Shown one piece after another: positions 1 to 64,000 of a stretch of 64,000 nt of DNA. The DNA lies in assembly GCA_030066085.1 (NCBI GenBank), contig JASJCI010000005.1:1-64000 (forward strand), given 5' to 3'. Under the pieces are notes generated by a model. It had not been told where the DNA came from, searched no databases, and worked only from the letters and a program-made list of their open reading frames with translations. How positions within the stretch are numbered: the first letter of the stretch is position 1; the number at the start of each line of letters is the position of its first letter. The position numbers and the translations under genes were made by a program. The stretch comes from Gammaproteobacteria bacterium. GTDB taxonomy: Bacteria > Pseudomonadota > Gammaproteobacteria > GCA-001735895.

Positions 1-172
1 GCCGCGGGATGACAACTCAAGAGGTAGAGAATTAAGTCGGAGTACGGCTTTAGCGTACCAAAACATCGTTTTTAAAAGTGTTTTTGATCAGGCGTTTAAA
101 ATATCCCGGACAGTAGTGCGGTTGCGTGGGGATGACGATGTGGGCGAGTGGATGTCGATCCCGGGGGGTGGG

Positions 173-883
173 TCAGTCGTTGAGGATGACCCACTGGTCG
201 CGCAGGTAGGCTTCGAGCGGGCGGTAGCGACGCTTGTAGCTCATCTTGCTGCAGTTGCGGATCCAGTAGCCGAGGTAGAGGTAATCGAGATCGCGCAGGC
301 GGGTCTCGTGGATCTGGTTCAGGATCGCAAAATGTCCGAGGCTGCGATCGGCGTGGTCGGGATCGAAGAAGGTATACACCGCGGACAGACCGGTATCGGT
401 CAGGTCGCAGACCGCAACCGCGATCAGGATGCGATTGAGCCGGTACTCGTAGAACAGCGTATCGGTCCAGTCGCAGATCAGGAACCGATGGTAGTCCGAC
501 TTGTTCGGGTTGGCCATGCTGCCGTCGTCGTGCCGGCTGTTGATGTAACGCCGGTAGAGATCGAAGTGTTCGTCGCGGTAACGGCTCGGCATGATGCTGA
601 TACGCAGGTCGGAGTTACGCCGGATGACGCGCTTTTCGTTGCGCGAGTAGCGATGCGCCTTGACCGGGATCCGCACCGATATGCACTCCTGGCACTGTGG
701 ACAGTGTGGCCGGTAGATGTACCCGCCCGAGCGGCGAAATCCGTGCCGAATCAGCTCGTTATAGGTATTCATGTCCATGTCCATATGGGGATTGGCGAAC
801 GCGCTGACCGATTTCCGATTCTCGAGGTAGCTGCAGGGCTCGGGAGTCGAAGCAAAAAAGTTGAGTTTTGCCTGATCGTTCAT
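173..883 (-). CDS. bpt: Aspartate/glutamate leucyltransferase (Bpt / bacterial Ate family)
   Basis: A 236-aa protein of the usual length for bacterial Bpt, which transfers leucine from aminoacyl-tRNA to N-terminal Asp or Glu and so marks proteins for ClpS/ClpAP degradation (N-degron pathway, cytoplasm). The N-terminal half shows the family cysteine cluster HCPQCQECISVRIPV around residues 58-72, and the C-terminal half has the GNAT-like pattern with LGYWIRNCSKMSYK near residue 207. It is the last minus-strand gene before the left edge. It lies 100 bases after the tatD stop, so it may have its own promoter. The family assignment is firm; the exact donor and acceptor specificity is inferred from the family. 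Confidence 0.93.
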   Translation of the reverse strand: MNDQAKLNFFASTPEPCSYLENRKSVSAFANPHMDMDMNTYNELIRHGFRRSGGYIYRPHCPQCQECISVRIPVKAHRYSRNEKRVIRRNSDLRISIMPSRYRDEHFDLYRRYINSRHDDGSMANPNKSDYHRFLICDWTDTLFYEYRLNRILIAVAVCDLTDTGLSAVYTFFDPDHADRSLGHFAILNQIHETRLRDLDYLYLGYWIRNCSKMSYKRRYRPLEAYLRDQWVILND

Positions 884-983
884 CGTCTTTCATCGCCAAT
901 CCGATACCTAATTCTAGACCCTAAACAATGACTTGTAACGCCAGGGGCGATTTTTTTTGGGGCGGGGCGACGAACGTCGCGTT

Positions 984-1778
984 TCAGGTCGCGAGCGCGA
1001 AAAACTCGAGACTGTTGCGCCGGACCTGCGCGGCGAGCGCGGCCGCGGATTCGGCGCGATGGCGCGCAACCTCGGCCAGGATGTGCGCGAGGTGGGCCGG
1101 TTCGTTGGTACGGCTGGCGGGTTTCGGCGACAGGTTGCGCGGCAGCAGGTAGGGCGCGTCGGTCTCCAGCAGCAGGCGCTCGGCCGGTATCAGCGGCACC
1201 AGCTGCTGCAACTCCAGGCCTCGCCGTTCGTCGCAGATCCAGCCGGTGATACCGATGTAACAGTCGAGCTCGAGATAATCCATCAGCGCGGCGCGGTTAT
1301 CGGTGAAACAGTGCACCACGAGGCGTCGTATCCGCGGCCGATACTCGGCGAGCAGTTCGACGAAACGCGTATGGGCATCACGCTGGTGGCAGAACAGCGG
1401 CAGGTCGAGCTCGATGGCGAGTTCAACCTGGTGCACGAAGGCCTGTTCCTGGTCGAGCGGCGGGGAATAATTGCGGTTGAAATCGAGCCCGGTTTCGCCG
1501 ATCGCACGCACGCAGGGATTGGCCGCCATCGCCCGTATCCGGTCCGCGCTGTGCGCATCCCATTCGCTGGCGTGGTGCGGGTGAATACCGCAGGTGGAAA
1601 CCAGTCGCCCGGGCCAGGCCGCGCACAGCTCGATCGCCTTCTGGCTCTCCTCCAGGCTGGTACCGGTAACGACCATGCGGCCGACACCGGCATCGGCGGC
1701 GCGCGCCATGACGCCGTCGAGATCACGCAGCAGGGCCTTGTTGGTCAGATTGACGCCGATGTCGATCAGTTCGCTCAC
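984..1778 (-). CDS. tatD: TatD family metal-dependent deoxyribonuclease
   Basis: A 264-aa cytoplasmic TIM-barrel hydrolase. The start IDIGVNLTN matches TatD proper rather than its YcfH/YjjV relatives. The metal-ligand motifs follow in order: IHPHH near residue 81, GETGLDFN near 113, CHQRDAH near 150, VVHCF near 174 and LETDAPY near 225. TatD enzymes act as 3'-5' exonucleases in DNA repair and DNA turnover. The start codon overlaps the stop of the upstream ABC permease gene by 4 bases, so the three genes 3479 to 984 are probably one transcript. There is no obvious functional link to the exporter. Confidence 0.93.
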   Translation of the reverse strand: MSELIDIGVNLTNKALLRDLDGVMARAADAGVGRMVVTGTSLEESQKAIELCAAWPGRLVSTCGIHPHHASEWDAHSADRIRAMAANPCVRAIGETGLDFNRNYSPPLDQEQAFVHQVELAIELDLPLFCHQRDAHTRFVELLAEYRPRIRRLVVHCFTDNRAALMDYLELDCYIGITGWICDERRGLELQQLVPLIPAERLLLETDAPYLLPRNLSPKPASRTNEPAHLAHILAEVARHRAESAAALAAQVRRNSLEFFALAT

Positions 1779-2545
1779 TGGCGTATGCCGATGCCGCGGT
1801 CGAGCAGGTACATGCAGATGCCGAACAGCAGGGCGATGAAGAAGCCGATGACGCCGAGCGCGGTCAGCAGCTCGATATCGCTGCTGCCGCGAAAGCCGTA
1901 GCGAAAGCTGTTGACCATGTACAGGATCGGGTTACCCAGCGATACCTGCTGCCAGAACTCTGGCAGCATGCGGATCGAGTAAAAGATGCCGCCGAGATAG
2001 GTCAGCGGCGTGAGAACGAAGGTCGGGATGATCGTGATGTCGTCGAAACTGTTGGCGAAGATGGCGTTGATCAGTCCGGCCAGCGCGAACAGGCAGGAGG
2101 TCAAAACAGCCACCAGCAGCACCACCCAGGGATTGTGTACGCTGAAATCGGTGAACAGCAGCGATACCAGCGTGACCGCGATGCCGACACAGATACCGCG
2201 CGCAACGCCGCCGGTGACGAATCCGAGCAGAATTACCAGGTTCGGTACCGGCGCGACCTGGAGCTCCTCGATGTGACGCGAATACTTGGCGCCGTAGAAC
2301 GACGATACGACGTTGCCGTAAGAATTGGTGATGATCGACATCATGACCAGCCCGGGCATGATGAAGTCCATGTAAACCATGCCGTCCATTTCACCGATAC
2401 GCTGGCCTATCAGGCTGCCGAAAATAATGAAATAGAGCGCGACCATGACCACCGGCGGGATGATGGTCTGCACCCAGATGCGCATGAAGCGGTAGATTTC
2501 CTTGCGCGTGATCGTGAGGTAGGCGATCCAGAACTGGCGCAGCAT
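1775..2545 (-). CDS. ABC-2 type exporter permease (YadH-like)
   Basis: A 256-aa inner-membrane protein with about six hydrophobic segments and the ABC-2 signature region YLGGIFYSIRMLPEFWQQVS near residues 184-203. Its partner ATPase ends 1 base upstream, so the pair forms a complete ABC-2 exporter. The closest resemblance is to the E. coli YadG/YadH pair, whose substrate is not established. No exported substrate can be read from the neighbourhood. Confidence 0.88.
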   Translation of the reverse strand: MLRQFWIAYLTITRKEIYRFMRIWVQTIIPPVVMVALYFIIFGSLIGQRIGEMDGMVYMDFIMPGLVMMSIITNSYGNVVSSFYGAKYSRHIEELQVAPVPNLVILLGFVTGGVARGICVGIAVTLVSLLFTDFSVHNPWVVLLVAVLTSCLFALAGLINAIFANSFDDITIIPTFVLTPLTYLGGIFYSIRMLPEFWQQVSLGNPILYMVNSFRYGFRGSSDIELLTALGVIGFFIALLFGICMYLLDRGIGIRQ

Positions 2546-2546
2546 G

Positions 2547-3479
<933 letters not shown>

Positions 3480-3562
3480 GAATGGTCCGGGGAATCGAAC
3501 AGCGGCAAAGGTTAGGGCAACCCCCTGAAAAATCAAGCCCGGGACGTGGTAATCTAGCGCGC

Positions 3563-4732
3563 ATGGGCGAAGTCTCGATGGTCTACATCCTGTTCCTGAT
3601 CTTCTTTGGCGCCGCGGTGCTCGCGACGCTCGCGATGTGGTTTCGCCAGTCGCTGATCATCGCTTATATTGCGCTCGGCCTGCTCATCGGCCCCTGGGGC
3701 CTGCACCTGATCACGGACGTCGAGCTGATCCAGGACATCGCCCATGTCGGCATCATCTTCCTGCTGTTTCTGCTCGGACTGAACCTGAACCCGCAGGAGC
3801 TGATCAAGCTTGCCGGCGAAACGACCATCGTCACCGGTGCGAGCTCACTGCTGTTACTCGGTCTCGGTACGGGTTATTGCCTGCTGTTCGGCTACAGCCT
3901 GGCCGAGGGTATGATCGTCGGTGCGGCGCTGATGTTTTCGAGCACGATCATCGGCCTCAAGCTGATACCGACGACGGTGCTGCATCACCAGCGTACCGGC
4001 GAAATCATCATCAGCGTACTGCTGCTGCAGGACATCATCGCGATTTTCCTGCTGCTGGCGCTGGAGGGCAGCGCCAGCGCCGATACCGGCTGGCTCGCGA
4101 TGATCCGCCCGGTACTGGCCTTCCCGCTGCTGGTGGTGTTCGCCTGGCTGGTGGAAAAGCACTTGCTGGTGCGCCTGATCGCGCGCTTCGATCGCATCCA
4201 GGAATATATCTTTCTGCTCGCGCTGGGCTGGTGTGTCGGCCTCGCCGAGATTGCCGAGCAGGTCGGCCTGTCCTACGAGATCGGCGCTTTTGTCGCCGGG
4301 GTCAGTATCGCCCGCAGCCCGATCGCGCTGTTCATCGCCGAGAGCCTGAAACCACTACGCGATTTTTTCCTCGTGATATTTTTTGTCGCCCTCGGTGCCG
4401 GTTTCAATCTCGCGATACTGCCGCAGATCTGGCTCGCCGCCCTCGGCCTGAGCCTGATCGCGATCCTGGTCAAGCCCCTGATCTACCGCACGATGATGCA
4501 GTTTTCGAAGGAAGCCGAGGGGCGTGCGACCGAGGTCGCGATCCGGCTCGGGCAGATGAGCGAATTCTCGCTGCTGCTGGCGTTGATGGCGGTAGAGCTG
4601 GCAATCATCGGTAGCGAGGTATCCTACCTGGTCCAGGTGGCGACGCTGGCAAGCTTCCTGTTCTCGTCCTATTACGTCGTGGCACGTTTTCCGACACCGA
4701 TCGCGCTCAACGACAAGCTTCGTCGCGATTGA
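3563..4732 (+). CDS. CPA2-type cation:proton antiporter, membrane domain only
   Basis: A 389-aa, almost entirely hydrophobic protein with about 12 membrane segments and the CPA2 (Kef/YbaL) fold. Typical stretches are FLLFLLGLNLNP near residue 69, the LLLQDIIAIFLL helix near residue 154 (Asp in the ion-binding region) and YEIGAFVAGVSIARSP near residue 239. It lacks the C-terminal RCK/TrkA-N domain that gates KefB/KefC, so regulation must differ or be absent. The start at 3563 (MGEVSMVYI) is preferred because the upstream part of the frame is not hydrophobic and overlaps the divergent promoter region. ATG 3578 is an alternative. Exchange of K+ or Na+ for protons is inferred from the family. Confidence 0.85.
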   Translation: MGEVSMVYILFLIFFGAAVLATLAMWFRQSLIIAYIALGLLIGPWGLHLITDVELIQDIAHVGIIFLLFLLGLNLNPQELIKLAGETTIVTGASSLLLLGLGTGYCLLFGYSLAEGMIVGAALMFSSTIIGLKLIPTTVLHHQRTGEIIISVLLLQDIIAIFLLLALEGSASADTGWLAMIRPVLAFPLLVVFAWLVEKHLLVRLIARFDRIQEYIFLLALGWCVGLAEIAEQVGLSYEIGAFVAGVSIARSPIALFIAESLKPLRDFFLVIFFVALGAGFNLAILPQIWLAALGLSLIAILVKPLIYRTMMQFSKEAEGRATEVAIRLGQMSEFSLLLALMAVELAIIGSEVSYLVQVATLASFLFSSYYVVARFPTPIALNDKLRRD

Positions 4733-4843
4733 GGATTTTTTCATAAACAGCCCGTAAAAATCACGCAGAATCAGTGTGTTAAGCCTCGATTCAGCTTGCT
4801 GGACTATATTGCCTGCAAGTTATCGTGGACTATGGAGAACACC

Positions 4844-5398
4844 ATGAACAAGCTGACAGCAACTCTTGGCGCGGCACTGATGCTGGTGTCCAGCGGCGTA
4901 CTGGCCGATCACGGCCCGCAGCAGCACAGCTACGGTGCGCAGCAGGGCGGCTACGAATACGGACGCGTGATCGACGTGCGGCCGATTTACCGTGAAGTCG
5001 AGGTATCGTCACCGGTGCGGGAGTGTTACGAGGTGCCGGTGTATCATACCGAACGGCACCACAAGTCGGCTGGCGGTATGCTCGCGGGCGGCATCATCGG
5101 CGGCATCATCGGCCACCAGATCGGTGATGGTAGCGGCCAGAAAATCGCCACCGCGGTCGGTACCCTGGTAGGCGCGCAGATCGGTCACGAGGCGATCAAC
5201 GGCCATCACGATCACGCCACGCGCGAGGTCGTCGCCTACCGCAAACACTGCGAGACGGTTCATCGCGTCAGTTACGAGCAGGTCATCGACGGTTATGACG
5301 TGACTTACAAATACCGCGGGAAACGCTACCATGTGCGCATGCCTTACGATCCCGGCAAACGCATCAAGCTGCGTGTCGAAGTTTCACCCGTATTCTGA
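4844..5398 (+). CDS. Exported glycine-zipper 2TM protein
   Basis: A 184-aa protein with a cleavable signal peptide (MNKLTATLGAALMLVSSGVLA) but no lipobox cysteine. Its core is a classical glycine zipper at about residues 79-116 (GGIIGGIIGHQIGDG, then VGTLVGAQIGHEA), flanked by His- and Tyr-rich segments. Glycine zippers of this type occur in SlyB and the rickettsial 17-kDa antigen and insert in the outer membrane. The start is set at 4844 because of a GGAG sequence nine bases upstream; in-frame codons further 5' are not needed. The stop lies 26 bases before the phoP-like start, so the three genes may form one transcript. A TATATT box at 4805-4810 could serve as the -10 element. Confidence 0.82.
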   Translation: MNKLTATLGAALMLVSSGVLADHGPQQHSYGAQQGGYEYGRVIDVRPIYREVEVSSPVRECYEVPVYHTERHHKSAGGMLAGGIIGGIIGHQIGDGSGQKIATAVGTLVGAQIGHEAINGHHDHATREVVAYRKHCETVHRVSYEQVIDGYDVTYKYRGKRYHVRMPYDPGKRIKLRVEVSPVF

Positions 5399-5424
5399 AA
5401 TCTGCAAGGCAACGGAGCAATACC

Positions 5425-6120
5425 ATGCGAGCGATAGTGATCGAGGACGATATCGATATCCAGCAGCAGATCGTGGAACGCCTGAAGACGGAAGGTTTTG
5501 CGGTCGATTACGCGGCTGACGGCGACGAGGGACTCTACCTGGTACAGGAATATCCGGCCGATGTCGCGATCATCGATCTCGGCCTGCCGAGGATGTCGGG
5601 GCTGGACGTCATTCGTCGAATTCGCGCCGAGGCCAATAACCTGCCGATTTTGATCCTGACCGCGCGCGGTCGCTGGCAGGACAAGGTGGAGGGCCTCGAT
5701 GCCGGTGCCGACGATTACCTGGTCAAGCCATTTCACCACGAGGAAATGCTGGCGCGGATCCGGGTCCTGATCCGGCGCGCCTCCGGCTGGGCCGATTCGC
5801 GCATCGTGTGCGCGCCGGTCAGCCTGGATACGGCCACCCAGCGTACCTACGTCGACGATCGGGAGCTGGAGCTGACGGCCTACGAGTACAAGGTGCTCGA
5901 GTACCTGATGCTGCATGCCGGCGAGGTGATCTCCAAGACCACGCTGACCGAGCATCTCTACGACGACGAATCGGACAACGACAGCAACGTTATCGAGGTA
6001 TTCATTCGGCGCCTGCGGCAGAAGCTCGATCCGGAAGAAAGCCTCAGGCCGATCGAAACGCTGCGGGGAAGGGGATATCGCTTTACCCTGCAGCGCGCGG
6101 AGCCGATGCAGCCGACGTGA
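5425..6120 (+). CDS. phoP: OmpR/PhoB-family response regulator, PhoP-like
   Basis: A 231-aa cytoplasmic DNA-binding regulator. The receiver domain (1-118) has the acidic pair ED at 7-9, the phospho-acceptor D51 in IIDLGLPRMSG and K101 in LVKPF. The stretch GRWQDKVEGLDAGADDYLV is close to that of enterobacterial PhoP. The C-terminal winged helix (about 130-225) ends with VIEVFIRRLRQKL and LRGRGYRFTL. Its stop overlaps the GTG start of the kinase gene, showing translational coupling. The symbol reflects sequence resemblance. Response to Mg2+ or antimicrobial peptides, as in enterics, is not shown by the sequence. Confidence 0.88.
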   Translation: MRAIVIEDDIDIQQQIVERLKTEGFAVDYAADGDEGLYLVQEYPADVAIIDLGLPRMSGLDVIRRIRAEANNLPILILTARGRWQDKVEGLDAGADDYLVKPFHHEEMLARIRVLIRRASGWADSRIVCAPVSLDTATQRTYVDDRELELTAYEYKVLEYLMLHAGEVISKTTLTEHLYDDESDNDSNVIEVFIRRLRQKLDPEESLRPIETLRGRGYRFTLQRAEPMQPT

Positions 6121-7466
6121 GATCGATCAAGTCCAGACTGACGCTGGTTTCGATGGTGGTGCTGGTGGTGTTCATGGTACTGACCGCCATTGCGCTGGAG
6201 CGTGCGGTGGTCAAGCGCGCCAGGCAGGCCGAGGAGAATGGCCTGCAGCTTTTGATCTACAGCCTGCTCGCCGCGGTCGACCAGACGCCCGAGGGGCACA
6301 GCATCACGGTGTCTCGCAACCGGCTGTTCGAGCCGAGCCTGGTAACGCGCTCATCGGGCCTCTACGCGCATATTTACGACCAGGACAAACGTGAAATCTG
6401 GCGCTCGGAATCGGTTGCGCTCGGTTTTCCGCCGATACCCGGCCAGCTCGAAACCAGCAGGTGGGAATTCGATATCGTCGAGCATGTTGCAACACCCTAC
6501 TTTCGCCTCGGACTCGGTATCGTCTGGCCGGATGTCGATAACCAGCTGCGCTCCTACGACGTGGTGGTATGGCGTAACGCGGTCGACTATTTCGAACAGC
6601 TCACGCGTTTCCGGCAAACGCTGTGGGCCTGGCTGATCATCACCACGACCCTGCTGCTGGTGGTCATGTACCTGGTCATGCGCTGGAGCCTGCGACCGCT
6701 GCAGCTGGTCGGGCGCGAAATCAAGGCGATCGAAGACCAGCAGCAAAGCGGTTTCGAACAGCGCTATCCCGACGAGATCGCGCCGCTCACCGAAAATCTC
6801 AATATTCTGTTGAAACGCGAACAGTTCCAGCGCCAGCGATATCGCATCGCGATGGACGATCTCGCGCACAGCCTGAAGACGCCGCTGGCGGTGTTGACCG
6901 GTCTCGGTGAACAGGCGGAGCTGGACGCGCCGCGCGTCGACACCCTGCGCGAGCAGACCGAACGCATGAACCAGATCGTGTCCTACCAGCTGCAAAAAGC
7001 TACCAGCGAGTCCGGCCTGCGTATCAGCCGGCCCGTCGATCTCGCGCGGATTGTCACCAAGCTGGTGTCGGCACTGGAGAAGGTCTACCGCGAAAAAGGC
7101 ATGCGGGTCGAAGTCGAGCTGGCCGAACGGATGCCGCTGCGCATGGACGAGGGCGACTGCCTCGAAGTGATCGGTAACCTGCTCGACAACGCATTCAAGT
7201 ACGGCCGGCAGTGCGTGCGTATCACCGGTGAACTGGCCGACGAACAAAACATGCGCCTGTCTATCGAGGACGATGGCGGGGGTCTTGGTGCCGGTGAAAT
7301 CAAGCGAATCCTGCAACGCGGTACGCGCCTCGACGAGGCAACCGAGGGACAGGGTATAGGTCTTGCGGTGGTAGCCGATATCGTCGAGTCCTACGATATC
7401 GAGCTGGAGTTCGGCTCCTCGACGCTCGGCGGATTAAGCGCGCAGTTGGTATTTCGCACGGCCTGA
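6117..7466 (+). CDS. phoQ: Sensor histidine kinase, PhoQ-like
   Basis: A 449-aa inner-membrane kinase. It has a first transmembrane helix at about residues 8-29, a periplasmic sensor of about 135 residues, and a second helix at about 168-190. The phospho-acceptor is H251 in DDLAHSLKTPLAVL, an H-box very close to PhoQ. The ATPase has an N-box (NLLDNAFKYG) and G-boxes (EDDGGG, GQGIGLAVV). The GTG start at 6117 overlaps the regulator stop TGA (6118-6120), and no in-frame ATG near the first helix fits better. It presumably phosphorylates the regulator encoded just upstream. The signal is unknown. Confidence 0.87.
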   Translation: MRSIKSRLTLVSMVVLVVFMVLTAIALERAVVKRARQAEENGLQLLIYSLLAAVDQTPEGHSITVSRNRLFEPSLVTRSSGLYAHIYDQDKREIWRSESVALGFPPIPGQLETSRWEFDIVEHVATPYFRLGLGIVWPDVDNQLRSYDVVVWRNAVDYFEQLTRFRQTLWAWLIITTTLLLVVMYLVMRWSLRPLQLVGREIKAIEDQQQSGFEQRYPDEIAPLTENLNILLKREQFQRQRYRIAMDDLAHSLKTPLAVLTGLGEQAELDAPRVDTLREQTERMNQIVSYQLQKATSESGLRISRPVDLARIVTKLVSALEKVYREKGMRVEVELAERMPLRMDEGDCLEVIGNLLDNAFKYGRQCVRITGELADEQNMRLSIEDDGGGLGAGEIKRILQRGTRLDEATEGQGIGLAVVADIVESYDIELEFGSSTLGGLSAQLVFRTA

Positions 7467-7471
7467 GCAGT

Positions 7472-7600
7472 TCAGGGATTGAGCGACAGCCAGATACCGT
7501 ACGCCAGGACCAGCGCTCCCGGCACAAACAGCAGGCGATCGCGCAGGCGATACCAGTTACGCGCGAGACGGCGGTTCGGTCGAAAGTTCGGTGGTTGCAC
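7472..7600 (-). CDS. Small single-helix membrane protein, 42 aa
   Basis: A short minus-strand reading frame begins with GTG at 7600, preceded by AGGAG eight bases upstream. It encodes a very basic N-terminal half (NRRLARNWYRLRDR) followed by one hydrophobic helix (LLFVPGALVLAYGIWLSLN) and stops at 7472, five bases beyond the end of the convergent phoQ-like gene. The positive-inside pattern, good ribosome site and helix length argue for a real small membrane protein. I do not recognise the family. Its position next to a PhoQ-like kinase recalls small membrane regulators of PhoQ such as MgrB, but there is no sequence resemblance that I can see, so that link is speculative. Confidence 0.5.
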   Translation of the reverse strand: MQPPNFRPNRRLARNWYRLRDRLLFVPGALVLAYGIWLSLNP

Positions 7601-7683
7601 AGGCCTCTCCTTTTGCCCGTTGTACGCATCCGTTTGATCCGTGGATTCCTGTTACGGACCTGGTTGATCCGCGGCTTGCGGCC

Positions 7684-7890
7684 TCAGGCCATGAAGTAAC
7701 GCGGCCGCTCAGCCGCCGACGTAGCACTGTCGAAATAGCCGCTGTCTTCGGTACCGGCGGCCTGCAGGGCGGGTTCGGATGAAACCTGCTCGCTGGCACA
7801 GACACTGCAGCGGTAAAAAGTTACGTGGCTGCGGTCGTTGACGGTTTCGTCGCTGACGAACATGGCGGACTGACAGTTCTGACACTTCAT
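7684..7890 (-). CDS. Small zinc-ribbon-like protein, 68 aa
   Basis: A 68-aa protein whose first half has two CxxC knuckles, CQNC at residues 3-6 and CSVC near residue 28, spaced like a rubredoxin or zinc ribbon. The second half is low in hydrophobics and probably disordered. A GAGGGGG ribosome site precedes the ATG. A promoter with TATACT at 7921-7926 and TTGTGA at 7943-7948 (minus strand, 16-base spacer) lies just upstream, and a perfect inverted repeat overlaps its -35 element. Function is unknown. It may be cotranscribed with the 42-aa gene downstream, 83 bases away. Confidence 0.6.
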   Translation of the reverse strand: MKCQNCQSAMFVSDETVNDRSHVTFYRCSVCASEQVSSEPALQAAGTEDSGYFDSATSAAERPRYFMA

Positions 7891-7920
7891 CGATTCGGAC
7901 CCCCTCGGTAGAGTCCGGAT

Positions 7921-7959
7921 AGTATAATGATAAGTAAATTAATCACAACATCTTGTGAT
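7921..7959 (-). promoter_or_regulatory. Promoter with overlapping 18-bp inverted repeat (possible operator)
   Basis: Reading the minus strand, TTGTGA (7943-7948) and TATACT (7921-7926) are separated by 16 bases. They match the sigma-70 consensus at 4 of 6 and 5 of 6 positions. The -35 hexamer is one arm of a perfect inverted repeat, ATCACAA-N4-TTGTGAT at 7942-7959. A dimeric repressor bound there would block the promoter of the 68-aa zinc-ribbon gene. The regulator is unknown. The arms do not follow the CRP order (TGTGA-N6-TCACA). Confidence 0.5.
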
Positions 7960-8115
7960 CTGATGTAAATTCACATACTATATGTAGTGGTTGTGTCGAT
8001 TTCACAGGGACGTGAATTTTTTTCCTACCCACGGCAACAACTTATCTCCCATAGTTAACAAATCACTTTAACAAAGCGCTCTGTGACTGCTTGCAGACGT
8101 GGGGAAATTTGCGCT

Positions 8116-9387
8116 CTAAAGCGCCTTGAAACCGATATCGCGACGGTAAAATGCCGTGTCCCAGGAGATTGCCGAGACCAGTTCGTAAGCCTTTTTTTGC
8201 GCGCCGGCGATATCGTCGCCGAGGCCTACCGCGCACAAAACGCGCCCGCCACTGGTGACGATGTTACCCTCGGCATCGCGCGCGGTGCCGGCATGAAACA
8301 CCTTGCCGTCGTCGCTTTCCGCCGGAATCGAAGCGATGCGCTCGCCTTTGGGGTAGGCATCGGGATAGCCGTCGGCGGCGAGCACGACACCAAGGCTCGC
8401 GCGCGAATCCCACTCCGCGTGCATGCCGGCGAGTTCGCCACGACAGGCGGCCAGGCACAGCTCGACCAGGTCGGAGCGCAGGCGCATCAGGATAGGCTGG
8501 GTTTCGGGATCACCGAAACGGCAGTTGTATTCGAGCACGCGTGCGACGCCGTCCTCGCCGATCATCAACCCGGCATAGAGAAATCCGCGGTAGCGATGGC
8601 CTTCGGCCGCCATGCCCCTGACGGTGGGGCGGATGATTTCGGCCATCACCTGTGCCTCGAGCTCGGGGGTTACCAGCGGTGCCGGGGAATAGGCGCCCAT
8701 GCCGCCCGTGTTGGGACCACGGTCGCCATCGTCGCGCGCCTTGTGATCCTGCGACGTGGCCATCGGCACGATCGTCTCGCCGTCGACAATACAGATGAAG
8801 CTCGCTTCTTCGCCCGGCAGGAATTCCTCGACTACCACGCGATGCCCCGCCTCGCCGAAACGATTGCCGGCCAGCATGTCGTCGATGGTGGCATCGGCTT
8901 CGGCGCTATCGGTGGCGATGATCACGCCCTTGCCCGCGGCAAGGCCGTCGGCCTTGATGACGACCGGAAAACCGAGTTCGCGCGCGTAAGCCCGCGCGGG
9001 CTCGATCTCGGTAAAACTCTGATAGCCTGCCGTCGGGATCGCGTGGCGTGCGAGGAAGTCCTTGGTAAAAGTTTTCGAGCCTTCGAGCTGGGCCGCGCCG
9101 GCATCGGGGCCGAAGATGACGAGCCCGGCGTCGTCGAAACGATCGACGATACCGGCCACCAGCGGTGCCTCGGGACCGACGATGGTCAGGTCGATTGACT
9201 GCCTGTCCGCGAAGGCGAGCAGGCCATCGATGTCTTCGGCGCCGATGGCGACATTTTCCAGTCCGGGTTCGAGTTCGGTACCGGCATTGCCCGGCGCGAC
9301 GAAAACCTGCTCGACCCGCGCCGATTGTGCGGCTTTCCACGCCAGCGCATGTTCCCTGCCGCCACCACCGATGATCAGTACCCGCAT
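8116..9387 (-). CDS. purD: Phosphoribosylamine--glycine ligase
   Basis: A 423-aa enzyme of standard length that joins phosphoribosylamine and glycine with ATP in the second step of purine synthesis. It starts MRVLIIGGGGREHALAW, as expected. The ATP-grasp region includes VIKADGLAAGKGVIIA near residue 139 and the metal-binding LEYNCRFGDPETQP near residue 285. It lies 18 bases after the purH stop, forming the common purH-purD pair. About 225 AT-rich bases without a gene follow on its left, where no strong terminator is visible. Confidence 0.96.
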   Translation of the reverse strand: MRVLIIGGGGREHALAWKAAQSARVEQVFVAPGNAGTELEPGLENVAIGAEDIDGLLAFADRQSIDLTIVGPEAPLVAGIVDRFDDAGLVIFGPDAGAAQLEGSKTFTKDFLARHAIPTAGYQSFTEIEPARAYARELGFPVVIKADGLAAGKGVIIATDSAEADATIDDMLAGNRFGEAGHRVVVEEFLPGEEASFICIVDGETIVPMATSQDHKARDDGDRGPNTGGMGAYSPAPLVTPELEAQVMAEIIRPTVRGMAAEGHRYRGFLYAGLMIGEDGVARVLEYNCRFGDPETQPILMRLRSDLVELCLAACRGELAGMHAEWDSRASLGVVLAADGYPDAYPKGERIASIPAESDDGKVFHAGTARDAEGNIVTSGGRVLCAVGLGDDIAGAQKKAYELVSAISWDTAFYRRDIGFKAL

Positions 9388-9405
9388 CTCGCCTGGCTCT
9401 CCCGA

Positions 9406-10956
9406 TTAGTGGCGGAAGTGGCGCATGCCGGTGAACACCATCGCCATGCCGTGCTCGTTGGCCGCGGCGATAACCTCGTCGTCGCGCATCGACCCGCCCG
9501 GCTGGATGACCGCGCTGATGCCGACCTCGCTGGCCGCGTCGATACCGTCGCGAAACGGAAAGAAGGCATCGGAAGCCATGACCGCGCCGGCAACCTGAAG
9601 GCCGGCATGTTCGGCCTTGATCGCGGCAATGCGCGCGCTGTTGATGCGCGACATCTGGCCGGCGCCGACGCCGATCGTCATGCCGTCGGCGGCATAGACG
9701 ATCGCATTGGACTTGACGAACTTGGCGACCTGCCAGGCGAACACCAGGTCGCGCATCTGGCCGTCGTCCGGCCGCAGCTCGCTGACCACCTCGAGCTCGC
9801 GGTAAAGCGCGAGATCCGCATCCTGCACCAGCAGGCCGCCGTTGACGTGCTTGTAATCGTGACGCGTTACGGGATCCTGCCAGGCCGCGCATTCGAGCAA
9901 GCGGACGTTTTCCTTGCCGGCGACTACCTCGTGCGCGCCGGCATCGACTCCGGGCGCGACGATGACCTCGACGAACTGCTGCTCGAGTATGGCTTTCGCG
10001 GTGGCGGCGTCGAGCGGCCGGTTGAAGGCGATGATGCCGCCAAAAGCCGATTCGGGATCGGTCGAGTAGGCCCGCTGGTAAGCCTCGCCGATATCACTGG
10101 CCAGCGCGACACCGCAGGGATTGGCGTGCTTGACGATCACGCAGGCCGGTTCCTCGTATTGTTTTACGCATTCCAGCGCGGCATCGGTGTCGGCGATGTT
10201 GTTGAACGACAGCGCCTTGCCCTGCAGCTGGGTCGCATTCGAAACCGCGGGTTCGAGACTCGACGGATCGCGGTAGAAAGCCGCGCCCTGGTGCGGGTTT
10301 TCGCCGTAACGCATGGACTGCACGTGATGAAACTGCAGGTTCAGCGTGCGTGGAAAGGATCGATCGGCTTCAGGCTGCACCAGGCGGCCGAAGTAATTCG
10401 CGATTGCGCCGTCGTACTGCGCGGTATGTTCGAAGGCCTTGATAGCGAGCGAGAAGCGGGTCTCGTCACCGATTCCGCCGCTGGCTTCGATTTCGGCCAG
10501 CAGCGCGGCGTAGTCGGACGGATCGACCACCACGGTGACGCTGGCGTGATTCTTGGCCGCGGCGCGCACCATGGCCGGCCCGCCTATGTCGATGTTTTCG
10601 ACCGCGTCGTCGAAGCTGCAGTCGGGCCGCGCCACGGTTTGCTGGAACGGGTACAGGTTTATCACGACCAGGTCGATGGGTTCGATCGCGTGCGCCGACA
10701 TCACTTCGTCGTCGGTCCCGCGCCGGCCGAGAATACCGCCGTGAACTTTCGGGTGCAGCGTCTTGACCCGTCCGTCCATCATTTCCGGGAAGCCGGTGTA
10801 TTCCGAAATCTCGGTAACGTCGACACCGCTGTCGGCGAGCAGTTTCGCGGTGCCACCGGTGGACAACAGCTCGACCCCGCGGGCGGCGAGTTGCTGCGCG
10901 AGTTCGACTACGCCGGACTTGTCGGACACGCTCAGCAGCGCGCGGCGAATAGGCAT
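9406..10956 (-). CDS. purH: Bifunctional AICAR transformylase / IMP cyclohydrolase
   Basis: A 516-aa enzyme performing the last two steps of IMP synthesis. The N-terminal MGS-like cyclohydrolase domain begins [15 protein letters not shown] and contains [13 protein letters not shown]. The transformylase domain carries the KHANPCG motif near residue 250. The frame is open upstream to 11085, but homologues start at the codon at 10956, and the longer version would run into fis. The fis stop is 65 bases upstream, so purHD may be transcribed with or independently of dusB-fis. Confidence 0.96.
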
Positions 10957-11021
10957 CAGGGGGATTCCGGTTGTTGGCAAGGCGGCATTATAGCCGATTG
11001 GTCGGGGCGTAAAACCAACGA

Positions 11022-11270
11022 TTAATGTTCGATATGGTATTGCTTGAGTTTCTTGCGCAGTGTGCCGCGATTGATGCCCAGGCACAGCGCCGTCTTGGAC
11101 TGGTTGTTATCGCAATGGCGCAGCACGGTTTTCAGCATGGGTTGCTCGATCTCGGAAATGACCGTGTCGAACAGGTTGTTGGGAAGTTCGCCGTCGAGGT
11201 CGTCGAGGTATTTACGAATCGCCTGCTCGACCGACTGCTGCAAAAGACTTGTATTCTTCTTTTTCGCCAC
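11022..11270 (-). CDS. fis: DNA-binding protein Fis
   Basis: An 82-aa nucleoid-associated protein, shorter than the 98 residues of E. coli Fis because the flexible N-terminal arm is reduced. This is usual in pseudomonads and relatives. The C-terminal helix-turn-helix region [20 protein letters not shown] is highly typical. Fis bends DNA and adjusts transcription to growth rate. It sits 36 bases behind dusB, the standard gammaproteobacterial pair, so it is likely translated from a dusB-fis transcript that here begins with a SulP gene. Confidence 0.95.
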
Positions 11271-11306
11271 GCTGACTAAACCAGGTTGTGTCCTCCCGGG
11301 CGCTCC

Positions 11307-12302
11307 TCATGATGCCCGATCATAGCGCAGGGGATGACGGTCGGCGAAGTAAGCTTGGATAATTTGCAGCTGCAGGTCGGACGTTTCCGCCGCCATAAGT
11401 CGGGGCTTCAGGTTGTTGTAATTCGGGAAGCTGCCCAACTGCCAGTTTATATGCTTACGCGCGATTCGTACCCCCTGGTACTCTCCGTAAAACGCATACA
11501 GGTTTCGTAGATGACCGATGAGCCAGCTTTTTTTTGAGTCGTCCGATGGTTCGTCGACCAGGATTCCGGTCGCCAGGTAGTGCTCGATCTGGTTAAAAAT
11601 CCACGGACGCTGCTGCGCGATACGGCCAACCATAATAGCATCCGCAGCTGTGAAGTCCATGACCATTTTGGCTTTTTTGGCCGAATCGATGTCGCCGTTG
11701 GCGATGACCGGGATCGAGATCGCGGATTTGACCGCGCGAATCGTTTCGTATTCGGCAACACCCTTGAAACGGTCCTCGCGAGTACGGCCGTGAATCGTCA
11801 GGGCCTGTATGCCGCAGTCCTCGGCAATACGCGCAACCTCGAGCGCGTTGCGCGCCGCGCGCGACCAGCCCGTGCGAATCTTGAGCGTGACCGGCACGTC
11901 GACCGCGTCGACGACGGCGCGCAAGATCGATTCGACCAGGCGGGTGTCGCGCAGCAGTGCGGAACCGGCATCGACCTTGCAGACTTTTTTCGCCGGACAG
12001 CCCATGTTGATATCGATGATCTCGGCGCCTTCATCGACGTTGGCGCGCGCCGCGTCGGCCATCATCCGCGGGATGCCGCCGGCGATCTGCACCATGATGG
12101 GGCCGGGTTCGCCTGCGTGATCGAGCCGCAGCCGTGTCTTGCGCGTGGCGCGCAATTCGGGTCGGCTGCTGATCATTTCCGACACGGTCATGCCGGCGCC
12201 AAGCTGACGGCAGAGCTGGCGGAACGGCCGATCGGTGACGCCGGCCATGGGGGCCAGCGCGAGGCGGTTGGGGAAGCGGTAGGGGCCGATGGTCAGCGAC
12301 AT
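11307..12302 (-). CDS. dusB: tRNA-dihydrouridine synthase B
   Basis: A 331-aa FMN-dependent tRNA modification enzyme. The TIM-barrel start has LALAPMAGVTDRPFRQ (about residues 15-30), the catalytic cysteine lies in NMGCPAKKVC (about 99-108), and the FMN phosphate region is VMVGRIAQQRPWIF. It forms the conserved dusB-fis pair. It starts only 5 bases after the stop of the SulP gene, so its expression is probably coupled to that transporter, which is not the usual arrangement. Confidence 0.95.
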   Translation of the reverse strand: MSLTIGPYRFPNRLALAPMAGVTDRPFRQLCRQLGAGMTVSEMISSRPELRATRKTRLRLDHAGEPGPIMVQIAGGIPRMMADAARANVDEGAEIIDINMGCPAKKVCKVDAGSALLRDTRLVESILRAVVDAVDVPVTLKIRTGWSRAARNALEVARIAEDCGIQALTIHGRTREDRFKGVAEYETIRAVKSAISIPVIANGDIDSAKKAKMVMDFTAADAIMVGRIAQQRPWIFNQIEHYLATGILVDEPSDDSKKSWLIGHLRNLYAFYGEYQGVRIARKHINWQLGSFPNYNNLKPRLMAAETSDLQLQIIQAYFADRHPLRYDRAS

Positions 12303-12307
12303 ATGGA

Positions 12308-14134
12308 TCAGCTGGCTGCGGGTTTGGGCTCGGGTTGCGCCCCGGTTGCGGTTTCGGTTCCGGTCTCGGGTTTGGACTCTATTTTAGCGATGGTTCGGCA
12401 TTCGAGAAAGATGCGTGCTTCGCAGGTGGCGCAGATCGACTTGTCGAGGCGATCGAAGATGCGTTCGATCGCTTCCTGCTTGGCATCGAATATATTCTCT
12501 TCGCCGATTTCGGCCTGGTAACCACCGCGCTCGAATACCTTCGACGCGGTTTCCCGCAGGCGGTACATGTACAGGTCGCCACCGACGTCGCGACGTTCGC
12601 GCGTTTCGTTGATCAGCAGTTCGCAGCCGGCGACATCGACCTGGCTGATACCCTTGGTCAGCAGCAGCAGGTGTTTCTGTTCCGGGTAGTGTTCGCGATA
12701 GCGCCGCATGAGTTCACCGACGTGCGAGACCGAGCCGAAGTAGAGCGCGTCGTCGAGCCGCAGGATCTTGAGCTGCGGGCACTCGGATCTGCCGTGGCCA
12801 TAGATGAACTTGCGGCTGATCGAATCCGTGTCGGGTACGCGCGGCGACAGCCTTGGGCGAGAGGTCTTGCGCAGGAAGATCATCAGCGACAGCAGCACGC
12901 CGGCCAGGATCGCGAACTCGATCGAAAAGAACACGGTGCCGAAGAAAACGATGCCGAGAATCACGGCCTCGTTGCGATCGGCACCCAGGATCTTGCGGAT
13001 CTGGCGGAAGTTGATCAGGCGCCAGGCAACCAGGAACAGCAGGCCGGACACGGCGGCTTTCGGCAGGTGCGAGGTCAGCGGGGCTACCGCGAGTACGATA
13101 GCGATCAGGAACAGCGCCGCCAGCACCGACGACAGCGGTGTGCGTGCGCCTGCATCGTAGTTGGCGCCGCTGCGGTTGAACGAACCGGTAGCGACGTAGG
13201 ACGAAAAAAAACTGCCGAAAATGTTCGACAGGCCCTGGCCGATAAATTCCTGGTTGCCCTCCAGTGGCTGTCCCGAGCGGATCGAAATCGAGCGTGCGAT
13301 CGATACGGCTTCGGTCAGTGCAAACAGGGTCATGGTCAGCGCAAGGGGTGACAGCTGGCGCAGGACCTCGAGCGAGAACTGCGGCATCGACAGCGGCGGC
13401 AGCTGCTGGGGCAGGGCGCCGATCATTTCGATACCCGAAATTTCTTCGCCGAAAATATTGTTGAACATCGCCGCGACCAGGGCGCCGACGATCAGCGCCG
13501 CGATCATGCTCATGCCGCCGAGCTTGCGGTGAGTCAGGATCGCGGTCAGCAGCGTGATGGAGCCGACCACCATGACCAGCGGGTGTAGCTGTCGCCAGTG
13601 CTCCCAGACATACTCGAAACTGCGCAGCAGGTGGCTGCCGTCCGGGATATCGATGCCGAGAAACACTTCCACCTGCTTGGCCGCGATCAGGCAGGCCGCG
13701 CCGGCGGTAAAGCCGACCACCACCGAGTGGGAAATGAAATTGACCAGCGCACCGAGACGCACCAGTCCCATGACCAGCTGCAGCACGCCGACCATGAAGG
13801 CGAGGGTAATCGCGAGCGAAACGTATTCCTCGCTGCCCGGTGTGGCGATGCCGCTGAGCGATGCGAACATGATGACCGAGGCCGCGGTCGTGGGGCCGGA
13901 GACCAGGTGCCAGGACGAGCCCCACAGGGCGGCGATGATCGCGGGTACCATGCTGGTATAGAGGCCGTATTCGGGCGGCATGCCGGCGATTGCAGCGAAG
14001 GCCACGCCCTGCGGCAGCACCAGTGCCGCGCCCGTGAGGCCGGCAATGGCGTCGGCGCGCACACTGTCGCGCGACATGCTTCTGCCCCAGCGCAGGAACG
14101 GAAAAATTCGTGTCAGCTGCAGTTGTTGTAGCAT
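12308..14134 (-). CDS. SulP/SLC26 family anion transporter with STAS domain and cysteine-containing tail
   Basis: A 608-aa inner-membrane transporter. The SulP core (about residues 25-430) has the family opening LTGAALVLPQGVAFAAIAG and the GSFNRSGANYDAGARTPLSS stretch. A STAS domain follows (about 455-560). Beyond it is a short tail with CATCEARIFLEC and then an acidic, Pro-rich end. Family members move sulfate, bicarbonate or other anions; the substrate cannot be read here. The gene sits between the DUF3426 gene and dusB, which are usually adjacent in related genomes, so it looks inserted. A perfect inverted repeat at 14174-14188 lies 40 bases ahead of the start. Confidence 0.9.
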   Translation of the reverse strand: MLQQLQLTRIFPFLRWGRSMSRDSVRADAIAGLTGAALVLPQGVAFAAIAGMPPEYGLYTSMVPAIIAALWGSSWHLVSGPTTAASVIMFASLSGIATPGSEEYVSLAITLAFMVGVLQLVMGLVRLGALVNFISHSVVVGFTAGAACLIAAKQVEVFLGIDIPDGSHLLRSFEYVWEHWRQLHPLVMVVGSITLLTAILTHRKLGGMSMIAALIVGALVAAMFNNIFGEEISGIEMIGALPQQLPPLSMPQFSLEVLRQLSPLALTMTLFALTEAVSIARSISIRSGQPLEGNQEFIGQGLSNIFGSFFSSYVATGSFNRSGANYDAGARTPLSSVLAALFLIAIVLAVAPLTSHLPKAAVSGLLFLVAWRLINFRQIRKILGADRNEAVILGIVFFGTVFFSIEFAILAGVLLSLMIFLRKTSRPRLSPRVPDTDSISRKFIYGHGRSECPQLKILRLDDALYFGSVSHVGELMRRYREHYPEQKHLLLLTKGISQVDVAGCELLINETRERRDVGGDLYMYRLRETASKVFERGGYQAEIGEENIFDAKQEAIERIFDRLDKSICATCEARIFLECRTIAKIESKPETGTETATGAQPEPKPAAS

Positions 14135-14173
14135 CGCGTTGCTAGTGGTCCACAGGAGAGTTGTTTGCCCGGA

Positions 14174-14188
14174 TCTCTCGTCGAGAGA
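14174..14188. promoter_or_regulatory. Perfect 7-1-7 inverted repeat upstream of the SulP gene
   Basis: TCTCTCG-T-CGAGAGA lies between the SulP start codon (14134) and a TATATT sequence on the minus strand about 15 bases further upstream, a plausible -10 box. The position suits a repressor operator or a small leader hairpin. No -35 element is convincing. The 183-base gap between this gene and the DUF3426 stop holds nothing else that I recognise. Confidence 0.35.
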
Positions 14189-14317
14189 GAGTGCAATATA
14201 CTCCGAGTATCAGGCCGCAGATAGCAGTATCTTTCGATCCTGTCATTAATGTGACTTATTTTAGTTTACCCCTGCCAAAACCGCCGCGGCGAGCCTTTAC
14301 CCGGGGTGCTGAACGGC

Positions 14318-15115
14318 CTAGAAAAACTCGAATTCGTAGGTCAGCGCGTTGGTCCCCGGATCGACGATCTCGAGCCGGAACTGCACCGGTTTGCCCGGAT
14401 CGATACGGTCACGACTGCGATTTTCGAGCAGGTACTCCGCCGGTTTGAACAGGCGATTCGCGATCAGGTTGCCCTTGACGTCGAACAGGCTGATCAGGAG
14501 TTCGGGCGTCTTTTGCGCGAAGGGCGCCTGGTTGACGAAAGCACCGGTCACCATCAGTGCGTCATCGATTACCGGGTGGGTGAACACGTTGCGCTCCAGC
14601 AGGCGGATCTGGTCGGTGCTGGAGAACTTGCTTTCCGCACAGGGCAGGAAACGACACAGGGTGATGACCTGCTGCTGGTAGCGCGGCTTTTCCACCAGCT
14701 GGTAACGCTGGTAGTAGATGGCCTGCGCGGTGCCGATTCCTATCAGCAGCAGGATGCCGATGAACCAGACCAGCGGTGAGGTGCCGCGCGCATTCTTGTC
14801 GGAGCCGTACATGGCTTCGTGCAGGCTCAGCCCCCGTGTCTCGCCGTCCTGCTCCTCGTGGGTATCGTTGCTGTCGAAATCGTAAACCGGTTCGGTCAGG
14901 TCGACGTCGGGGTGATCGGATTTTGCAGCCTCGGCCTCTTCGGCGAGCAGGCGCTCGTGATAGTCGGTTGGCAGCGGGCCATCGAAACTCTTGAGGCTGC
15001 CGAGCGCGTTGAACACGCAGCCGCATTCGCCGCAGCAAACCTTGCCGTATGCCTGTTTCAACTGCCTTTCGGTGATGCGGAAACGGCTATTGCACTGGTT
15101 GCAGGTGGTTTCCAT
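14318..15115 (-). CDS. DUF3426 / MJ0042-type zinc-finger membrane protein
   Basis: A 265-aa protein. The N-terminus is a zinc finger of the MJ0042 type (METTCNQCNSRFRITERQL, then CCGECGCVFNAL). An acidic linker, one membrane helix (LVWFIGILLLIGIGTAQAI, about residues 121-139) and a C-terminal DUF3426 domain of about 120 residues follow. ATG 15115 is preferred over the in-frame ATG at 15145 because family members begin just ahead of the first CxxC. It follows prmA directly, as in pseudomonads. The function is not established, although such proteins are often located near cell-envelope or division functions. Confidence 0.85.
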   Translation of the reverse strand: METTCNQCNSRFRITERQLKQAYGKVCCGECGCVFNALGSLKSFDGPLPTDYHERLLAEEAEAAKSDHPDVDLTEPVYDFDSNDTHEEQDGETRGLSLHEAMYGSDKNARGTSPLVWFIGILLLIGIGTAQAIYYQRYQLVEKPRYQQQVITLCRFLPCAESKFSSTDQIRLLERNVFTHPVIDDALMVTGAFVNQAPFAQKTPELLISLFDVKGNLIANRLFKPAEYLLENRSRDRIDPGKPVQFRLEIVDPGTNALTYEFEFF

Positions 15116-15153
15116 GACATCGCCGAGCTGGGTGCGCTTGAACATTTGCTTGT

Positions 15154-16035
15154 CTATTTCCGGGTTCCGTCGAGGCAGATCCAGTCGTCGCGAATCGAGG
15201 CCGGCTCGAAGTCGAACCAGGGGTCGTAGACGGATTGTATCGTTTTCGCCTGCTGTTTGAGTATCCCTGAAAGCAGTATCCTGCCGCCCGGGCGCAGCCG
15301 CCGGGCAAAATCGGGCGCGAGCCCGGTCAGTGTGCCGGCGAGTATGTTGGCCAGCAGCAGGTCGCAGGGCCGATCATCCAGCTCCGCCGGCGCGCAGATC
15401 CGGTAGATCGCGGGATCGATACCGTTGCGCTCGAGATTGTCGGCGCAGGCGCGCAGGGCCTGCGGGTCGATATCGATTGCGCGTAGCTGGCGCGCGCCCA
15501 GCTTGCAGGCGGCGACAGCGAGAATTCCCGAGCCGCAGCCGTAGTCGATTACATCGAGTGCTCGCGGCGGTCGTGCGGCCAGCCGGGCGAGACAAAGCGC
15601 GGTGGTGGCATGGCTGCCGGTGCCGAACGCCATGCCCGGATCGAGCCGGATGTTGACCGCGTCGGGCTCTGGCGGCTGGCACCAGCTCGGCACTATCCAC
15701 AGGCCGGGGGCGCAGGCCAGCGGCGCGAAGTGGTCCTTGTAGCTCTCGCTCCAGTCCTCTTCCGCGAGTCGTTCCCAGGCGACGGCGGCGAGCGAAGCCG
15801 GGGTTACCACCGGGCTCAATGCCTGTTCGACCGCGCCGGTGTCGACGTCGGCATCGAAGGTGGCGCTGACGACGGATTCGCGCCACAGCGGCATTTCACC
15901 GGGCAACGGTTCGAACAGGGGTTCGTCGCCGGCATCGGCGATCGAAAGGCTTTGCGCGCCCATGTCGAGCAGTCGCTCTTCGACCGCGTCGAGCTGATCG
16001 CGGTTACAGCGCAGTCGAATTTGACGCCAGCTCAC
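15154..16035 (-). CDS. prmA: Ribosomal protein L11 methyltransferase
   Basis: A 293-aa SAM-dependent enzyme that trimethylates ribosomal protein L11. The N-terminal substrate-binding domain is followed by the Rossmann fold with DYGCGSGILAVAACKLGA near residue 164 and the catalytic-region sequence LLLANILAGTL near residue 226. The stretch PGMAFGTGSHATT near residue 132 is diagnostic of PrmA. It lies 12 bases after the accC stop in the accB-accC-prmA order common to gammaproteobacteria. Confidence 0.95.
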   Translation of the reverse strand: MSWRQIRLRCNRDQLDAVEERLLDMGAQSLSIADAGDEPLFEPLPGEMPLWRESVVSATFDADVDTGAVEQALSPVVTPASLAAVAWERLAEEDWSESYKDHFAPLACAPGLWIVPSWCQPPEPDAVNIRLDPGMAFGTGSHATTALCLARLAARPPRALDVIDYGCGSGILAVAACKLGARQLRAIDIDPQALRACADNLERNGIDPAIYRICAPAELDDRPCDLLLANILAGTLTGLAPDFARRLRPGGRILLSGILKQQAKTIQSVYDPWFDFEPASIRDDWICLDGTRK

Positions 16036-16047
16036 GGTCTTGCCGGT

Positions 16048-17391
16048 TTACTCGGAGGCCAGTTTCTTTTCCAGGTAGTGAATGTCGGTGCCGCCCTCGG
16101 CAAACCTGGGATCGCTGAGGATGCGCTGCTGCAGGTCGATGTTGGTCTTGATGCCCTCGATGACGATTTCCGACAGCGCGCCGTTCATCCGCGCGATTGC
16201 CGAATCGCGCGTGTTGCCGAAGGTTATCAGCTTGCCGATCATCGAGTCGTAGTAGGGCGGAACGCTGTAGCCGTTGTAGATATGCGAGTCCATGCGTACC
16301 CCGGGGCCGCCGGGCGCGTGATAGAGCGTGATCTTGCCCGGCGACGGCAGAAAGGTGCGCGGGTCCTCGGCGTTGATCCGGCACTCGATCGCGTGACCGT
16401 GCATCTCGATGTCGCTTTGCTGGAAACGCAGCGGATTGCCGGACGCGATCGAAATCTGTTCCTTGATGATATCGACCCAGGTGACCAGTTCGGTCACGGG
16501 ATGTTCGACCTGCACGCGGGTGTTCATTTCGATGAAGTAGAACTCGCCGTCCTCGTACAGAAATTCGAAGGTGCCGGCACCCTCGTAACCCATCTGCACG
16601 CAGGCCTCGACGCAGCGCCCGCCGATTTCGGCGCGTTGTTCGGGCGTGATGCCCGGCGCCGGCGCTTCCTCGACCACTTTCTGGTGACGCCGCTGCATCG
16701 AGCAGTCGCGCTCGCCGAGATGGATAGCGTTGCCGTGGGCGTCCGCCAGCACCTGGATCTCGATGTGACGTGGCGCACCGAGAAATTTTTCCATGTATAC
16801 CGTGTCGTTGTTGAACGCCGCGGCTGCCTCCGAGCGAGTCAGCTGGATCGAGTTGAGCAGGCTCTCCTCGTTCTCCACGACACGCATGCCGCGCCCGCCG
16901 CCACCACCGGCCGCCTTGATGATGACCGGGTAGCCGATTTTGCGCGCGATCTCGATGTTGCGCGGTCCGTTGTCGTCCAGCGGGCCGTCGGAGCCGGGCA
17001 CCGTCGGCACGCCGGCATCCTTCATTGCCTGGATAGCGGCCACCTTGTCACCCATGGTGCGGATCGCGGCTGCGCTGGGGCCGATAAACTTGAAGCCGCT
17101 GGTTTCGACCTGCTCGGCGAACTCGGCGTTTTCCGACAGGAATCCGTAGCCGGGATGAATGCCATCGGCGTTGGTCAGCTCGGCGGCACAGATCAGCGCC
17201 GGGATGTTGAGATAACTCTCGAGCGATGATGGCGGACCGATGCAAACCGACTCATCGGCCAGGCGCACGTGTTTCAGGTCGCGATCGGCGGTCGAATGTA
17301 CCGCGACGGTCCGGATGTTCATTTCGCGGCAGGCGCGCAGGATACGCAGCGCGATTTCCCCGCGGTTGGCGATCAGGATTTTTTCCAGCAC
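16048..17391 (-). CDS. accC: Acetyl-CoA carboxylase, biotin carboxylase subunit
   Basis: A 447-aa ATP-grasp enzyme that carboxylates biotin on AccB in the first step of fatty acid synthesis. It begins [20 protein letters not shown]. The ATP-binding glycine loop is [14 protein letters not shown] (about residues 159-172), and the active site follows with [14 protein letters not shown] near residue 288. It is 7 bases downstream of accB, giving the standard accBC operon. Confidence 0.97.
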
Positions 17392-17398
17392 GGCGCTA

Positions 17399-17851
17399 CT
17401 ACTCGATGATGAACAGTACCTGGTCGAACTCGACCGGGCTGCCGTTATCGACCAGGATGTCGCGAATCTTGCCCGCCCTGTCGGCCTCGATCTGGTTCAT
17501 CATTTTCATTGCCTCGATGATGCACAGGGTGTCGCCGATGTTGACCTGTTGCCCCGGCGCGACAAACGGCTCCGAGGTCGGCGACGCGGCGGCATAGAAA
17601 GTACCCACCATCGGCGACTTGACCTGGTGACCGCTGACTACCTCGCGGGCTTCCGTCGCTGCCGGTGCCGCGGGTGCGACCGGGGCCGCCGCGGGGGCGG
17701 CAATCGGCGCGGCTACCGGCGCAACGCCCTGTACCAGGGTCGACGACTGCCGGCTGATGCGCACCGATTCCTCGCCCTCCTTGATTTCCAGTTCGGCGAT
17801 GCCGGATTCCTCCAGCAGTTCGATCAGCTTTTTTATCTTGCGGATATCCAT
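17399..17851 (-). CDS. accB: Acetyl-CoA carboxylase, biotin carboxyl carrier protein
   Basis: A 150-aa carrier. The biotinylated lysine is K116 in the EAMKMMNQ motif. An Ala/Pro-rich flexible linker (about residues 42-66) separates the short N-terminal helix from the biotinyl domain. The start codon abuts the aroQ stop with no base between them. Together with AccC it supplies carboxybiotin to the transferase AccA/AccD, which are not in this window. Confidence 0.97.
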
Positions 17852-18313
17852 TTAGTCGGTTCTCTTCGCATCAGTGTGTTTGCAGTGAATGACCGCGGCT
17901 TCGAAGGCCAGCAGGTAACTGTTCTTGCCGAAGCCGCCGATTACGCCGAGCGCCAGGTCCGACAGGTAGGAAAAGCTTCGGAAATCCTCGCGCGCGTACA
18001 CGTTCGACAGGTGCACTTCGATGAATGGAATGCGGGTAGCGAGGAAGGCATCGCGCAGCGCGACGCTGGTATGGGTGTAGGCCGCGGGATTGATGATGAT
18101 GCAGTCCACCCCGTCGCCGGCCGCCTGCTGCACGCGCGACACCAGTTCGCCTTCGACATTGGACTGGAAGTGGGCGAACTCGACCGTGTTTTGCTGCGCC
18201 ATCTGCGCCAGTTGCCGGTTTATGTCGTCGAGGGTATCGGCACCGTATATTTCGGGCTCACGCGTGCCGAGCAGGTTCAGGTTGGGGCCGTGCATGACCA
18301 GAATTTTTGTCAT
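17852..18313 (-). CDS. aroQ: Type II 3-dehydroquinate dehydratase
   Basis: A 153-aa enzyme of the shikimate pathway that dehydrates 3-dehydroquinate. It begins [16 protein letters not shown] and shows the catalytic tyrosine in EIYG (residue 24), the active-site asparagine and histidine in [15 protein letters not shown], and [11 protein letters not shown]. The frame is open far upstream, but homologues start at 18313. The aroQ-accB-accC order is standard. The 120 bases upstream probably hold the operon promoter. Confidence 0.96.
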
Positions 18314-18435
18314 TAGCGTGTTATCCAGGCCGCCAGAAAAATATGCGCGGATTCTCACACATTGGCAAGATAGAGTCCAGTTTTTGCGAGTTATATGCCA
18401 GTTTGGCGAAGTTTGCGGCAGAAAGGCGTCTTTGT

Positions 18436-18990
18436 TTAGCCGTCGACACCCGCCAGCAGCGGTTGCAGCGCGGTTTCGAGCTGTTCGCGCGTGACTTCGC
18501 CATTGTGCTGGAAGCGGATTTGCAGATCGCGGTCGAGCAGCGCGGTGTAGGGCAGGGCACCGCTGGGATTGCCGAGCGCCGCGTTGTACATCGCGCTGCC
18601 GGCGCCGGCGAGGAACAGCGGGTACTCGATGCCGTACTCCGCGGCAAAATCGCGCACCGGCTCGGCGCCGTCGAAAGCGAGCCCCAGCACGGTGACCTGT
18701 TCGGCGGGGTAGCTGCGTTGCAGGTCGATCAGCGCCGGAATCTCGCGTCGGCAGGGCGCGCACCACGGTGCCCAGAAATTGACCACCAGGATACGGCCGC
18801 GATAATCGGACAGCAGGCGCTGGTCACCGTCGAGGTCGACCAGCGGAATCGAGTGCAGTTCGACCGCTTGCGTAGCGCTTGCAGGAGCGGGGAACGGTTC
18901 CTGCCGGCCTTCATACCACTGGAACAGCGCAACCCCGGCCAGCATCGAACACACCGCCACCGCGATGCTGATGAGCGTGTTGCGGTTCAC
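18436..18990 (-). CDS. TlpA/ResA-type thioredoxin-fold protein
   Basis: A 184-aa protein with an N-terminal membrane anchor (about residues 5-24) and a periplasmic thioredoxin domain with active site WCAPCRRE near residues 75-82. The cis-proline region is GALPYTAL. It overlaps the end of dsbD by 4 bases and so is likely translated with it. DsbD would be the natural electron donor for this protein. A role in cytochrome c maturation or disulfide repair is inferred. Its position between dsbD and aroQ is common in related gammaproteobacteria. Confidence 0.88.
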
Positions 18991-21437
18991 TGAAAGGTTG
19001 CGGCGACGTGCGCGGCGAAATCCTCGCCCGACATTTCGCCGACCACGCGGCGATGGCGAATTTCGTTACCGTTGCGATCGAAGAACATGATCGCGGGCGG
19101 GCCGTAGATGCCGAGCGAGCTCATGAGCCCGGAGTCGGCGGCGTCGTTCTCGGTTACGTCCGCCTGCAGCGCGGCGACGCCGTCGAGCGCCTGCAATACG
19201 GCCGGGTGGGTAAAGGTATATTTTTCCATGACCTTGCATTCGACACACCAGTCGGCGTAAAAGTCGAGCATGGTGTTCTGGCCCTGGCGCGATGCATCGT
19301 TCAACGCGACCTGCAGTCCCTGTTCGCCCTTGATCTGGCGGAACGCCAGGTGCTGTTCACCCTGCGTGCTGCCGGTCGAGGCGGCGAGGCCGCGCAGCGG
19401 CTGCAGCAGGTCCTTGCTGCCGGCCGCGGCGCCGACCAGGTAAGCGACGCCGTACAGCAGTATCAGCAGCCCCATCGACTTGCCGAATTTGCGCCAGCCG
19501 CTCGGGGATTCGCCGAGCGAATCCAGCGCACCCATGTAAATCGCCGATGCGATCAACAGCGCGGCGACCAGCAGCATGGTGATGCCGATCGGCAGGATAC
19601 GTTCCAGCAGCCAGATCGCGACACCGAGCAACACGATACCGAAAAATGCCTTTACCGTGTCCATCCAGCCGCCCGCGCGCGGCAGCAGCTTGCCGGCCGA
19701 GGTGCCAACCAGCATCAGCGGCACGCCCATGCCGAGGCCGAGCGCAAACAACGCCAGCCCGCCCAGCAGCCAGTCCTGGGTTTGCGAAATGAAGATCAGG
19801 GCACCGACCAGCGGGGCGGTAATACAGGGTCCGACGATGATCGCGGACAGGAAGCCCATGATACCCACGCCGATCAGCGTGCCGCCCTGCTGGCTGTTGC
19901 TGACCGCGGTCAGGCGCGACTGCAGCGCGTTCGGCAGTTGCAGTTCGTAGAAGCCGAACATCGACAGTGCCAGCAGTACGAACACCAGCGCGAAGCCGGA
20001 CAGGATGATCGGATCCTGGAACCAGATCTGGATATTGAACTCCGCGCCGTAAAAGCCGACGATCGCGCCGGCGGCGGCGTAGGTGAAAGCCATCGTCAGC
20101 ACGTAGACCAGCGACAGGGTAAAGGCCTTGCCGGTGGTGATGTTTTCGCCCTGGCCGGCAATGATGCTCGACAGGATCGGTATCATCGGGAACACGCAGG
20201 GGGTGAAGGTCAGGCCGACACCGGCGATAAAAAACAGGCCGATGATCAGCATCAGGTTGGCGTCGCGCAGCAGCTGGGCGAAACTTTCCTGTTCCGACAG
20301 CGGCTGGCCCGAGGCAGGGTCGGCGGCTGATGCCGCCGGGGCGGCTGCAACTCCGGTTGCCGTGGCGGCCCCCGCCAGCGCCAGGTCATCGACCACCTGC
20401 AGCAGGCCATTGGCCGCGTCTACCGACAGGTACTTGACGATCGGCGGGTAACAGATCCGCTCCTCGAGACAGCCCTGGTACTCGTAGGCCAGCGCGAACC
20501 GGGAACTGGCGCCATCTTCGCTCAGGATCGGGATGGATACGTCGACAGCGCCGTAGATCACCTCGGTCAGGCCGAGGAACTCATCGTTTTTCTGCTTGCC
20601 GCGCGGCAGCGAAATCGCGCCGACGGCGTGACCTTCGCCGCCGGCCATCGAGATCCGGATCTTTTCGCGGTAGAGGTAGATGCCCTCGCCGAGCAGGATA
20701 TTGCTCTGGATGACGTTGTTGGCGTCGAGGCGCGCGCTCAGCACGAACGCCTGGTCGGGATGCGGTATGTCGTCATCGCCGCCGAGACCGATGTCTTCGC
20801 CGAGCTGTTGCAGCGCCAGCAGCGGGTCTTCTTCTGCCGCGGGCTCGACGCTCTGGCTCGTTTTTGCCTGTTCCTGTTGCGCGAGGTTATCCGTGACTTC
20901 GTTGAGCAGGGCCTGCAGTGCCGCAACGCCGGGGTCCGCCGGGCTGTCACCTGCGTCCGCGGGTGTCCAGGCGGTGGGCAGGATGGTTTCGGTCGAGGCC
21001 AGCTGCACCTGCAGCGACTGCTTCAGCGGCGGATAACACACGCCGATGTCGGCGCAGCCCTGGCTCACCGCCTTGACCGCCATCTGCGTGGCGCGGGGGC
21101 CGTCGAACAGCAGCGGCAGCTCGATGCGCACGCGGTTGCGGTAAGTCTCGACTTCGCCGAAGAATTCGTCCTGCTTGACCTTGCCCGGCGGTATGCTGGC
21201 AACGTCGAAGCGCGCCGGCAGGTCGCTTTGCTCGACCTGGAAATCGAAACGCTCGCGATACATGTAGTAGCCGGGAGCAATACTGTACTCGGCCACGAGG
21301 CTGTCGCCGTCGATCCAGGCGCGCAGCGCGAAGGCTTCCTCGGGCGGCAGCAGCTCGTCGTCCTGGGCCACGGCCGGCAGGGCCGCGCCGAGGCAGACTA
21401 GCAGGGTGAGCGCAAACAGGCGGTGTAGGGTTTTCAT
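18987..21437 (-). CDS. dsbD: Thiol:disulfide interchange protein DsbD with two N-terminal domains
   Basis: An 816-aa membrane protein that passes electrons from cytoplasmic thioredoxin to periplasmic thiol proteins. It is far longer than the roughly 565 to 600 residues of ordinary DsbD. After the signal peptide come two copies of the nDsbD domain: one at about 27-150 with cysteines C128 and C134 (CADIGVCYPP), one at about 215-345 with C323 and C329 (CLEERICYPP). The membrane domain (about 390-640) has TPCVFPMIPI and GPCITAPL. The C-terminal thioredoxin domain has WCVECK. All redox cysteines are present in both N-terminal copies. It overlaps the cutA stop by 4 bases. Confidence 0.93.
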   Translation of the reverse strand: MKTLHRLFALTLLVCLGAALPAVAQDDELLPPEEAFALRAWIDGDSLVAEYSIAPGYYMYRERFDFQVEQSDLPARFDVASIPPGKVKQDEFFGEVETYRNRVRIELPLLFDGPRATQMAVKAVSQGCADIGVCYPPLKQSLQVQLASTETILPTAWTPADAGDSPADPGVAALQALLNEVTDNLAQQEQAKTSQSVEPAAEEDPLLALQQLGEDIGLGGDDDIPHPDQAFVLSARLDANNVIQSNILLGEGIYLYREKIRISMAGGEGHAVGAISLPRGKQKNDEFLGLTEVIYGAVDVSIPILSEDGASSRFALAYEYQGCLEERICYPPIVKYLSVDAANGLLQVVDDLALAGAATATGVAAAPAASAADPASGQPLSEQESFAQLLRDANLMLIIGLFFIAGVGLTFTPCVFPMIPILSSIIAGQGENITTGKAFTLSLVYVLTMAFTYAAAGAIVGFYGAEFNIQIWFQDPIILSGFALVFVLLALSMFGFYELQLPNALQSRLTAVSNSQQGGTLIGVGIMGFLSAIIVGPCITAPLVGALIFISQTQDWLLGGLALFALGLGMGVPLMLVGTSAGKLLPRAGGWMDTVKAFFGIVLLGVAIWLLERILPIGITMLLVAALLIASAIYMGALDSLGESPSGWRKFGKSMGLLILLYGVAYLVGAAAGSKDLLQPLRGLAASTGSTQGEQHLAFRQIKGEQGLQVALNDASRQGQNTMLDFYADWCVECKVMEKYTFTHPAVLQALDGVAALQADVTENDAADSGLMSSLGIYGPPAIMFFDRNGNEIRHRRVVGEMSGEDFAAHVAATFQ

Positions 21438-21751
21438 GTGGTCGATTGACTGATCCAGTGGAGGTAATCGGCGTTGCCGGAGTCTATCCTGAAAAACAGG
21501 ATCTCCGCCACGGCGTAAGGATGAGCGGCGTTGATTTCACGTTCGAGTGTCGCCAGGCAATGCTCGCTCGTCTTGATGAAAATCTTGTGTTCACGGCCAT
21601 GTCTCAGTTCGCCTTTCCAGTGATACATAGAGTCCATCTGCGGCAAAATGTTTACGCTTGCCGCGAGCTTTTTTTCCAGCCACGACCGGGCCTGGGCCTT
21701 GGCGCCCTCGAGATCGGGCCAGGAGGTGATCACGAGGTAGGGATCGGACAT
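21434..21751 (-). CDS. cutA: Divalent-cation tolerance protein CutA
   Basis: A 105-aa small trimeric protein. It shows VITSWPDLEGAKAQARSWLE near the start, AASVNILPQMDSMYHWKGEL in the middle and EHCLATLEREINAAHPYAV towards the end, all typical of CutA1. The family is linked to copper tolerance and, in E. coli, lies next to dsbD as here. Its stop overlaps the dsbD start. The 114 bases to fxsA must contain divergent promoters. Confidence 0.93.
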   Translation of the reverse strand: MSDPYLVITSWPDLEGAKAQARSWLEKKLAASVNILPQMDSMYHWKGELRHGREHKIFIKTSEHCLATLEREINAAHPYAVAEILFFRIDSGNADYLHWISQSTT

Positions 21752-21865
21752 GCTGCCGGGTCGGGATTGATAATCTGGTATGCTAACCCTATCTTGTCGT
21801 CAGGGCATTATCACTCTGGTAATACACAATAGTAGTAGAATCCCGGGCTTCGCGCCTCTAAATAC

Positions 21866-22300
21866 ATGTTTCCCTTCGTCGCCATCCTGTTTTTGATCGT
21901 CCCGCTGGTCGAGATCTACCTGCTGATCCAGGTCGGGCAGGTGATCGGCGCGGGCTGGACCATCCTGGCGGTGGTGGCGACCGCGGTGATCGGCGTCTGG
22001 TTGCTGCGGCTGCAGGGCCTGTCGACGCTGATGCGTGCGCGGCAGAAACTGGACAGCAACGAGCTGCCGGCGCAGGAAATGCTCGAGGGTGTCGGCCTGA
22101 TCATCGCCGGCGCGCTGCTGCTGACGCCCGGCTTCTGTACCGATGCCATCGGCTTCCTGCTGCTGTTCCCGCCGACGCGCCAGTGGCTTACCGGCCGCCT
22201 CGCGGCGCGCATGATCGTTACCGGTCCGGTCGGCGGCAGGCCGCCGGGCACGCGTGACCAGGACGTGATCGACGGCGTCAAGTACCGCCGCGAAGACTAG
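21866..22300 (+). CDS. fxsA: FxsA family inner-membrane protein
   Basis: A 144-aa protein with an N-terminal hydrophobic region of two to three helices (IVPLVEIYLLIQVG, then a second segment) and a loop LRLQGLSTLMRARQKL. The hydrophobic GLIIAGALLLTPGFCTDAIG segment is the hallmark of FxsA. In E. coli its overproduction relieves phage T7 exclusion by the F plasmid; its normal role is unknown. It lies just upstream of groES in many gammaproteobacteria, as here. Confidence 0.92.
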   Translation: MFPFVAILFLIVPLVEIYLLIQVGQVIGAGWTILAVVATAVIGVWLLRLQGLSTLMRARQKLDSNELPAQEMLEGVGLIIAGALLLTPGFCTDAIGFLLLFPPTRQWLTGRLAARMIVTGPVGGRPPGTRDQDVIDGVKYRRED

Positions 22301-22377
22301 ATCCTTCCGATTTCGGCGGATTTGCGCCGCGAATCGCTGATTTCTCCTTGAATTGCATCATTTTTCCCCCAACTGGG

Positions 22378-22405
22378 TTGACTCGAAAGAAAGCGTGCAT
22401 ATTAT
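22378..22405 (+). promoter_or_regulatory. Sigma-70 type promoter of groESL
   Basis: TTGACT (22378-22383) and TATTAT (22400-22405) are separated by 16 bases and match the vegetative consensus at five and four positions. The CIRCE operator begins at the last base of the -10 box, so repressor binding would occlude the transcription start. A separate heat-shock (sigma-32) promoter is not obvious. Confidence 0.65.
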
Positions 22406-22431
22406 TAGCACTCCCATAAAACGAGTGCTAA
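22405..22431 (+). promoter_or_regulatory. CIRCE operator (HrcA binding site)
   Basis: TTAGCACTC-N9-GAGTGCTAA is a perfect match to the CIRCE consensus, with nine bases between the arms. It lies at the groESL transcription start, about 95 bases ahead of the groES ATG. HrcA-CIRCE control of groESL is therefore expected. The hrcA gene itself is not in the window. Confidence 0.92.
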
Positions 22432-22455
22432 GCACTCCGCCAGCCGGAGTGCCAG
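22429..22455 (+). promoter_or_regulatory. Second, degenerate CIRCE-like element
   Basis: Immediately after the perfect operator, GCACTC-N9-GAGTGC (22432-22452) repeats the CIRCE core with the same nine-base spacing. The outer bases are degenerate: TAAGCACTC and GAGTGCCAG instead of TTAGCACTC and GAGTGCTAA. The centres of the two sites are 24 bases apart, so both would sit on nearly the same helix face. It could be a second HrcA site or a leader RNA hairpin with stem GCACTCCG/CGGAGTGC. Confidence 0.6.
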
Positions 22456-22526
22456 AAAGCCAAGAATACCCCCAACCCGCAGCGGGTGGGCAACGTTAAA
22501 CGAGAAACTACGGAGCGTAGCAAATA

Positions 22527-22814
22527 ATGAATATTCGTCCCTTGCACGATCGAGTCATCGTCCGGCGTAAGGAAGAAGAGCGTACCACCGCCGGTGGTAT
22601 CGTGATTCCCGATACCGCCACGGAAAAGCCGAGCATGGGTGAGATCCTCGCCGTCGGCAACGGCAAGATCACCGATTCCGGCGATGTCCGCGCACTTGAA
22701 GTCAAGCCCGGCGACACCGTCTACTTTGGCAAGTACTCCGGTACCGAGATCAAGGTCGACGGCGAAGAGCTGCTGATCATGCGTGAAGACGACATCATCG
22801 CTGTTGTCGAATAA
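22527..22814 (+). CDS. groES: Co-chaperonin GroES
   Basis: A 95-aa subunit of the heptameric lid of GroEL. It begins [18 protein letters not shown], has the mobile loop [14 protein letters not shown] at about 18-31 and ends [10 protein letters not shown] purine-rich site (CGGAG) precedes the ATG. The stop is 28 bases from groEL. Confidence 0.97.
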
Positions 22815-22836
22815 TTCAGGAAAATCAAGAGGTTAA

Positions 22837-24486
<1,650 letters not shown>

Positions 24487-24628
24487 TTCTGGCTGCTGCG
24501 CACCGCGATAGCGGCGTTGGATTTTTGCGCGAGACGTTCACGTACTGTTCGTACGCTTACGCCTTCACGAAAAAATCCGCCTTGCTCTAGCGGTGCTCGC
24601 GACGCCAGAATACTACCAGGCGTCGCGA
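24487..24628. repeat. Long imperfect inverted repeat plus overlapping perfect hairpin after groEL
   Basis: Bases 24487-24610 form a large imperfect inverted repeat: TTCTGGC (24487-24493) pairs with GCCAGAA (24604-24610), and further pairing segments inside include GGATTTTT with AAAAATCC and a central CGTAC-TGTTC-GTACG. A second, perfect hairpin, TCGCGACGCC (24597-24606) and GGCGTCGCGA (24619-24628) with a 12-base loop, uses part of the same right arm. The two folds exclude each other. It could be a dispersed intergenic repeat (REP or MITE-like) or an RNA element in the groEL 3' region. No coding capacity is evident. Confidence 0.55.
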
Positions 24629-24648
24629 AACTGCCCAAACGGCAACAC

Positions 24649-24679
24649 AAAAGCCCCGCTTTCGAGCGGGGCTTTTTTT
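24649..24679 (+). terminator. Rho-independent terminator of groESL
   Basis: A stem AAGCCCCGCT/AGCGGGGCTT with a TTCG loop is followed by a run of seven T. It is strong and correctly oriented for the chaperonin transcript, about 165 bases beyond the groEL stop. From here to 24850 nothing else is recognised. Confidence 0.88.
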
Positions 24680-24851
24680 GGAGGTTACCTAACCTGGACA
24701 AATCTTTGGCAGGCTGTTGCCTCGAGCCTGCGCGCTGCGGTAAGACTCGACATTACGTAAAACGACCCGCCATTCGATGTCACCCTGAAGCGGATGCCCG
24801 ATGATGAGAGTCCAGAATCAACCTTCGGCCATAAGCAGAGTCCAGCAGGTA

Positions 24852-24877
24852 CAAAAAGCCCCGCGCGCGGCGGGGCT
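24852..24877 (-). terminator. Rho-independent terminator of the poly-Asp protein gene
   Basis: AGCCCCGC-N5-GCGGGGCT at 24857-24877 is followed on the minus strand by five T. It lies 28 bases after the stop of the minus-strand gene ending at 24905. Confidence 0.75.
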
Positions 24878-24904
24878 ACAAAATTATATCAACGCGACGC
24901 TCTG

Positions 24905-25588
24905 CTAGTCGTCGTCATCGTCATCGTCGTCGTCGTCGTCATCGTCGTCATCGTCGTCGAACTCTTTGCATTCTACTTCATCGTCATCGTCATCCTCATC
25001 AGCTTCGAGGGCGCACAAACTCAGGTCATCAAAATAGACTCCCTGAGTGTTTCCACTGAAGTCGACATAAAGCGTGAAGGCCTGAATAGTCGCTGTGTTT
25101 TCAGGGGCAGTCGCAATACCGGTATCCAGGAAAATCCACTTGCCGACGGGTGACCCGCCATTCACTTGATTAGATGTTTTGGCCGGGAATTCTTCGCCGG
25201 CAGTCTCGACCGTTCCCAGGTCATTACCGGCGGAGTCGAAGAAAGAAAACTGCACGACACCAAAAGCCGGCTCTCCCTGAAGAACGTCGGTAGTCAAACC
25301 ATAGCCTGTTAACCGCCATTGCGAGCCAGGCCGGGCCGGAAACTCCTGAAAGCTGCCACCTGCGCCGAATGTAGCCCCATTAAATAAGGAATTACGGCCA
25401 CGACGTGCCTGGTCATTTGTAAAAAAAGTAGTGCCGAACAAAACCCAGCCACCAACATCTGGCGATAGCCATCGCTCAAAACTCGGATCTTTGAGCGGAT
25501 TCTCGTCGTCGGCGCGGACGGCCTGTGGAGCATAGACGAGCATGATACTAAGCAGAGAGGTTAAAAGTATTTTTACTGTTTTGTTCAT
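24905..25588 (-). CDS. Exported protein with C-terminal run of 17 aspartates
   Basis: A 227-aa protein with a clear signal peptide (LLTSLLSIMLVYAPQAVRA). The body (about residues 30-190) looks like a beta-sandwich: it starts NPLKDPSFERWLSPDVGGW and contains paired Gly/Phe/Asp strand patterns such as VYFDDLSLCALEADE, as seen in carbohydrate-binding-like jelly rolls. The tail is extremely acidic: a DEDDDDDEVEC stretch, then 17 consecutive Asp residues encoded at 24908-24958 by mixed GAC and GAT codons. A GGAG ribosome site and its own terminator show it to be a single-gene unit. Function is unknown; cation binding by the tail is inference. Confidence 0.75.
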   Translation of the reverse strand: MNKTVKILLTSLLSIMLVYAPQAVRADDENPLKDPSFERWLSPDVGGWVLFGTTFFTNDQARRGRNSLFNGATFGAGGSFQEFPARPGSQWRLTGYGLTTDVLQGEPAFGVVQFSFFDSAGNDLGTVETAGEEFPAKTSNQVNGGSPVGKWIFLDTGIATAPENTATIQAFTLYVDFSGNTQGVYFDDLSLCALEADEDDDDDEVECKEFDDDDDDDDDDDDDDDDD

Positions 25589-26256
25589 TATTGGTCTCCT
25601 ATGGTTTTTATTAATCGCCTCGATGCTTTAAGGCAATCCATTGTTACCAGTAACTTGCGAGGTCAATAAAAACACTGTTGGGCGTCATCAGAATGAAATC
25701 ACCAAAATGATACGGAGGTTTTTGGACGCCTGACGATATAGCCCTTCGCAGTTTTCCTGGTCGTAAACTCACCTAAGGTCGGCTCGGGAAGGCTATGATT
25801 GGGCCAGTATCGAAGATACTGCACCGCCGGTACTGCACCTCTATGTAATCAGCGTTAACATTCGAGGCCGATCAAAAGACCAGAACAGGTTCCAGTAATT
25901 GATCATGGGTGTCAAGTTTTTGGCGGCGCAACAATGGAACCCGCACTATTGTCCGGAAAATCTGAGTGCCTCACTTGGGTCGATCCCTGTCGCACACCTG
26001 AAGTATCTCGGCGTCCGTTTTCGTCGATATTACAATCAGTAGCTTCGTGCCCTGAGCTGAGGTTTGGTTCGTTTACACCGGGAGCGACCTTCGGCCCAAG
26101 CGGAAACCAGCAAGCATCATTCCGATGCCGAAGTATTTTGATCGCGATCAAAAGAGAAAGGCGTTAGCTGGTTATCGTTGTGACGAATCGTAAACTGTGA
26201 CAAACCCGGTTCGCATCGAACGACACCACGCTTGTCTCGTAATACAGGTACCAAAC
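25589..26256. other. Intergenic region of about 670 bases with no convincing gene
   Basis: Base composition is lower in GC than in the flanks. Short frames on both strands (for example 25912-26151 minus and 25934-26167 plus) lack ribosome sites, family features and coding-like composition. A 12-base palindrome GTTACCAGTAAC at 25643-25654 lies upstream of the poly-Asp gene and may be an operator. The FNR-type box at 26138-26151 lies at the right end. The rest is unexplained. Confidence 0.6.
26138..26151 (+). promoter_or_regulatory. Perfect FNR/Anr-type box
   Basis: TTGATCGCGATCAA matches TTGAT-N4-ATCAA exactly and sits in a longer perfect 18-base palindrome (26136-26153). A weak -10 (TATCGT at 26173-26178) would place the centre of the box close to -41, the class II activation position. 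The VOC gene starts at 26257. Control by an FNR/Anr oxygen sensor is therefore likely but untested. Confidence 0.65.
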
Positions 26257-26640
26257 ATGATCGCTCACGCTCATTTGCACGTCAGCAACTACGAGGCTTC
26301 CAAAGCTTTCTACATCAAGGTGCTGGCAACACTAGGCTATGTAAAAAAATTCGAGGCAGGCGAGGCTGCCGGATTCTTTGACGGCAAAAACACTGATCTC
26401 TGGATTTTGAGCGAACGAGTCGTGCCCACGCACCTGGCTTTCGAGGCCAGGAGCAGGGAAGAGGTTAAAGCCTTTCATAAAGCGGCTATCGATGCCGGGG
26501 CGACGGATAATGGCGGTCCGGGGTATCGCGAAGACTATTGGCCGGGATACTACGCGGCTTTTTTTCTCGATCCAGACGGCCACAATATCGAGGCTGCTTA
26601 CTGGGACTACGAAAAAGCCGGCGAAGCAAGGCCCGACTGA
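26257..26640 (+). CDS. VOC (glyoxalase/bleomycin-resistance fold) family protein
   Basis: A 127-aa protein with the paired beta-alpha-beta-beta-beta modules of the vicinal-oxygen-chelate fold. It opens MIAHAHLHVSNYEASKAFY with a metal-ligand histidine in AHLHV, and the second half has FFLDPDGHNIEAAY, the usual glutamate-containing end motif. The start at 26257 fits the family; the frame is open further upstream without such features. Substrate is unknown: family members include lyases, dioxygenases and resistance proteins. Oxygen-responsive expression is suggested by the FNR box about 105 bases ahead. Confidence 0.8.
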   Translation: MIAHAHLHVSNYEASKAFYIKVLATLGYVKKFEAGEAAGFFDGKNTDLWILSERVVPTHLAFEARSREEVKAFHKAAIDAGATDNGGPGYREDYWPGYYAAFFLDPDGHNIEAAYWDYEKAGEARPD

Positions 26641-26918
26641 ATGTTTGTCGTGGCTTGTGCAGGATCGCTTGTCACCGACTTCGTTTTCGCAGCGAGCGTC
26701 AGCTAACTCCCGGGAAACCCCGCCAGACCCGGGCGCGCGGCGATTCCCGGTTACCCCCGGGCGGCGGGCATGCAACAGGTGCGTTATATGCGCGAGCTGT
26801 TCATTTTTGGAGCACGGAACAACCGGCTGAAGGCCAGCGCCTGGCGTTTTGATCCAAAATGGCGGCACTAGTTGATCCAGATCGGATTCGTGCCGGCATT
26901 TTGGTGGAAAATTCCGCC

Positions 26919-29345
26919 ATGGACGAAATCAAGGCATTCGCCGCTGATTCCCTGTACCGGGTTTGCGACCCGGAGCAATTCGAATTCGAGACGACCGCGC
27001 AGGTCGAACCGGCGGCGCAGCCGCTCGGCCAGCAGCGCGCGCTCGACGCAATCGAATTCGGCGTCGACATCGAGCGGCAGGGATTCAACCTGTTCGTCAT
27101 CGGTAATTCGGGTTTTGGCAAGGATGATCTCGTGCAGCAGGTGCTGCACGGCCGTGCCGGTCTCGAGGACGCGCGCTCCGACTGGTGTTACGTCAACAAC
27201 TTCGACCTGCCGCAGCAACCGCGCATGCTGCGACTCCCGGCCGGCCTGGGGCAGCAGTTGCGCGGCGACATGGAGACGCTGGTCGAGGACCTCCTGTCCG
27301 CGCTGCCGACGGCATTCGAGAGCGAGGAGTATCGCAACCGTCGCCAGGAGATCGAACAGGATCTGCAGGATCACCAGGAAGAGGCCTTCCGCGAGCTCGC
27401 CAGCGAAGCCGAGGCCAGCGGTATCATGGTCGTACGTACACCCGCCGGTTATACCCTCGGCCCGTCGAAGGACGGACATCCGCTCGATCAGCAGGAATAC
27501 GAAAACCTGCCCGACGACGAAAAACAGCGTATCGAGGTGCTGGTGGCCGAGCTGCAGAAAAAGCTGCAGGAAGTCATCCGCGACCTGCCGCTGCTGCAGC
27601 GCGAGCATCACCAGCGGATCAAGGCCCTGAACGAGGAAATCACGCGCCACACGGTGGAGCAGTTGATCGCGTGGATGGAGGATCGCTACCGCGAACTTCC
27701 CGCGGTCATGGAGTACCTGGGATCGGTGACGGAAAACGCTATCCGGGAGGCCGAAGCCTTTTTACCGCGCCAGGGAGACAGCGGGCTGGAGCAGGTGGCG
27801 ACCCGGGTGCGCGAATTTTTTCAGTACGGCATCAATGTCATCGTCGACAATACCGCCAGCCAGGGATCGCCGATCGTGTTCGAGGACAATCCGACTTACC
27901 AGAACCTGATCGGGCGCGTCGAGTACGCGTCGCAGATGGGGACGCTGATCACCAATTTCACGCTGATCAAGCCGGGTGCGCTGCACCGCGCCAATGGCGG
28001 CTACCTGGTACTGGATGCGAACCAGGTATTGCGTCACGGTTATGCCTGGCAGGGCCTCAAGCGGGCGCTCAAGGCTCGCGAGATCAGGATCCAGTCGCTC
28101 GAACAGATGCTGAGCCTGGCGAACACGGTATCGCTGGAGCCGGAATCGATCCCGCTGCGGATCAAGGTCATCCTGACCGGTGAGCCGGAGCTGTATTTCC
28201 TGCTGAAGGCCTACGATCCCGAGTTCGACGAACTGTTCAAGGTCGCGGCGGATTTCTCGACCACTACGCCGAGAGCGGCGGACACGGTTGCCGGTTACGC
28301 CCGCCTCGTGGCTACCCTGCAGCAGCAGGGAGAGCTGCGACCGGTCGAGCGCGATGCCGTCGCGCGCCTGGTCGAAGAGTCGTCGCGCGATGCAGGCGAT
28401 GCCGAGAAACTGTCCCTGCACGTCGAACGCCTGCGCGACCTGCTGGGCGAGGCCGATTACTGGGCCGGGCGCGACGGGCGCGACCGGATCGGTCGCGCGG
28501 ATATCGAGCAGGCAATCGAACAGCGGGACTACCGCCAGGACCGCTACCGCGAGCTGATGCAGGAACAGATACTGCGCGGTATCAAGCTGATCGATACCGA
28601 GGGTACGCGCGTGGCGCAGGTCAACGGCCTGTCGGTGCTGCAGGCCGGCGGTTACCTGTTCGGACTGACCTCGCGCATCACGGCAACGGCGCGCCTCGGG
28701 CGCGGCGGCGTCATCGACATCGAGCGCGAGGCAAAGCTCGGCGGTGACATCCATTCCAAGGGCGTCATGATACTGGCGAGTTTTCTCGCCAGTCGATACG
28801 CACCCGACAAGCCGCTGCCGCTGGCCGCAAGCCTGGCCTTCGAGCAATCCTACGGGCGCGTCGACGGTGACAGCGCCTCGGCCGCCGAGCTCTGCGCGCT
28901 GTTGTCTGCGCTGGGCGATATTCCGCTCAAACAGTCGCTCGCGGTAACCGGCTCCATCAATCAGCTCGGCGAAATCCAGGCGATCGGCGGGGTCAACGAA
29001 AAGATCGAGGGATTCTTCGAAATCTGCGCCAGCCGAGGTCTCACGGGAGAGCAGGGGGTCATCGTTCCGGCGGTCAACCGCCTGCATCTGATGTTGCATC
29101 GCGACGTCAGGGACGCGGTCGAGGCCGGGCGTTTCCATATCTACCCGGCAGCTACGGTCGAGGATGTCATGGGCCTGCTGTGCGGTCTCGAGGCCGGCGT
29201 TGGCGATGACGACGGTATCTATCCCGAGGGCAGTTTCAACCGGCGGGTTGCCGATCGAATCTCGCAACTGCAGCAGTCCCAACGGCAACTCGCCCGCGAA
29301 GCCAGGGATGCCGAACGGGCGGACAGCCCGCCTGAAGCGGGATGA
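26919..29345 (+). CDS. Lon-like ATP-dependent protease (LonB/YcbZ-type)
   Basis: An 808-aa predicted AAA protease. The start at 26919 gives MDEIKAFAADSLYRVCDP, which fits the family better than the upstream ATG without a ribosome site. The N-terminal nucleotide site reads GNSGFGKDDLVQ (about residues 62-73); the usual Thr or Ser after the lysine is replaced by Asp. A coiled region (about 150-280) follows, then a second ATPase part with HRANGGYLVLDANQVL and the S16 protease domain, where the catalytic Ser lies in VDGDSASAAE and the Lys in GGVNEKIEGFF. The protease dyad is intact. It overlaps the next gene by 4 bases. Targets are unknown. Confidence 0.85.
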   Translation: MDEIKAFAADSLYRVCDPEQFEFETTAQVEPAAQPLGQQRALDAIEFGVDIERQGFNLFVIGNSGFGKDDLVQQVLHGRAGLEDARSDWCYVNNFDLPQQPRMLRLPAGLGQQLRGDMETLVEDLLSALPTAFESEEYRNRRQEIEQDLQDHQEEAFRELASEAEASGIMVVRTPAGYTLGPSKDGHPLDQQEYENLPDDEKQRIEVLVAELQKKLQEVIRDLPLLQREHHQRIKALNEEITRHTVEQLIAWMEDRYRELPAVMEYLGSVTENAIREAEAFLPRQGDSGLEQVATRVREFFQYGINVIVDNTASQGSPIVFEDNPTYQNLIGRVEYASQMGTLITNFTLIKPGALHRANGGYLVLDANQVLRHGYAWQGLKRALKAREIRIQSLEQMLSLANTVSLEPESIPLRIKVILTGEPELYFLLKAYDPEFDELFKVAADFSTTTPRAADTVAGYARLVATLQQQGELRPVERDAVARLVEESSRDAGDAEKLSLHVERLRDLLGEADYWAGRDGRDRIGRADIEQAIEQRDYRQDRYRELMQEQILRGIKLIDTEGTRVAQVNGLSVLQAGGYLFGLTSRITATARLGRGGVIDIEREAKLGGDIHSKGVMILASFLASRYAPDKPLPLAASLAFEQSYGRVDGDSASAAELCALLSALGDIPLKQSLAVTGSINQLGEIQAIGGVNEKIEGFFEICASRGLTGEQGVIVPAVNRLHLMLHRDVRDAVEAGRFHIYPAATVEDVMGLLCGLEAGVGDDDGIYPEGSFNRRVADRISQLQQSQRQLAREARDAERADSPPEAG

Positions 29346-30091
29346 AGCCAGCGCGCGTAAACAATGCCAGGAGCGTCGTACTGGCGGCCGGTGCGAGCGG
29401 CTACTCGATCGCCACGATCCTGCTGGCCGTGCGCCTCGCCGCATCGACCCGGCGTCAGCTGCGTGGCCTGTTCATCGAGGACGAGGACTTGCTGCAGTTG
29501 ACCGGCCTGCCGTTCACCCGTGAAATCAGCCTGACTACCGCGCAGGAGCGGCCGCTCGAAGTCGAGCGCATGCTGCGTTCGATGCGGGCGGTCGCACGCG
29601 AGTCCCGGCGCACGCTGGAACGGGAAGCGCGCGAGCTCGAGCGAGGCTGGAGTTTCGACACGGTACGCGGGCGCCTGCGCGAAGTCGGGTTGGCGGAAGG
29701 CAAGGAAGCCGCGTTGCTGATCTTCGAGCCACAGCGGACCAGGGCGCGGGCGGCACCAGCCCACGGGCGCCACCGCATCCTGGTAGTTGGCGACCCGGAT
29801 CGCGACGTGTTAGCGGCACTGCCGGCGGTGCTGCGCGGTTTCGAATCGGTACCTGTCGAACTGGCGCTGGTCGCGCTCGACCCTGCCACGATCACGCCCG
29901 AACTGCTGCTGCAGGGCGGGGTGGACCCCGGCCAGGTGGGTATGCGGCAAATCCCCGCCGACGCGCTGGCCGACATGCTGCCGGCCAACAAGGCCGCGTT
30001 CGATTGTGCAATACTGCCGCAGCCCGAAGATTCGCAACAGCTTGCACTGCTGCTCGAGGGCCTGCGTTGTCCGCTGGTGCTGGTAGCCTGA
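29342..30091 (+). CDS. Protein of unknown function coupled to the Lon-like protease
   Basis: A 249-aa protein whose start overlaps the stop of the Lon-like gene. The first part, SVVLAAGASGYSIATILLAVRLAASTRRQL then GLFIEDEDLLQLTGLPF in pieces, resembles the opening of universal-stress-like alpha/beta domains. A long charged helical segment (about residues 75-125) follows, and a second alpha/beta half starts HRILVVGDPDRDVLAAL. There is no signal peptide or strong membrane segment. The arrangement suggests two Usp-like lobes joined by a coiled helix. The assignment is tentative, and a role as adaptor or partner of the protease is inferred only from coupling. Confidence 0.6.
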   Translation: MKPARVNNARSVVLAAGASGYSIATILLAVRLAASTRRQLRGLFIEDEDLLQLTGLPFTREISLTTAQERPLEVERMLRSMRAVARESRRTLEREARELERGWSFDTVRGRLREVGLAEGKEAALLIFEPQRTRARAAPAHGRHRILVVGDPDRDVLAALPAVLRGFESVPVELALVALDPATITPELLLQGGVDPGQVGMRQIPADALADMLPANKAAFDCAILPQPEDSQQLALLLEGLRCPLVLVA

Positions 30092-30098
30092 GCGCCGC

Positions 30099-31625
30099 TC
30101 AGTCGCGGAACAGTGAGGCCGGCATGCTGGCGAGCCGGTCGGCGATAGCGGGACGAAAAGCCATGTGGGCAAGGACGTCCCGCTCGAGATCGATACCGGG
30201 CGCGATCTCGATCAGTCGCAGGCCTTCCCCGGTCAGGTCGAACACCGCGCGCTCGGTGATGTAGAGGATGCGCTGACCGCGCTCGCGCGCGTACCGACCG
30301 CTGAAGGTCAGGTGGTCGACCTGCTCGACAAACTTGGCTGCCTTGCCCTCCTGCCGGATCCGTAGCTCGCCGTCGCTACATTCGATTGCCAGCCCGCCGC
30401 TGGTAAAAGTACCGAGGAAATACACTTCGCGCGCGTTCTGGCTGATGTTGATGAAGCCACCGGCCCCGGCGGTACGGCTGCCGAAACGGCTGACGTTGAC
30501 GTTACCATCCGTATCCGCCTGCGCCATACCGAGAAAAGCCTGGTCGAGTCCGCCGCCGTCGTAAAAATCGAACTGCGCGGGCTGATCGATGATCGCCGCC
30601 GCGTTGGAGACGGCGCCGAAGTCGAGCCCTGAAGCCGGGATACCGCCGATGCCGCCGGGCTCGACCGTCAGGGTTACGTCCTGCAGCCTGCCTTCCTCGT
30701 TGGCTACGCCGGCAACCGCTTCCGGCATGCCGATACCGAGGTTCACCACGGCACCCGCTTTCAGTTCCTGCGCGGCACGCCGACCGATGATCTTGCGCTC
30801 GTTCAGCGGCAGGCGCGCGATGGCGGAAGCGGGCAGGGTGACTTCACCGGTGAATGCGGGATTGTACTGCGTGCTGAAAGTCTGTCGGTGGTGGTCGGCT
30901 TCGGCCACGACGACGTGGTCGACCAGGATACCGGGAATGCGCACCAGGTCCGGTGGCAGCACGTGATGACTGGTGATGCGTTCGACCTGCACGATGACCC
31001 GGCCGCCGCTGTTGCGCGTGGCCTGGGCGATGGCCAGTGCTTCCAGTGGCAGCGCCTCGCGCTCCATGGTGATGTTGCCGCTGGCGTCCGCGGTCGTGCC
31101 GCGCAGGAAGGCGACGTCGATCGGAAACGCCTTGTAGAAAAGATAGTCCTCGCCGTCGATTTCCATCAGGCGCACGAGGTCTTCGCTGGTGCGCGTATTC
31201 AGCTTGCCGCCTTCGACCCGCGGATCGACGAAGGTATGGAGACCGACGCGGGTCAGCGCGCCGGGTCGCCCCGCGGCGATATCCCGGTACAGGTGGGTAA
31301 TCACCCCCTGCGGCAGGTTGTAGGCTTCGATGCGGTTATCCAGCGCGAGTTTGCCGAGTTTCGGTACCAGGCCCCAGTGGCCGCCGACCACGCGCCTGAC
31401 CAGGCCGTCGTGGCCGAGGTGGTTGAGGCCGCGCTCGCTACCGTCGCCCTGGCCGGCGGCGTACATCAGCGTCAGGTCGCGCGGTGCGCCGCTGTCGACG
31501 AAACGTTGTTCGAGCGCGATCGCGAGCGCTTCCGGGAAACCGATACCGACGAATCCGCCGGTCGCCAGGGTGTTGCCATCCTCGATTCCGGCGACCGCGT
31601 CGCTGGCGCTGCAGTGTTTATTCAT
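30099..31625 (-). CDS. Family I CoA-transferase (acetate/3-oxoacid CoA-transferase, YdiF-like)
   Basis: A 508-aa fused alpha-beta CoA-transferase. The first half has [16 protein letters not shown] and [16 protein letters not shown]. The second half starts with [15 protein letters not shown] and has the active-site glutamate in [12 protein letters not shown] (about residue 325). Family members move CoA between short-chain acyl-CoA and acids such as acetate, propionate or acetoacetate. It converges with the unknown gene at 30091, with 7 bases between stops, and lies 3 bases from the TlpA-like gene on the same strand. The exact substrate pair is not determinable. Confidence 0.88.
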
Positions 31626-31628
31626 GTG

Positions 31629-32093
31629 TCATTTTCCGCTGATCGCGCGTTGCAGGTGCGCTGCCTTGATCGGGCCCTCGAATCTTTCGTGCAAGACGCC
31701 TTGCGGATCGATCACGAAGGTGGTCGGCAGTACCCTGACCTCGCCGAACCCCGTGCGTGGATCCTGGCCGAAACCGAGGATCGGGTAGGTGACGCCAACG
31801 CGCTCGACAAATTCGACGATTGCGCCACGGTCCTCGTCCTCGAAGGTCACCCCCCAGAGCATCGCGCGTTCCGCGTTGTCTTCGTAGAAACGCTGCAGTT
31901 CCGGCATTTCGTGCAGGCAGGGTGCGCACCAGGTAGCCCAGTAGTTGATCACCAGCCAGCGGCCACGATAATCCGAGGCCCGGTGGAGCTCGCCTTCGAG
32001 ATCGTACAGCTGGTAGTCCGCCGCGGATTTCCCGGCATGAGCGGGCGGAGCGCAGAGGATAAGCAGGCCGAGACAAAAGAGACGGGCAAACAT
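31629..32093 (-). CDS. TlpA-type thioredoxin-fold protein, periplasmic
   Basis: A 154-aa protein with a cleaved signal peptide (MFARLFCLGLLILCAPPAHA) and a thioredoxin domain with active site WCAPCLHE (about residues 55-62) and cis-proline region VLPTTFVID. It is soluble in the periplasm rather than anchored, unlike the relative at 18436. It precedes the CoA-transferase gene by 3 bases, so they are cotranscribed, although no functional link is evident. Its start is 91 bases from the divergent methyltransferase gene. Confidence 0.85.
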   Translation of the reverse strand: MFARLFCLGLLILCAPPAHAGKSAADYQLYDLEGELHRASDYRGRWLVINYWATWCAPCLHEMPELQRFYEDNAERAMLWGVTFEDEDRGAIVEFVERVGVTYPILGFGQDPRTGFGEVRVLPTTFVIDPQGVLHERFEGPIKAAHLQRAISGK

Positions 32094-32184
32094 GAACCAA
32101 GGGTAACAAATCGGTCACTCAGCGCATACCGCCGGCTGGTCTCGACGGCTGTTACCGCGCCGCGATACAGGGTAGTATCGCTGC

Positions 32185-33552
32185 ATGACAAGTCCCGATC
32201 TGCAAGCGCTACTGGCCTGTCCGCGATGCGATAATCGCATTACCGTCGAGGGCGATTCGTTGCAATGTACCGGCTGTAAAACCGGGTTTCCGAAGCTGGA
32301 CGGGATTCCGTTTCTGTTTGCCGATCCCGCTACCTCGCTGGATGCCTGGCGCATTCGCTATCACGCACGCATACGCGAGCTCGAGCACGAAAACCGGGCA
32401 CTGGAGGCCGCGCTCGCGCAAGCGGATCTGCCGCAACCCGCAAGTCAGCGCATGCAGCTGGTCCACGCGGCAAACGCGGCGCATATCGGCGAGCTCAACT
32501 CGATACTGGCGCCACTGGATACGGCCTCCCTGACCGCCAGTCACGAAACCTACCTGGCCCTGCGCACGCGACTGCCCGGTGACCAGGGCATATCGACCTA
32601 TTACGCCAACCTGCACCGGGACTGGTGCTGGGGGGACGCGGAAAATGAAGAGTCCCTGCGCCTCGTGCTCGAGGGTCTCGGCGATCACGAACCCCGCAAC
32701 ATGCTGGTACTGGGCGCCGGCGGATCACGCCTGGCCTACGATCTGCATCGATCTTTTCCGGCGGCACTGACCGTCGCGTCGGATTTCAACCCGTTGCTGT
32801 TGCTGGCTGCCGCCAGGTTGTTGCGTGGCGAGTCGGTTACCCTGCACGAGTTTCCGATTGCGCCGCGCAGCATGCAGGACATTGCCCGTGAGCAGGTTCT
32901 GCGGGCCCCGGCGGCCGCGGGCGAAAACCTGTCGCTGTTGCTCGCCAGTGCCTTGCGTGCGCCGTTCAAAAACGCTGCTTTCGATACGCTGATTACCCCC
33001 TGGCTGGTCGACATCCTGCCCGAGTCACTGTCGCTGCAGGCGCGGCGCTGGAACCGGCTGCTGGCCGAGGACGGTTGCTGGATCTGGTTCGGATCGCACG
33101 CGTTTCGCAGCGCCCAGCCGCGCGAGCGAATCAGTCTCGAGGAAAGCCTCGCCATCATCGAGGCCAGCGGATTTTCCAGGCCGGAGGTGGTCGAGGCGGA
33201 GATCCCGTACATGGTATCGCCGTTCGATCGTCTCGGGCGCAGCGAACGCGTGGTCGTCATCAGTGCGCGCAAGATCAAATCGATCAAGGCGCCGGCGCGC
33301 CACGTCGCGCTGCCGGACTGGCTGGTGAGGTCGGATCAACCGGTGCCGGTTACGCCGGCGTTTCAAACCGAGATCATGTCGAAGCGTATCCTGGCGCACA
33401 TGATGTCGTTGATCGACGGCCAGCGGTCTATCGACGATATGGCGCAGATACTGGAAGATCAACGCCTGATGATCCGCGAGGAAGCCGTGACCAGTATCCG
33501 TGCCATGCTGATTCGTATGTACGAGGATGGTCAGCAGCAGGCCGGCAGTTGA
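32185..33552 (+). CDS. Three-part protein: Trm112-like zinc domain, N2227-type methyltransferase, PqqD-like tail
   Basis: A 455-aa cytoplasmic protein. Residues 9-44 form a Trm112p-like zinc ribbon (LLACPRCDNR and LQCTGCKTGFPKLDGIPFL). A short coiled segment follows at about 59-80. The SAM domain has NMLVLGAGGSRLAYDL near residue 173, SDFNPLLLLAAARLL near 197 and ITPWLVDILPESL near 271, resembling N2227/carnosine N-methyltransferase proteins. The last 55 residues (SKRILAHMMSLIDGQRSIDD) resemble a PqqD-like winged helix. The substrate is unknown. The methyltransferase call is moderately firm; the tail assignment is tentative. Confidence 0.7.
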   Translation: MTSPDLQALLACPRCDNRITVEGDSLQCTGCKTGFPKLDGIPFLFADPATSLDAWRIRYHARIRELEHENRALEAALAQADLPQPASQRMQLVHAANAAHIGELNSILAPLDTASLTASHETYLALRTRLPGDQGISTYYANLHRDWCWGDAENEESLRLVLEGLGDHEPRNMLVLGAGGSRLAYDLHRSFPAALTVASDFNPLLLLAAARLLRGESVTLHEFPIAPRSMQDIAREQVLRAPAAAGENLSLLLASALRAPFKNAAFDTLITPWLVDILPESLSLQARRWNRLLAEDGCWIWFGSHAFRSAQPRERISLEESLAIIEASGFSRPEVVEAEIPYMVSPFDRLGRSERVVVISARKIKSIKAPARHVALPDWLVRSDQPVPVTPAFQTEIMSKRILAHMMSLIDGQRSIDDMAQILEDQRLMIREEAVTSIRAMLIRMYEDGQQQAGS

Positions 33553-33564
33553 TACTGGCGACGA

Positions 33565-34092
33565 TTACAGATCGAGCCGATATCTTTGCAGTAGCGCGTT
33601 GGCGCTATCCGGCCGATAGTCGTCGTCGCGGACAAATCCCAGTTTGCGCAACAGGTTGCCGGATGGAAGATTGTCCGGTGTAGCCAGGGCGTAAAGCCGG
33701 CCAAGCTCCGGCCTGTCTTTGCGCAGCTGCTCGATGACCGCCGCGGCCGCCTCGCGGGCATAACCCCGGCCGCGATGCGCGGGCAGCAGGGCGAAGCCCA
33801 GTTCGGGGCCAACCGTGTTTTCGCGTTGCAGCAGGCCACAGATTCCGATCGGGATGTCATCCTGGCCGAGGCCGAGCCGATCCAGTCCGAACCCATGCTT
33901 GCGATACGATGTCATCGGCCCGCTTTCGATCCAGTTACGCGCGCTGTCGAGATCCCGGATGCCGCGGTCACCGATGTAGCGCAGCCAGTCGGGATCCGTG
34001 GCGAGTTCGAGGATGAAGCCCGCGTCGGCAGGCATGAGCTTGCGGATACGCAGGCGGGCGGTTTGGCCATGCAAACCGGCCCGCGGGGTCAT
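33565..34092 (-). CDS. GNAT family N-acetyltransferase, RimJ/RimL-like
   Basis: A 175-aa acetyltransferase. It begins with a TARLRIRKLMPADAGFILEL pattern and has the acetyl-CoA loop ALLPAHRGRGYAREAAAAVI near residues 95-114. The end NLLRKLGFVRDDDY is typical of the RimJ/RimL group that acetylates ribosomal proteins or small molecules. Its ATG overlaps the last base of the AgmX-type gene, so it is the distal gene of the TolQ/ExbD cluster. That position may be accidental. Confidence 0.85.
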   Translation of the reverse strand: MTPRAGLHGQTARLRIRKLMPADAGFILELATDPDWLRYIGDRGIRDLDSARNWIESGPMTSYRKHGFGLDRLGLGQDDIPIGICGLLQRENTVGPELGFALLPAHRGRGYAREAAAAVIEQLRKDRPELGRLYALATPDNLPSGNLLRKLGFVRDDDYRPDSANALLQRYRLDL

Positions 34093-35039
34093 CAGGAAGG
34101 CAGGAAGTCGATCGGGTAAGTGACCGTGATTTCGTTCACGTTCGCCTTGGCGAACTTGAATCGCTTGATCTTGAGCAACAGCTTGCGCTCGAGCTTTTCG
34201 TCACCCAGTTCGCTCGACAGGATCTTGGCGGACTTGACCGAGCCGTCGGGATTGATCGTGATTTCCACCACCACCTTGCCCTGCAGGGCGGGATTCTTGC
34301 GCAGCGCGCGATTGTAGATCTGGAATATCGGGCCCTTGTTTTTCTGGAACACGCGCTCGATTTCGTTACTGGTGCGTGTGCCGGCGCCACCCTTTTGCTT
34401 GCCGCTGGCGGTCTCGGCCTTGGCGACCTGGGTCTGCTCGGTTTCGATGTTGCTCTTGACCTGCGTGGTCTGGCGCTGGCTCAGCTCGCTGGTCGTGATC
34501 TTGCGATTGAGGGCGCTGGTCTGGATACCGCCGCTGCCGCCGGCCGCGGTGGAGGTCAGCAGGTCGCTCGCGGTGGCGACCTTGACGGCCTGGTTACCCT
34601 TGTTGGTTTGCGGCTGCGGCGCGTCTTCGAGATCGAAGGTTTCACGCAAATCGGCCAGCTCGTCGCTGAGCGCGATCAGGCCGGTGTTCTGCGCGACTTC
34701 CTTGGCGGTCTTTTTCTTTTCCGGCTCCTTTTTCTTTTCGACTTCCTTTTTCTTTTCCGGCTCTTTCTTCTTCTTTTCGACTTCCTTTTTCTCCGGCGGC
34801 TTCGGCTTCGGCTTGGGCGGCGGCGTGACCTTCTCCTTTTCCAGGATCAGCTTGGCCAGGCGCGGCGAGACGTCGACCAGTTCCTTGCGCTCGGGCTCGG
34901 GCAGTTCAAGCGCGTTGAGAAACAGTCCCAGGCCGAAGAACAGCACCAGGATCACGGTGGTCAGGATGCGAAACCTGCGATCCTCGCCGTGATTAACCCA
35001 GGGCAGGTTGGGTTCGTTGATTGTGACCCTTTTTGCCAT
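34092..35039 (-). CDS. AgmX/TonB-like energy-transducing protein
   Basis: A 315-aa protein. It has a cytoplasmic N-terminus, one membrane helix (about residues 24-42, ILTTVILVLFFGLGLFLNAL), then a Lys/Glu/Pro-rich periplasmic spacer (about 70-125) of repeating KKEPEKKKEVE units, like TonB or TolA. The C-terminal domain (about 215-315) is of the AgmX/PglI type: NEIERVFQKNKGPIFQIYNR followed by GKVVVEITINPDGSVKSAKI. Such proteins are thought to carry proton-motive energy from TolQ/TolR-like motors to the outer membrane. It overlaps the upstream ExbD by one base. Confidence 0.85.
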   Translation of the reverse strand: MAKRVTINEPNLPWVNHGEDRRFRILTTVILVLFFGLGLFLNALELPEPERKELVDVSPRLAKLILEKEKVTPPPKPKPKPPEKKEVEKKKKEPEKKKEVEKKKEPEKKKTAKEVAQNTGLIALSDELADLRETFDLEDAPQPQTNKGNQAVKVATASDLLTSTAAGGSGGIQTSALNRKITTSELSQRQTTQVKSNIETEQTQVAKAETASGKQKGGAGTRTSNEIERVFQKNKGPIFQIYNRALRKNPALQGKVVVEITINPDGSVKSAKILSSELGDEKLERKLLLKIKRFKFAKANVNEITVTYPIDFLPS

Positions 35040-35530
35040 CAGGTTTCCGCCGCCTTCTGGTTGACCGCGAACTTGATATTGGTGTACTCGGCGCCGGCAC
35101 AGGTCAGCATGATCTTTTTCAGCAGCGCGTAGGGTATTTCCTGGTCACCCATGATGGTGACGCCCTTCTTGTCGGTCACGTCCCTGACCTCGACGGAGGC
35201 CCGGCGCAGCGCCTGGTACAGCGGCACGATGGAGTTCTTGTCGCCCCGCATCGCGTCCCGCACGCTGACCACCGGTGCACCTTGCAGGCGAATGGTGTCG
35301 CCATCCACCGCGATTACCAGGTTACGTACCGGCGCCTTCTCGGAAGCGGCTTCCGGCAGCACGATATTCTTGGGCGAGGGCAGTACCTCGCTGCTGGTGG
35401 CGTTGACCAGCAGGAAGAACACCAGGATGGTAAAGATATCCATCAGCGACACCATGTTGAGCGCGGCGCTGCGGCGCTGGCCGCGGGCATGGTGCGTCTT
35501 CATGCGCCTGGCGCGTCGAGACATTTTCAT
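35039..35530 (-). CDS. ExbD/TolR family protein (second copy)
   Basis: A 163-aa protein with a basic N-terminus, one transmembrane helix (ALNMVSLMDIFTILVFFLL, about residues 23-41) containing the conserved membrane aspartate in MDIF, and a periplasmic domain. The Asp is the proton-path residue of ExbD/TolR. It starts 19 bases after the first ExbD and overlaps the AgmX-type gene. The presence of two different ExbD genes with one ExbB is typical of Agl/Glt-like motors rather than of simple TonB systems. Confidence 0.87.
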   Translation of the reverse strand: MKMSRRARRMKTHHARGQRRSAALNMVSLMDIFTILVFFLLVNATSSEVLPSPKNIVLPEAASEKAPVRNLVIAVDGDTIRLQGAPVVSVRDAMRGDKNSIVPLYQALRRASVEVRDVTDKKGVTIMGDQEIPYALLKKIMLTCAGAEYTNIKFAVNQKAAET

Positions 35531-35549
35531 AGTGCGATCCTGTCCTTAC

Positions 35550-36041
35550 TTACTTGGCGGCGTCGCCGATGGAGATGTCCGGAAACAGCTCGGCGAAAAC
35601 CCACTCGCCGTCGACCTGGGCCCGGTAGGAACGCGCGTTGTCCATCGCACTGATCAAGTCCTCGTAGCGGGTCTGCTGTTCCGCCAGGATCGTGATATTG
35701 GTGTGATCGGGCAGGCGCGCCTTGACCTGTTTCAGGGTCTCCTTGAGACGCGCGAAATCATGCTCCTTGCCCTTGACCGGAATGCGCTGGATCAGGCCGA
35801 TGCGGTTATCGGACAGCACCAGCATGTTCTTGCGGATCGTGATGCGCAGCTCGTAGGGCGGCTTCTTCGGCTGCTTGGTGTCGGCCGCGCCGGGTGGCGG
35901 CAGGTTCAGGTCGAGCACGGTGATGTGGCTGAAGACCGCGGTCATCAGCAGGAACGGAACCAGCACCACCATCAGGTTCATGAACGCGGTGATATTCAGC
36001 TCCACCGCGGGGTGCTTGCGACGATGTACCCTTTTCGACAT
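35550..36041 (-). CDS. ExbD/TolR family protein (first copy)
   Basis: A 163-aa protein with a basic N-terminus (MSKRVHRRKHPAVELN), one membrane helix from about residue 18 and a periplasmic domain with VKARLPDHTNITILAEQQTR. In place of the usual membrane aspartate the helix reads ITAFMNLMVVLVPFLLMTAVF, with Asn where most ExbD/TolR have Asp. This could mean that this copy is structural and the second copy at 35039 carries the proton-path residue. It lies 9 bases after the TolQ-like gene. Confidence 0.83.
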   Translation of the reverse strand: MSKRVHRRKHPAVELNITAFMNLMVVLVPFLLMTAVFSHITVLDLNLPPPGAADTKQPKKPPYELRITIRKNMLVLSDNRIGLIQRIPVKGKEHDFARLKETLKQVKARLPDHTNITILAEQQTRYEDLISAMDNARSYRAQVDGEWVFAELFPDISIGDAAK

Positions 36042-36050
36042 CGGGAATTA

Positions 36051-36695
36051 CTAGGCCTTGTTCTTGACGCGCGACAGGTGGTTCACGAACTTGACCACCG
36101 TCATTTCCAGGCTGTCGACGATCTCGGTGGTCTTGGTCTGCAGCACCGTGTAGAAGAACAGCAGCGGAATGGCCACGATCAGGCCGAAAGCGGTCGTGTT
36201 CATCGCCACCGAGATACTGGTCGACAGGATCTCCGCTTTCATCGACGGGTCGACCTGCGCCACCGCGGTGAACGCCTTGATCAGGCCGATGATGGTACCC
36301 AGCAGGCCGAGCAGGGTGGCGATATTGGCGAACATCGCGAGATAGTGCGTGCGTTTCTCCAGGCGCGGAATCGCTTCCATGATGCTCTCGTCCATCGCGG
36401 CTTCGAAATCGTCGCGACGGCGGGCCGACTGGTAGTGTTGCATGCCCTGCAGCAGGATGTGGCTGACCGTGGCGCTGGATTGGCTCGCCAGCTTGCTGGC
36501 GCCGGCAACGTCGCCTTTTTCCACCAGCGGCATGAGCTTCGCGATCATGCGGCGGTTCTTGGTCCTGGCCACGCTCAGGTGCATCCAGCGCTCCAGCGTG
36601 ATCGCCAGCCCGATGCCCAGAACGGCCAGGATGGGATACATGAAAGGGCCCCCATCCTGGAAAAAACGGATGATGGTTGTGAGCATTTCGGTCAT
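36051..36695 (-). CDS. MotA/TolQ/ExbB proton-channel protein
   Basis: A 214-aa inner-membrane protein with three hydrophobic segments (about residues 16-36, 118-145 and 165-187). It has the family LATLLGLLGTIIGLIKAF motif near residue 125 and a helix with AMNTTAFGLIVAIPLLFFYT, which includes the conserved Thr residues. With the two ExbD-like proteins downstream it should form the proton-driven motor of this cluster. Confidence 0.9.
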   Translation of the reverse strand: MTEMLTTIIRFFQDGGPFMYPILAVLGIGLAITLERWMHLSVARTKNRRMIAKLMPLVEKGDVAGASKLASQSSATVSHILLQGMQHYQSARRRDDFEAAMDESIMEAIPRLEKRTHYLAMFANIATLLGLLGTIIGLIKAFTAVAQVDPSMKAEILSTSISVAMNTTAFGLIVAIPLLFFYTVLQTKTTEIVDSLEMTVVKFVNHLSRVKNKA

Positions 36696-36727
36696 CTCGA
36701 GAGTCTCCGTCGTGATTGACTGCCGGA

Positions 36728-37012
36728 TTATTCCGGCGTCGCCTTGCTAAATATAGCTTCGTGGTAACGAATTTTGCGTTTAAATGCAGCCCGGCTGATC
36801 GGTGTCAGCCCCTGGTCCATGATACTGGTAATCGGTGGCGTCTCGATCTCGAAGCGCTCTACCGATTTCCACGGCACTATGTATAGCACCTTGGGTAACT
36901 CCTTGTTACCTATGATCTCGGTACCTTCCAGTTCGAGCCGGTCCTGCGCGCTCGCTGCGACACTCATTGAAATAGCAAAAGTGAGCAGAATATGTTGCGA
37001 AAGTTTTCTCAT
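36728..37012 (-). CDS. Small exported protein of the TolQ-like cluster, 94 aa
   Basis: A 94-aa protein with signal peptide MRKLSQHILLTFAISMSVAASA and a compact basic body with ELEGTEIIGNKELPKVLYIV. I do not recognise the family. It sits between the TPR lipoprotein genes and the TolQ-like gene with 1 and 32 base gaps, so it belongs to the same transcript. Its conservation in sister clusters would show whether it is a real component. Confidence 0.65.
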   Translation of the reverse strand: MRKLSQHILLTFAISMSVAASAQDRLELEGTEIIGNKELPKVLYIVPWKSVERFEIETPPITSIMDQGLTPISRAAFKRKIRYHEAIFSKATPE

Positions 37013-37013
37013 T

Positions 37014-37685
37014 TTATCCCTGTGACTGGGCGCCCGCCGATTTGAGCTGTCGCTGGATGTCGGTAATCCAGCCCGTGACCTGCGGATTTTCCTCGCCGGT
37101 CAGCGACAGGTAGGTTTCGTAATGGCGCAGTGCCTTCTCCAGATCCTGTAAGTATAGATCATATAAAATGCCCAGGTTGAGATAAGCCGGCGCATATTCG
37201 TCGTCGATCTGGATCGCCCGGCGGTAGTGCCGCAGCGCTTCGGCGAAGTTGCCTTGCTGGCGCAGCAGGATACCGAGATGATTGTGCGCGACCGCGTCGC
37301 GATCGTCTTGTTCCAGTGCGTCGAGAAAAGCCTGCTCGGCTTTCCCCGGTTGCTCGAGCTTGAGGTAGGCAAGCCCGATGTTGGTGAAAATATAGGGCTT
37401 GTCGGGTGCTTCGCGGCTGACCTCCAGCAACAGGTCCAGCGCCTGGTCGACGTTGCCGTTCTTGAGCGAAGCAATCGCTTCGAGGTAGGCACGCTGGTTG
37501 AAGTCTACCGGCTCGGGCGTGTCGGCAGGCACATCCTGCGCGTCGGCCTGCCCGCCATCGCTGGCCGGGGCTTGCGTGGCCTCGGGCGCCGGCGCGGGAC
37601 CCGGACCCGGCGTGCTCGAGCAGGCCGCCAGCAGCAGCAGGCCGATCACCAGCGTCAGCGTTTTACTGTAATTCCACGTAAGCAT
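37014..37685 (-). CDS. TPR-repeat lipoprotein
   Basis: A 223-aa protein with a lipoprotein signal (lipobox LLAAC, about residues 18-22) and a Pro/Ala-rich linker. Three to four tetratricopeptide repeats follow (about 65-205), such as AYLEAIASLKNGNVDQALDLL, YIFTNIGLAYLKLEQPGKAE and APAYLNLGILYDLYLQDLEK, read in pieces. It overlaps the larger TPR lipoprotein gene by 23 bases. In analogous clusters such proteins form the periplasmic or outer-membrane part of the machine. Confidence 0.83.
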   Translation of the reverse strand: MLTWNYSKTLTLVIGLLLLAACSSTPGPGPAPAPEATQAPASDGGQADAQDVPADTPEPVDFNQRAYLEAIASLKNGNVDQALDLLLEVSREAPDKPYIFTNIGLAYLKLEQPGKAEQAFLDALEQDDRDAVAHNHLGILLRQQGNFAEALRHYRRAIQIDDEYAPAYLNLGILYDLYLQDLEKALRHYETYLSLTGEENPQVTGWITDIQRQLKSAGAQSQG

Positions 37686-40503
37686 CGGTGCTTTCCATCT
37701 TGGCGAAACGAAACGGCATCAGTTCGCCCAGTACCCGCAGGCTTCTGCGGATGGGTTCGTCGTAGGTGCCCTGGGGTATGCGCTTGAAATTGGCCAGGTG
37801 TATATCGATCGCCTTTTCCTCGAACGGAAACGCCTGTTCCTCCAGCAGCAGGTCGTATTCTTCCAGTTCTTCCTCGCTGAGGCCCTTGGGCCGCTGTGAA
37901 TTCATCAGCGACTTGGCAAAGTCGTGGTAAATTTCCGCGATCTGGAAAGTCGCCTCGGTGGTCACTTCGGCTACCTGGTAATTCATCGCCTTGCTGTAGG
38001 CGTCGATCGATTGCTCCATCAGCTGCTTTTTCTGTCGCAGGCTCTTTTTCAGCGGCACGGTCAGGCGGGCTTTCTGGTACGAGCGGTGCAGCGGCCCGAT
38101 CAGCTCGAGGCTGGCGTGCGCTGCCAGGTAGCGGCTGCGATCGTTGCGTTCGGCCTTGCCCCGCGCGTCGGAGCGCACGATCTCGTTGAGCCAGAAATTG
38201 AGATTCTTGCGATCGTTGCGCGCACGGTAGTGCTCGGAAATCTTGTAACGCAGCTCGATCGAACGCGCCAGCGGTGTCGGGTAAGCCTTGACGTACTGTT
38301 TGTATACCTTGACCGCCTGTTCCTGTTGGCCGGTTTCCTCGTACAGTTCGGCGGCGCGCCACATCAGGTCACGCTTGCGCTCGCCGCTGCCCGGCATGTT
38401 GGACAGCGCCAGCATTTCACGCGCCGCGAACGACTGGTTGCCGCTGTTGCTGTAGGCCAGGGCGAGTTTTTCGGTAACGCCGGCGGTAAAGCGCTTGTCC
38501 TTCGGGTAGCGCTTGCGGAAAACTTCCAGCGCCTCGATCGTCGCCGGCCAGTCCTCGAGCTGGACGTAAGCCGTGGCGGCGTCGTAGTCGGCGACGATAC
38601 GCGTCGGGGATTCCGGTATGACCTGGCCGAGGCGGCTGAAATGTGATGCCGCCAACAGGTGGTCGCCCGCGTCACGCGCGGCTTCACCCTGCTTGTAGAT
38701 ACTGGCCGCCACCTGTTCGCGAACTTCCTGGCGCTCCTTGCCCTGTGCCGGCAGGAATCCCAGCAGCGCAACGTAGGACTTTTCCGCGCCGGCGTAATCA
38801 CTGGTGGAAAACTGCGAATCCGACAGCAGGGTCCAGGCAATTTTCTTGGTATCGCGGTTGACGTTCTGGTTGTTGATCAGGCGCAGCGCCGAATCCTTGA
38901 CCTGGTCGTACTCCTTCCACGCGTAGAACTGGTTGGCGGTCTGCAGTTCGACCGTCGACAGCCGCGGATCATTCGGGAAGGTGGTGGTAAAGCGCACCGC
39001 GGACTGGATACGCTTGCGCCGCAGCGCCGGGATGTCGCTGGCATTGGTGGTGGCGAACATCGCGTCGAAGGCGGTCAGCGCGGCGTAGCCGGCTTCCGCG
39101 CTGTCGTCATGTTGTGCATACCCGTAGGCGGTTTTTTCGTACTCGTCGACTGCCTGCGGATAGCGGCGCGCATCAAAGAGGCTTTCCGCCAGCAGGAAAT
39201 TCACCCTCGACGCGCCGGGATCGTCGGGGAAGGACTTCAGGTTGCGGCGATACCAGTTGGCGGCAATCTCGTAGTCAGCGGCCTTCCTGGTCTTGCGCGC
39301 CTCGGCGTGGTAGTGGGTCGCCAGGTCGCCGAGATGGGTGACCAGGATCGGCGTGACCTTCTGCCGGGTCTGCTCGTTTTGCAGCGACCAGTACTCGGTG
39401 CCGACGTCGTATCGATTGACGAACGCGATCTTTTGTTCGAGCACCAGGTCGGCATAGCCGGCCTGCTGGTAAACCTGGATCGCACGCTCGTGAAAATAGG
39501 GCGTGTGCGGCGAGTTGGGATATTCGCCGGCATAGGTCAGGAACAGTTTCGAACTGTCGATGAGCCGGTTGCGGGACAGGTACATTTCGCCCAGCTTGCG
39601 ATACAGCAGCGGTTCGTAGTCACGCTTGCCCGCGCGCGCAAAATGGTCGGAAATATAAACTTCTTCCTCGCGGTAAACGAAGGTCAGCGATACCACGCGT
39701 ACCACGTCTTCGAGCAGTTCGAGCTCGCCGCGCGTGAGTGCCGGGTTGAAGTCGATTTCCTGGACCTTGTCGTTCTCCAGGTTGATATCGAGCAGCCGGG
39801 TAAAACTGGCCAGCGCGTCGCCGAAGCGGTCCTGTTTGAACTGGGCCCAGCCGAACTTGTAGAGGGCTTTTTCGAAGAAGACCGAATCCGGATAAAACTG
39901 GACGATCATGCCGTAAGCTTCCTCGGCGCCGGTGAAATCACCGTCGACGAACAGGATCTCACCGCGGCGGAACTGTACCTCGTCGATGTACTTCGACTGC
40001 GGGAATTCGAACGCGATCCGATCCAGCGCCGCCAGTGATTTTTCCGGCGTCCCCTCGAGCGCATAGGCGCGTGACATCTGGTACAGGATCATGTCGTTGT
40101 CGATGCGGTCAGGGTATTTTTCGAGATATCCCTCGTAGATCGCGATTGCCTGCAGCACGTCGGCCGAGTCCTGTGCCTCGGTGTTTTCGTCGTCATCGAG
40201 TTGCTTGTCGAGACTGGCTTCCAGTTCGAGATCGGCCAGGCGGCGCAGTTCGTCGCCGGTGCCGCCGCCCTCGGCGGTTATCGCAACCAGCTCGCGAAAA
40301 CTCTCGATGACCTGCTGGCTGTCGATCTCGAAACTGACCTCGGGATCGACCTCCGTCGGGAAACCGTCGAGGGTGCCGATCGACTCGAAACTGACCGGTT
40401 CGTCGAGATCGCCGATGGTCGGACCATAGTCACTGCCGCCGGCGCAGGAAGCCAGTGCCACGGCGGCGATCACGAGACCAAGGGTGCGCGGGTTGAACAT
40501 CAC
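37663..40503 (-). CDS. Large TPR-repeat lipoprotein
   Basis: A 946-aa protein with lipobox ALASC (about residues 16-20) and a long array of helical tetratricopeptide-like repeats from about residue 120 to the end. Examples are SRAYALEGTPEKSLAALDRI, KALYKFGWAQFKQDRFGDAL and KLALAYSNSGNQSFAAREML. It should be anchored in the outer membrane facing the periplasm. Its start overlaps the stop of the next upstream gene by 4 bases. Size and repeat content fit a scaffold protein of a trans-envelope complex such as GltD/AgmU in Myxococcus, though I infer this from architecture only. Confidence 0.82.
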   Translation of the reverse strand: MMFNPRTLGLVIAAVALASCAGGSDYGPTIGDLDEPVSFESIGTLDGFPTEVDPEVSFEIDSQQVIESFRELVAITAEGGGTGDELRRLADLELEASLDKQLDDDENTEAQDSADVLQAIAIYEGYLEKYPDRIDNDMILYQMSRAYALEGTPEKSLAALDRIAFEFPQSKYIDEVQFRRGEILFVDGDFTGAEEAYGMIVQFYPDSVFFEKALYKFGWAQFKQDRFGDALASFTRLLDINLENDKVQEIDFNPALTRGELELLEDVVRVVSLTFVYREEEVYISDHFARAGKRDYEPLLYRKLGEMYLSRNRLIDSSKLFLTYAGEYPNSPHTPYFHERAIQVYQQAGYADLVLEQKIAFVNRYDVGTEYWSLQNEQTRQKVTPILVTHLGDLATHYHAEARKTRKAADYEIAANWYRRNLKSFPDDPGASRVNFLLAESLFDARRYPQAVDEYEKTAYGYAQHDDSAEAGYAALTAFDAMFATTNASDIPALRRKRIQSAVRFTTTFPNDPRLSTVELQTANQFYAWKEYDQVKDSALRLINNQNVNRDTKKIAWTLLSDSQFSTSDYAGAEKSYVALLGFLPAQGKERQEVREQVAASIYKQGEAARDAGDHLLAASHFSRLGQVIPESPTRIVADYDAATAYVQLEDWPATIEALEVFRKRYPKDKRFTAGVTEKLALAYSNSGNQSFAAREMLALSNMPGSGERKRDLMWRAAELYEETGQQEQAVKVYKQYVKAYPTPLARSIELRYKISEHYRARNDRKNLNFWLNEIVRSDARGKAERNDRSRYLAAHASLELIGPLHRSYQKARLTVPLKKSLRQKKQLMEQSIDAYSKAMNYQVAEVTTEATFQIAEIYHDFAKSLMNSQRPKGLSEEELEEYDLLLEEQAFPFEEKAIDIHLANFKRIPQGTYDEPIRRSLRVLGELMPFRFAKMESTDAYVELQ

Positions 40504-42521
40504 TGGACTTCGGCCTCGGCAGGTGGCACGTCGAGCTCCGAGGTTTGTGTGCCGGGTTCCGGGGGCTGGGTGTCACCTTCGCTAGCAGGCGAATCGGGCT
40601 CACCGGTTTCTTCCTCGGGAACCGGTGATCGGCTTTCCGAATCCGCGGTAAGCTCGTCGTACAGTTTGGCGAGTTCGAAGCGGGCATTCAGGCGCAGCTG
40701 CACCACGTGCCGCTGTTGCCAGCGGATTTCGTCGATGGCGAGCTTGTTGATGTGCGCTTCCTGGCGCGCGAGCAACTGCGAAACGTTGCCGCGCAGCTGG
40801 CGAATGCGCTCCTCCTGGCCGCTGATGCGCTGGTCGAAACTGGCGAACTCGAGTTCGGTGCTTTCGCGAATGCGGCGCAGGTCGCTCGCTCGCTGCTCGG
40901 ATTCGCCGAGTGCCCGGTCGAGCAGAAGCAGCTGCTTTTTGGACTGCCAGAAACGGGCCGGGAAATCGGTCTCCAGCTCGTAGTGCAGCAGGCCGGACAG
41001 CACTCGATGCATGTCTGCCTGGTAGGCAGTATTACGCGAGGCCGATACCTTTTCGATGGCGCTCGCGACGCGGTCCAGGCGATCGAGATGCTCCCGCTCG
41101 GTCGAGTTCACCAGCGCGAGGTAGTCGCCGTCACGCTCGATGGTGCCGACCTGGTCGGCAAACAGGTCGCGTTGCGCGCGCAGGTTCTCGAGTTGATCGA
41201 AACTGGTGGTGCTTTCCAGCTTCGGCAGTTTCTGCGTAAATCCGCGCCGGCGTTCCTCGAGCATCAGCTCCAGCGCGGGGAAACTGGTGCCCCAGTAGCG
41301 CAGCGAGCCGCGAATGTCGAGCAGCTGCTGGTAGCGCTTTATTTCGCGCTGGAAGCCGGGAGACGCCAGCAGGCGATGCAGGTAAGGGGTCACGTCCGAA
41401 CTCGGCGGCAGGCGCTGCAGGCTGGCCCGGTCGAACAGTATCGCGTGCTCGCGCAAGGCCGCGATCAGGCCGTCGTTCTCGATCGATTCGACGGCCAGGT
41501 CGAGCAGGGCAAGCTGGCCATTGAACTGCTCGGCGGCGCTTTCGAAGCTGCGCAGGGCGAGGATTTCCTCGCCGGCCGCGGCATAGTTGGCCGGGATGGC
41601 GAGAATCGCTTCCTGGGTAGCCGAATCGAGCGAATTACGGCGCAACAGCTCGCGCCATGGCACCAGCGCTTTTTCGTATTGGCCCAGCTGGTGCCAGGCC
41701 CAGCCGGAAGCCAGCAGCGCTTCGTGACTGAGCGGGCCGTGCAGGCGTACCCGCGACAGGGCATCGATCGCGGATTCGGGCTGTTCGAGACGAATCTGCT
41801 TGAGTCCCAGCGACAGGTTGGCGCGATCCCGCAGGGCGAGCCGCTCCGCGTCTTCGGCCTCGATCTGGCCCAGCTGATCGAGCAGGAAGCGGCCCTGTTC
41901 TGGACGTTCACCCTCGACCAGGCTGACCGCGAGGTTGTAGCGGGCATAGAACTTCCAGATCGACTGGGCGTCGATTCGATTCGACAGGTCGGCGGCATCG
42001 TCGTACTGCTGTTTGCCGATCAACAGGTTGGTCTGCAGGAACTTGCGCTCGGCCTCGATATTGTCCGGCAGCCGATCGTTGATGCGCGCCAGCAATTCCA
42101 GCGACTGGTCATGAAAACCCTGCTCGAAGCGCAGGCGGGCGAGGTTGAACCAGATGCGGTTCTGGATCGAGTCCGAAACCTCGGCACCGAGTAGCTGGGC
42201 AAAACGCTGGCGGGATTCTTCGTACAGGCCGTAGCCGTAATACAGGTCCGCCAGCAGCAGGTTGGATTCGTGCTGCTGCACGTCGGTCCGCGGCCGCTCT
42301 TCGGCGATCATCAGCCGCGTGATCGCGTTCAGCTCGTGGTCCTGGTAATACTCGAACAGGGCCTGGCCGTAGGCCAGGTTTTCCACCCGGTGCGGCTCGA
42401 GTTCATCCGCCTGCGAAGACGGCGCAACGATGGCCAGGCACAGCGCCAGCGGCCCCAGTCGCAGGAGCGCGCTCAGGATGCGTCGGCTGGTCGACCGGAG
42501 TTTATTCCCAGATCCTGACAT
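40500..42521 (-). CDS. Exported helical-repeat (TPR-like) protein
   Basis: A 673-aa protein. The frame is open to 42818, but the N-terminal 99 residues of that version are low-complexity Ser-rich and antisense to the upstream gene, so the start is set at 42521 (MSGSGNKLRSTSRRIL). A signal peptide follows (LLRLGPLALCLAIVAPSSQA). The body has TPR-like helices (LLLADLYYGYGLYEESRQRF, LASGWAWHQLGQYEKALVPW), then coiled-coil segments (about 440-600) and an acidic Pro-rich C-terminus. It overlaps the 201-aa gene by 20 bases and the TPR lipoprotein by 4 bases. Confidence 0.75.
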   Translation of the reverse strand: MSGSGNKLRSTSRRILSALLRLGPLALCLAIVAPSSQADELEPHRVENLAYGQALFEYYQDHELNAITRLMIAEERPRTDVQQHESNLLLADLYYGYGLYEESRQRFAQLLGAEVSDSIQNRIWFNLARLRFEQGFHDQSLELLARINDRLPDNIEAERKFLQTNLLIGKQQYDDAADLSNRIDAQSIWKFYARYNLAVSLVEGERPEQGRFLLDQLGQIEAEDAERLALRDRANLSLGLKQIRLEQPESAIDALSRVRLHGPLSHEALLASGWAWHQLGQYEKALVPWRELLRRNSLDSATQEAILAIPANYAAAGEEILALRSFESAAEQFNGQLALLDLAVESIENDGLIAALREHAILFDRASLQRLPPSSDVTPYLHRLLASPGFQREIKRYQQLLDIRGSLRYWGTSFPALELMLEERRRGFTQKLPKLESTTSFDQLENLRAQRDLFADQVGTIERDGDYLALVNSTEREHLDRLDRVASAIEKVSASRNTAYQADMHRVLSGLLHYELETDFPARFWQSKKQLLLLDRALGESEQRASDLRRIRESTELEFASFDQRISGQEERIRQLRGNVSQLLARQEAHINKLAIDEIRWQQRHVVQLRLNARFELAKLYDELTADSESRSPVPEEETGEPDSPASEGDTQPPEPGTQTSELDVPPAEAEVQ

Positions 42522-43107
42522 CGAACTGCGGTTGTTCCTTGCCGCTGTCGTCCTCGATGATGAACTCGATGAACTGGGGCTCGGTGGTTTTCTCGATCGT
42601 GATCGTCTGTCCGCGGCGGTAATCACGCCCCTTGGGGCCGATACCGGTAAAGATCGCGACCACCTCGTGTTCGCCGGTGGGCAGGTTACCGATATACAGC
42701 CGCTGCACGCCGCCACGCTTGAGCGCGGCGAGCTCGCGCTCGGTGTACAGGTGATTGGCGATATTCTTGTCGTCGATCTTGAGCTGGATCGAGTCGAGCT
42801 GGAACAGTGCGCCGGCATTCATCGACAGGAACACGCTGAACTGGGTGTTGGCCGGGAACAGCAGGTCTTCCTCGAGAATGAACAGGTCGCGGTTCAGCGA
42901 CAGGACTTCCTTCTTCAGCGCCTCGATACTGGCGTCCAGCGAGTCCTCGGCCTCGTCCTCTTCTTCGAGCAGGTCGTCCTCGAGCGCGTCGTCCTCGAGC
43001 ACTTCGTCGGCCGACGCCTCGTTCACGTCGTCGCTTTCGGCCTCTTGCGCATGCAGCGGCATCGCGATCGCGGCAAGCAGGAGCAGAATCAGGCTTAGTC
43101 TTTTCAT
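42502..43107 (-). CDS. Exported acidic coiled-coil protein with beta-rich C-terminus, 201 aa
   Basis: A 201-aa protein with a signal peptide (MKRLSLILLLLAAIAMPLHA) and a very acidic stretch (about residues 21-56, Asp/Glu in more than half the positions). A short coiled coil (SLDASIEALKKEVLSLNRDL) and a beta-rich domain with RLYIGNLPTGEHEVVAIFTG near 135 follow. I do not recognise a named family. It is the first gene of the TPR/TolQ run and starts 22 bases after the apbE stop, so it may be transcribed with the redox genes upstream. Confidence 0.7.
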   Translation of the reverse strand: MKRLSLILLLLAAIAMPLHAQEAESDDVNEASADEVLEDDALEDDLLEEEDEAEDSLDASIEALKKEVLSLNRDLFILEEDLLFPANTQFSVFLSMNAGALFQLDSIQLKIDDKNIANHLYTERELAALKRGGVQRLYIGNLPTGEHEVVAIFTGIGPKGRDYRRGQTITIEKTTEPQFIEFIIEDDSGKEQPQFDVRIWE

Positions 43108-43128
43108 TTGAATACCGGTACGGGACGG

Positions 43129-44109
43129 CTAGCTTTCGCTTTCAGGCTCTTTGAATCCCGATGAATAGTGCACCTTTCCATGGTGGTCAATGACGATTGC
43201 GTCGAAACCCTCCAGGCTTTCGATCAGCGCGATACCCTCTACCGCACCCAATACAAAGAGAGTAGTAGATAAGGCGTCAGTTGTCATGGCATCCGGCCCG
43301 GTAACGGTTGCGCTCCAGCTGCCCTCGGCGGACTTGCCGGTTTTCGGGTTCAGGATGTGGTGCACGCGTTCGCCGTCGGCGAAGAAAAAACGCTCGTAGT
43401 CGCCCGAGGTCGACACCGCGGTGTCACTCAGCGGAACGCGTAACGCGATAGCTTCCGGATCGCGCGGGTGCTGGATGCCGATGACCCAGGGATGACCGCC
43501 GCGGTCGCCGATGATCCGGCTGTCGCCACCCGCGCTGAGCATCGCGCGACTGATGCCGCAGCTGGCGAGAGTCGCGACGCCGCGATCGACGGCGTAACCC
43601 TTGGCGATACCGCCGAGGTCGATGCGCACGCCCGCGTGGCGAAAGCGGATGCGATTGCCGTCGAGCTCGACGTGCCGGTAGTCGATCGCGGGCAGCGCGC
43701 GCGCGAGGGCTTCGTCGTCGGGCTGTTGCTTGTTGCGGTAGTCGTAGGCGTAGCCGACGCTGGCGTAGGTGATGTCGAAGGCGCCACCCGAAATATCCGA
43801 AAAATAGAGCGATTTTTCGATCAGGCCGGCGAGCTCGGGGCTGATTTCGAGGCTCGATACGGCCGCATCGGCGTTGATCCTGGAGATTTCGCTGGTCGCG
43901 ATGTAGGTGCTCATGAGCACCTCGATACGACGCAGTTCCTCGAACACCCTGTTGGCGCACTCAGCGGCGCGCGTGGCGTCGGCATGCCATGTATCGAGGC
44001 TTATGCGCGTGCCCATGATATCTCGCTGCGCATTATGCCATTCGGCCTGCACCCAGAAGGGCAGGCCGAATAACAGGATCAGCAAGACAAGACGCGCAGG
44101 CAAAGTCAT
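43129..44109 (-). CDS. apbE: FAD:protein FMN transferase (ApbE family)
   Basis: A 326-aa exported protein with signal peptide LVLLILLFGLPFWVQA but no lipobox, unlike many ApbE lipoproteins. The catalytic features are in place: DIMGTRIS near residue 31, SGGAFDITYASVG near 108, IDLGGIAKGYAVD near 167, LSAGGDSRIIGDRGG near 191, and the Mg-binding end TDALSTTLFVLG near 280. ApbE attaches FMN to a Ser/Thr of target proteins outside the cytoplasm. I see no target motif of the type DGxTGAT in the neighbouring proteins. Its location between c-type cytochrome-like genes and the TolQ cluster points to an envelope redox system. Confidence 0.9.
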   Translation of the reverse strand: MTLPARLVLLILLFGLPFWVQAEWHNAQRDIMGTRISLDTWHADATRAAECANRVFEELRRIEVLMSTYIATSEISRINADAAVSSLEISPELAGLIEKSLYFSDISGGAFDITYASVGYAYDYRNKQQPDDEALARALPAIDYRHVELDGNRIRFRHAGVRIDLGGIAKGYAVDRGVATLASCGISRAMLSAGGDSRIIGDRGGHPWVIGIQHPRDPEAIALRVPLSDTAVSTSGDYERFFFADGERVHHILNPKTGKSAEGSWSATVTGPDAMTTDALSTTLFVLGAVEGIALIESLEGFDAIVIDHHGKVHYSSGFKEPESES

Positions 44110-44155
44110 GTCGAACGGGTCCGACCCGTGGTTTTGATACGCAGGGCGTATCTTA

Positions 44156-45835
44156 TCAGGTTCTGATATCGCCGAACGAGATATATTGTGCCGGATTGTT
44201 GCCGAGCCCGTGGTTGGGGAACGCGTCCAGGAACGGCTGGATACCGCTATTCAGCATGCCGTTGATGGACATGTAGTTCAGCATGACCATGTTGACCAGC
44301 AGGTTGGGATTGTTGGCCGCCGGCGTGGACGAGGTCACCACCGAGGCGCCCGCGTTCATGTGCCCGATCTGGCGACTGCCGATCAGGCTGGGCGTGTTCC
44401 CGTTGGGCCGGAACAGGAGGAAGAACGACGCCGCCGTCGACGAATTGTCGCCGGTCCATTCACCCTTGCCGCGACCGCCAAGCGTCAGGTTCTCTCCGGC
44501 ACCCGTGCTTTGCGAGTCATCCGGCGTACCGTTACTGGACAGGGACCCGTCGCTGAACACGTAAATCATCAGCGGCGTATTGAGCAGCGCGGCGTACTGC
44601 AGGCAGGCGCCGATGCAGCGGCCGGCGCGCAGATCGCGGTTTTCGCCGCGAATGCGGGCGCCGCCGTGGTAATCGTAACCACCCATGGTGATACAGCCGC
44701 CGGCAGCGTAGCGATTGACGACCATTTTCATGACCGACGCCGTCTTGCGGAATTCGCCATCGTTGTTGAGTTCGGAAGCACTGAACGGCGCCAGTACGTT
44801 ACCACCGACAACGTCGCGGTTGATGTTCGGATCGAGCATCGGGTCCACCGGCACGCCGGCAAATCGATCGGCGATATCGGCGGCCTTGAGATAGCCGCAG
44901 CGCACCATGTCCTTGATGATGTCGTCGTTGGTCAGGCCGGTGGTGATGCCGGCCTGCATCTTCTTGTGCGATACGCGCGCCATGGATTCCATTACCGCGG
45001 TGACATCGCCGGCGTCGAGAATCGCGGTCAGGTCACCGACGTCGACCATGCCGGTCACGTCGCTCGGGCGATCGACCTTGGTCGGACGAAATTCCGGGTT
45101 GACGTACATCGCCGGCGCCATCGAGTTGCCGCCGGATACGCTGTTGCGCGAACCGATCAGGTCGACCACCGTGCCACGCACGCTGGGATCGGTCATGACC
45201 AGCGGGTAGAGCGGGTTGTGCGGATTGTTGCCGGTGTCGTTATCGGAGCGCGCCGGGATAATGGCGCCGTCGATGGCGGTAAAATTCGCCGGGTCGACTT
45301 TCTCGCGGATACCGAACAGCATGGCGCTGTCGGCATGGAAAGCGAGACCGAGTTCGGAGTTGGTGAAATCGTTGGTCGGGCTCGGATTGAGCAGGTCGCC
45401 GTTGGGACCCTCGGTGAGCCCGGTACTGTCCTGGCCCGGCAGCATGTCGCCGGGCAGGCCGATCTTGCTGTAGCCCGCGGTCGACAGTAAATCGAACTGC
45501 CCGCCCATGTCGCCGACCAGCACGTTGGAGCCGGAAATGTTGGCGCCGCCGGCCAGGTCGAAGCTGATGAACGGCACGTTGACGCCGGCACCGCCGCCGC
45601 CCAGCGGGCAATTGGCCAGTGAGCCGGCCAGTGCGTCGAGGTCCGGCGAGACCGCCGCCAGGGCTTCGTTCGGATTGGCGAACAGGCTCAGCCAGCTACC
45701 CGTTGCCGCCATCGCGCCGCCGGTCAGGAATCCCTGCTGGATAAACTCGCGCCGGGTCGTGGGGCGCTTGTGATCCTCGTGCAGCAGCGGCGCGTCGGGA
45801 TTTTCGAACTGTGGGTTCTTTTTGAATCTGGGCAT
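44156..45835 (-). CDS. Tat-exported DUF1501-like protein
   Basis: A 559-aa protein. The N-terminus has a twin-arginine signal (TTRREFIQQGFLTGGAMAAT, about residues 26-45), as in DUF1501 proteins. The body is Gly/Asn/Asp-rich and includes FDLAGGANISGSNVLVGDMG near 90 and GGCITMGGYDYHGGARIRGE near 380. Such proteins usually occur beside cytochrome-like DUF1588/1592 or PSD proteins, as here, and Tat export suggests folding with a cofactor or metal before transport. DUF1501 relatives resemble the alkaline-phosphatase superfamily, but I see no clear active site. It is 9 bases after the LamG gene. Activity is unknown. Confidence 0.72.
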   Translation of the reverse strand: MPRFKKNPQFENPDAPLLHEDHKRPTTRREFIQQGFLTGGAMAATGSWLSLFANPNEALAAVSPDLDALAGSLANCPLGGGGAGVNVPFISFDLAGGANISGSNVLVGDMGGQFDLLSTAGYSKIGLPGDMLPGQDSTGLTEGPNGDLLNPSPTNDFTNSELGLAFHADSAMLFGIREKVDPANFTAIDGAIIPARSDNDTGNNPHNPLYPLVMTDPSVRGTVVDLIGSRNSVSGGNSMAPAMYVNPEFRPTKVDRPSDVTGMVDVGDLTAILDAGDVTAVMESMARVSHKKMQAGITTGLTNDDIIKDMVRCGYLKAADIADRFAGVPVDPMLDPNINRDVVGGNVLAPFSASELNNDGEFRKTASVMKMVVNRYAAGGCITMGGYDYHGGARIRGENRDLRAGRCIGACLQYAALLNTPLMIYVFSDGSLSSNGTPDDSQSTGAGENLTLGGRGKGEWTGDNSSTAASFFLLFRPNGNTPSLIGSRQIGHMNAGASVVTSSTPAANNPNLLVNMVMLNYMSINGMLNSGIQPFLDAFPNHGLGNNPAQYISFGDIRT

Positions 45836-45844
45836 CAGTCTGTC

Positions 45845-48454
45845 CTATTGTACGATCATTACCGCGCCGCCGGTCACCGCGGCGCAAACCGCTTTGACGA
45901 TCTGGCGGGTTCTCGCAGCCGTATCGGTGTTCGACGGGCTGGCAAGCAGCTCCGTGATCAGGCTATCGTATTCGTCGCCGCTGGCCGCCGCCGGATCATC
46001 GAGATGCTGTTCCACGGTGGAACCGAGCATGTCGTGAATCGTGGCTTCGAGCGGTTGCGAAGTCAGGTTGTTGGCCGGCGTGATCTGGTCGACGTTCATG
46101 GCCGCGGTCAGGATCGGATCGATGACCTGCGCGCGCTTGGTTGCGTTGTTGAACGCGGTCAGGGAACCGGCGTTGAAATCGAAGCCGGGGAAATAAGCGG
46201 CTCTCGCGCCAGCGTCCTCTACCAGTTCACTGCAGGAGGTGAGCGCCAGCTGTGCTATCGCCATCTGGTGTGACGGCAGGAAGGCGTCGATCGCCTCGAC
46301 CGCCGGCAGCTGCTGGATGTACTCGTCGTACACCGCCTGCACCGTTGTATTGCCGGCATCACCGATCGGTACGCCGGTAATCTCGGAAATCGTCGAGTGG
46401 ATTTCCTCGAAGGTGCGCATGCCGATATCGGACGCGACCGCTTGCGGCGGGTCGGCGGGATCGGCCGGCGCCGGCGGCTGCGGGTCGTTGAACGTGTTGG
46501 ACTGGGCGCCGATAACCTCGAAGGTCAGGAAAAACTCGTCGCTTTCGCGACCCTTTTCGAGAGCGATGATCGTGCCCAGCGGCGACAGCAGCTGGCCCGT
46601 CGCCGGATCGTAGCTGCCGGCGTCGATGTTGACGTTCATGCTGGCGAAGGACTGGCCGGCCAGCGCCTGCTTGCCGTTGATGCCGATACGCATGCCCTGG
46701 ATGTTGAAGCCACCCGGGGTCCAGTCGGGATCGAGGTTGATGAAGGTCGGCTTGTCGAACAGGTAGCTGTAGCTGTCGAACTCCGATACCTCGAACATGA
46801 TGTAGGCGTCGTTGATACCGACGCGATGGCCGATGTAGAACAGCAGGTAATACTTCTCGCCGACACCGACGTCGAAGTTCTGCTGCACCTGGGCCGCCGT
46901 CAGCGCACGGTTGTGGATCGCGGCCATACGGACCTGGCCCATCCACGGACGGTTACCCGACACCTCGTTGCCGAGGATGAAGGCAAAGGTGTCGTTCCAG
47001 ACGTTCTGCACCGTGTTGGGGCCCGGGGTCGGCTCGGTGGTACCGGCTACCGCCTGGCCGTTGACGAAAATCTCGCGCCCGTTGATCGGGTGATAGTTGA
47101 CCACGACGTGCTGCAGGCTGGACTGCAGGACCTCGTTGTCGTTGCCATCGTCACTGGTGAACAGCGGTTCGCCGTTGGCGTCCGAATCCGTGGAGCGGTT
47201 GTAAAACTCGTAGTCGTACATGTCCTGTGCGAGGGTGAAGTTGCGCGCGGCATCGCCACCGGAGTAGGAAATGATATTGGCGTCTTCCTGGCTGACGTTG
47301 GCCGGCGTTATCCAGGCCTCGATCGCGTATTCGCGGGTCGTGCCCTCGATAAACTGGTGCAGCTTGTCGCTGGCAAGCGTGTTCGCCTGCGCGCGGCCGC
47401 CGGTGAAGTTGAGGCCGTAACCGGGCATGAAGGCGACACTGCCGATCAGGGTCAGGTCCACCGCGGGGTCGATACCCGAGGTATCGTAGGCGGTCAGGCC
47501 GCTGCCGGTCTTGAACTCCCACAGCGCCACCAGGTTGCTCTCGTGGCGGTTGCCGCCGGCGGCGACGATACCGTCGTCCATGGTCAGCGCCATGCTGGTG
47601 ATCAGGCTGGGATCCACCGGTGTCGGCTGGATGCCGTCGGCCCACAGCTGGATCGCGTTCTGCATGTCCAGCGCATCGTCCGGGCAGTTATCCCAGCAGT
47701 TGTGAAACTCGCTGCCGAGACGGACCACGAAACGCGAGTTGGACGGCGTGTCGATATCCATCTTGGACTTGGCCGCCTCGTATGCGCTGTTGACGTCGGC
47801 GTTGCCGAAGAACGGCGCGATCGGCAGCGGGTTGGCGGTTTCCTCGTGGCAACCCTGGCAGTTGTTGGTGCTGATGCCGGCCGCGGTGCCGATCAGGATC
47901 GGGTGCACGGTGTCGGCGAAGCTCCGGCCGTTGGTGCCGGGCGTGGTGGCCGTCGGCGGGAACGACTTGGCATCGCCGGGCGACTTGATCGTCGGCGCGG
48001 TTAGCTGGATCAGGCGCGCTGAAGTCACGGCCGAATCGGTCGCCCAGTTGGTGATCATCTGCTCGATGTTGGTGGCGCAGGCCGCGGTCGAGGCGAGCCA
48101 GCAATTGTGTCCGCTACCGACCTTGGTGACGAAAATCGAGCTTGCCGGGTCCTGCAGGTCGGCGTAGGCAATCGCCTCCGAGTAGGCGGCGTTGACGTCG
48201 CTGAAATCGACGAAGTAGGGCGCCTGGTCCGAACGGTGGCACTGGCCACAGCGGTTTTCTTCCTTGAGGAAGGTCCAGAAGTTGGTCTCGAACGACAGGA
48301 TGTCGGCGGTACGCGCCGGCGGTCCGTTGTAACCGGTGGAGACGTCGCTCAGGTCCGGGTTCGACGAGGTACCCACGCTGGAATCACAGGCGGCGAGCCA
48401 TGCGCCCAGCGCGAGGATGGTTAGCGTTTTAACAATGGAACGGTAATCGGTCAT
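45845..48454 (-). CDS. LamG-domain lipoprotein with two CxxCH cytochrome-like repeats
   Basis: An 869-aa lipoprotein (lipobox LAAC, cysteine 23). The start at 48454 has a GAGGGAG ribosome site; the longer frame lacks one. Two homologous segments follow. The first has CGQCH at 69-73 and the second CQGCH at 199-203, each followed some 40-50 residues later by a conserved GS-x(1-2)-HNCW and a further cysteine. Next comes a LamG/concanavalin-like domain (about 330-540), with ALEAWITP-type strand patterns such as EYAIEAWITPANVSQEDAN, and an extracellular-type C-terminus. Covalent haem at both CxxCH sites is predicted. It is likely at the outer membrane. Confidence 0.75.
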   Translation of the reverse strand: MTDYRSIVKTLTILALGAWLAACDSSVGTSSNPDLSDVSTGYNGPPARTADILSFETNFWTFLKEENRCGQCHRSDQAPYFVDFSDVNAAYSEAIAYADLQDPASSIFVTKVGSGHNCWLASTAACATNIEQMITNWATDSAVTSARLIQLTAPTIKSPGDAKSFPPTATTPGTNGRSFADTVHPILIGTAAGISTNNCQGCHEETANPLPIAPFFGNADVNSAYEAAKSKMDIDTPSNSRFVVRLGSEFHNCWDNCPDDALDMQNAIQLWADGIQPTPVDPSLITSMALTMDDGIVAAGGNRHESNLVALWEFKTGSGLTAYDTSGIDPAVDLTLIGSVAFMPGYGLNFTGGRAQANTLASDKLHQFIEGTTREYAIEAWITPANVSQEDANIISYSGGDAARNFTLAQDMYDYEFYNRSTDSDANGEPLFTSDDGNDNEVLQSSLQHVVVNYHPINGREIFVNGQAVAGTTEPTPGPNTVQNVWNDTFAFILGNEVSGNRPWMGQVRMAAIHNRALTAAQVQQNFDVGVGEKYYLLFYIGHRVGINDAYIMFEVSEFDSYSYLFDKPTFINLDPDWTPGGFNIQGMRIGINGKQALAGQSFASMNVNIDAGSYDPATGQLLSPLGTIIALEKGRESDEFFLTFEVIGAQSNTFNDPQPPAPADPADPPQAVASDIGMRTFEEIHSTISEITGVPIGDAGNTTVQAVYDEYIQQLPAVEAIDAFLPSHQMAIAQLALTSCSELVEDAGARAAYFPGFDFNAGSLTAFNNATKRAQVIDPILTAAMNVDQITPANNLTSQPLEATIHDMLGSTVEQHLDDPAAASGDEYDSLITELLASPSNTDTAARTRQIVKAVCAAVTGGAVMIVQ

Positions 48455-48456
48455 GA

Positions 48457-49737
48457 TCAACTCCCTCTGCAATACGCGGCGACGTCGGTGAAAACTTCAC
48501 GCATGTCGCCGTTGTAGCTGCCCATGAATGCGTCACGTATTGCGTTGCGTTGCGCGCGGTCGGCGCTCATGACGTTGGGATCGCGCAGGCAAATCGCCTT
48601 GAAAGCCTTGTCGACCTGGCACTGGGCAAAGGCCGTGCTGTTGGCCAGCTCGAGTCCCAGCTCCTTGGCGCCACGACCAACCGCGTTACCCTTGGTGTCG
48701 AGCGAGAGGCCGGCGTAGTTGTTCCAGCCGAGCAGCCAGTTCTGGCCGTTACGCCAGTAGTTGATCCAGGTGTCGTCGGTGGTTTCGTAGCCGAACTCGA
48801 AGTTGTTGGCGTTGATGTTGTGCTTGATCGCGACACCCGTCACCGGGTCGAACTCGGTGGGATCGCCGATATCCCGGTAAACCAGGCGACCATCGCTCTG
48901 GTCGTTGGTATAAACCCACTCGTAGTGGGCGAACGCACCCGACATGCCGTCCATGCCGGCGTGGCAGCCGACGCAGGTATTGAGAAAAATGCGGCTGTCG
49001 CCGCCCGGGCTGCGCGATACGTCGCGGCGCACGCGGTCAGGCGTGCGCGAGGTGTCTTTCAGCGGCTCGAGGTCGCTGCACATGTGGTTCATCATCGTGA
49101 AGCGGAACATCGCGCGGTTGGTGCCGTCGAAGAAAAACGCCATCGCCGCCGCGCGGGTAGTCATGACGCCGGCGGTGGCCGCCGCGGGCAGGCCGGTAAC
49201 CGAGCTCTGCGTCGTGCCCTGGAGAATGCCCGGGTTCGACAGGTCGCCGGCGATTGGGCCCAGGTCCTCGAGATCGCGGTAGTGGTTGTTGTTGCTGTTC
49301 GATACCGGCGGCAGCCCCGGGACGATACCGCGGTAGATGATATCGCCGTGCAGGATCTGGCGAAAATCGCCGCCGTCCCGGATCAGGCCGATAGCGGTCG
49401 CGGTGTAGTCGTTGAGATCGGTAAAGACCGTCTGCTCCTCGTTGGTCCAGGGCGCAATCCAGTTCTTCAACGTCACGTTGTAAAAGTACCGGGCGTTCGG
49501 GTTTTGCGCGGTGTCGATCGCGTACTCCGCCGCGGTCTTGCCGGATGGATCGGACAGGAGACGAGTCTCCATCGCGTCGATCACGGCATTGGTTGGCGTG
49601 ACGCCAGTCAGGCGCACGTGGATTCGATGGGCCTGGCGTCGTTCTTCGGCGCCGGCCATCACGGGCTGCACGTACGACTGCGCGACAACGGTCGCGATCA
49701 TCACCAGCGGCAGCGATAGCTTGCTAATCTTTCCCAT
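48457..49737 (-). CDS. Exported CxxCH protein, DUF1588/DUF1585-related
   Basis: A 426-aa protein with a signal peptide (LSLPLVMIATVVAQSYVQPVMA) and a single haem-binding motif CVGCH at residues 255-259. The motif is preceded by RTPDRVRRDVSRSPGGDSR and followed by AGMDGMSGAFAHYEW. This pattern recalls the C-terminal cytochrome part of DUF1588/1585 proteins, where a CxxCH is followed by M-D-x-x-G-x-A. It starts the minus-strand run: LamG protein (2-base gap), DUF1501-like protein, ApbE and the 201-aa protein. The family call is tentative; the haem motif and export are directly visible. Confidence 0.7.
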   Translation of the reverse strand: MGKISKLSLPLVMIATVVAQSYVQPVMAGAEERRQAHRIHVRLTGVTPTNAVIDAMETRLLSDPSGKTAAEYAIDTAQNPNARYFYNVTLKNWIAPWTNEEQTVFTDLNDYTATAIGLIRDGGDFRQILHGDIIYRGIVPGLPPVSNSNNNHYRDLEDLGPIAGDLSNPGILQGTTQSSVTGLPAAATAGVMTTRAAAMAFFFDGTNRAMFRFTMMNHMCSDLEPLKDTSRTPDRVRRDVSRSPGGDSRIFLNTCVGCHAGMDGMSGAFAHYEWVYTNDQSDGRLVYRDIGDPTEFDPVTGVAIKHNINANNFEFGYETTDDTWINYWRNGQNWLLGWNNYAGLSLDTKGNAVGRGAKELGLELANSTAFAQCQVDKAFKAICLRDPNVMSADRAQRNAIRDAFMGSYNGDMREVFTDVAAYCRGS

Positions 49738-50102
49738 GGAAATCCCCAGTTTGTCTCCTCGTCATCGCCGCGCAGTTGTTTCAGCGCCGTAATCAAGTTA
49801 ACCCCTAATCTAGCACAGGGATTAACCCCTGAATGCGAACCCGGCCCGGAATTTTTTCACAAAAGCCCAAATTACTGTTATCCCGTCCGATTCTGCTGAT
49901 AAGCTTTGCAAATACAGTATTCCAGTGCCATTCAGCTATATTTCTTCGAACCATATTTTACGGGACCTGACCAGTGGCTCGTATACCGTTCATACCGAAA
50001 AAACGACACTTGGTCAGAAACCGGAAGATTGGCGCTACATATAGAAGATAAACTCCGGCACTGGAGTTAAAGTGCATTGTCAAGATTGTTCAAAAGGTAA
50101 AA
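49738..50102. other. Divergent intergenic region with a direct repeat
   Basis: About 365 bases separate the cytochrome-like gene (minus) from the HzsA-related gene (plus) and must hold promoters for both runs. TTAACCCCT occurs twice as a direct repeat, at 49798-49806 and 49822-49830, 24 bases apart, so both copies lie on a similar helix face and could bind one regulator. The middle is AT-richer than the surroundings. No pair of hexamers is convincing enough to name as a promoter. Confidence 0.5.
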
Positions 50103-52874
50103 ATGAAGCACGTAACTGCCTCTAAAACCGCAAAAATGACCGCTACCGGGCCGCTGTCGCTGGCGGGCCTCAAGTGGCTCGGGCTGCTGATGCTGGCGGG
50201 CGCGCTCGTCGGCATCAAGGGCTGCGGTTCGTCGGGCGACGGAATCGATCCAGGCGTGGTCGAGATCCCGCTCGCCTACATCAATCGCCCGATCCCGCTC
50301 GACGACATGGGCGACCAGGTCAATGCCGACCTGCGTGAACCGCTGCTGTTCAGTGCCGGGGGCGACGTTTACCTGCAAACCACTTCGCAAGCCGGTTCGG
50401 ACGTCACCAATATCACCGCGGCGGTAACCGGCGGGCAGGGCGACGTCAAGGGGCTGAACTCTGATTTCGAGGGCAAAAAGCTGATTTTCTCGCTGCGCCT
50501 GTTCGATCCCGATCCGAACGACGATGACGTGCCGTCGTGGAATATCTACGAATACGAACTCGAGACCGCCACGCTACGCCGGATCATCACCGACGATATT
50601 ACCGCCGAGGCGGGTGACGATCTCTACCCGGCCTACCTGCCGGACGGCCGGATCGTGTTTACTTCCTCGCGCCAGACGCAGGCGCGGGAAATCCTGACCA
50701 ACGAACTGAAGCCGCAGTTCTCGGCGCTCGACGAGGACGAGGACGAAATCGCGCTGGTGCTGCACGTGATGAATCCGGACGGTTCCGCGCTGCGCCAGAT
50801 CTCCTTCAACCAGAGCCACGACCTGCAGCCGCAGGTGCTGGGTAGCAGTTTCAACGGCCAGGTCGTATTCAGCCGGTGGGACAATGCGGCCGGCAACAAT
50901 GAATTCAATATATACAAGGTCAATCCGGATGGCAGCGACCTCGAAATGCTGTACGGCTCGCGCAGCCACAACTACAAGGGTGTAAACGTACAGTTCACCG
51001 GCCTGCGCGAAATGCCGAATGGCAACATGCTGGCCATTGCCAAGCCGTTTACCGGCACCTTCGACGGTGGCGACATCGTCATCATCGATACCGCTCGCTT
51101 CGTCGAAAACGACAAGCCGATCTGGTCGCTGACCGGTTTATCGGGTCCGGCACAGCGCGCCGCGACCGTGACCGACGTGGCCCTCAACGGCGACTTTCCG
51201 CTGCAGGGGCGCTACAGCTCGGCTTTCCCGCTGCAGGACGGGTCCGATCGCCTGCTGGTCAGCAAATCAACCTGCCAGCTCGATGTCAATGGCACGATCC
51301 GGCCCTGTATCGAACCCTACGTCGACGATCCGAATGCCCAGGAATCTTCGCCTTATTACTCGATCTGGCTGTATAACCTGAGCCAGAACACCGAGAAACC
51401 GCTGGTCCTGGTGCAGCCCGGCCGGGTCATCACCGAGGCCATCACGATGCTGCCGATAGCGCGCCAGAACGTAATCCGGGATCGCGCCGCTACCGGCGTG
51501 CTCAACGGCGCCTGGATCACCGAAAACGTCGGCGTGGTCAACGTGCGCAGCGTCTACGATTTTGGTGACAACAGCTTCAGCGGTGGATTCCTCAATGTTC
51601 CCGTAACCGCGCCGGGGATTACCGCGGTAGAGCAGCTGGCGGATCCGGTCAATGCCACCGCCGCGCAGCGCGCGGCGCGGTTCGTGCGTTTCGTCAAGCC
51701 GGTTGCGATTCCCGACCCGGACGATCCCGAGGTGCCCACCGCGCTGGATCTCGACGACGATGCGTTCGGTCCGATACGCAATCGCGGTATGCGCGAAATC
51801 GTCGGTTACGCGCCGATCGAACCGGACGGCTCGATCAAGGTCAAGGTCCCGGCAAACACGCCGCTGGGTATCGAGGTGCTCGACGGCGAGGGCCGTCGGA
51901 TCGGCCCGCCGCACAATAACTGGCTCCAGGTACAGCCGGGCGACCAGCTCAACTGTGTTGGCTGTCACGACCTGGTCAACGGCGGTGCGCCGCCCGAGGT
52001 GCACAGCCGCGCCGATGGGCATGCGCCGACGATCAACAGCGGTCTGCCGCTGGCCCTGCAGTTCGTCAATACCCTGATTCCGGGCAACATGTCGCCCAAC
52101 CCCTACTGGGGTGATTTTGGTCAGACCATGGCCGAAGTTCGTTTCGATCGTGTCAGCCTGACGCTGCCGCTGCCGACGCCACAGCCGCAGCTGAACATAG
52201 ACCTCGTCTACGACGACTACTGGACCGACCCGGCGGCACGCGCGCCCGATGCCAGCTATGCCTACGAATACGCCAATCTGGATGTCTCGGTGCCGGCGCC
52301 GGCCAACGCCTTCTGCTTTCCGTGGCGCTTCAACTGCCGCGCCACGATCAACTACCCCGAGCAGATCCACCCGATCTGGGCCGTCGACCGCGGGGTCGAC
52401 GCGGACATGAACGGTGTCGGCGACGATACCTGCACCCAGTGTCACACCACCCAGGACGCCATGGGTAACGATCGCGTCGCCGATGGCCAGCTAGACCTGA
52501 CCGATGGCGTTTCCGACCAGAACAACGATCACCTCAAGTCCTACCGCGAGCTGCTGTTCGTCGACCAGGAAGAAGTGCTCAACGTCACCACGCTCGAAGA
52601 CCGGCTGGTACCCGACGGCATGGGCGGCACCACTACCGTCGACGTACAGCCGAGCATGGAGCCCGACGGCGCGCGTAGCAGCTACTTCATCGAAAAGCTG
52701 ACCGAAACCGAGCTGGATGCGCCGCGAACCCTGTCGACGCCTGGCAGCGACCCGAATTACGTCGACCACACGGGTTTCCTGACGCCCGACGAGTTGAAGC
52801 TGATCGGGGAATGGCTGGACCTGGGCGCGCAGAACTACAACGACCCGTTTAATACCTCCGCACCGCAAAATTAA
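50103..52874 (+). CDS. HzsA-related beta-propeller protein with two CxxCH motifs
   Basis: A 923-aa exported protein with a hydrophobic signal ending GIKGC, so probably a lipoprotein at C41 although Lys at -2 is unusual. It has propeller-type blades of the TolB/PD40 kind (YPAYLPDGRIVFTSSRQ near 178, LHVMNPDGSALRQISFN near 220, NGQVVFSRWD near 252). Haem motifs are CVGCH (618-622) and CTQCH (777-781). The layout resembles proteins annotated as related to the hydrazine synthase alpha subunit, which are widespread outside anammox bacteria and of unknown activity. Hydrazine synthesis is not implied. It heads the plus-strand run of envelope genes. Confidence 0.72.
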   Translation: MKHVTASKTAKMTATGPLSLAGLKWLGLLMLAGALVGIKGCGSSGDGIDPGVVEIPLAYINRPIPLDDMGDQVNADLREPLLFSAGGDVYLQTTSQAGSDVTNITAAVTGGQGDVKGLNSDFEGKKLIFSLRLFDPDPNDDDVPSWNIYEYELETATLRRIITDDITAEAGDDLYPAYLPDGRIVFTSSRQTQAREILTNELKPQFSALDEDEDEIALVLHVMNPDGSALRQISFNQSHDLQPQVLGSSFNGQVVFSRWDNAAGNNEFNIYKVNPDGSDLEMLYGSRSHNYKGVNVQFTGLREMPNGNMLAIAKPFTGTFDGGDIVIIDTARFVENDKPIWSLTGLSGPAQRAATVTDVALNGDFPLQGRYSSAFPLQDGSDRLLVSKSTCQLDVNGTIRPCIEPYVDDPNAQESSPYYSIWLYNLSQNTEKPLVLVQPGRVITEAITMLPIARQNVIRDRAATGVLNGAWITENVGVVNVRSVYDFGDNSFSGGFLNVPVTAPGITAVEQLADPVNATAAQRAARFVRFVKPVAIPDPDDPEVPTALDLDDDAFGPIRNRGMREIVGYAPIEPDGSIKVKVPANTPLGIEVLDGEGRRIGPPHNNWLQVQPGDQLNCVGCHDLVNGGAPPEVHSRADGHAPTINSGLPLALQFVNTLIPGNMSPNPYWGDFGQTMAEVRFDRVSLTLPLPTPQPQLNIDLVYDDYWTDPAARAPDASYAYEYANLDVSVPAPANAFCFPWRFNCRATINYPEQIHPIWAVDRGVDADMNGVGDDTCTQCHTTQDAMGNDRVADGQLDLTDGVSDQNNDHLKSYRELLFVDQEEVLNVTTLEDRLVPDGMGGTTTVDVQPSMEPDGARSSYFIEKLTETELDAPRTLSTPGSDPNYVDHTGFLTPDELKLIGEWLDLGAQNYNDPFNTSAPQN

Positions 52875-53130
52875 ATTAGTGGTCCTCGCGCTATTTTCAG
52901 CTACGCTCAGTGTATCTGTGCGAGCGCAACGCAGGCGTGTTGCGCGGGCTGCGGCTTGCCCTTGCCGGGTAATACGCCGCGAAGCCGAGTCCGCGCAGAC
53001 TCTTCCCAGGGGCCGCAACATGATCGTGTTCGAACCGCATTGCAGTCCCTGGAGAGGGCGGGCCTTCCCCCGCGGACTGCGCCGTGCCGAAAACGATTGT
53101 GCTGTGGCTGGGCATTGCTGAAAATACCGC
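52875..53130. other. Intergenic gap with a perfect 7-8-7 inverted repeat
   Basis: GCGCAAC (52924-52930) and GTTGCGC (52939-52945) flank an 8-base loop soon after the HzsA-related stop. No T run follows, so a rho-independent terminator is unlikely. A stabilising or processing hairpin is possible. Smaller paired sequences (GAGTC/GACTC) follow near 52990. No open frame of note was found; the gap probably also carries a promoter for the barrel genes. Confidence 0.4.
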
Positions 53131-53964
53131 ATGGACCACGATGGAAACACGAGCTTGAGATATCTGACGGGGATATTGCTGTCCGCTTTCGTGTGTCTGT
53201 CGATTGCCGTGCACGGGTCGGCCCGCGCCCAGAACCAGGATTTCGAGGAGACCCGCGAGCTGACCGAGACCGACGAAGCCGACGACCGCTTGCGGGTCAA
53301 GATTGCCGATCCCTTCATCGAGCTGCATACCGGGCCGGGCTCGGGCTACCCGATCTTTTTCGTGATCGATCGCGGCACCGAGGTGCGGATCCTGCGACGC
53401 AAGACGGACTGGTTCCGCATCGAAACCGACGACGGCAAAAGCGGCTGGGCCAGTCGCTCGCAAATGCGGCGCACGCTGCTGCCGAGCGGCGAGAGGCTCC
53501 CGATCACCGACAATACCGAGGACGATTTTATCGTTCGCGACTGGGTGGTCGGCTTCACCGGTGGAGAATTCGAATCGGCGCCGGTATTTACCCTGTTCGG
53601 CGCCTATTCCTTCACCGAGAACCTGGCAGGCGAGGTACACTACGGGCAATCCATCGGCGACGATTCGAACGCGACCTTCTGGAAACTCAACCTGGTCATG
53701 CAGCCGCTGCCGGATCTCAAGTATTCACCCTATCTGACGCTTGGCGTCGGCAAGATCGATGTTGAGCCGAGCGCTACGCTTATCGCGCCCGAGGACGATG
53801 AAAACGAGCTGGCCCAGGTCGGTCTCGGCATTCAGCGTTACATCAGCCGCAGTTTCATGTTCCGTGCCGAGGTAAATGAGTACGTGATCTTCTCGTCCAC
53901 CACGGCCAACGACGATAACGAGGAAGTATTCGAGTGGAAACTAGGTTTCGCAGTATTTTTCTAG
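53131..53964 (+). CDS. SH3-domain outer-membrane beta-barrel protein
   Basis: A 277-aa protein with a signal peptide (LLSAFVCLSIAVHGSARA) and a bacterial SH3 domain (about residues 54-112, with IELHTGPGSGYPIFFVIDRG and WFRIETDDGKSGWASR). A C-terminal half of alternating amphipathic strands ends in FAVFF. The terminal Phe is the usual BAM-recognition signal of outer-membrane barrels. The SH3 domain may contact peptidoglycan or a partner protein. The next gene starts inside its last 31 bases. Confidence 0.78.
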   Translation: MDHDGNTSLRYLTGILLSAFVCLSIAVHGSARAQNQDFEETRELTETDEADDRLRVKIADPFIELHTGPGSGYPIFFVIDRGTEVRILRRKTDWFRIETDDGKSGWASRSQMRRTLLPSGERLPITDNTEDDFIVRDWVVGFTGGEFESAPVFTLFGAYSFTENLAGEVHYGQSIGDDSNATFWKLNLVMQPLPDLKYSPYLTLGVGKIDVEPSATLIAPEDDENELAQVGLGIQRYISRSFMFRAEVNEYVIFSSTTANDDNEEVFEWKLGFAVFF

Positions 53965-54596
53965 CCGCGGGGATGCTGCTCGCGCTGTTTCCGGCGGGCC
54001 AGGTGCTGGCTCAAAGCGACGAGACGGACGAGACGGACGAGACCACGCTGATCGAGCCACAGATCGAACGCGAGGAGTTCGATGAATCGCTGATCGAGTC
54101 CGATGACTTCGAAATTGCCGTGTATGCCGGCTTTCTCGCGATCGAGAATTTCGATACCGATGTCGTGGTAGGCGTCAAACTGGGCTACCACATCTCGGAA
54201 GATTTTTTCGTCCAGGGCGCTTTCGGCATGGCCGACGCGGGCGAGACCAGCTTCGAACGCCTGACCGGCGGCGCACCGCTGCTGTCGAGCGACGAGCGCG
54301 AACTCGAATACTACCTGGTCACGCTCGGATTTAATCTGTTCCCGGGGGAGGCATTCGTCACCGATTCGACTACATTTAATAATGTGTTTTATCTTGCCGC
54401 GGGTGCCGGCACGACCGATTTCGCCGGCGACGACCGGTTTACCATTGCTTACGGGGTGGGTTACCGTACCCTGTTCGCGGACGCATTCAGCCTGGATGTC
54501 GAGATGCGCAACCTGATCTGGGAAATGGACATATTCGGTGAGACCGAGGACACCAACAACCTCGAGTTCACGGTAGCACTAAACCTGTTTTTCTAG
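53934..54596 (+). CDS. Small outer-membrane beta-barrel protein
   Basis: A 220-aa protein starting with GTG, with signal peptide IFLAAGMLLALFPAGQVLA, an acidic segment and about eight amphipathic strands ending in VALNLFF. The barrel half resembles the C-terminal half of the preceding protein (KLGYHISEDFFVQGAF against AYSFTENLAGEVHYG), which suggests an old duplication. It overlaps the previous gene by 31 bases, and the next gene starts 10 bases later. Substrate or partner is unknown. Confidence 0.75.
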   Translation: METRFRSIFLAAGMLLALFPAGQVLAQSDETDETDETTLIEPQIEREEFDESLIESDDFEIAVYAGFLAIENFDTDVVVGVKLGYHISEDFFVQGAFGMADAGETSFERLTGGAPLLSSDERELEYYLVTLGFNLFPGEAFVTDSTTFNNVFYLAAGAGTTDFAGDDRFTIAYGVGYRTLFADAFSLDVEMRNLIWEMDIFGETEDTNNLEFTVALNLFF

Positions 54597-54606
54597 GAGA
54601 ACGACT

Positions 54607-55119
54607 ATGATGGATAAAATTCGATACATGCTGCCTCGACTGCTGCTGGCGGGTACAATTGCCATTGGCGGTATCGGTACTGCCACCGCCGCTGGCGTCA
54701 AGGGCCCGGCTCCCAATTTCACGCTCAAATCGCTCACCGGTAAAAACCTGAAGCTCAGCGAGATGCGCGGCAACGTTGTCATGATCAATTTCTGGGCGTC
54801 CTGGTGCGGCCCCTGTCGCCAGGAAATGCCGCTGCTGAACGATCTGCACAACAAGTACGAACCGCTCGGTTTTACCGTCCTCGGCGTCAACGTCGAGGAA
54901 AACTCATCCGATGCGCGTGGTTTTCTCGGCAATACGCCGGTCGATTTCCCGGTACTGCTTGATAACACCAACAAGGTCAGCAAAATGTACGACGTGGTAG
55001 CGATGCCGACCACGGTACTGGTGGACCGCGATGGAAACATGCGCTACCTGCACAAGGGTTACAAGCCCGGCGACGAAAAGAAGTACCGGCAGATGGTCAA
55101 GAAACTGATTCGCGAGTAA
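54607..55119 (+). CDS. TlpA-family thioredoxin-fold protein
   Basis: A 170-aa periplasmic thiol protein with an uncleaved or cleaved N-terminal hydrophobic segment (about residues 9-29) and active site WCGPCRQE near 63-70. The cis-proline region is AMPTTVLVD. It immediately precedes the DUF4266 and DUF3570 genes. TlpA plus DUF4266 plus DUF3570, often near an ApbE gene, is a recurrent set as far as I recall, and an apbE gene lies 10 kb away on the other strand. It may keep cysteines of its partners, for example the Cys-containing DUF4266 tail, reduced. Confidence 0.87.
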   Translation: MMDKIRYMLPRLLLAGTIAIGGIGTATAAGVKGPAPNFTLKSLTGKNLKLSEMRGNVVMINFWASWCGPCRQEMPLLNDLHNKYEPLGFTVLGVNVEENSSDARGFLGNTPVDFPVLLDNTNKVSKMYDVVAMPTTVLVDRDGNMRYLHKGYKPGDEKKYRQMVKKLIRE

Positions 55120-55125
55120 GCATCC

Positions 55126-55350
55126 ATGAAACAGCAAACAACTTTTATCCTTTGCGGTCTCGCCCTGCTGCTCGCTGGCTGCGCTACCGAACCCTGGGTC
55201 AAGCCCTACGAACGGGCCAACCTGGCCGATCCGATCATGAGTTTCACCCGCGATCCGGTGTCGGCCAACTACCTGCACCACGTTTACGATTCGCGCGAAG
55301 GTTCGCGCGGCGCGGGCGTGGTGTCCGGCGGGGGCTGCGGCTGTAACTGA
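55126..55350 (+). CDS. DUF4266 lipoprotein
   Basis: A 74-aa lipoprotein with lipobox LLAGC (Cys 19). The mature part carries WVKPYERANLADPIM and HVYDSREGSRGAGVVSGGG, which match the DUF4266 pattern, and it ends GGGCGCN. The two terminal cysteines are a striking feature that could bind a metal or form disulfides. It starts 6 bases after the TlpA-like stop and ends 21 bases before DUF3570. Confidence 0.85.
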   Translation: MKQQTTFILCGLALLLAGCATEPWVKPYERANLADPIMSFTRDPVSANYLHHVYDSREGSRGAGVVSGGGCGCN

Positions 55351-55371
55351 TACGCCCCAGGTGCTCCACCC

Positions 55372-56490
55372 ATGCGTTACCTCGGCCTGATTCTGTTGCT
55401 GGCGCTGGCATGTCGACATGCCGGCGCCGCGGTGTTGCCCGAAGAGCGCGCCGACCTGCTGTATCACAGTTATGACGGCGGCGGCGCGACCATCGACGGG
55501 CCCGCGGTGCTGGTGCGCAAGAACCTCGGCGACAGCGTTTCGGTGGGCCTGAATCACTATGTCGACAACGTCACCAGTGCGACCATCGACGTCGAGGTCA
55601 GCGGCGCGAGCGAATACACGGAAACTCGCGAGGAAAATTCGGTTGCGCTCGATTACCTGACCAACAAGACGACGGTCAGCGTCGGCTACGGGGTCAGCGA
55701 GGAGAACGACTACGATGCAACCTCGTATAGTCTCGGGATCTCGCAGGACATGTTCGGTGACCTGACCACGGTGTCGATCAGCTTCGCGTTCGGCGATAAC
55801 GAAGTCGGCGACAGTACTGACGATACCTTCGAGGAAGACAACGAATCGCGCCGCTACCGGGTTTCGCTGTCGCAAATCCTGACCAAGAACTTCGTCATGG
55901 CGTTCGCATTCGAGACCATCACCGACGAGGGCTTTCTCAATAATCCATACCGCTTCGTGCGTTTCCGGGATGGCGGAGGCTACAGCCTCGGTCCCGAAAA
56001 ATATCCCAACACGCGGACCAGTAACGCGTTCGCGATCAGGGGCAATTATTTTCTCGAGCAGCGCGCCGCGCTACATGCCGGGGTGCGGGTGTTCGACGAC
56101 AACTGGGGTATCGATGCCACCACGTTCGAAATCGGTTACACGATGCCATACGGCGATGACTGGATTATCGAGACTTCTGCCCGTTTCTACACCCAAACCG
56201 AGGCCGAGTTCTACAGCGACCTGTTTCCGTTCCAGGATTCGCAGACCTACTACGCGCGCGACAAGGAATTGAGCGAATTCGACAGCACGACTATAGGCGT
56301 CGGCGCGACTTACGAGTTCGGCCGCGCCTGGTCGGCGATCGAACGCGGCAGCGTCGGCGTCAACGTCGATTTCATCCAGTTCGATTACGATAACTTCCGC
56401 GACCTGACCAAGGGCGGGCCGGTGGGCGAGGAGCCGCTGTACGAATTCGACGCCACCGTCATTCGTGCGCTCGCGTCGATCCGTTTCTAG
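55372..56490 (+). CDS. DUF3570 outer-membrane barrel protein
   Basis: A 372-aa protein with a signal peptide (LGLILLLALACRHAGA) and the DUF3570 opening ERADLLYHSYDGGGATIDGP. Many amphipathic strands follow, ending in VIRALASIRF with terminal Phe. DUF3570 proteins are predicted outer-membrane barrels found with DUF4266 and TlpA. Their function has not been established to my knowledge. A role as porin for an envelope redox or metal system is inference. The TpsB gene starts within its last 26 bases. Confidence 0.87.
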   Translation: MRYLGLILLLALACRHAGAAVLPEERADLLYHSYDGGGATIDGPAVLVRKNLGDSVSVGLNHYVDNVTSATIDVEVSGASEYTETREENSVALDYLTNKTTVSVGYGVSEENDYDATSYSLGISQDMFGDLTTVSISFAFGDNEVGDSTDDTFEEDNESRRYRVSLSQILTKNFVMAFAFETITDEGFLNNPYRFVRFRDGGGYSLGPEKYPNTRTSNAFAIRGNYFLEQRAALHAGVRVFDDNWGIDATTFEIGYTMPYGDDWIIETSARFYTQTEAEFYSDLFPFQDSQTYYARDKELSEFDSTTIGVGATYEFGRAWSAIERGSVGVNVDFIQFDYDNFRDLTKGGPVGEEPLYEFDATVIRALASIRF

Positions 56491-58048
56491 TCAAAGCTGC
56501 CGCTTCGCAGCGGCCCTGCTGTGCCTGCTCGGTCCCGGGTTCCCGGCATTCGCGGCCGGCGACTGCACGCTGCTCGAGCGGGTCGAGATCAGCGAAAAGC
56601 GGATCCTGGGCGCCGCCGAGCGTGACGCGCTGGTAGCACCGTTTGTTGGCAGCTGCATCGATGGCGACCTGCTGCAACGCCTGCTGGCCGCTCTTTCAAA
56701 CCGCTATATCGAGCGCGGGTACGTCACCACCCGTCCGTACCTGCGAGAGCAGGATATCAGCGACGGCGCGGTCGAGATCGATGTTGTTCTCGGCACTGTC
56801 GAGGCGATCGTAGACGCGGACAGCGGCTTGCCGCGAAGGCGGCTCGACGCGGCCTTCCGCTTTCGGGGAGACCTGCTGAATCTGCGACAACTGGAGGATG
56901 CGCTGGAAACCCTGCAGCGGGTCCAGTCGGTCAGTGCAAGTTTCGAGATCCGCCCCGGCTCCGTTCCCGGCGCCAGCATCGTGGTGATAGACATCGATGA
57001 ACAGGATTCGCTGCGCATCGAGGCCGGCGTCAATCTGCAGACCGATCGCGACGAGCAGCTCAGCCTGCGGCTGATGCTGGACAACCCGCTCGAAATCAAC
57101 GACGTGCTGGAGTTGCGCTACAACGACGGTGAAGTCCGCGAAACCCTGCAGAGCGATCGCAGCCATGAAATCACCTATTCGTTCGCCCTCGGCGAATTCG
57201 GCGTGTCGCTGGGCCGCAGCGATATCGAGTTCGAACAGCGGCTGCAGGGCATCAACGAAAGTTTCCTCTCCAGCGGCGATACCGTCACCGATCGGCTGCG
57301 CGTGGACAAGACGGTCTTTCGCGGCCAGCGGCAGCGATTCATCGTCGCGTTCACGCTCGAACTCGAGGATACCGACAGTTTTTTCGAAGGCGAGCGTATC
57401 GACGTGTCGAGCTACCGCACCAGCCAGGCCCAGCTCGAACTGCAGCAGCTGTGGCTGGCCGACTGGGGTCAGCTGAACAACCGTTACGCCTGGCAGCAGG
57501 GGCTCGATTCGTGGGGAGCACGCGACGACGATTACTACACCCTCGAGAACGGTTTCGAAAACGAGGCCCGCCTGCAGTTCGACAAGTTCGTTCTCGACAG
57601 CAACCTGCTGTTTTACCTCGGGCGTTCGCCATGGGACGCCGCGCTGCGGCTGTACCTGCAGCACACCGACGACATTCTGTTTGCCAGCGACCAGCTCAGC
57701 CTCGGCAGTCCCTACACGGTGCGTGGCTACCCCGCGGCCCTCAGTGGCAGTAATGCCGGTTACCTGCGTATCGATATGATCCGGCGTATCAGGCGGGCCG
57801 ACCGAAACCTGGACCGCGATCGGCTACTCAAGCGTTTCGATTTCACCATCGGCCTGGATTATGGCGAGGTCAAATGCGAGATCGATAATCCCGACGTGTG
57901 CGGCGATATCTATTCACTCGGTGCCGGCATCGCGATTACCGACGCCAATTTCAGCGGCCGCGTGGTGTGGGGTCATCCGTTGAAGGAGCTCGAGGATGGC
58001 GTCGGTGACGAAGACCAGTTTTTCCTCGATCTGCGCTGGAGCCTGTGA
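56465..58048 (+). CDS. Two-partner secretion transporter (ShlB/FhaC/TpsB family)
   Basis: A 527-aa outer-membrane transporter. The GTG start at 56465 overlaps the DUF3570 stop. A signal region (FAAALLCLLGPGFPAFAAG) is followed by two POTRA domains (about residues 35-190, with YIERGYVTTRPYLREQDISD), then a 16-strand barrel with the conserved VRGY loop motif at SPYTVRGYPAALSGS. It ends LRWSL. Family members export large TpsA proteins, but no TpsA gene lies beside it. It could act on a remote substrate or belong to the envelope system upstream. Confidence 0.87.
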   Translation: MRSRRSVSSQSCRFAAALLCLLGPGFPAFAAGDCTLLERVEISEKRILGAAERDALVAPFVGSCIDGDLLQRLLAALSNRYIERGYVTTRPYLREQDISDGAVEIDVVLGTVEAIVDADSGLPRRRLDAAFRFRGDLLNLRQLEDALETLQRVQSVSASFEIRPGSVPGASIVVIDIDEQDSLRIEAGVNLQTDRDEQLSLRLMLDNPLEINDVLELRYNDGEVRETLQSDRSHEITYSFALGEFGVSLGRSDIEFEQRLQGINESFLSSGDTVTDRLRVDKTVFRGQRQRFIVAFTLELEDTDSFFEGERIDVSSYRTSQAQLELQQLWLADWGQLNNRYAWQQGLDSWGARDDDYYTLENGFENEARLQFDKFVLDSNLLFYLGRSPWDAALRLYLQHTDDILFASDQLSLGSPYTVRGYPAALSGSNAGYLRIDMIRRIRRADRNLDRDRLLKRFDFTIGLDYGEVKCEIDNPDVCGDIYSLGAGIAITDANFSGRVVWGHPLKELEDGVGDEDQFFLDLRWSL

Positions 58049-58068
58049 CAAGCCCGCCACGCTGCGGA

Positions 58069-59364
58069 CTACAGCTCTCTTTCGGTGACGTCTTCCTGCG
58101 AGTCGAGTGCCTGCAGTTCGTCGCGCGCGACGGCTTCGGCGTACTCGAGCGAATCGGGTGCGATATATTCGGCGATCGGTGTGCCGATGGGGCCGGCTAC
58201 CAGGGTGGACTGGTCTTCGACCGCAACCCCCGCGCGTGCGCCGATCCGAATCAGCGTGAACAGCAGGATGATCGCGAAGATTCCGGCGATGCCCCAGAAG
58301 TAGAAGTCGACGTCGAGCAGGTCCATGAAAAAGGAGATCGTTACCGGGCCCGTCATCGAGCCGATGCCGGCGGCCATGACCAGCGCGCCGCTGGCGGCAA
58401 CGATTTGCTGCGGTTCGAGCCGATCGTTGGCGTAGGCGATACAGACCGAGTACATCGGCATCGCCGCTCCGCCGATCAGTGCGGCCAGCAGGTAAAACGA
58501 CAGTGCACCCTGCGGCAGGGCCAGGATGACGAGGCAGGAGGCGATCGAGATCAGCGACAGCGCCGCCATTACTCCCCGCCGGCCGACGCGGTCGGAGATG
58601 TAGCCGACCGGCCACTGCGTGAACAGGCTGCCGACCATGAAGCAGGCCATGAAGATCGATACGGCCTTGACGTCGGTCAGCGCCGCCGCGCCGTAAACCG
58701 CGCCGAGTCCAAAAATGGTGCCGTGCGCGGCGCCGGTCAGGCAGGTTCCGATGACCGCCAGCGGCGAGGCGCGATACAGGTCCCGCATCGACAGCTTGGA
58801 CGAGGTGGCGAAGGCCGGCGCGGGCTTGACGGTCAGCAGAATCGGAATCAGGCCGAAAGAAATGATCACCGACGCGAAGATGAACAGGTCGATGGTTTCC
58901 GGGCCGGCGAGGTTGACCAGTAACTGGCCGGCGGCTATGCCGCCGGTCACGATGACCATGTAAACCGACAGCATCTTGCCGCGTGTTTCGTTGCTGGCGC
59001 GGTCGTTGAGCCAGCTCTCGGTGACCACGTAGAAGCCGGCGAAACAGATACCGGTGATTACGCGCATCAGCCACCAGACTACGGGCTCGATGTATACGCC
59101 GTGGAACAGGATCGATATCGACGCCAGTGACGCGAGCGCGGAGAACACGCGGATGTGGCCGACCCGCTGCACCAGGATCGGTGCCAGTAGCGAGCCGCCG
59201 AACAGGCCGACGAAATAACCCGACATCAACACCCCGGTGGTAAAGGTCGAAAAGCCCTCGATCGATGCGCGCACGCCGAGCAGCGTGCTCTGCAAACCGA
59301 GGGCGAGCATCATGAAGCCGATGCCGAGCAGAATGGCCCAGGAGCTACCGAGATCTTTCCACAT
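58069..59364 (-). CDS. MFS transporter (YcaD-like)
   Basis: A 431-aa inner-membrane protein with 12 predicted helices. The loop VGYISDRVGRRGVMAAL after helix 6 is the MFS signature (G-x3-D-R-x-G-R-R), and the N-terminal part includes FTTGVLMSGYFVGLFGG. The C-terminal 35 residues are hydrophilic and acidic. Its gene converges with TpsB with 20 bases between stops and no visible terminator. Close to an amine-catabolism-like locus, it may take up or extrude the relevant compound, but the substrate is unknown. Confidence 0.85.
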   Translation of the reverse strand: MWKDLGSSWAILLGIGFMMLALGLQSTLLGVRASIEGFSTFTTGVLMSGYFVGLFGGSLLAPILVQRVGHIRVFSALASLASISILFHGVYIEPVVWWLMRVITGICFAGFYVVTESWLNDRASNETRGKMLSVYMVIVTGGIAAGQLLVNLAGPETIDLFIFASVIISFGLIPILLTVKPAPAFATSSKLSMRDLYRASPLAVIGTCLTGAAHGTIFGLGAVYGAAALTDVKAVSIFMACFMVGSLFTQWPVGYISDRVGRRGVMAALSLISIASCLVILALPQGALSFYLLAALIGGAAMPMYSVCIAYANDRLEPQQIVAASGALVMAAGIGSMTGPVTISFFMDLLDVDFYFWGIAGIFAIILLFTLIRIGARAGVAVEDQSTLVAGPIGTPIAEYIAPDSLEYAEAVARDELQALDSQEDVTEREL

Positions 59365-59437
59365 GAGATGCTTCCCGCGGGCATCGGATGACTGAAAACG
59401 GACGGAGTCTAGTTGAGACCCCGCGCTCCGGCAATTG

Positions 59438-60247
59438 CTATTTCAGTTGCGCGTAACCGCGCTCGATCGCGAACTGCTCCATCTGCAGAATTATCTCGTA
59501 GTCGGCCAGGTCGACTGGTCGAAATCGCCTGATATGCAGGCTGGCGCGCTGCCCTGGCGCAAGCGCCGCGAGCGCGAGGTTGAGGTCGGCAGTGAAGCCG
59601 TTACGATCGAAATCGTCGGTGTGCCGCGCCGGAATCACCAGCGGCAGACCAGGGCTGCGGCGGCTGAAGGCGATCGTGCGTACCGCCCCGGCCAGGTGCG
59701 GTGCGATGTCCATGACCAGCTGGTAGCTGACACAGTCGATTGCGGCCAGCTGTGCACGCCCGGCGGCAACTGCCTCCAGGCTGTAGCGATGCCCGCCGGT
59801 GAGCTCGACCTGTTCGAACCAGGGCGCGCGCGCGCCGATCTTCGCCAGCGCGTATCGCAGCACGTTCATACCGCTGTTGGAATCGACCGTGTTGACCGCA
59901 ACGACTTGACCCTGGCAGTCGCCGAGGCTGTCGATACCGGATTCTGCCGGCACGACGAAGCGGCTCGCATAGAGGTGATCTTCGCAGCCCGGCACATCGA
60001 ATTCCGGTACGCACACCGGTGTTACCGCGTCGCGCAGCCGGGTCATCAGCGGGTAGCCGCAGGTGTGGCCGAACAGCATCGCGGGATCACGCAGCATCGA
60101 CTCGTCGGTATCGAATTCAACCGGCGGCGGGTCGCCGGCAAGACCTGCCACGTCGTGGTACTGCCGCAGCAGCGCATCCCAGGCCGAGCGCAACTCGGGG
60201 GTGAACGCGTACATGCCGCAGGCGATGAAGGGCGGCGGAGTCGACAT
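59438..60247 (-). CDS. PhnD/SsuA-like substrate-binding protein
   Basis: A 269-aa protein with a two-lobe periplasmic-binding fold. It has FIACGMYAFTPELRSAWDAL at the start, LFGHTCGYPLMT near 60, GQVVAVNTVDSNSGMNVLRY near 112 and LAAIDCVSYQLVMDI near 165. The frame is open upstream to 60388, but 60247 gives the usual family opening. No signal peptide is seen, so it may be cytoplasmic or its export signal may be missed. There are no ABC permease genes next to it. It is transcribed divergently from the MttB-family gene. Confidence 0.75.
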   Translation of the reverse strand: MSTPPPFIACGMYAFTPELRSAWDALLRQYHDVAGLAGDPPPVEFDTDESMLRDPAMLFGHTCGYPLMTRLRDAVTPVCVPEFDVPGCEDHLYASRFVVPAESGIDSLGDCQGQVVAVNTVDSNSGMNVLRYALAKIGARAPWFEQVELTGGHRYSLEAVAAGRAQLAAIDCVSYQLVMDIAPHLAGAVRTIAFSRRSPGLPLVIPARHTDDFDRNGFTADLNLALAALAPGQRASLHIRRFRPVDLADYEIILQMEQFAIERGYAQLK

Positions 60248-60376
60248 GCACGCAAGGTAGCGCCGATCGCGGCCCGATGCCAGTGACTTTTTTACCGCGC
60301 CAGCCATGGCGCCGCGCTCGCAAAAGTGTTTACTTAAGTCAACAGACTTGTTCCGGAAAAACACCCGTGACACTGA

Positions 60377-60405
60377 TAGACAAGCCAATGCCGCTCCAAT
60401 AATAT
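60377..60405 (+). promoter_or_regulatory. Promoter of the MttB-family operon
   Basis: TAGACA (60377-60382) and TAATAT (60400-60405) are separated by exactly 17 bases, matching sigma-70 hexamers at 5 of 6 and 4 of 6. The expected start near 60412 is about 20 bases ahead of the ATG at 60433. No obvious operator for the downstream XRE regulator was found, though the 185-base divergent gap is large enough for one. Confidence 0.55.
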
Positions 60406-60432
60406 CGCCTGACTATTGTCGTGGAGGCCGTG

Positions 60433-61956
60433 ATGGTCAGCAGAAGACGAGGCCGAAAACGTGCGGCGGCTCCCGCCGGGCTGGTCGAAGCCCGGATCGA
60501 GCAGTGTTTCAATCCCTACGAACCGATCGCCGCAATCGGCGCCGAGGCGCTGGACCTGATCCATGATGGCTCGATGCGGATTCTCGAGGAAATCGGCCTC
60601 GAAGTGCTGAGCCAGACGGCGCTCGCAATCTATGAGCAGGACGGTGCACGCGTCGACTGGGACCTGCAGCGCGTGTTCATGGACCGCGATCAGGTCATGC
60701 GTCGCATCGATACCGTACCGGCGCAGTTTACCCTGCACGCGCGCAACCCCGAGCGCAACCGCCGGGTGGGCGGCAACGCGATCAACTTTACCACCGTTGC
60801 CAGCGCGCCCAACAGCTCCGACCTCGAGGGCGGTCGCCGCACCGGGAACTTCGAGGACTACTGCAATTTCCTGCGTCTCGGCCAGGTTTACGATGTCATC
60901 GATTTTTTTTCCGGCTACCCGGTCGAACCGATCGATCTGCACCCGGACACGCGTCACCTCGATGCGAGCCTCGCGGCTTATACCCTGACCGATCGAAGCT
61001 TCAGTCTCTACTGCCTCGGCGGCGGTCGGGTCATGGACGGCATCCGCATGGCCGCGCTCGCGCGCGGTGTCGAACTCGAGCAGCTGAAGTCCGAGCCCAG
61101 CGTCAATACCGTGGTCAACACCAATTCGCCGCTGCGCGTCGATGGACCGATGAGCGAGGGCCTGATCGAAATGGCCGAGCACGGCCAGCCGGTCATAGTT
61201 ACGCCGTTCACGCTGTCGGGTGCCATGTGCCCGATCACGCTTGCCGGCGCGCTCGCCCAGCAAAATGCCGAAGCGCTGGGTACGATTGCGCTGGCGCAAA
61301 TCGTCAATCCCGGCACGCCGATGGTGTACGGTGGCTTTACCTCCAATGCCGACATGCGCAGCGGTTCGCCGGCATTCGGCACGCCCGAGTACACGCGTGC
61401 CGCCTGGGCCACCGGGCAGCTCGCGCGTCGCTACGGCATCCCGTTCCGTTCGTCCAATACCAATGCCGCCAACTGCGTCGATGCGCAGGCAGCCTGGGAA
61501 TCGCAGATGTCGCTGTGGGGCGCGGTCATGGGACACGCCAATATCGTCAAGCACGCCGCCGGCTGGCTCGAAGGCGGTCTCTGCGCCTCGTTCGAGAAGT
61601 TCATCGTCGATATCGACATGCTGCAAATGATGCGCGAGACGCTGGCACCGCTGCGGGTGGACGAGGAATCGCTGGCGCTGGACGCGATTCGCGAGGCCGG
61701 TCACGGCGGCCATTTTTTTGCTACCGCGCACACCATGGCTCACTACACGACGGCGTTTTACCAGCCGCTGGTATCGGACTGGAGTAATTTCGAAACCTGG
61801 AGCGAAAACGGCAGCGAGGACGCCTTCGTTCGCGCCAACCGAATCTACCGCGAAACGCTGGCCGCGTTCGAGGCGCCCCCGCTCGAGGACGATCGCCGAA
61901 TGGCGCTGGAAGATTACATCGCCGGGCGCCGCGCGGAGCTGGGCGGAAAGCAGTGA
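60433..61956 (+). CDS. MttB-family (trimethylamine methyltransferase-like) protein without pyrrolysine
   Basis: A 507-aa protein of the COG5598/MttB family. The start at 60433 is chosen because GGAGG lies six bases ahead; the GTG at 60421 overlaps that site. Typical stretches are IHDGSMRILEEIGLEVLSQT near 40, VTPFTLSGAMCPITLAGALA near 260 and GNPGTPMVYGG-like IVNPGTPMVYGGFTSNADM near 295. The frame runs through without an in-frame amber codon, so it is a non-pyrrolysine member. Such enzymes transfer methyl groups from quaternary amines (for example glycine betaine) to a corrinoid protein, but no corrinoid protein gene is seen here. Its substrate is inferred only as a methylated amine. Confidence 0.82.
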   Translation: MVSRRRGRKRAAAPAGLVEARIEQCFNPYEPIAAIGAEALDLIHDGSMRILEEIGLEVLSQTALAIYEQDGARVDWDLQRVFMDRDQVMRRIDTVPAQFTLHARNPERNRRVGGNAINFTTVASAPNSSDLEGGRRTGNFEDYCNFLRLGQVYDVIDFFSGYPVEPIDLHPDTRHLDASLAAYTLTDRSFSLYCLGGGRVMDGIRMAALARGVELEQLKSEPSVNTVVNTNSPLRVDGPMSEGLIEMAEHGQPVIVTPFTLSGAMCPITLAGALAQQNAEALGTIALAQIVNPGTPMVYGGFTSNADMRSGSPAFGTPEYTRAAWATGQLARRYGIPFRSSNTNAANCVDAQAAWESQMSLWGAVMGHANIVKHAAGWLEGGLCASFEKFIVDIDMLQMMRETLAPLRVDEESLALDAIREAGHGGHFFATAHTMAHYTTAFYQPLVSDWSNFETWSENGSEDAFVRANRIYRETLAAFEAPPLEDDRRMALEDYIAGRRAELGGKQ

Positions 61957-62798
61957 AACTGCAGCAGCGGGTCAACCTTTTCCAGGAACGCCTGCAGCAG
62001 GTTATTACCCACAGCGGTCTCAATCGCTCGGCGTTCGCGTCATCGATCCGGGTCGATCGCTCGACCCTCTCGCAACTGCTCGCGCCGGATAACGTGCGCC
62101 TGCCGCGTGCCGATACGGTAGCCTCGATTGCCGAGGTACACCAGGTCAGCATCGACTGGTTGCTGGGGCTGACCCAGGAAGGGAGCATGGCGGCCGACAT
62201 CATGCCGGAAGCGCTCGAGGTCGACGAGTACAGCGGCCTGGTGTTCGACAAGAACCTGGAGTGGCACCGCGAGGCCTGCGGCTACAAGGTGCGTTACGTG
62301 CCGACGACGCTGCCCGACCTGCTCAAGACCGAGGCAGTGGCGGAATACGAGTTCAACCGCTACGGTTCGGGTCGGGTCGACCAGTCCGTGCGTGACAACC
62401 AGTTGTTGCTGTTGCAGCAGCGCCATCCCGGCAGCGAACTCGAGACCTGCATGCCGCTGCAGCAGCTCGATGCCTTCGCCGCGGGGCAGGGTATCTGGCA
62501 GGGTATGCCGGCGCCCGATCGCCGTCGCCAGCTGCAGCAGATGATCGAGCTGAACGCCGAGCTTTATCCCGGTTTTCGCTGGTTCCTGTTCGACGGCAAG
62601 CAGACTTACTCGGCATCATTTACCATCTTCGGGCCGATGCGTGCATCGGTGTTCCTGGGACACCTGTATGTCATCGTCAACAGTATCGACCACATTCGCC
62701 GCCTGACGGATCGTTTCGACGACCTGATCCGGCTCGCGGTGGTGCATCCGCACGAGATTGGCGACTACCTGCAGGCGTTGCTGGCAAAATGTCGATGA
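61953..62798 (+). CDS. XRE-family transcriptional regulator with C-terminal ligand-type domain
   Basis: A 281-aa protein. The helix-turn-helix is at about residues 20-70 (SAFASSIRVDRSTLSQLLAP and TVASIAEVHQVSIDWLLGL). A roughly 190-residue C-terminal domain follows with SASFTIFGPMRASVFLGHLY near 230, probably for sensing or multimerisation. It overlaps the MttB-family stop by 4 bases. It is probably the local regulator of this catabolic group. Confidence 0.8.
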   Translation: MKLQQRVNLFQERLQQVITHSGLNRSAFASSIRVDRSTLSQLLAPDNVRLPRADTVASIAEVHQVSIDWLLGLTQEGSMAADIMPEALEVDEYSGLVFDKNLEWHREACGYKVRYVPTTLPDLLKTEAVAEYEFNRYGSGRVDQSVRDNQLLLLQQRHPGSELETCMPLQQLDAFAAGQGIWQGMPAPDRRRQLQQMIELNAELYPGFRWFLFDGKQTYSASFTIFGPMRASVFLGHLYVIVNSIDHIRRLTDRFDDLIRLAVVHPHEIGDYLQALLAKCR

Positions 62799-62936
62799 CG
62801 CGACCAGGGCGGCAATCGACCGCTAACCGGGCCGGCGTGCTGGCGGCCTGTCGAGCGCGCGACCGGCGTTGCGTCGCGGCCCGGCGCGATGATTTGCGGC
62901 GCAACAATTCAGGCTACTTGCCAGCGAGGTGAAACG

Positions 62937-64000
62937 ATGAAATCTCATGCCCAGGTCGTGGTTATCGGCGGCGGCGTCGTCGGCTGCAGCGTGATCTATC
63001 ACCTGACCAGGCTCGGCCTGCGGGACGTCGTGCTGATCGAGCGTTCGGAGCTGACCTCCGGATCGACCTGGCACGCGGCGGGCGGTTTTCATACTCTCAA
63101 TGCCGATACCAACATGGCCGCACTGCAGGGTTACACCATCCGGCTGTACCGTGAACTCGAGCAACTGACCGGCCAGTCCTGCAGCCTGCACCACGTGGGC
63201 GGCATCACCCTCGCGGAATCACCCGAGCGGCTCGACTTTCTCAAGTCGGCGCGCGCGATGCATCGCCACATGGGGCTCGATACGGAGCTGATAGGACCGG
63301 AGGAAATCCGTGAACTCAGTCCGATTACGAATACCGACGGTGTTCTCGGAGCGCTGTACGATCCGCTCGACGGTCATCTCGATCCGTCCGGCACGACCCA
63401 CGCCTATGCCAAGGGTGCGCAGATGCAGGGTGCCGAGATAGTCCTGCGCAACCGCGTGCTGGCAACCAGTCCGCGTGCCGACGGCGGCTGGGACGTGCTC
63501 ACGGAGCAGGGTACGATCGTCGCCGAGCAGCTGGTGAATGCCGCTGGCCTGTGGGCACGCGAGGTCGGTGCAATGGCGGGCGTTTATCTGCCGTTGCACC
63601 CGATGGAGCACCAGTACTTCGCGACCGCCGATATCCCCGAGGTGGCCGAACGCGAGCACGAACTGCCGCACGTCATGGATCCGGAAGGCGAGAGTTACCT
63701 GCGCCAGGAGGGCAAGGGACTGGTGATCGGGTTCTACGAGCAAAACTGCGAACCCTGGGCGGTAGACGGTACCCGCTGGGACTTCGGCCACGAACTGCTG
63801 GAAGACAATCTCGACCGTATCGGCGACTCGATGGAGTTTGCCTTCCGCCGCTACCCGGTGCTGGGCGAGGCCGGGATCAAGACCATCATCAATGGCCCCT
63901 TTACCTTCGCGCCGGACGGTAACCCGCTGGTCGGCCCGGTGCCCGGGCTGCGCAACTACTGGTCGGCCTGCGCGGTCATGGCCGGTTTCAGCCAGGGTGG
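62937..64000 (+). CDS. FAD-dependent oxidoreductase, dimethylglycine/sarcosine dehydrogenase type (partial, cut by window end)
   Basis: The reading frame is open to the window edge (354 complete codons). It begins MKSHAQVVVIGGGVVGCSVI with the Rossmann dinucleotide motif GGGVVG, followed by HLTRLGLRDVVLIERSELTS and GSTWHAAGGFHTL, which is typical of DAO-type enzymes such as dimethylglycine dehydrogenase, sarcosine dehydrogenase and glycine oxidase. A GAGGTG ribosome site precedes the ATG. Later there is FTFAPDGNPLVGPVPGLRNY. The C-terminal folate-binding GcvT-like part, which would separate the subfamilies, lies beyond the window. With the MttB-family gene it suggests stepwise demethylation of a betaine-like compound. 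Confidence 0.85.
   Translation, partial: MKSHAQVVVIGGGVVGCSVIYHLTRLGLRDVVLIERSELTSGSTWHAAGGFHTLNADTNMAALQGYTIRLYRELEQLTGQSCSLHHVGGITLAESPERLDFLKSARAMHRHMGLDTELIGPEEIRELSPITNTDGVLGALYDPLDGHLDPSGTTHAYAKGAQMQGAEIVLRNRVLATSPRADGGWDVLTEQGTIVAEQLVNAAGLWAREVGAMAGVYLPLHPMEHQYFATADIPEVAEREHELPHVMDPEGESYLRQEGKGLVIGFYEQNCEPWAVDGTRWDFGHELLEDNLDRIGDSMEFAFRRYPVLGEAGIKTIINGPFTFAPDGNPLVGPVPGLRNYWSACAVMAGFSQG

Follow-up and report, generated by a model that had tools for sequence, protein, structure and literature searches.

The window, a stretch of 64,000 nucleotides of gammaproteobacterial DNA, carries two divergent runs of genes separated by an intergenic region at 49738-50102. The original prediction had described a divergent redox and secretion locus at 43129-58048; all of its open reading frames are present at their coordinates in the window, with families matched by Pfam (ApbE, HZS_alpha, DUF3570, DUF4266, and others), and the grouping of its haem, barrel, and flavin genes in one unit was strongly supported. 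Its limits were too short, however: the minus-strand run does not end with ApbE but continues gap-free to 34092 through a Glt/Agl-type core. This core encodes an exported protein of 201 aa, three proteins with TPRs, one small protein, ExbB, a pair of ExbD proteins, and a TonB protein with an AgmX/PglI tail. With this overlooked motor half added, the locus reads as a motor-coupled machine and no longer as a redox cluster. The five CxxCH motifs previously counted were all found (one in 48457-49737, two in the LamG gene from 45845, and two in 50103-52874), and their numbers are nearly invariant across related loci. Four outer-membrane barrels are predicted, where three or four had been proposed: an SH3-linked OMP, OMP_myx_plus, DUF3570, and TpsB. 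Promoter-like matches numbered five against 4.2 expected, which is chance level, so the argument for a divergent promoter in 49738-50102 comes from the conserved divergent orientation alone, kept in 58 of 59 loci.

Three exported proteins open the minus-strand run. A 426-aa protein with one CxxCH motif (48457-49737), present in 86 of 86 homologues, has distant similarity to DUF1585/PSD2; PF07624 was matched by seven of 12 homologues, the window member being unmatched. The LamG lipoprotein (45845-48454; Laminin_G_3, 63 bits) lies in an open reading frame that extends to 48472, with a likely ATG start at 48454, and has a lipobox-like sequence in 84 of 99 homologues and two CxxCH haem motifs in 89 of 92 from related loci. 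The third protein (44156-45835) has four cysteines that are invariant in the protein alignment. It had been called a Tat-exported DUF1501-like protein, and the first half of that description holds, with a twin-arginine signal in 95 of 97 homologues. The DUF1501 label was unconfirmed: none of 10 members matched PF07394 or any other Pfam family, NCBIfam was likewise unsupportive, profile comparison (hhalign) with true DUF1501 proteins aligned only the Tat signal peptide, and the AlphaFold model (AF2 mean pLDDT 38) did not show this identity either. No meaningful relatives among solved structures were found for the Tat protein, the 426-aa protein, or the 201-aa exported protein (p201). Planctomycete-type PSCyt/PSD cytochrome clusters (PMC5615132) also contain haem proteins that are exported and have PSD-like and LamG modules, but the 426-aa protein resembles them weakly, with no similarity seen for the window member, and the partners differ.

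The far end of the minus-strand run resembles the motor core of Glt/Agl systems. p201 (42502-43107) has no family match above cut-off, and its profile was used as the marker of Glt-type cores in co-occurrence counts. Beyond it, three exported TPR proteins lie in one run (cf. GltC, GltD, and GltE): a conserved protein of about 670 aa (40500-42521, start re-set to an in-frame ATG near 42521; TPR_16), a conserved 946-aa lipoprotein with a lipobox (37663-40503; TPR_6, YfiO, and a distant PorW/SprE match), and a GltE-like lipoprotein (37014-37685; TPR Pfam and a partial GltE match) that is lipobox-like in 47 of 53 homologues. A small exported protein of 94 aa (36728-37012) matches no family, and almost every Glt-type core seen has it in the same position. 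Next come, in order, a TolQ-type gene and a pair of TolR-type genes, namely a conserved AglR-like MotA/TolQ/ExbB proton channel (36051-36695; TolQ 73 bits, under the equivalog cut-off) and two AglQ/AglS-like ExbD/TolR proteins, the first conserved with TolR and ExbD matches (35550-36041) and the second with a weak TolR match and a conserved place beside ExbB (35039-35530). The run ends with a TonB/GltG-like protein (34092-35039; TonB_C) that is conserved in the loci and bears an AgmX/PglI C-terminal domain (NF033768, 78.6 bits, cut-off 40); the FHA domain of GltG is absent.

The link to a motor, one of the myxobacterial gliding family, is drawn from this AgmX/PglI tail, which scores above its cut-off, and from partial matches to GltE and GltG. 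The published Glt/Agl core (PMC3169522; PMC3858216) likewise groups, in a single run, one TolQ-type, two TolR-type, and one TonB/PglI-type protein with three exported proteins that contain TPRs. The core described here differs in falling below the equivalog cut-offs for GltE (41.6 of 225 bits) and GltG (54.7 of 650 bits), and in its union with haem lipoproteins, OMP_myx barrels, and the DUF3570/ApbE/TlpA/DUF4266 set. Glt/Agl cores of non-gliding Gammaproteobacteria were described by Luciano 2011 (PMC3169522) and Wartel 2013 (PMC3858216), where their function was called unknown and a basal transport machinery was suggested; in Myxococcus, AglRQS-Nfs carries surface polymers (PMC3858216).

The plus-strand run begins with an HzsA-like haem lipoprotein (50103-52874), composed of a beta-propeller, an HZS_alpha middle domain (PF18582, 57 bits), and two CxxCH motifs that are kept in 84 of 87 homologues from related loci. 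Its propeller, domain, and paired haem motifs are shared with the alpha subunit of hydrazine synthase (PDB 5c2v chain A, E 7.5e-13), and the locus could on that basis be read as a hydrazine-synthase-like nitrogen enzyme with accessory proteins. This is extremely improbable, and membership in the hydrazine synthases is refuted, because the proximal Tyr591, which ligates haem alpha-I four residues past the first CxxCH, is not conserved. The homology to 5c2v is also limited to short stretches, the protein of this locus is a lipoprotein, and the genes of the conserved block include no recognised homologue of HzsB or HzsC (beta or gamma).

Two barrel genes lie downstream. A conserved protein with an SH3 domain and an outer-membrane barrel (53131-53964, plus strand; SH3_3, 47 bits) just misses the OMP_b-brl cut-off (28.1 against 28.7 bits) and has a partial OMP_myx_plus match under cut-off; the second (53934-54596, plus strand) is an OMP_myx_plus barrel (TIGR04565, 144 bits, cut-off 60). 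TpsB, which the original prediction had included, is a genuine two-partner secretion gene with a ShlB barrel (163 bits) and POTRA_2. It is excluded from the unit because its conservation is limited to this genus.

The flavin module consists of ApbE, an FAD:protein FMN transferase (43129-44109, minus strand; PF02424, 268 bits), and three plus-strand genes, encoding a TlpA/ResA-type thiol-disulfide oxidoreductase (54607-55119; Redoxin, 108 bits), a DUF4266 lipoprotein with a C-terminal GGCGCN (CxC) sequence (55126-55350; PF14086, 78 bits), and a DUF3570 barrel (55372-56490; PF12094, 138 bits). The DUF4266 tail reads GGGCGCN in all 15 homologues inspected. DUF3570 is the candidate FMN carrier, modelled by AF2 as a 16-strand barrel (pLDDT 83) with an ApbE-type site, D65-N-V-T-S-A-T71, at the end of strand 3 beside a loop. 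Meheust 2021 (PMC8238504) described ApbE/TlpA/DUF4266/DUF3570 as a flavinylation module, noted the CxC of DUF4266, and showed that DUF3570 of Chlorobium luteolum is flavinylated. The module reported in the main text of that work shares its four genes with this locus, including the thioredoxin, and is described there with no Glt-type motor, HzsA-like protein, or LamG or Tat partners. The claim of an undescribed system thus fails for these four genes. The Glt/Agl core and the flavin module are already published separately, and our literature searches returned only these two halves, with no paper among those searched that unites them with haem lipoproteins.

DUF3570 is probably flavinylated by the ApbE of the locus, judging from its site and the distribution of ApbE subtypes. 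Rather than the two conserved [ST]GA[ST] motifs of the published module, most system sequences have one variant site, D-x-x-[ST]-[SGA]-A-[ST], where stand-alone paralogues carry VDxLTGA[ST]. Any canonical ApbE motif occurs in just 11 of 40 full-length system sequences; almost all of them have the variant D-x-x-[ST]-[SGA]-A-S at the homologous position. Most have Ser in place of Gly; in a model protein, Gly to Ala alone halves flavinylation (PMC12052999). The link to flavin is drawn because the variant site is kept in lineages with the system ApbE subtype and lost in two without it (G122/G231 and G057, the latter also having a fused DUF4266 that lacks CxC). All genomes checked, site-losing ones included, have an ApbE of one subtype or another, and full-length system ApbEs score about 370-580 against their own profile, compared with 205-232 for other ApbEs. 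A different ApbE substrate in the locus was rejected, as no family there other than DUF3570 has a conserved D-x-x-[ST]-G-[AV]-[ST] site.

The genes from 34092 to 56490, TpsB left out, almost certainly form one functional unit, as judged from synteny and co-occurrence, and their parts are demonstrably inherited together over much of the Gammaproteobacteria when genomes are compared. They make up a large block that marine members of the class conserve. Functional unity, previously argued from adjacency and shared export, is thereby strongly supported. The divergent haem/barrel/flavin block occurs in 58 of 64 well-flanked loci, including those of Alteromonas, Colwellia, Shewanella, and Marinobacter; Shewanella metallivivens and Marinobacter sp. 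BW6 are culturable examples of strains with the locus. In a class-wide sample of 232 genomes, p201 was found in 33 of 34 with the Tat protein and in 20 of 198 without it (Fisher p 5e-25, uncorrected for kinship), and it accompanied the Tat protein in 30 of 30 named genomes. The sole exception in the class sample (G074) has an HzsA gene that is truncated and split in two frames, and neither DUF4266 nor DUF3570. Within the family, nine genomes lack HzsA, the Tat protein, and p201 all together. Gene order varies between lineages while the gene set remains together: genomes of the same genus and of other genera in the family keep the complete set, with its divergent order unchanged; a genome of another family (G054) has every gene, with ApbE and the Glt core moved behind DUF3570; and in Alteromonas, Shewanella, Marinobacter, Colwellia, and Arsukibacterium the Glt-type core directly follows DUF3570. 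In Woeseiaceae, a single set of parts is divided between two loci: TlpA and ApbE are found beside the Glt core at the second, and the first lacks TlpA. Some genomes do without the haem trio (G174, G203, G290) and others without the flavin set (G122, G231), so neither is the sole purpose of the system.

The best explanation of the whole, held at a little short of even confidence, is a motor-coupled flavin and haem machine of the envelope. An AglRQS/TolQR-like proton-driven motor (ExbB and two ExbD) would act through the TonB/PglI-type protein and the TPR lipoproteins, and its target would be an assembly in the outer membrane that combines DUF3570 with two barrels of OMP_myx type. DUF3570 would receive its FMN from ApbE, most probably at Thr71 in the window protein, and this flavin barrel would have DUF4266, its CxC tail reduced by TlpA, as thiol partner. 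The motor may assemble, move, or present at the surface the HzsA-like and LamG haem lipoproteins, the CxxCH protein, and the Tat-exported protein, and electrons of this haem complex would pass through the flavin barrel. That assembly or presentation of the redox complex is the specific job of the motor is proposed more tentatively still. The original suggestion, electron transfer or the assembly of a surface complex that bears cofactors, stays reasonable and lacked the motor coupling; as inferred here, the machine would use proton-driven force at the outer membrane to assemble or move a surface complex that bears flavin and haem.

Glycan is the known cargo of this motor family (PMC3858216), and the core could instead move or export polysaccharide, as Agl-Nfs does in Myxococcus, with the haem, flavin, and LamG proteins oxidising, cross-linking, or binding the polymer. 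A LamG domain is present, and PSCyt/PSD-type proteins with LamG-type modules have been tied to carbohydrate use in Verrucomicrobia (PMC5615132). Such a surface-polymer role is nonetheless unlikely: no polysaccharide synthesis or export gene is a conserved neighbour in the loci examined, and the LamG trio is missing from some otherwise complete systems. Less likely again is a respiratory conduit in which TlpA, DUF4266, flavin-bearing DUF3570, and haem lipoproteins form the electron path to an acceptor outside the cell, the motor having no other task than to keep them in place. The DsbD/thioredoxin to flavin flow proposed for the module by Meheust et al. (PMC8238504) and the site beside a loop at the end of strand 3 would suit a conduit, but five haems are few compared with multihaem conduits, known conduits need no dedicated motor of about nine proteins, and the G122/G231 systems keep barrels and motor without the flavin site. 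Chance adjacency of an independent Glt-type core, flavin module, and haem cluster is very improbable. Flavin clusters and redox-free Glt cores do occur alone; the stand-alone flavin clusters are distant paralogues, however, with DUF3570 about 20-28% identical, and this reading is largely refuted by a union conserved over many families despite changed gene order, by the parts shared between two Woeseiaceae loci, and by joint loss.

Redox-free Glt-type cores are also present in Gammaproteobacteria. Their shared neighbours (molybdopterin oxidoreductase, alginate lyase, LptD, pyruvate kinase, and others) show no pattern that would point to a cargo, and in a tree of the TPR protein, a single gene whose deep nodes have no support values, they fall into three separate groups among redox-linked cores. 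It is possible, if doubtful, that the usual gammaproteobacterial role of the Glt/Agl core is the proton-driven assembly or working of a surface flavin-barrel and haem-lipoprotein redox machine, redox-free cores being later derivatives. The function of the core in non-gliding Gammaproteobacteria was left open when it was reported in 2011 (Luciano 2011, PMC3169522), and the stable association with flavin and haem proteins of the outer membrane offers it a concrete, testable role. DUF3570 and DUF4266 also gain a physiological setting and, if the motor-coupled reading is true, an outer-membrane redox complex is a consumer of proton-motive force. The same locus is carried by culturable Shewanella, Alteromonas, Marinobacter, and Colwellia.

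The divergent block of haem proteins, barrels and flavin-related genes, together with a Glt/Agl-type core next to it, very probably forms one functional unit. Functional unity had been proposed, and it is supported by conservation of the block and by co-occurrence across 232 genomes of the class. All genes named in the original prediction were found at their coordinates, and the five CxxCH motifs are real, with the number per protein preserved in homologues. Tat export of the 559-aa protein (44156-45835, minus strand) holds, with the twin-arginine signal conserved in 95 of 97 homologues. This protein has four invariant cysteines (76, 313, 407 and 411) and no recognised fold, and its proposed DUF1501-like membership could not be demonstrated. 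On the NCBIfam model OMP_myx_plus the plus-strand barrel (53934-54596) scores well above cut-off, the DUF4266 protein (55126-55350, plus strand) ends in GGCGCN, and lipobox-like sequences occur in most homologues of the HzsA-like, LamG, DUF4266, 223-aa TPR and 946-aa TPR proteins. The HZS_alpha match of the HzsA-like protein is real. Hydrazine synthase carries a tyrosine ligand four residues past the first CxxCH (PMC12607021); this residue is not conserved in the HzsA-like proteins, so that identity was rejected. Among the genes of the block, neither a beta nor a gamma subunit was recognised.

The predicted boundary at ApbE (43129-44109, minus strand) did not survive, as same-strand genes run on directly downstream. 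First comes p201, an exported protein of 201 aa (42502-43107), then three TPR proteins (about 670, 946 and 223 aa), a small protein of 94 aa, one ExbB/TolQ-type and two ExbD/TolR-type proteins and, at the end of the minus run, a TonB protein whose AgmX/PglI C-terminal domain scores above its cut-off. The arrangement matches that of the Glt/Agl core, for which the literature leaves the role in non-gliding Gammaproteobacteria open (PMC3169522; PMC3858216). The system had been called undescribed; its flavin module (PMC8238504) and Glt/Agl core are each already published, and what stands is their stable union with haem lipoproteins, which was not found in the open-licence main texts searched.

Related loci were compared by tblastn with the window proteins as queries. 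Genomes of the window's genus and of further genera in its family share this divergent block, and in a genome of another family (G054) every gene is present in changed order. Scanning a species-genome collection with a profile of the Tat protein gave at least 595 matching stretches, of which 557 were confirmed. Among 64 loci whose upstream flank is complete, the Tat protein is accompanied by LamG in 64, the 426-aa CxxCH protein in 63, the HzsA-like protein in 59, the SH3 barrel in 58, OMP_myx in 58, TlpA in 48, DUF4266 in 56 and DUF3570 in 57; TpsB, originally counted within the locus, occurs in none. With flanks extended, the Glt-type core directly follows DUF3570 in Alteromonas, Shewanella, Marinobacter, Colwellia and Arsukibacterium, and in Woeseiaceae it lies at a second locus together with ApbE and TlpA. 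The system is also carried by the Olavius algarvensis Gamma 3 endosymbiont, a gutless-worm symbiont (L094), in which several genes are in pieces that may be assembly errors. A MAG labelled Rhodospirillales (L156) has the haem trio of LamG, Tat and 426-aa proteins, with mislabelling, contamination or transfer as candidate explanations.

In the class-wide sample (232 genomes, 186 genera), p201 was found in 33 of the 34 genomes with the Tat protein, versus 20 of 198 without it, the latter mostly weaker matches (Fisher p 5e-25, kinship ignored). By hand count from place tables, the two genes lie at most 25 kb apart on one contig in 20 of the 33. In the family to which the window belongs, nine genomes lack all three of HzsA, the Tat protein and p201. 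The sole Tat-positive genome lacking p201, G074, has a truncated HzsA-like gene split into two frames (L056, 13438-15327) and also lacks DUF4266 and DUF3570, as expected of a decaying copy.

Natural variants show that the barrels, DUF3570 and the Glt core are the most constant part of the system, to which the haem trio and the flavin set are added. Three genomes (G174, G203, G290) lack the haem trio; their HzsA-like protein has three CxxCH motifs, and ApbE, TlpA, DUF4266, DUF3570, the Glt core and both barrels are all present. In G122 and G231, DUF3570, barrel(s) and the Glt core are present, the HzsA-like protein was seen in G122, and TlpA, DUF4266 and ApbE were not found in the stretch read. 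G057 has barrels, TlpA and a fusion (L214, about 10619-11900) in which DUF4266 is apparently joined to the DUF3570 N-terminus, with CxC tail and ApbE site both lost; no HzsA-like protein was found in the stretch read. Glt-type cores with unrelated neighbours and without any redox genes of the system also occur (L067-L069, L208-L210, L217-L219), and these may have arisen when the redox genes were lost. A single-gene tree, built on the large TPR protein, puts them in three groups among redox-linked cores, a scatter which hints that the redox linkage may be old in Gammaproteobacteria. Tentatively, the motor might assemble, move or present a redox complex. That the system's job is instead the processing of a polymer seems unlikely, and that it is a respiratory conduit is quite improbable.

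DUF3570 (55372-56490, plus strand) is probably flavinylated by the system's ApbE. Of 13 DUF3570 paralogues that stand alone in these genomes, 12 carry VDxLTGA[ST] or something close to it, and the homologous site of the system proteins reads D-x-x-[ST]-[SGA]-A-S, with D65-N-V-T-S-A-T71 in the window. Across 79 rows, not all independent since some loci overlap, the middle position is occupied by Ser 57 times, by Gly 18 times and by Ala 4 times; we infer that FMN is attached to the Ser variant, and in a model protein Gly to Ala halves flavinylation (PMC12052999). The site is lost in G122/G231 and G057 (E-S-I-R-G-L-P, E-Q-I-S-G-L-P and E-Q-V-N-D-D-S), whose ApbEs score 205-232 on the system-ApbE profile, versus about 370-580 for full-length system ApbEs, and these two independent losses alongside low-scoring ApbEs support DUF3570 as the substrate. 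The AlphaFold model of DUF3570 is a 16-strand barrel (pLDDT 83), and every one of its top PDB matches is a transmembrane barrel; judged by loop lengths, strand 3 would carry the site at its outer end. Relatives also carry a second, stand-alone TlpA-DUF4266-DUF3570-ApbE cluster (L070-L074, L077-L084), whose DUF3570 has canonical ApbE sites and about 20-28 % identity to that of the system.

The TpsB gene (56465-58048) overlaps the end of DUF3570, is restricted to the window's genus and is missing in genome G029. Beyond the TonB gene, a second TlpA-like gene and a GNAT acetyltransferase (31629-34092) hold the same place in several loci of the genus (L033, L041, L061). An MFS transporter, a phosphonate-type binding protein and a trimethylamine methyltransferase (MTTB) adjoin the system at 58069-61956, and likewise in L032 and L047.
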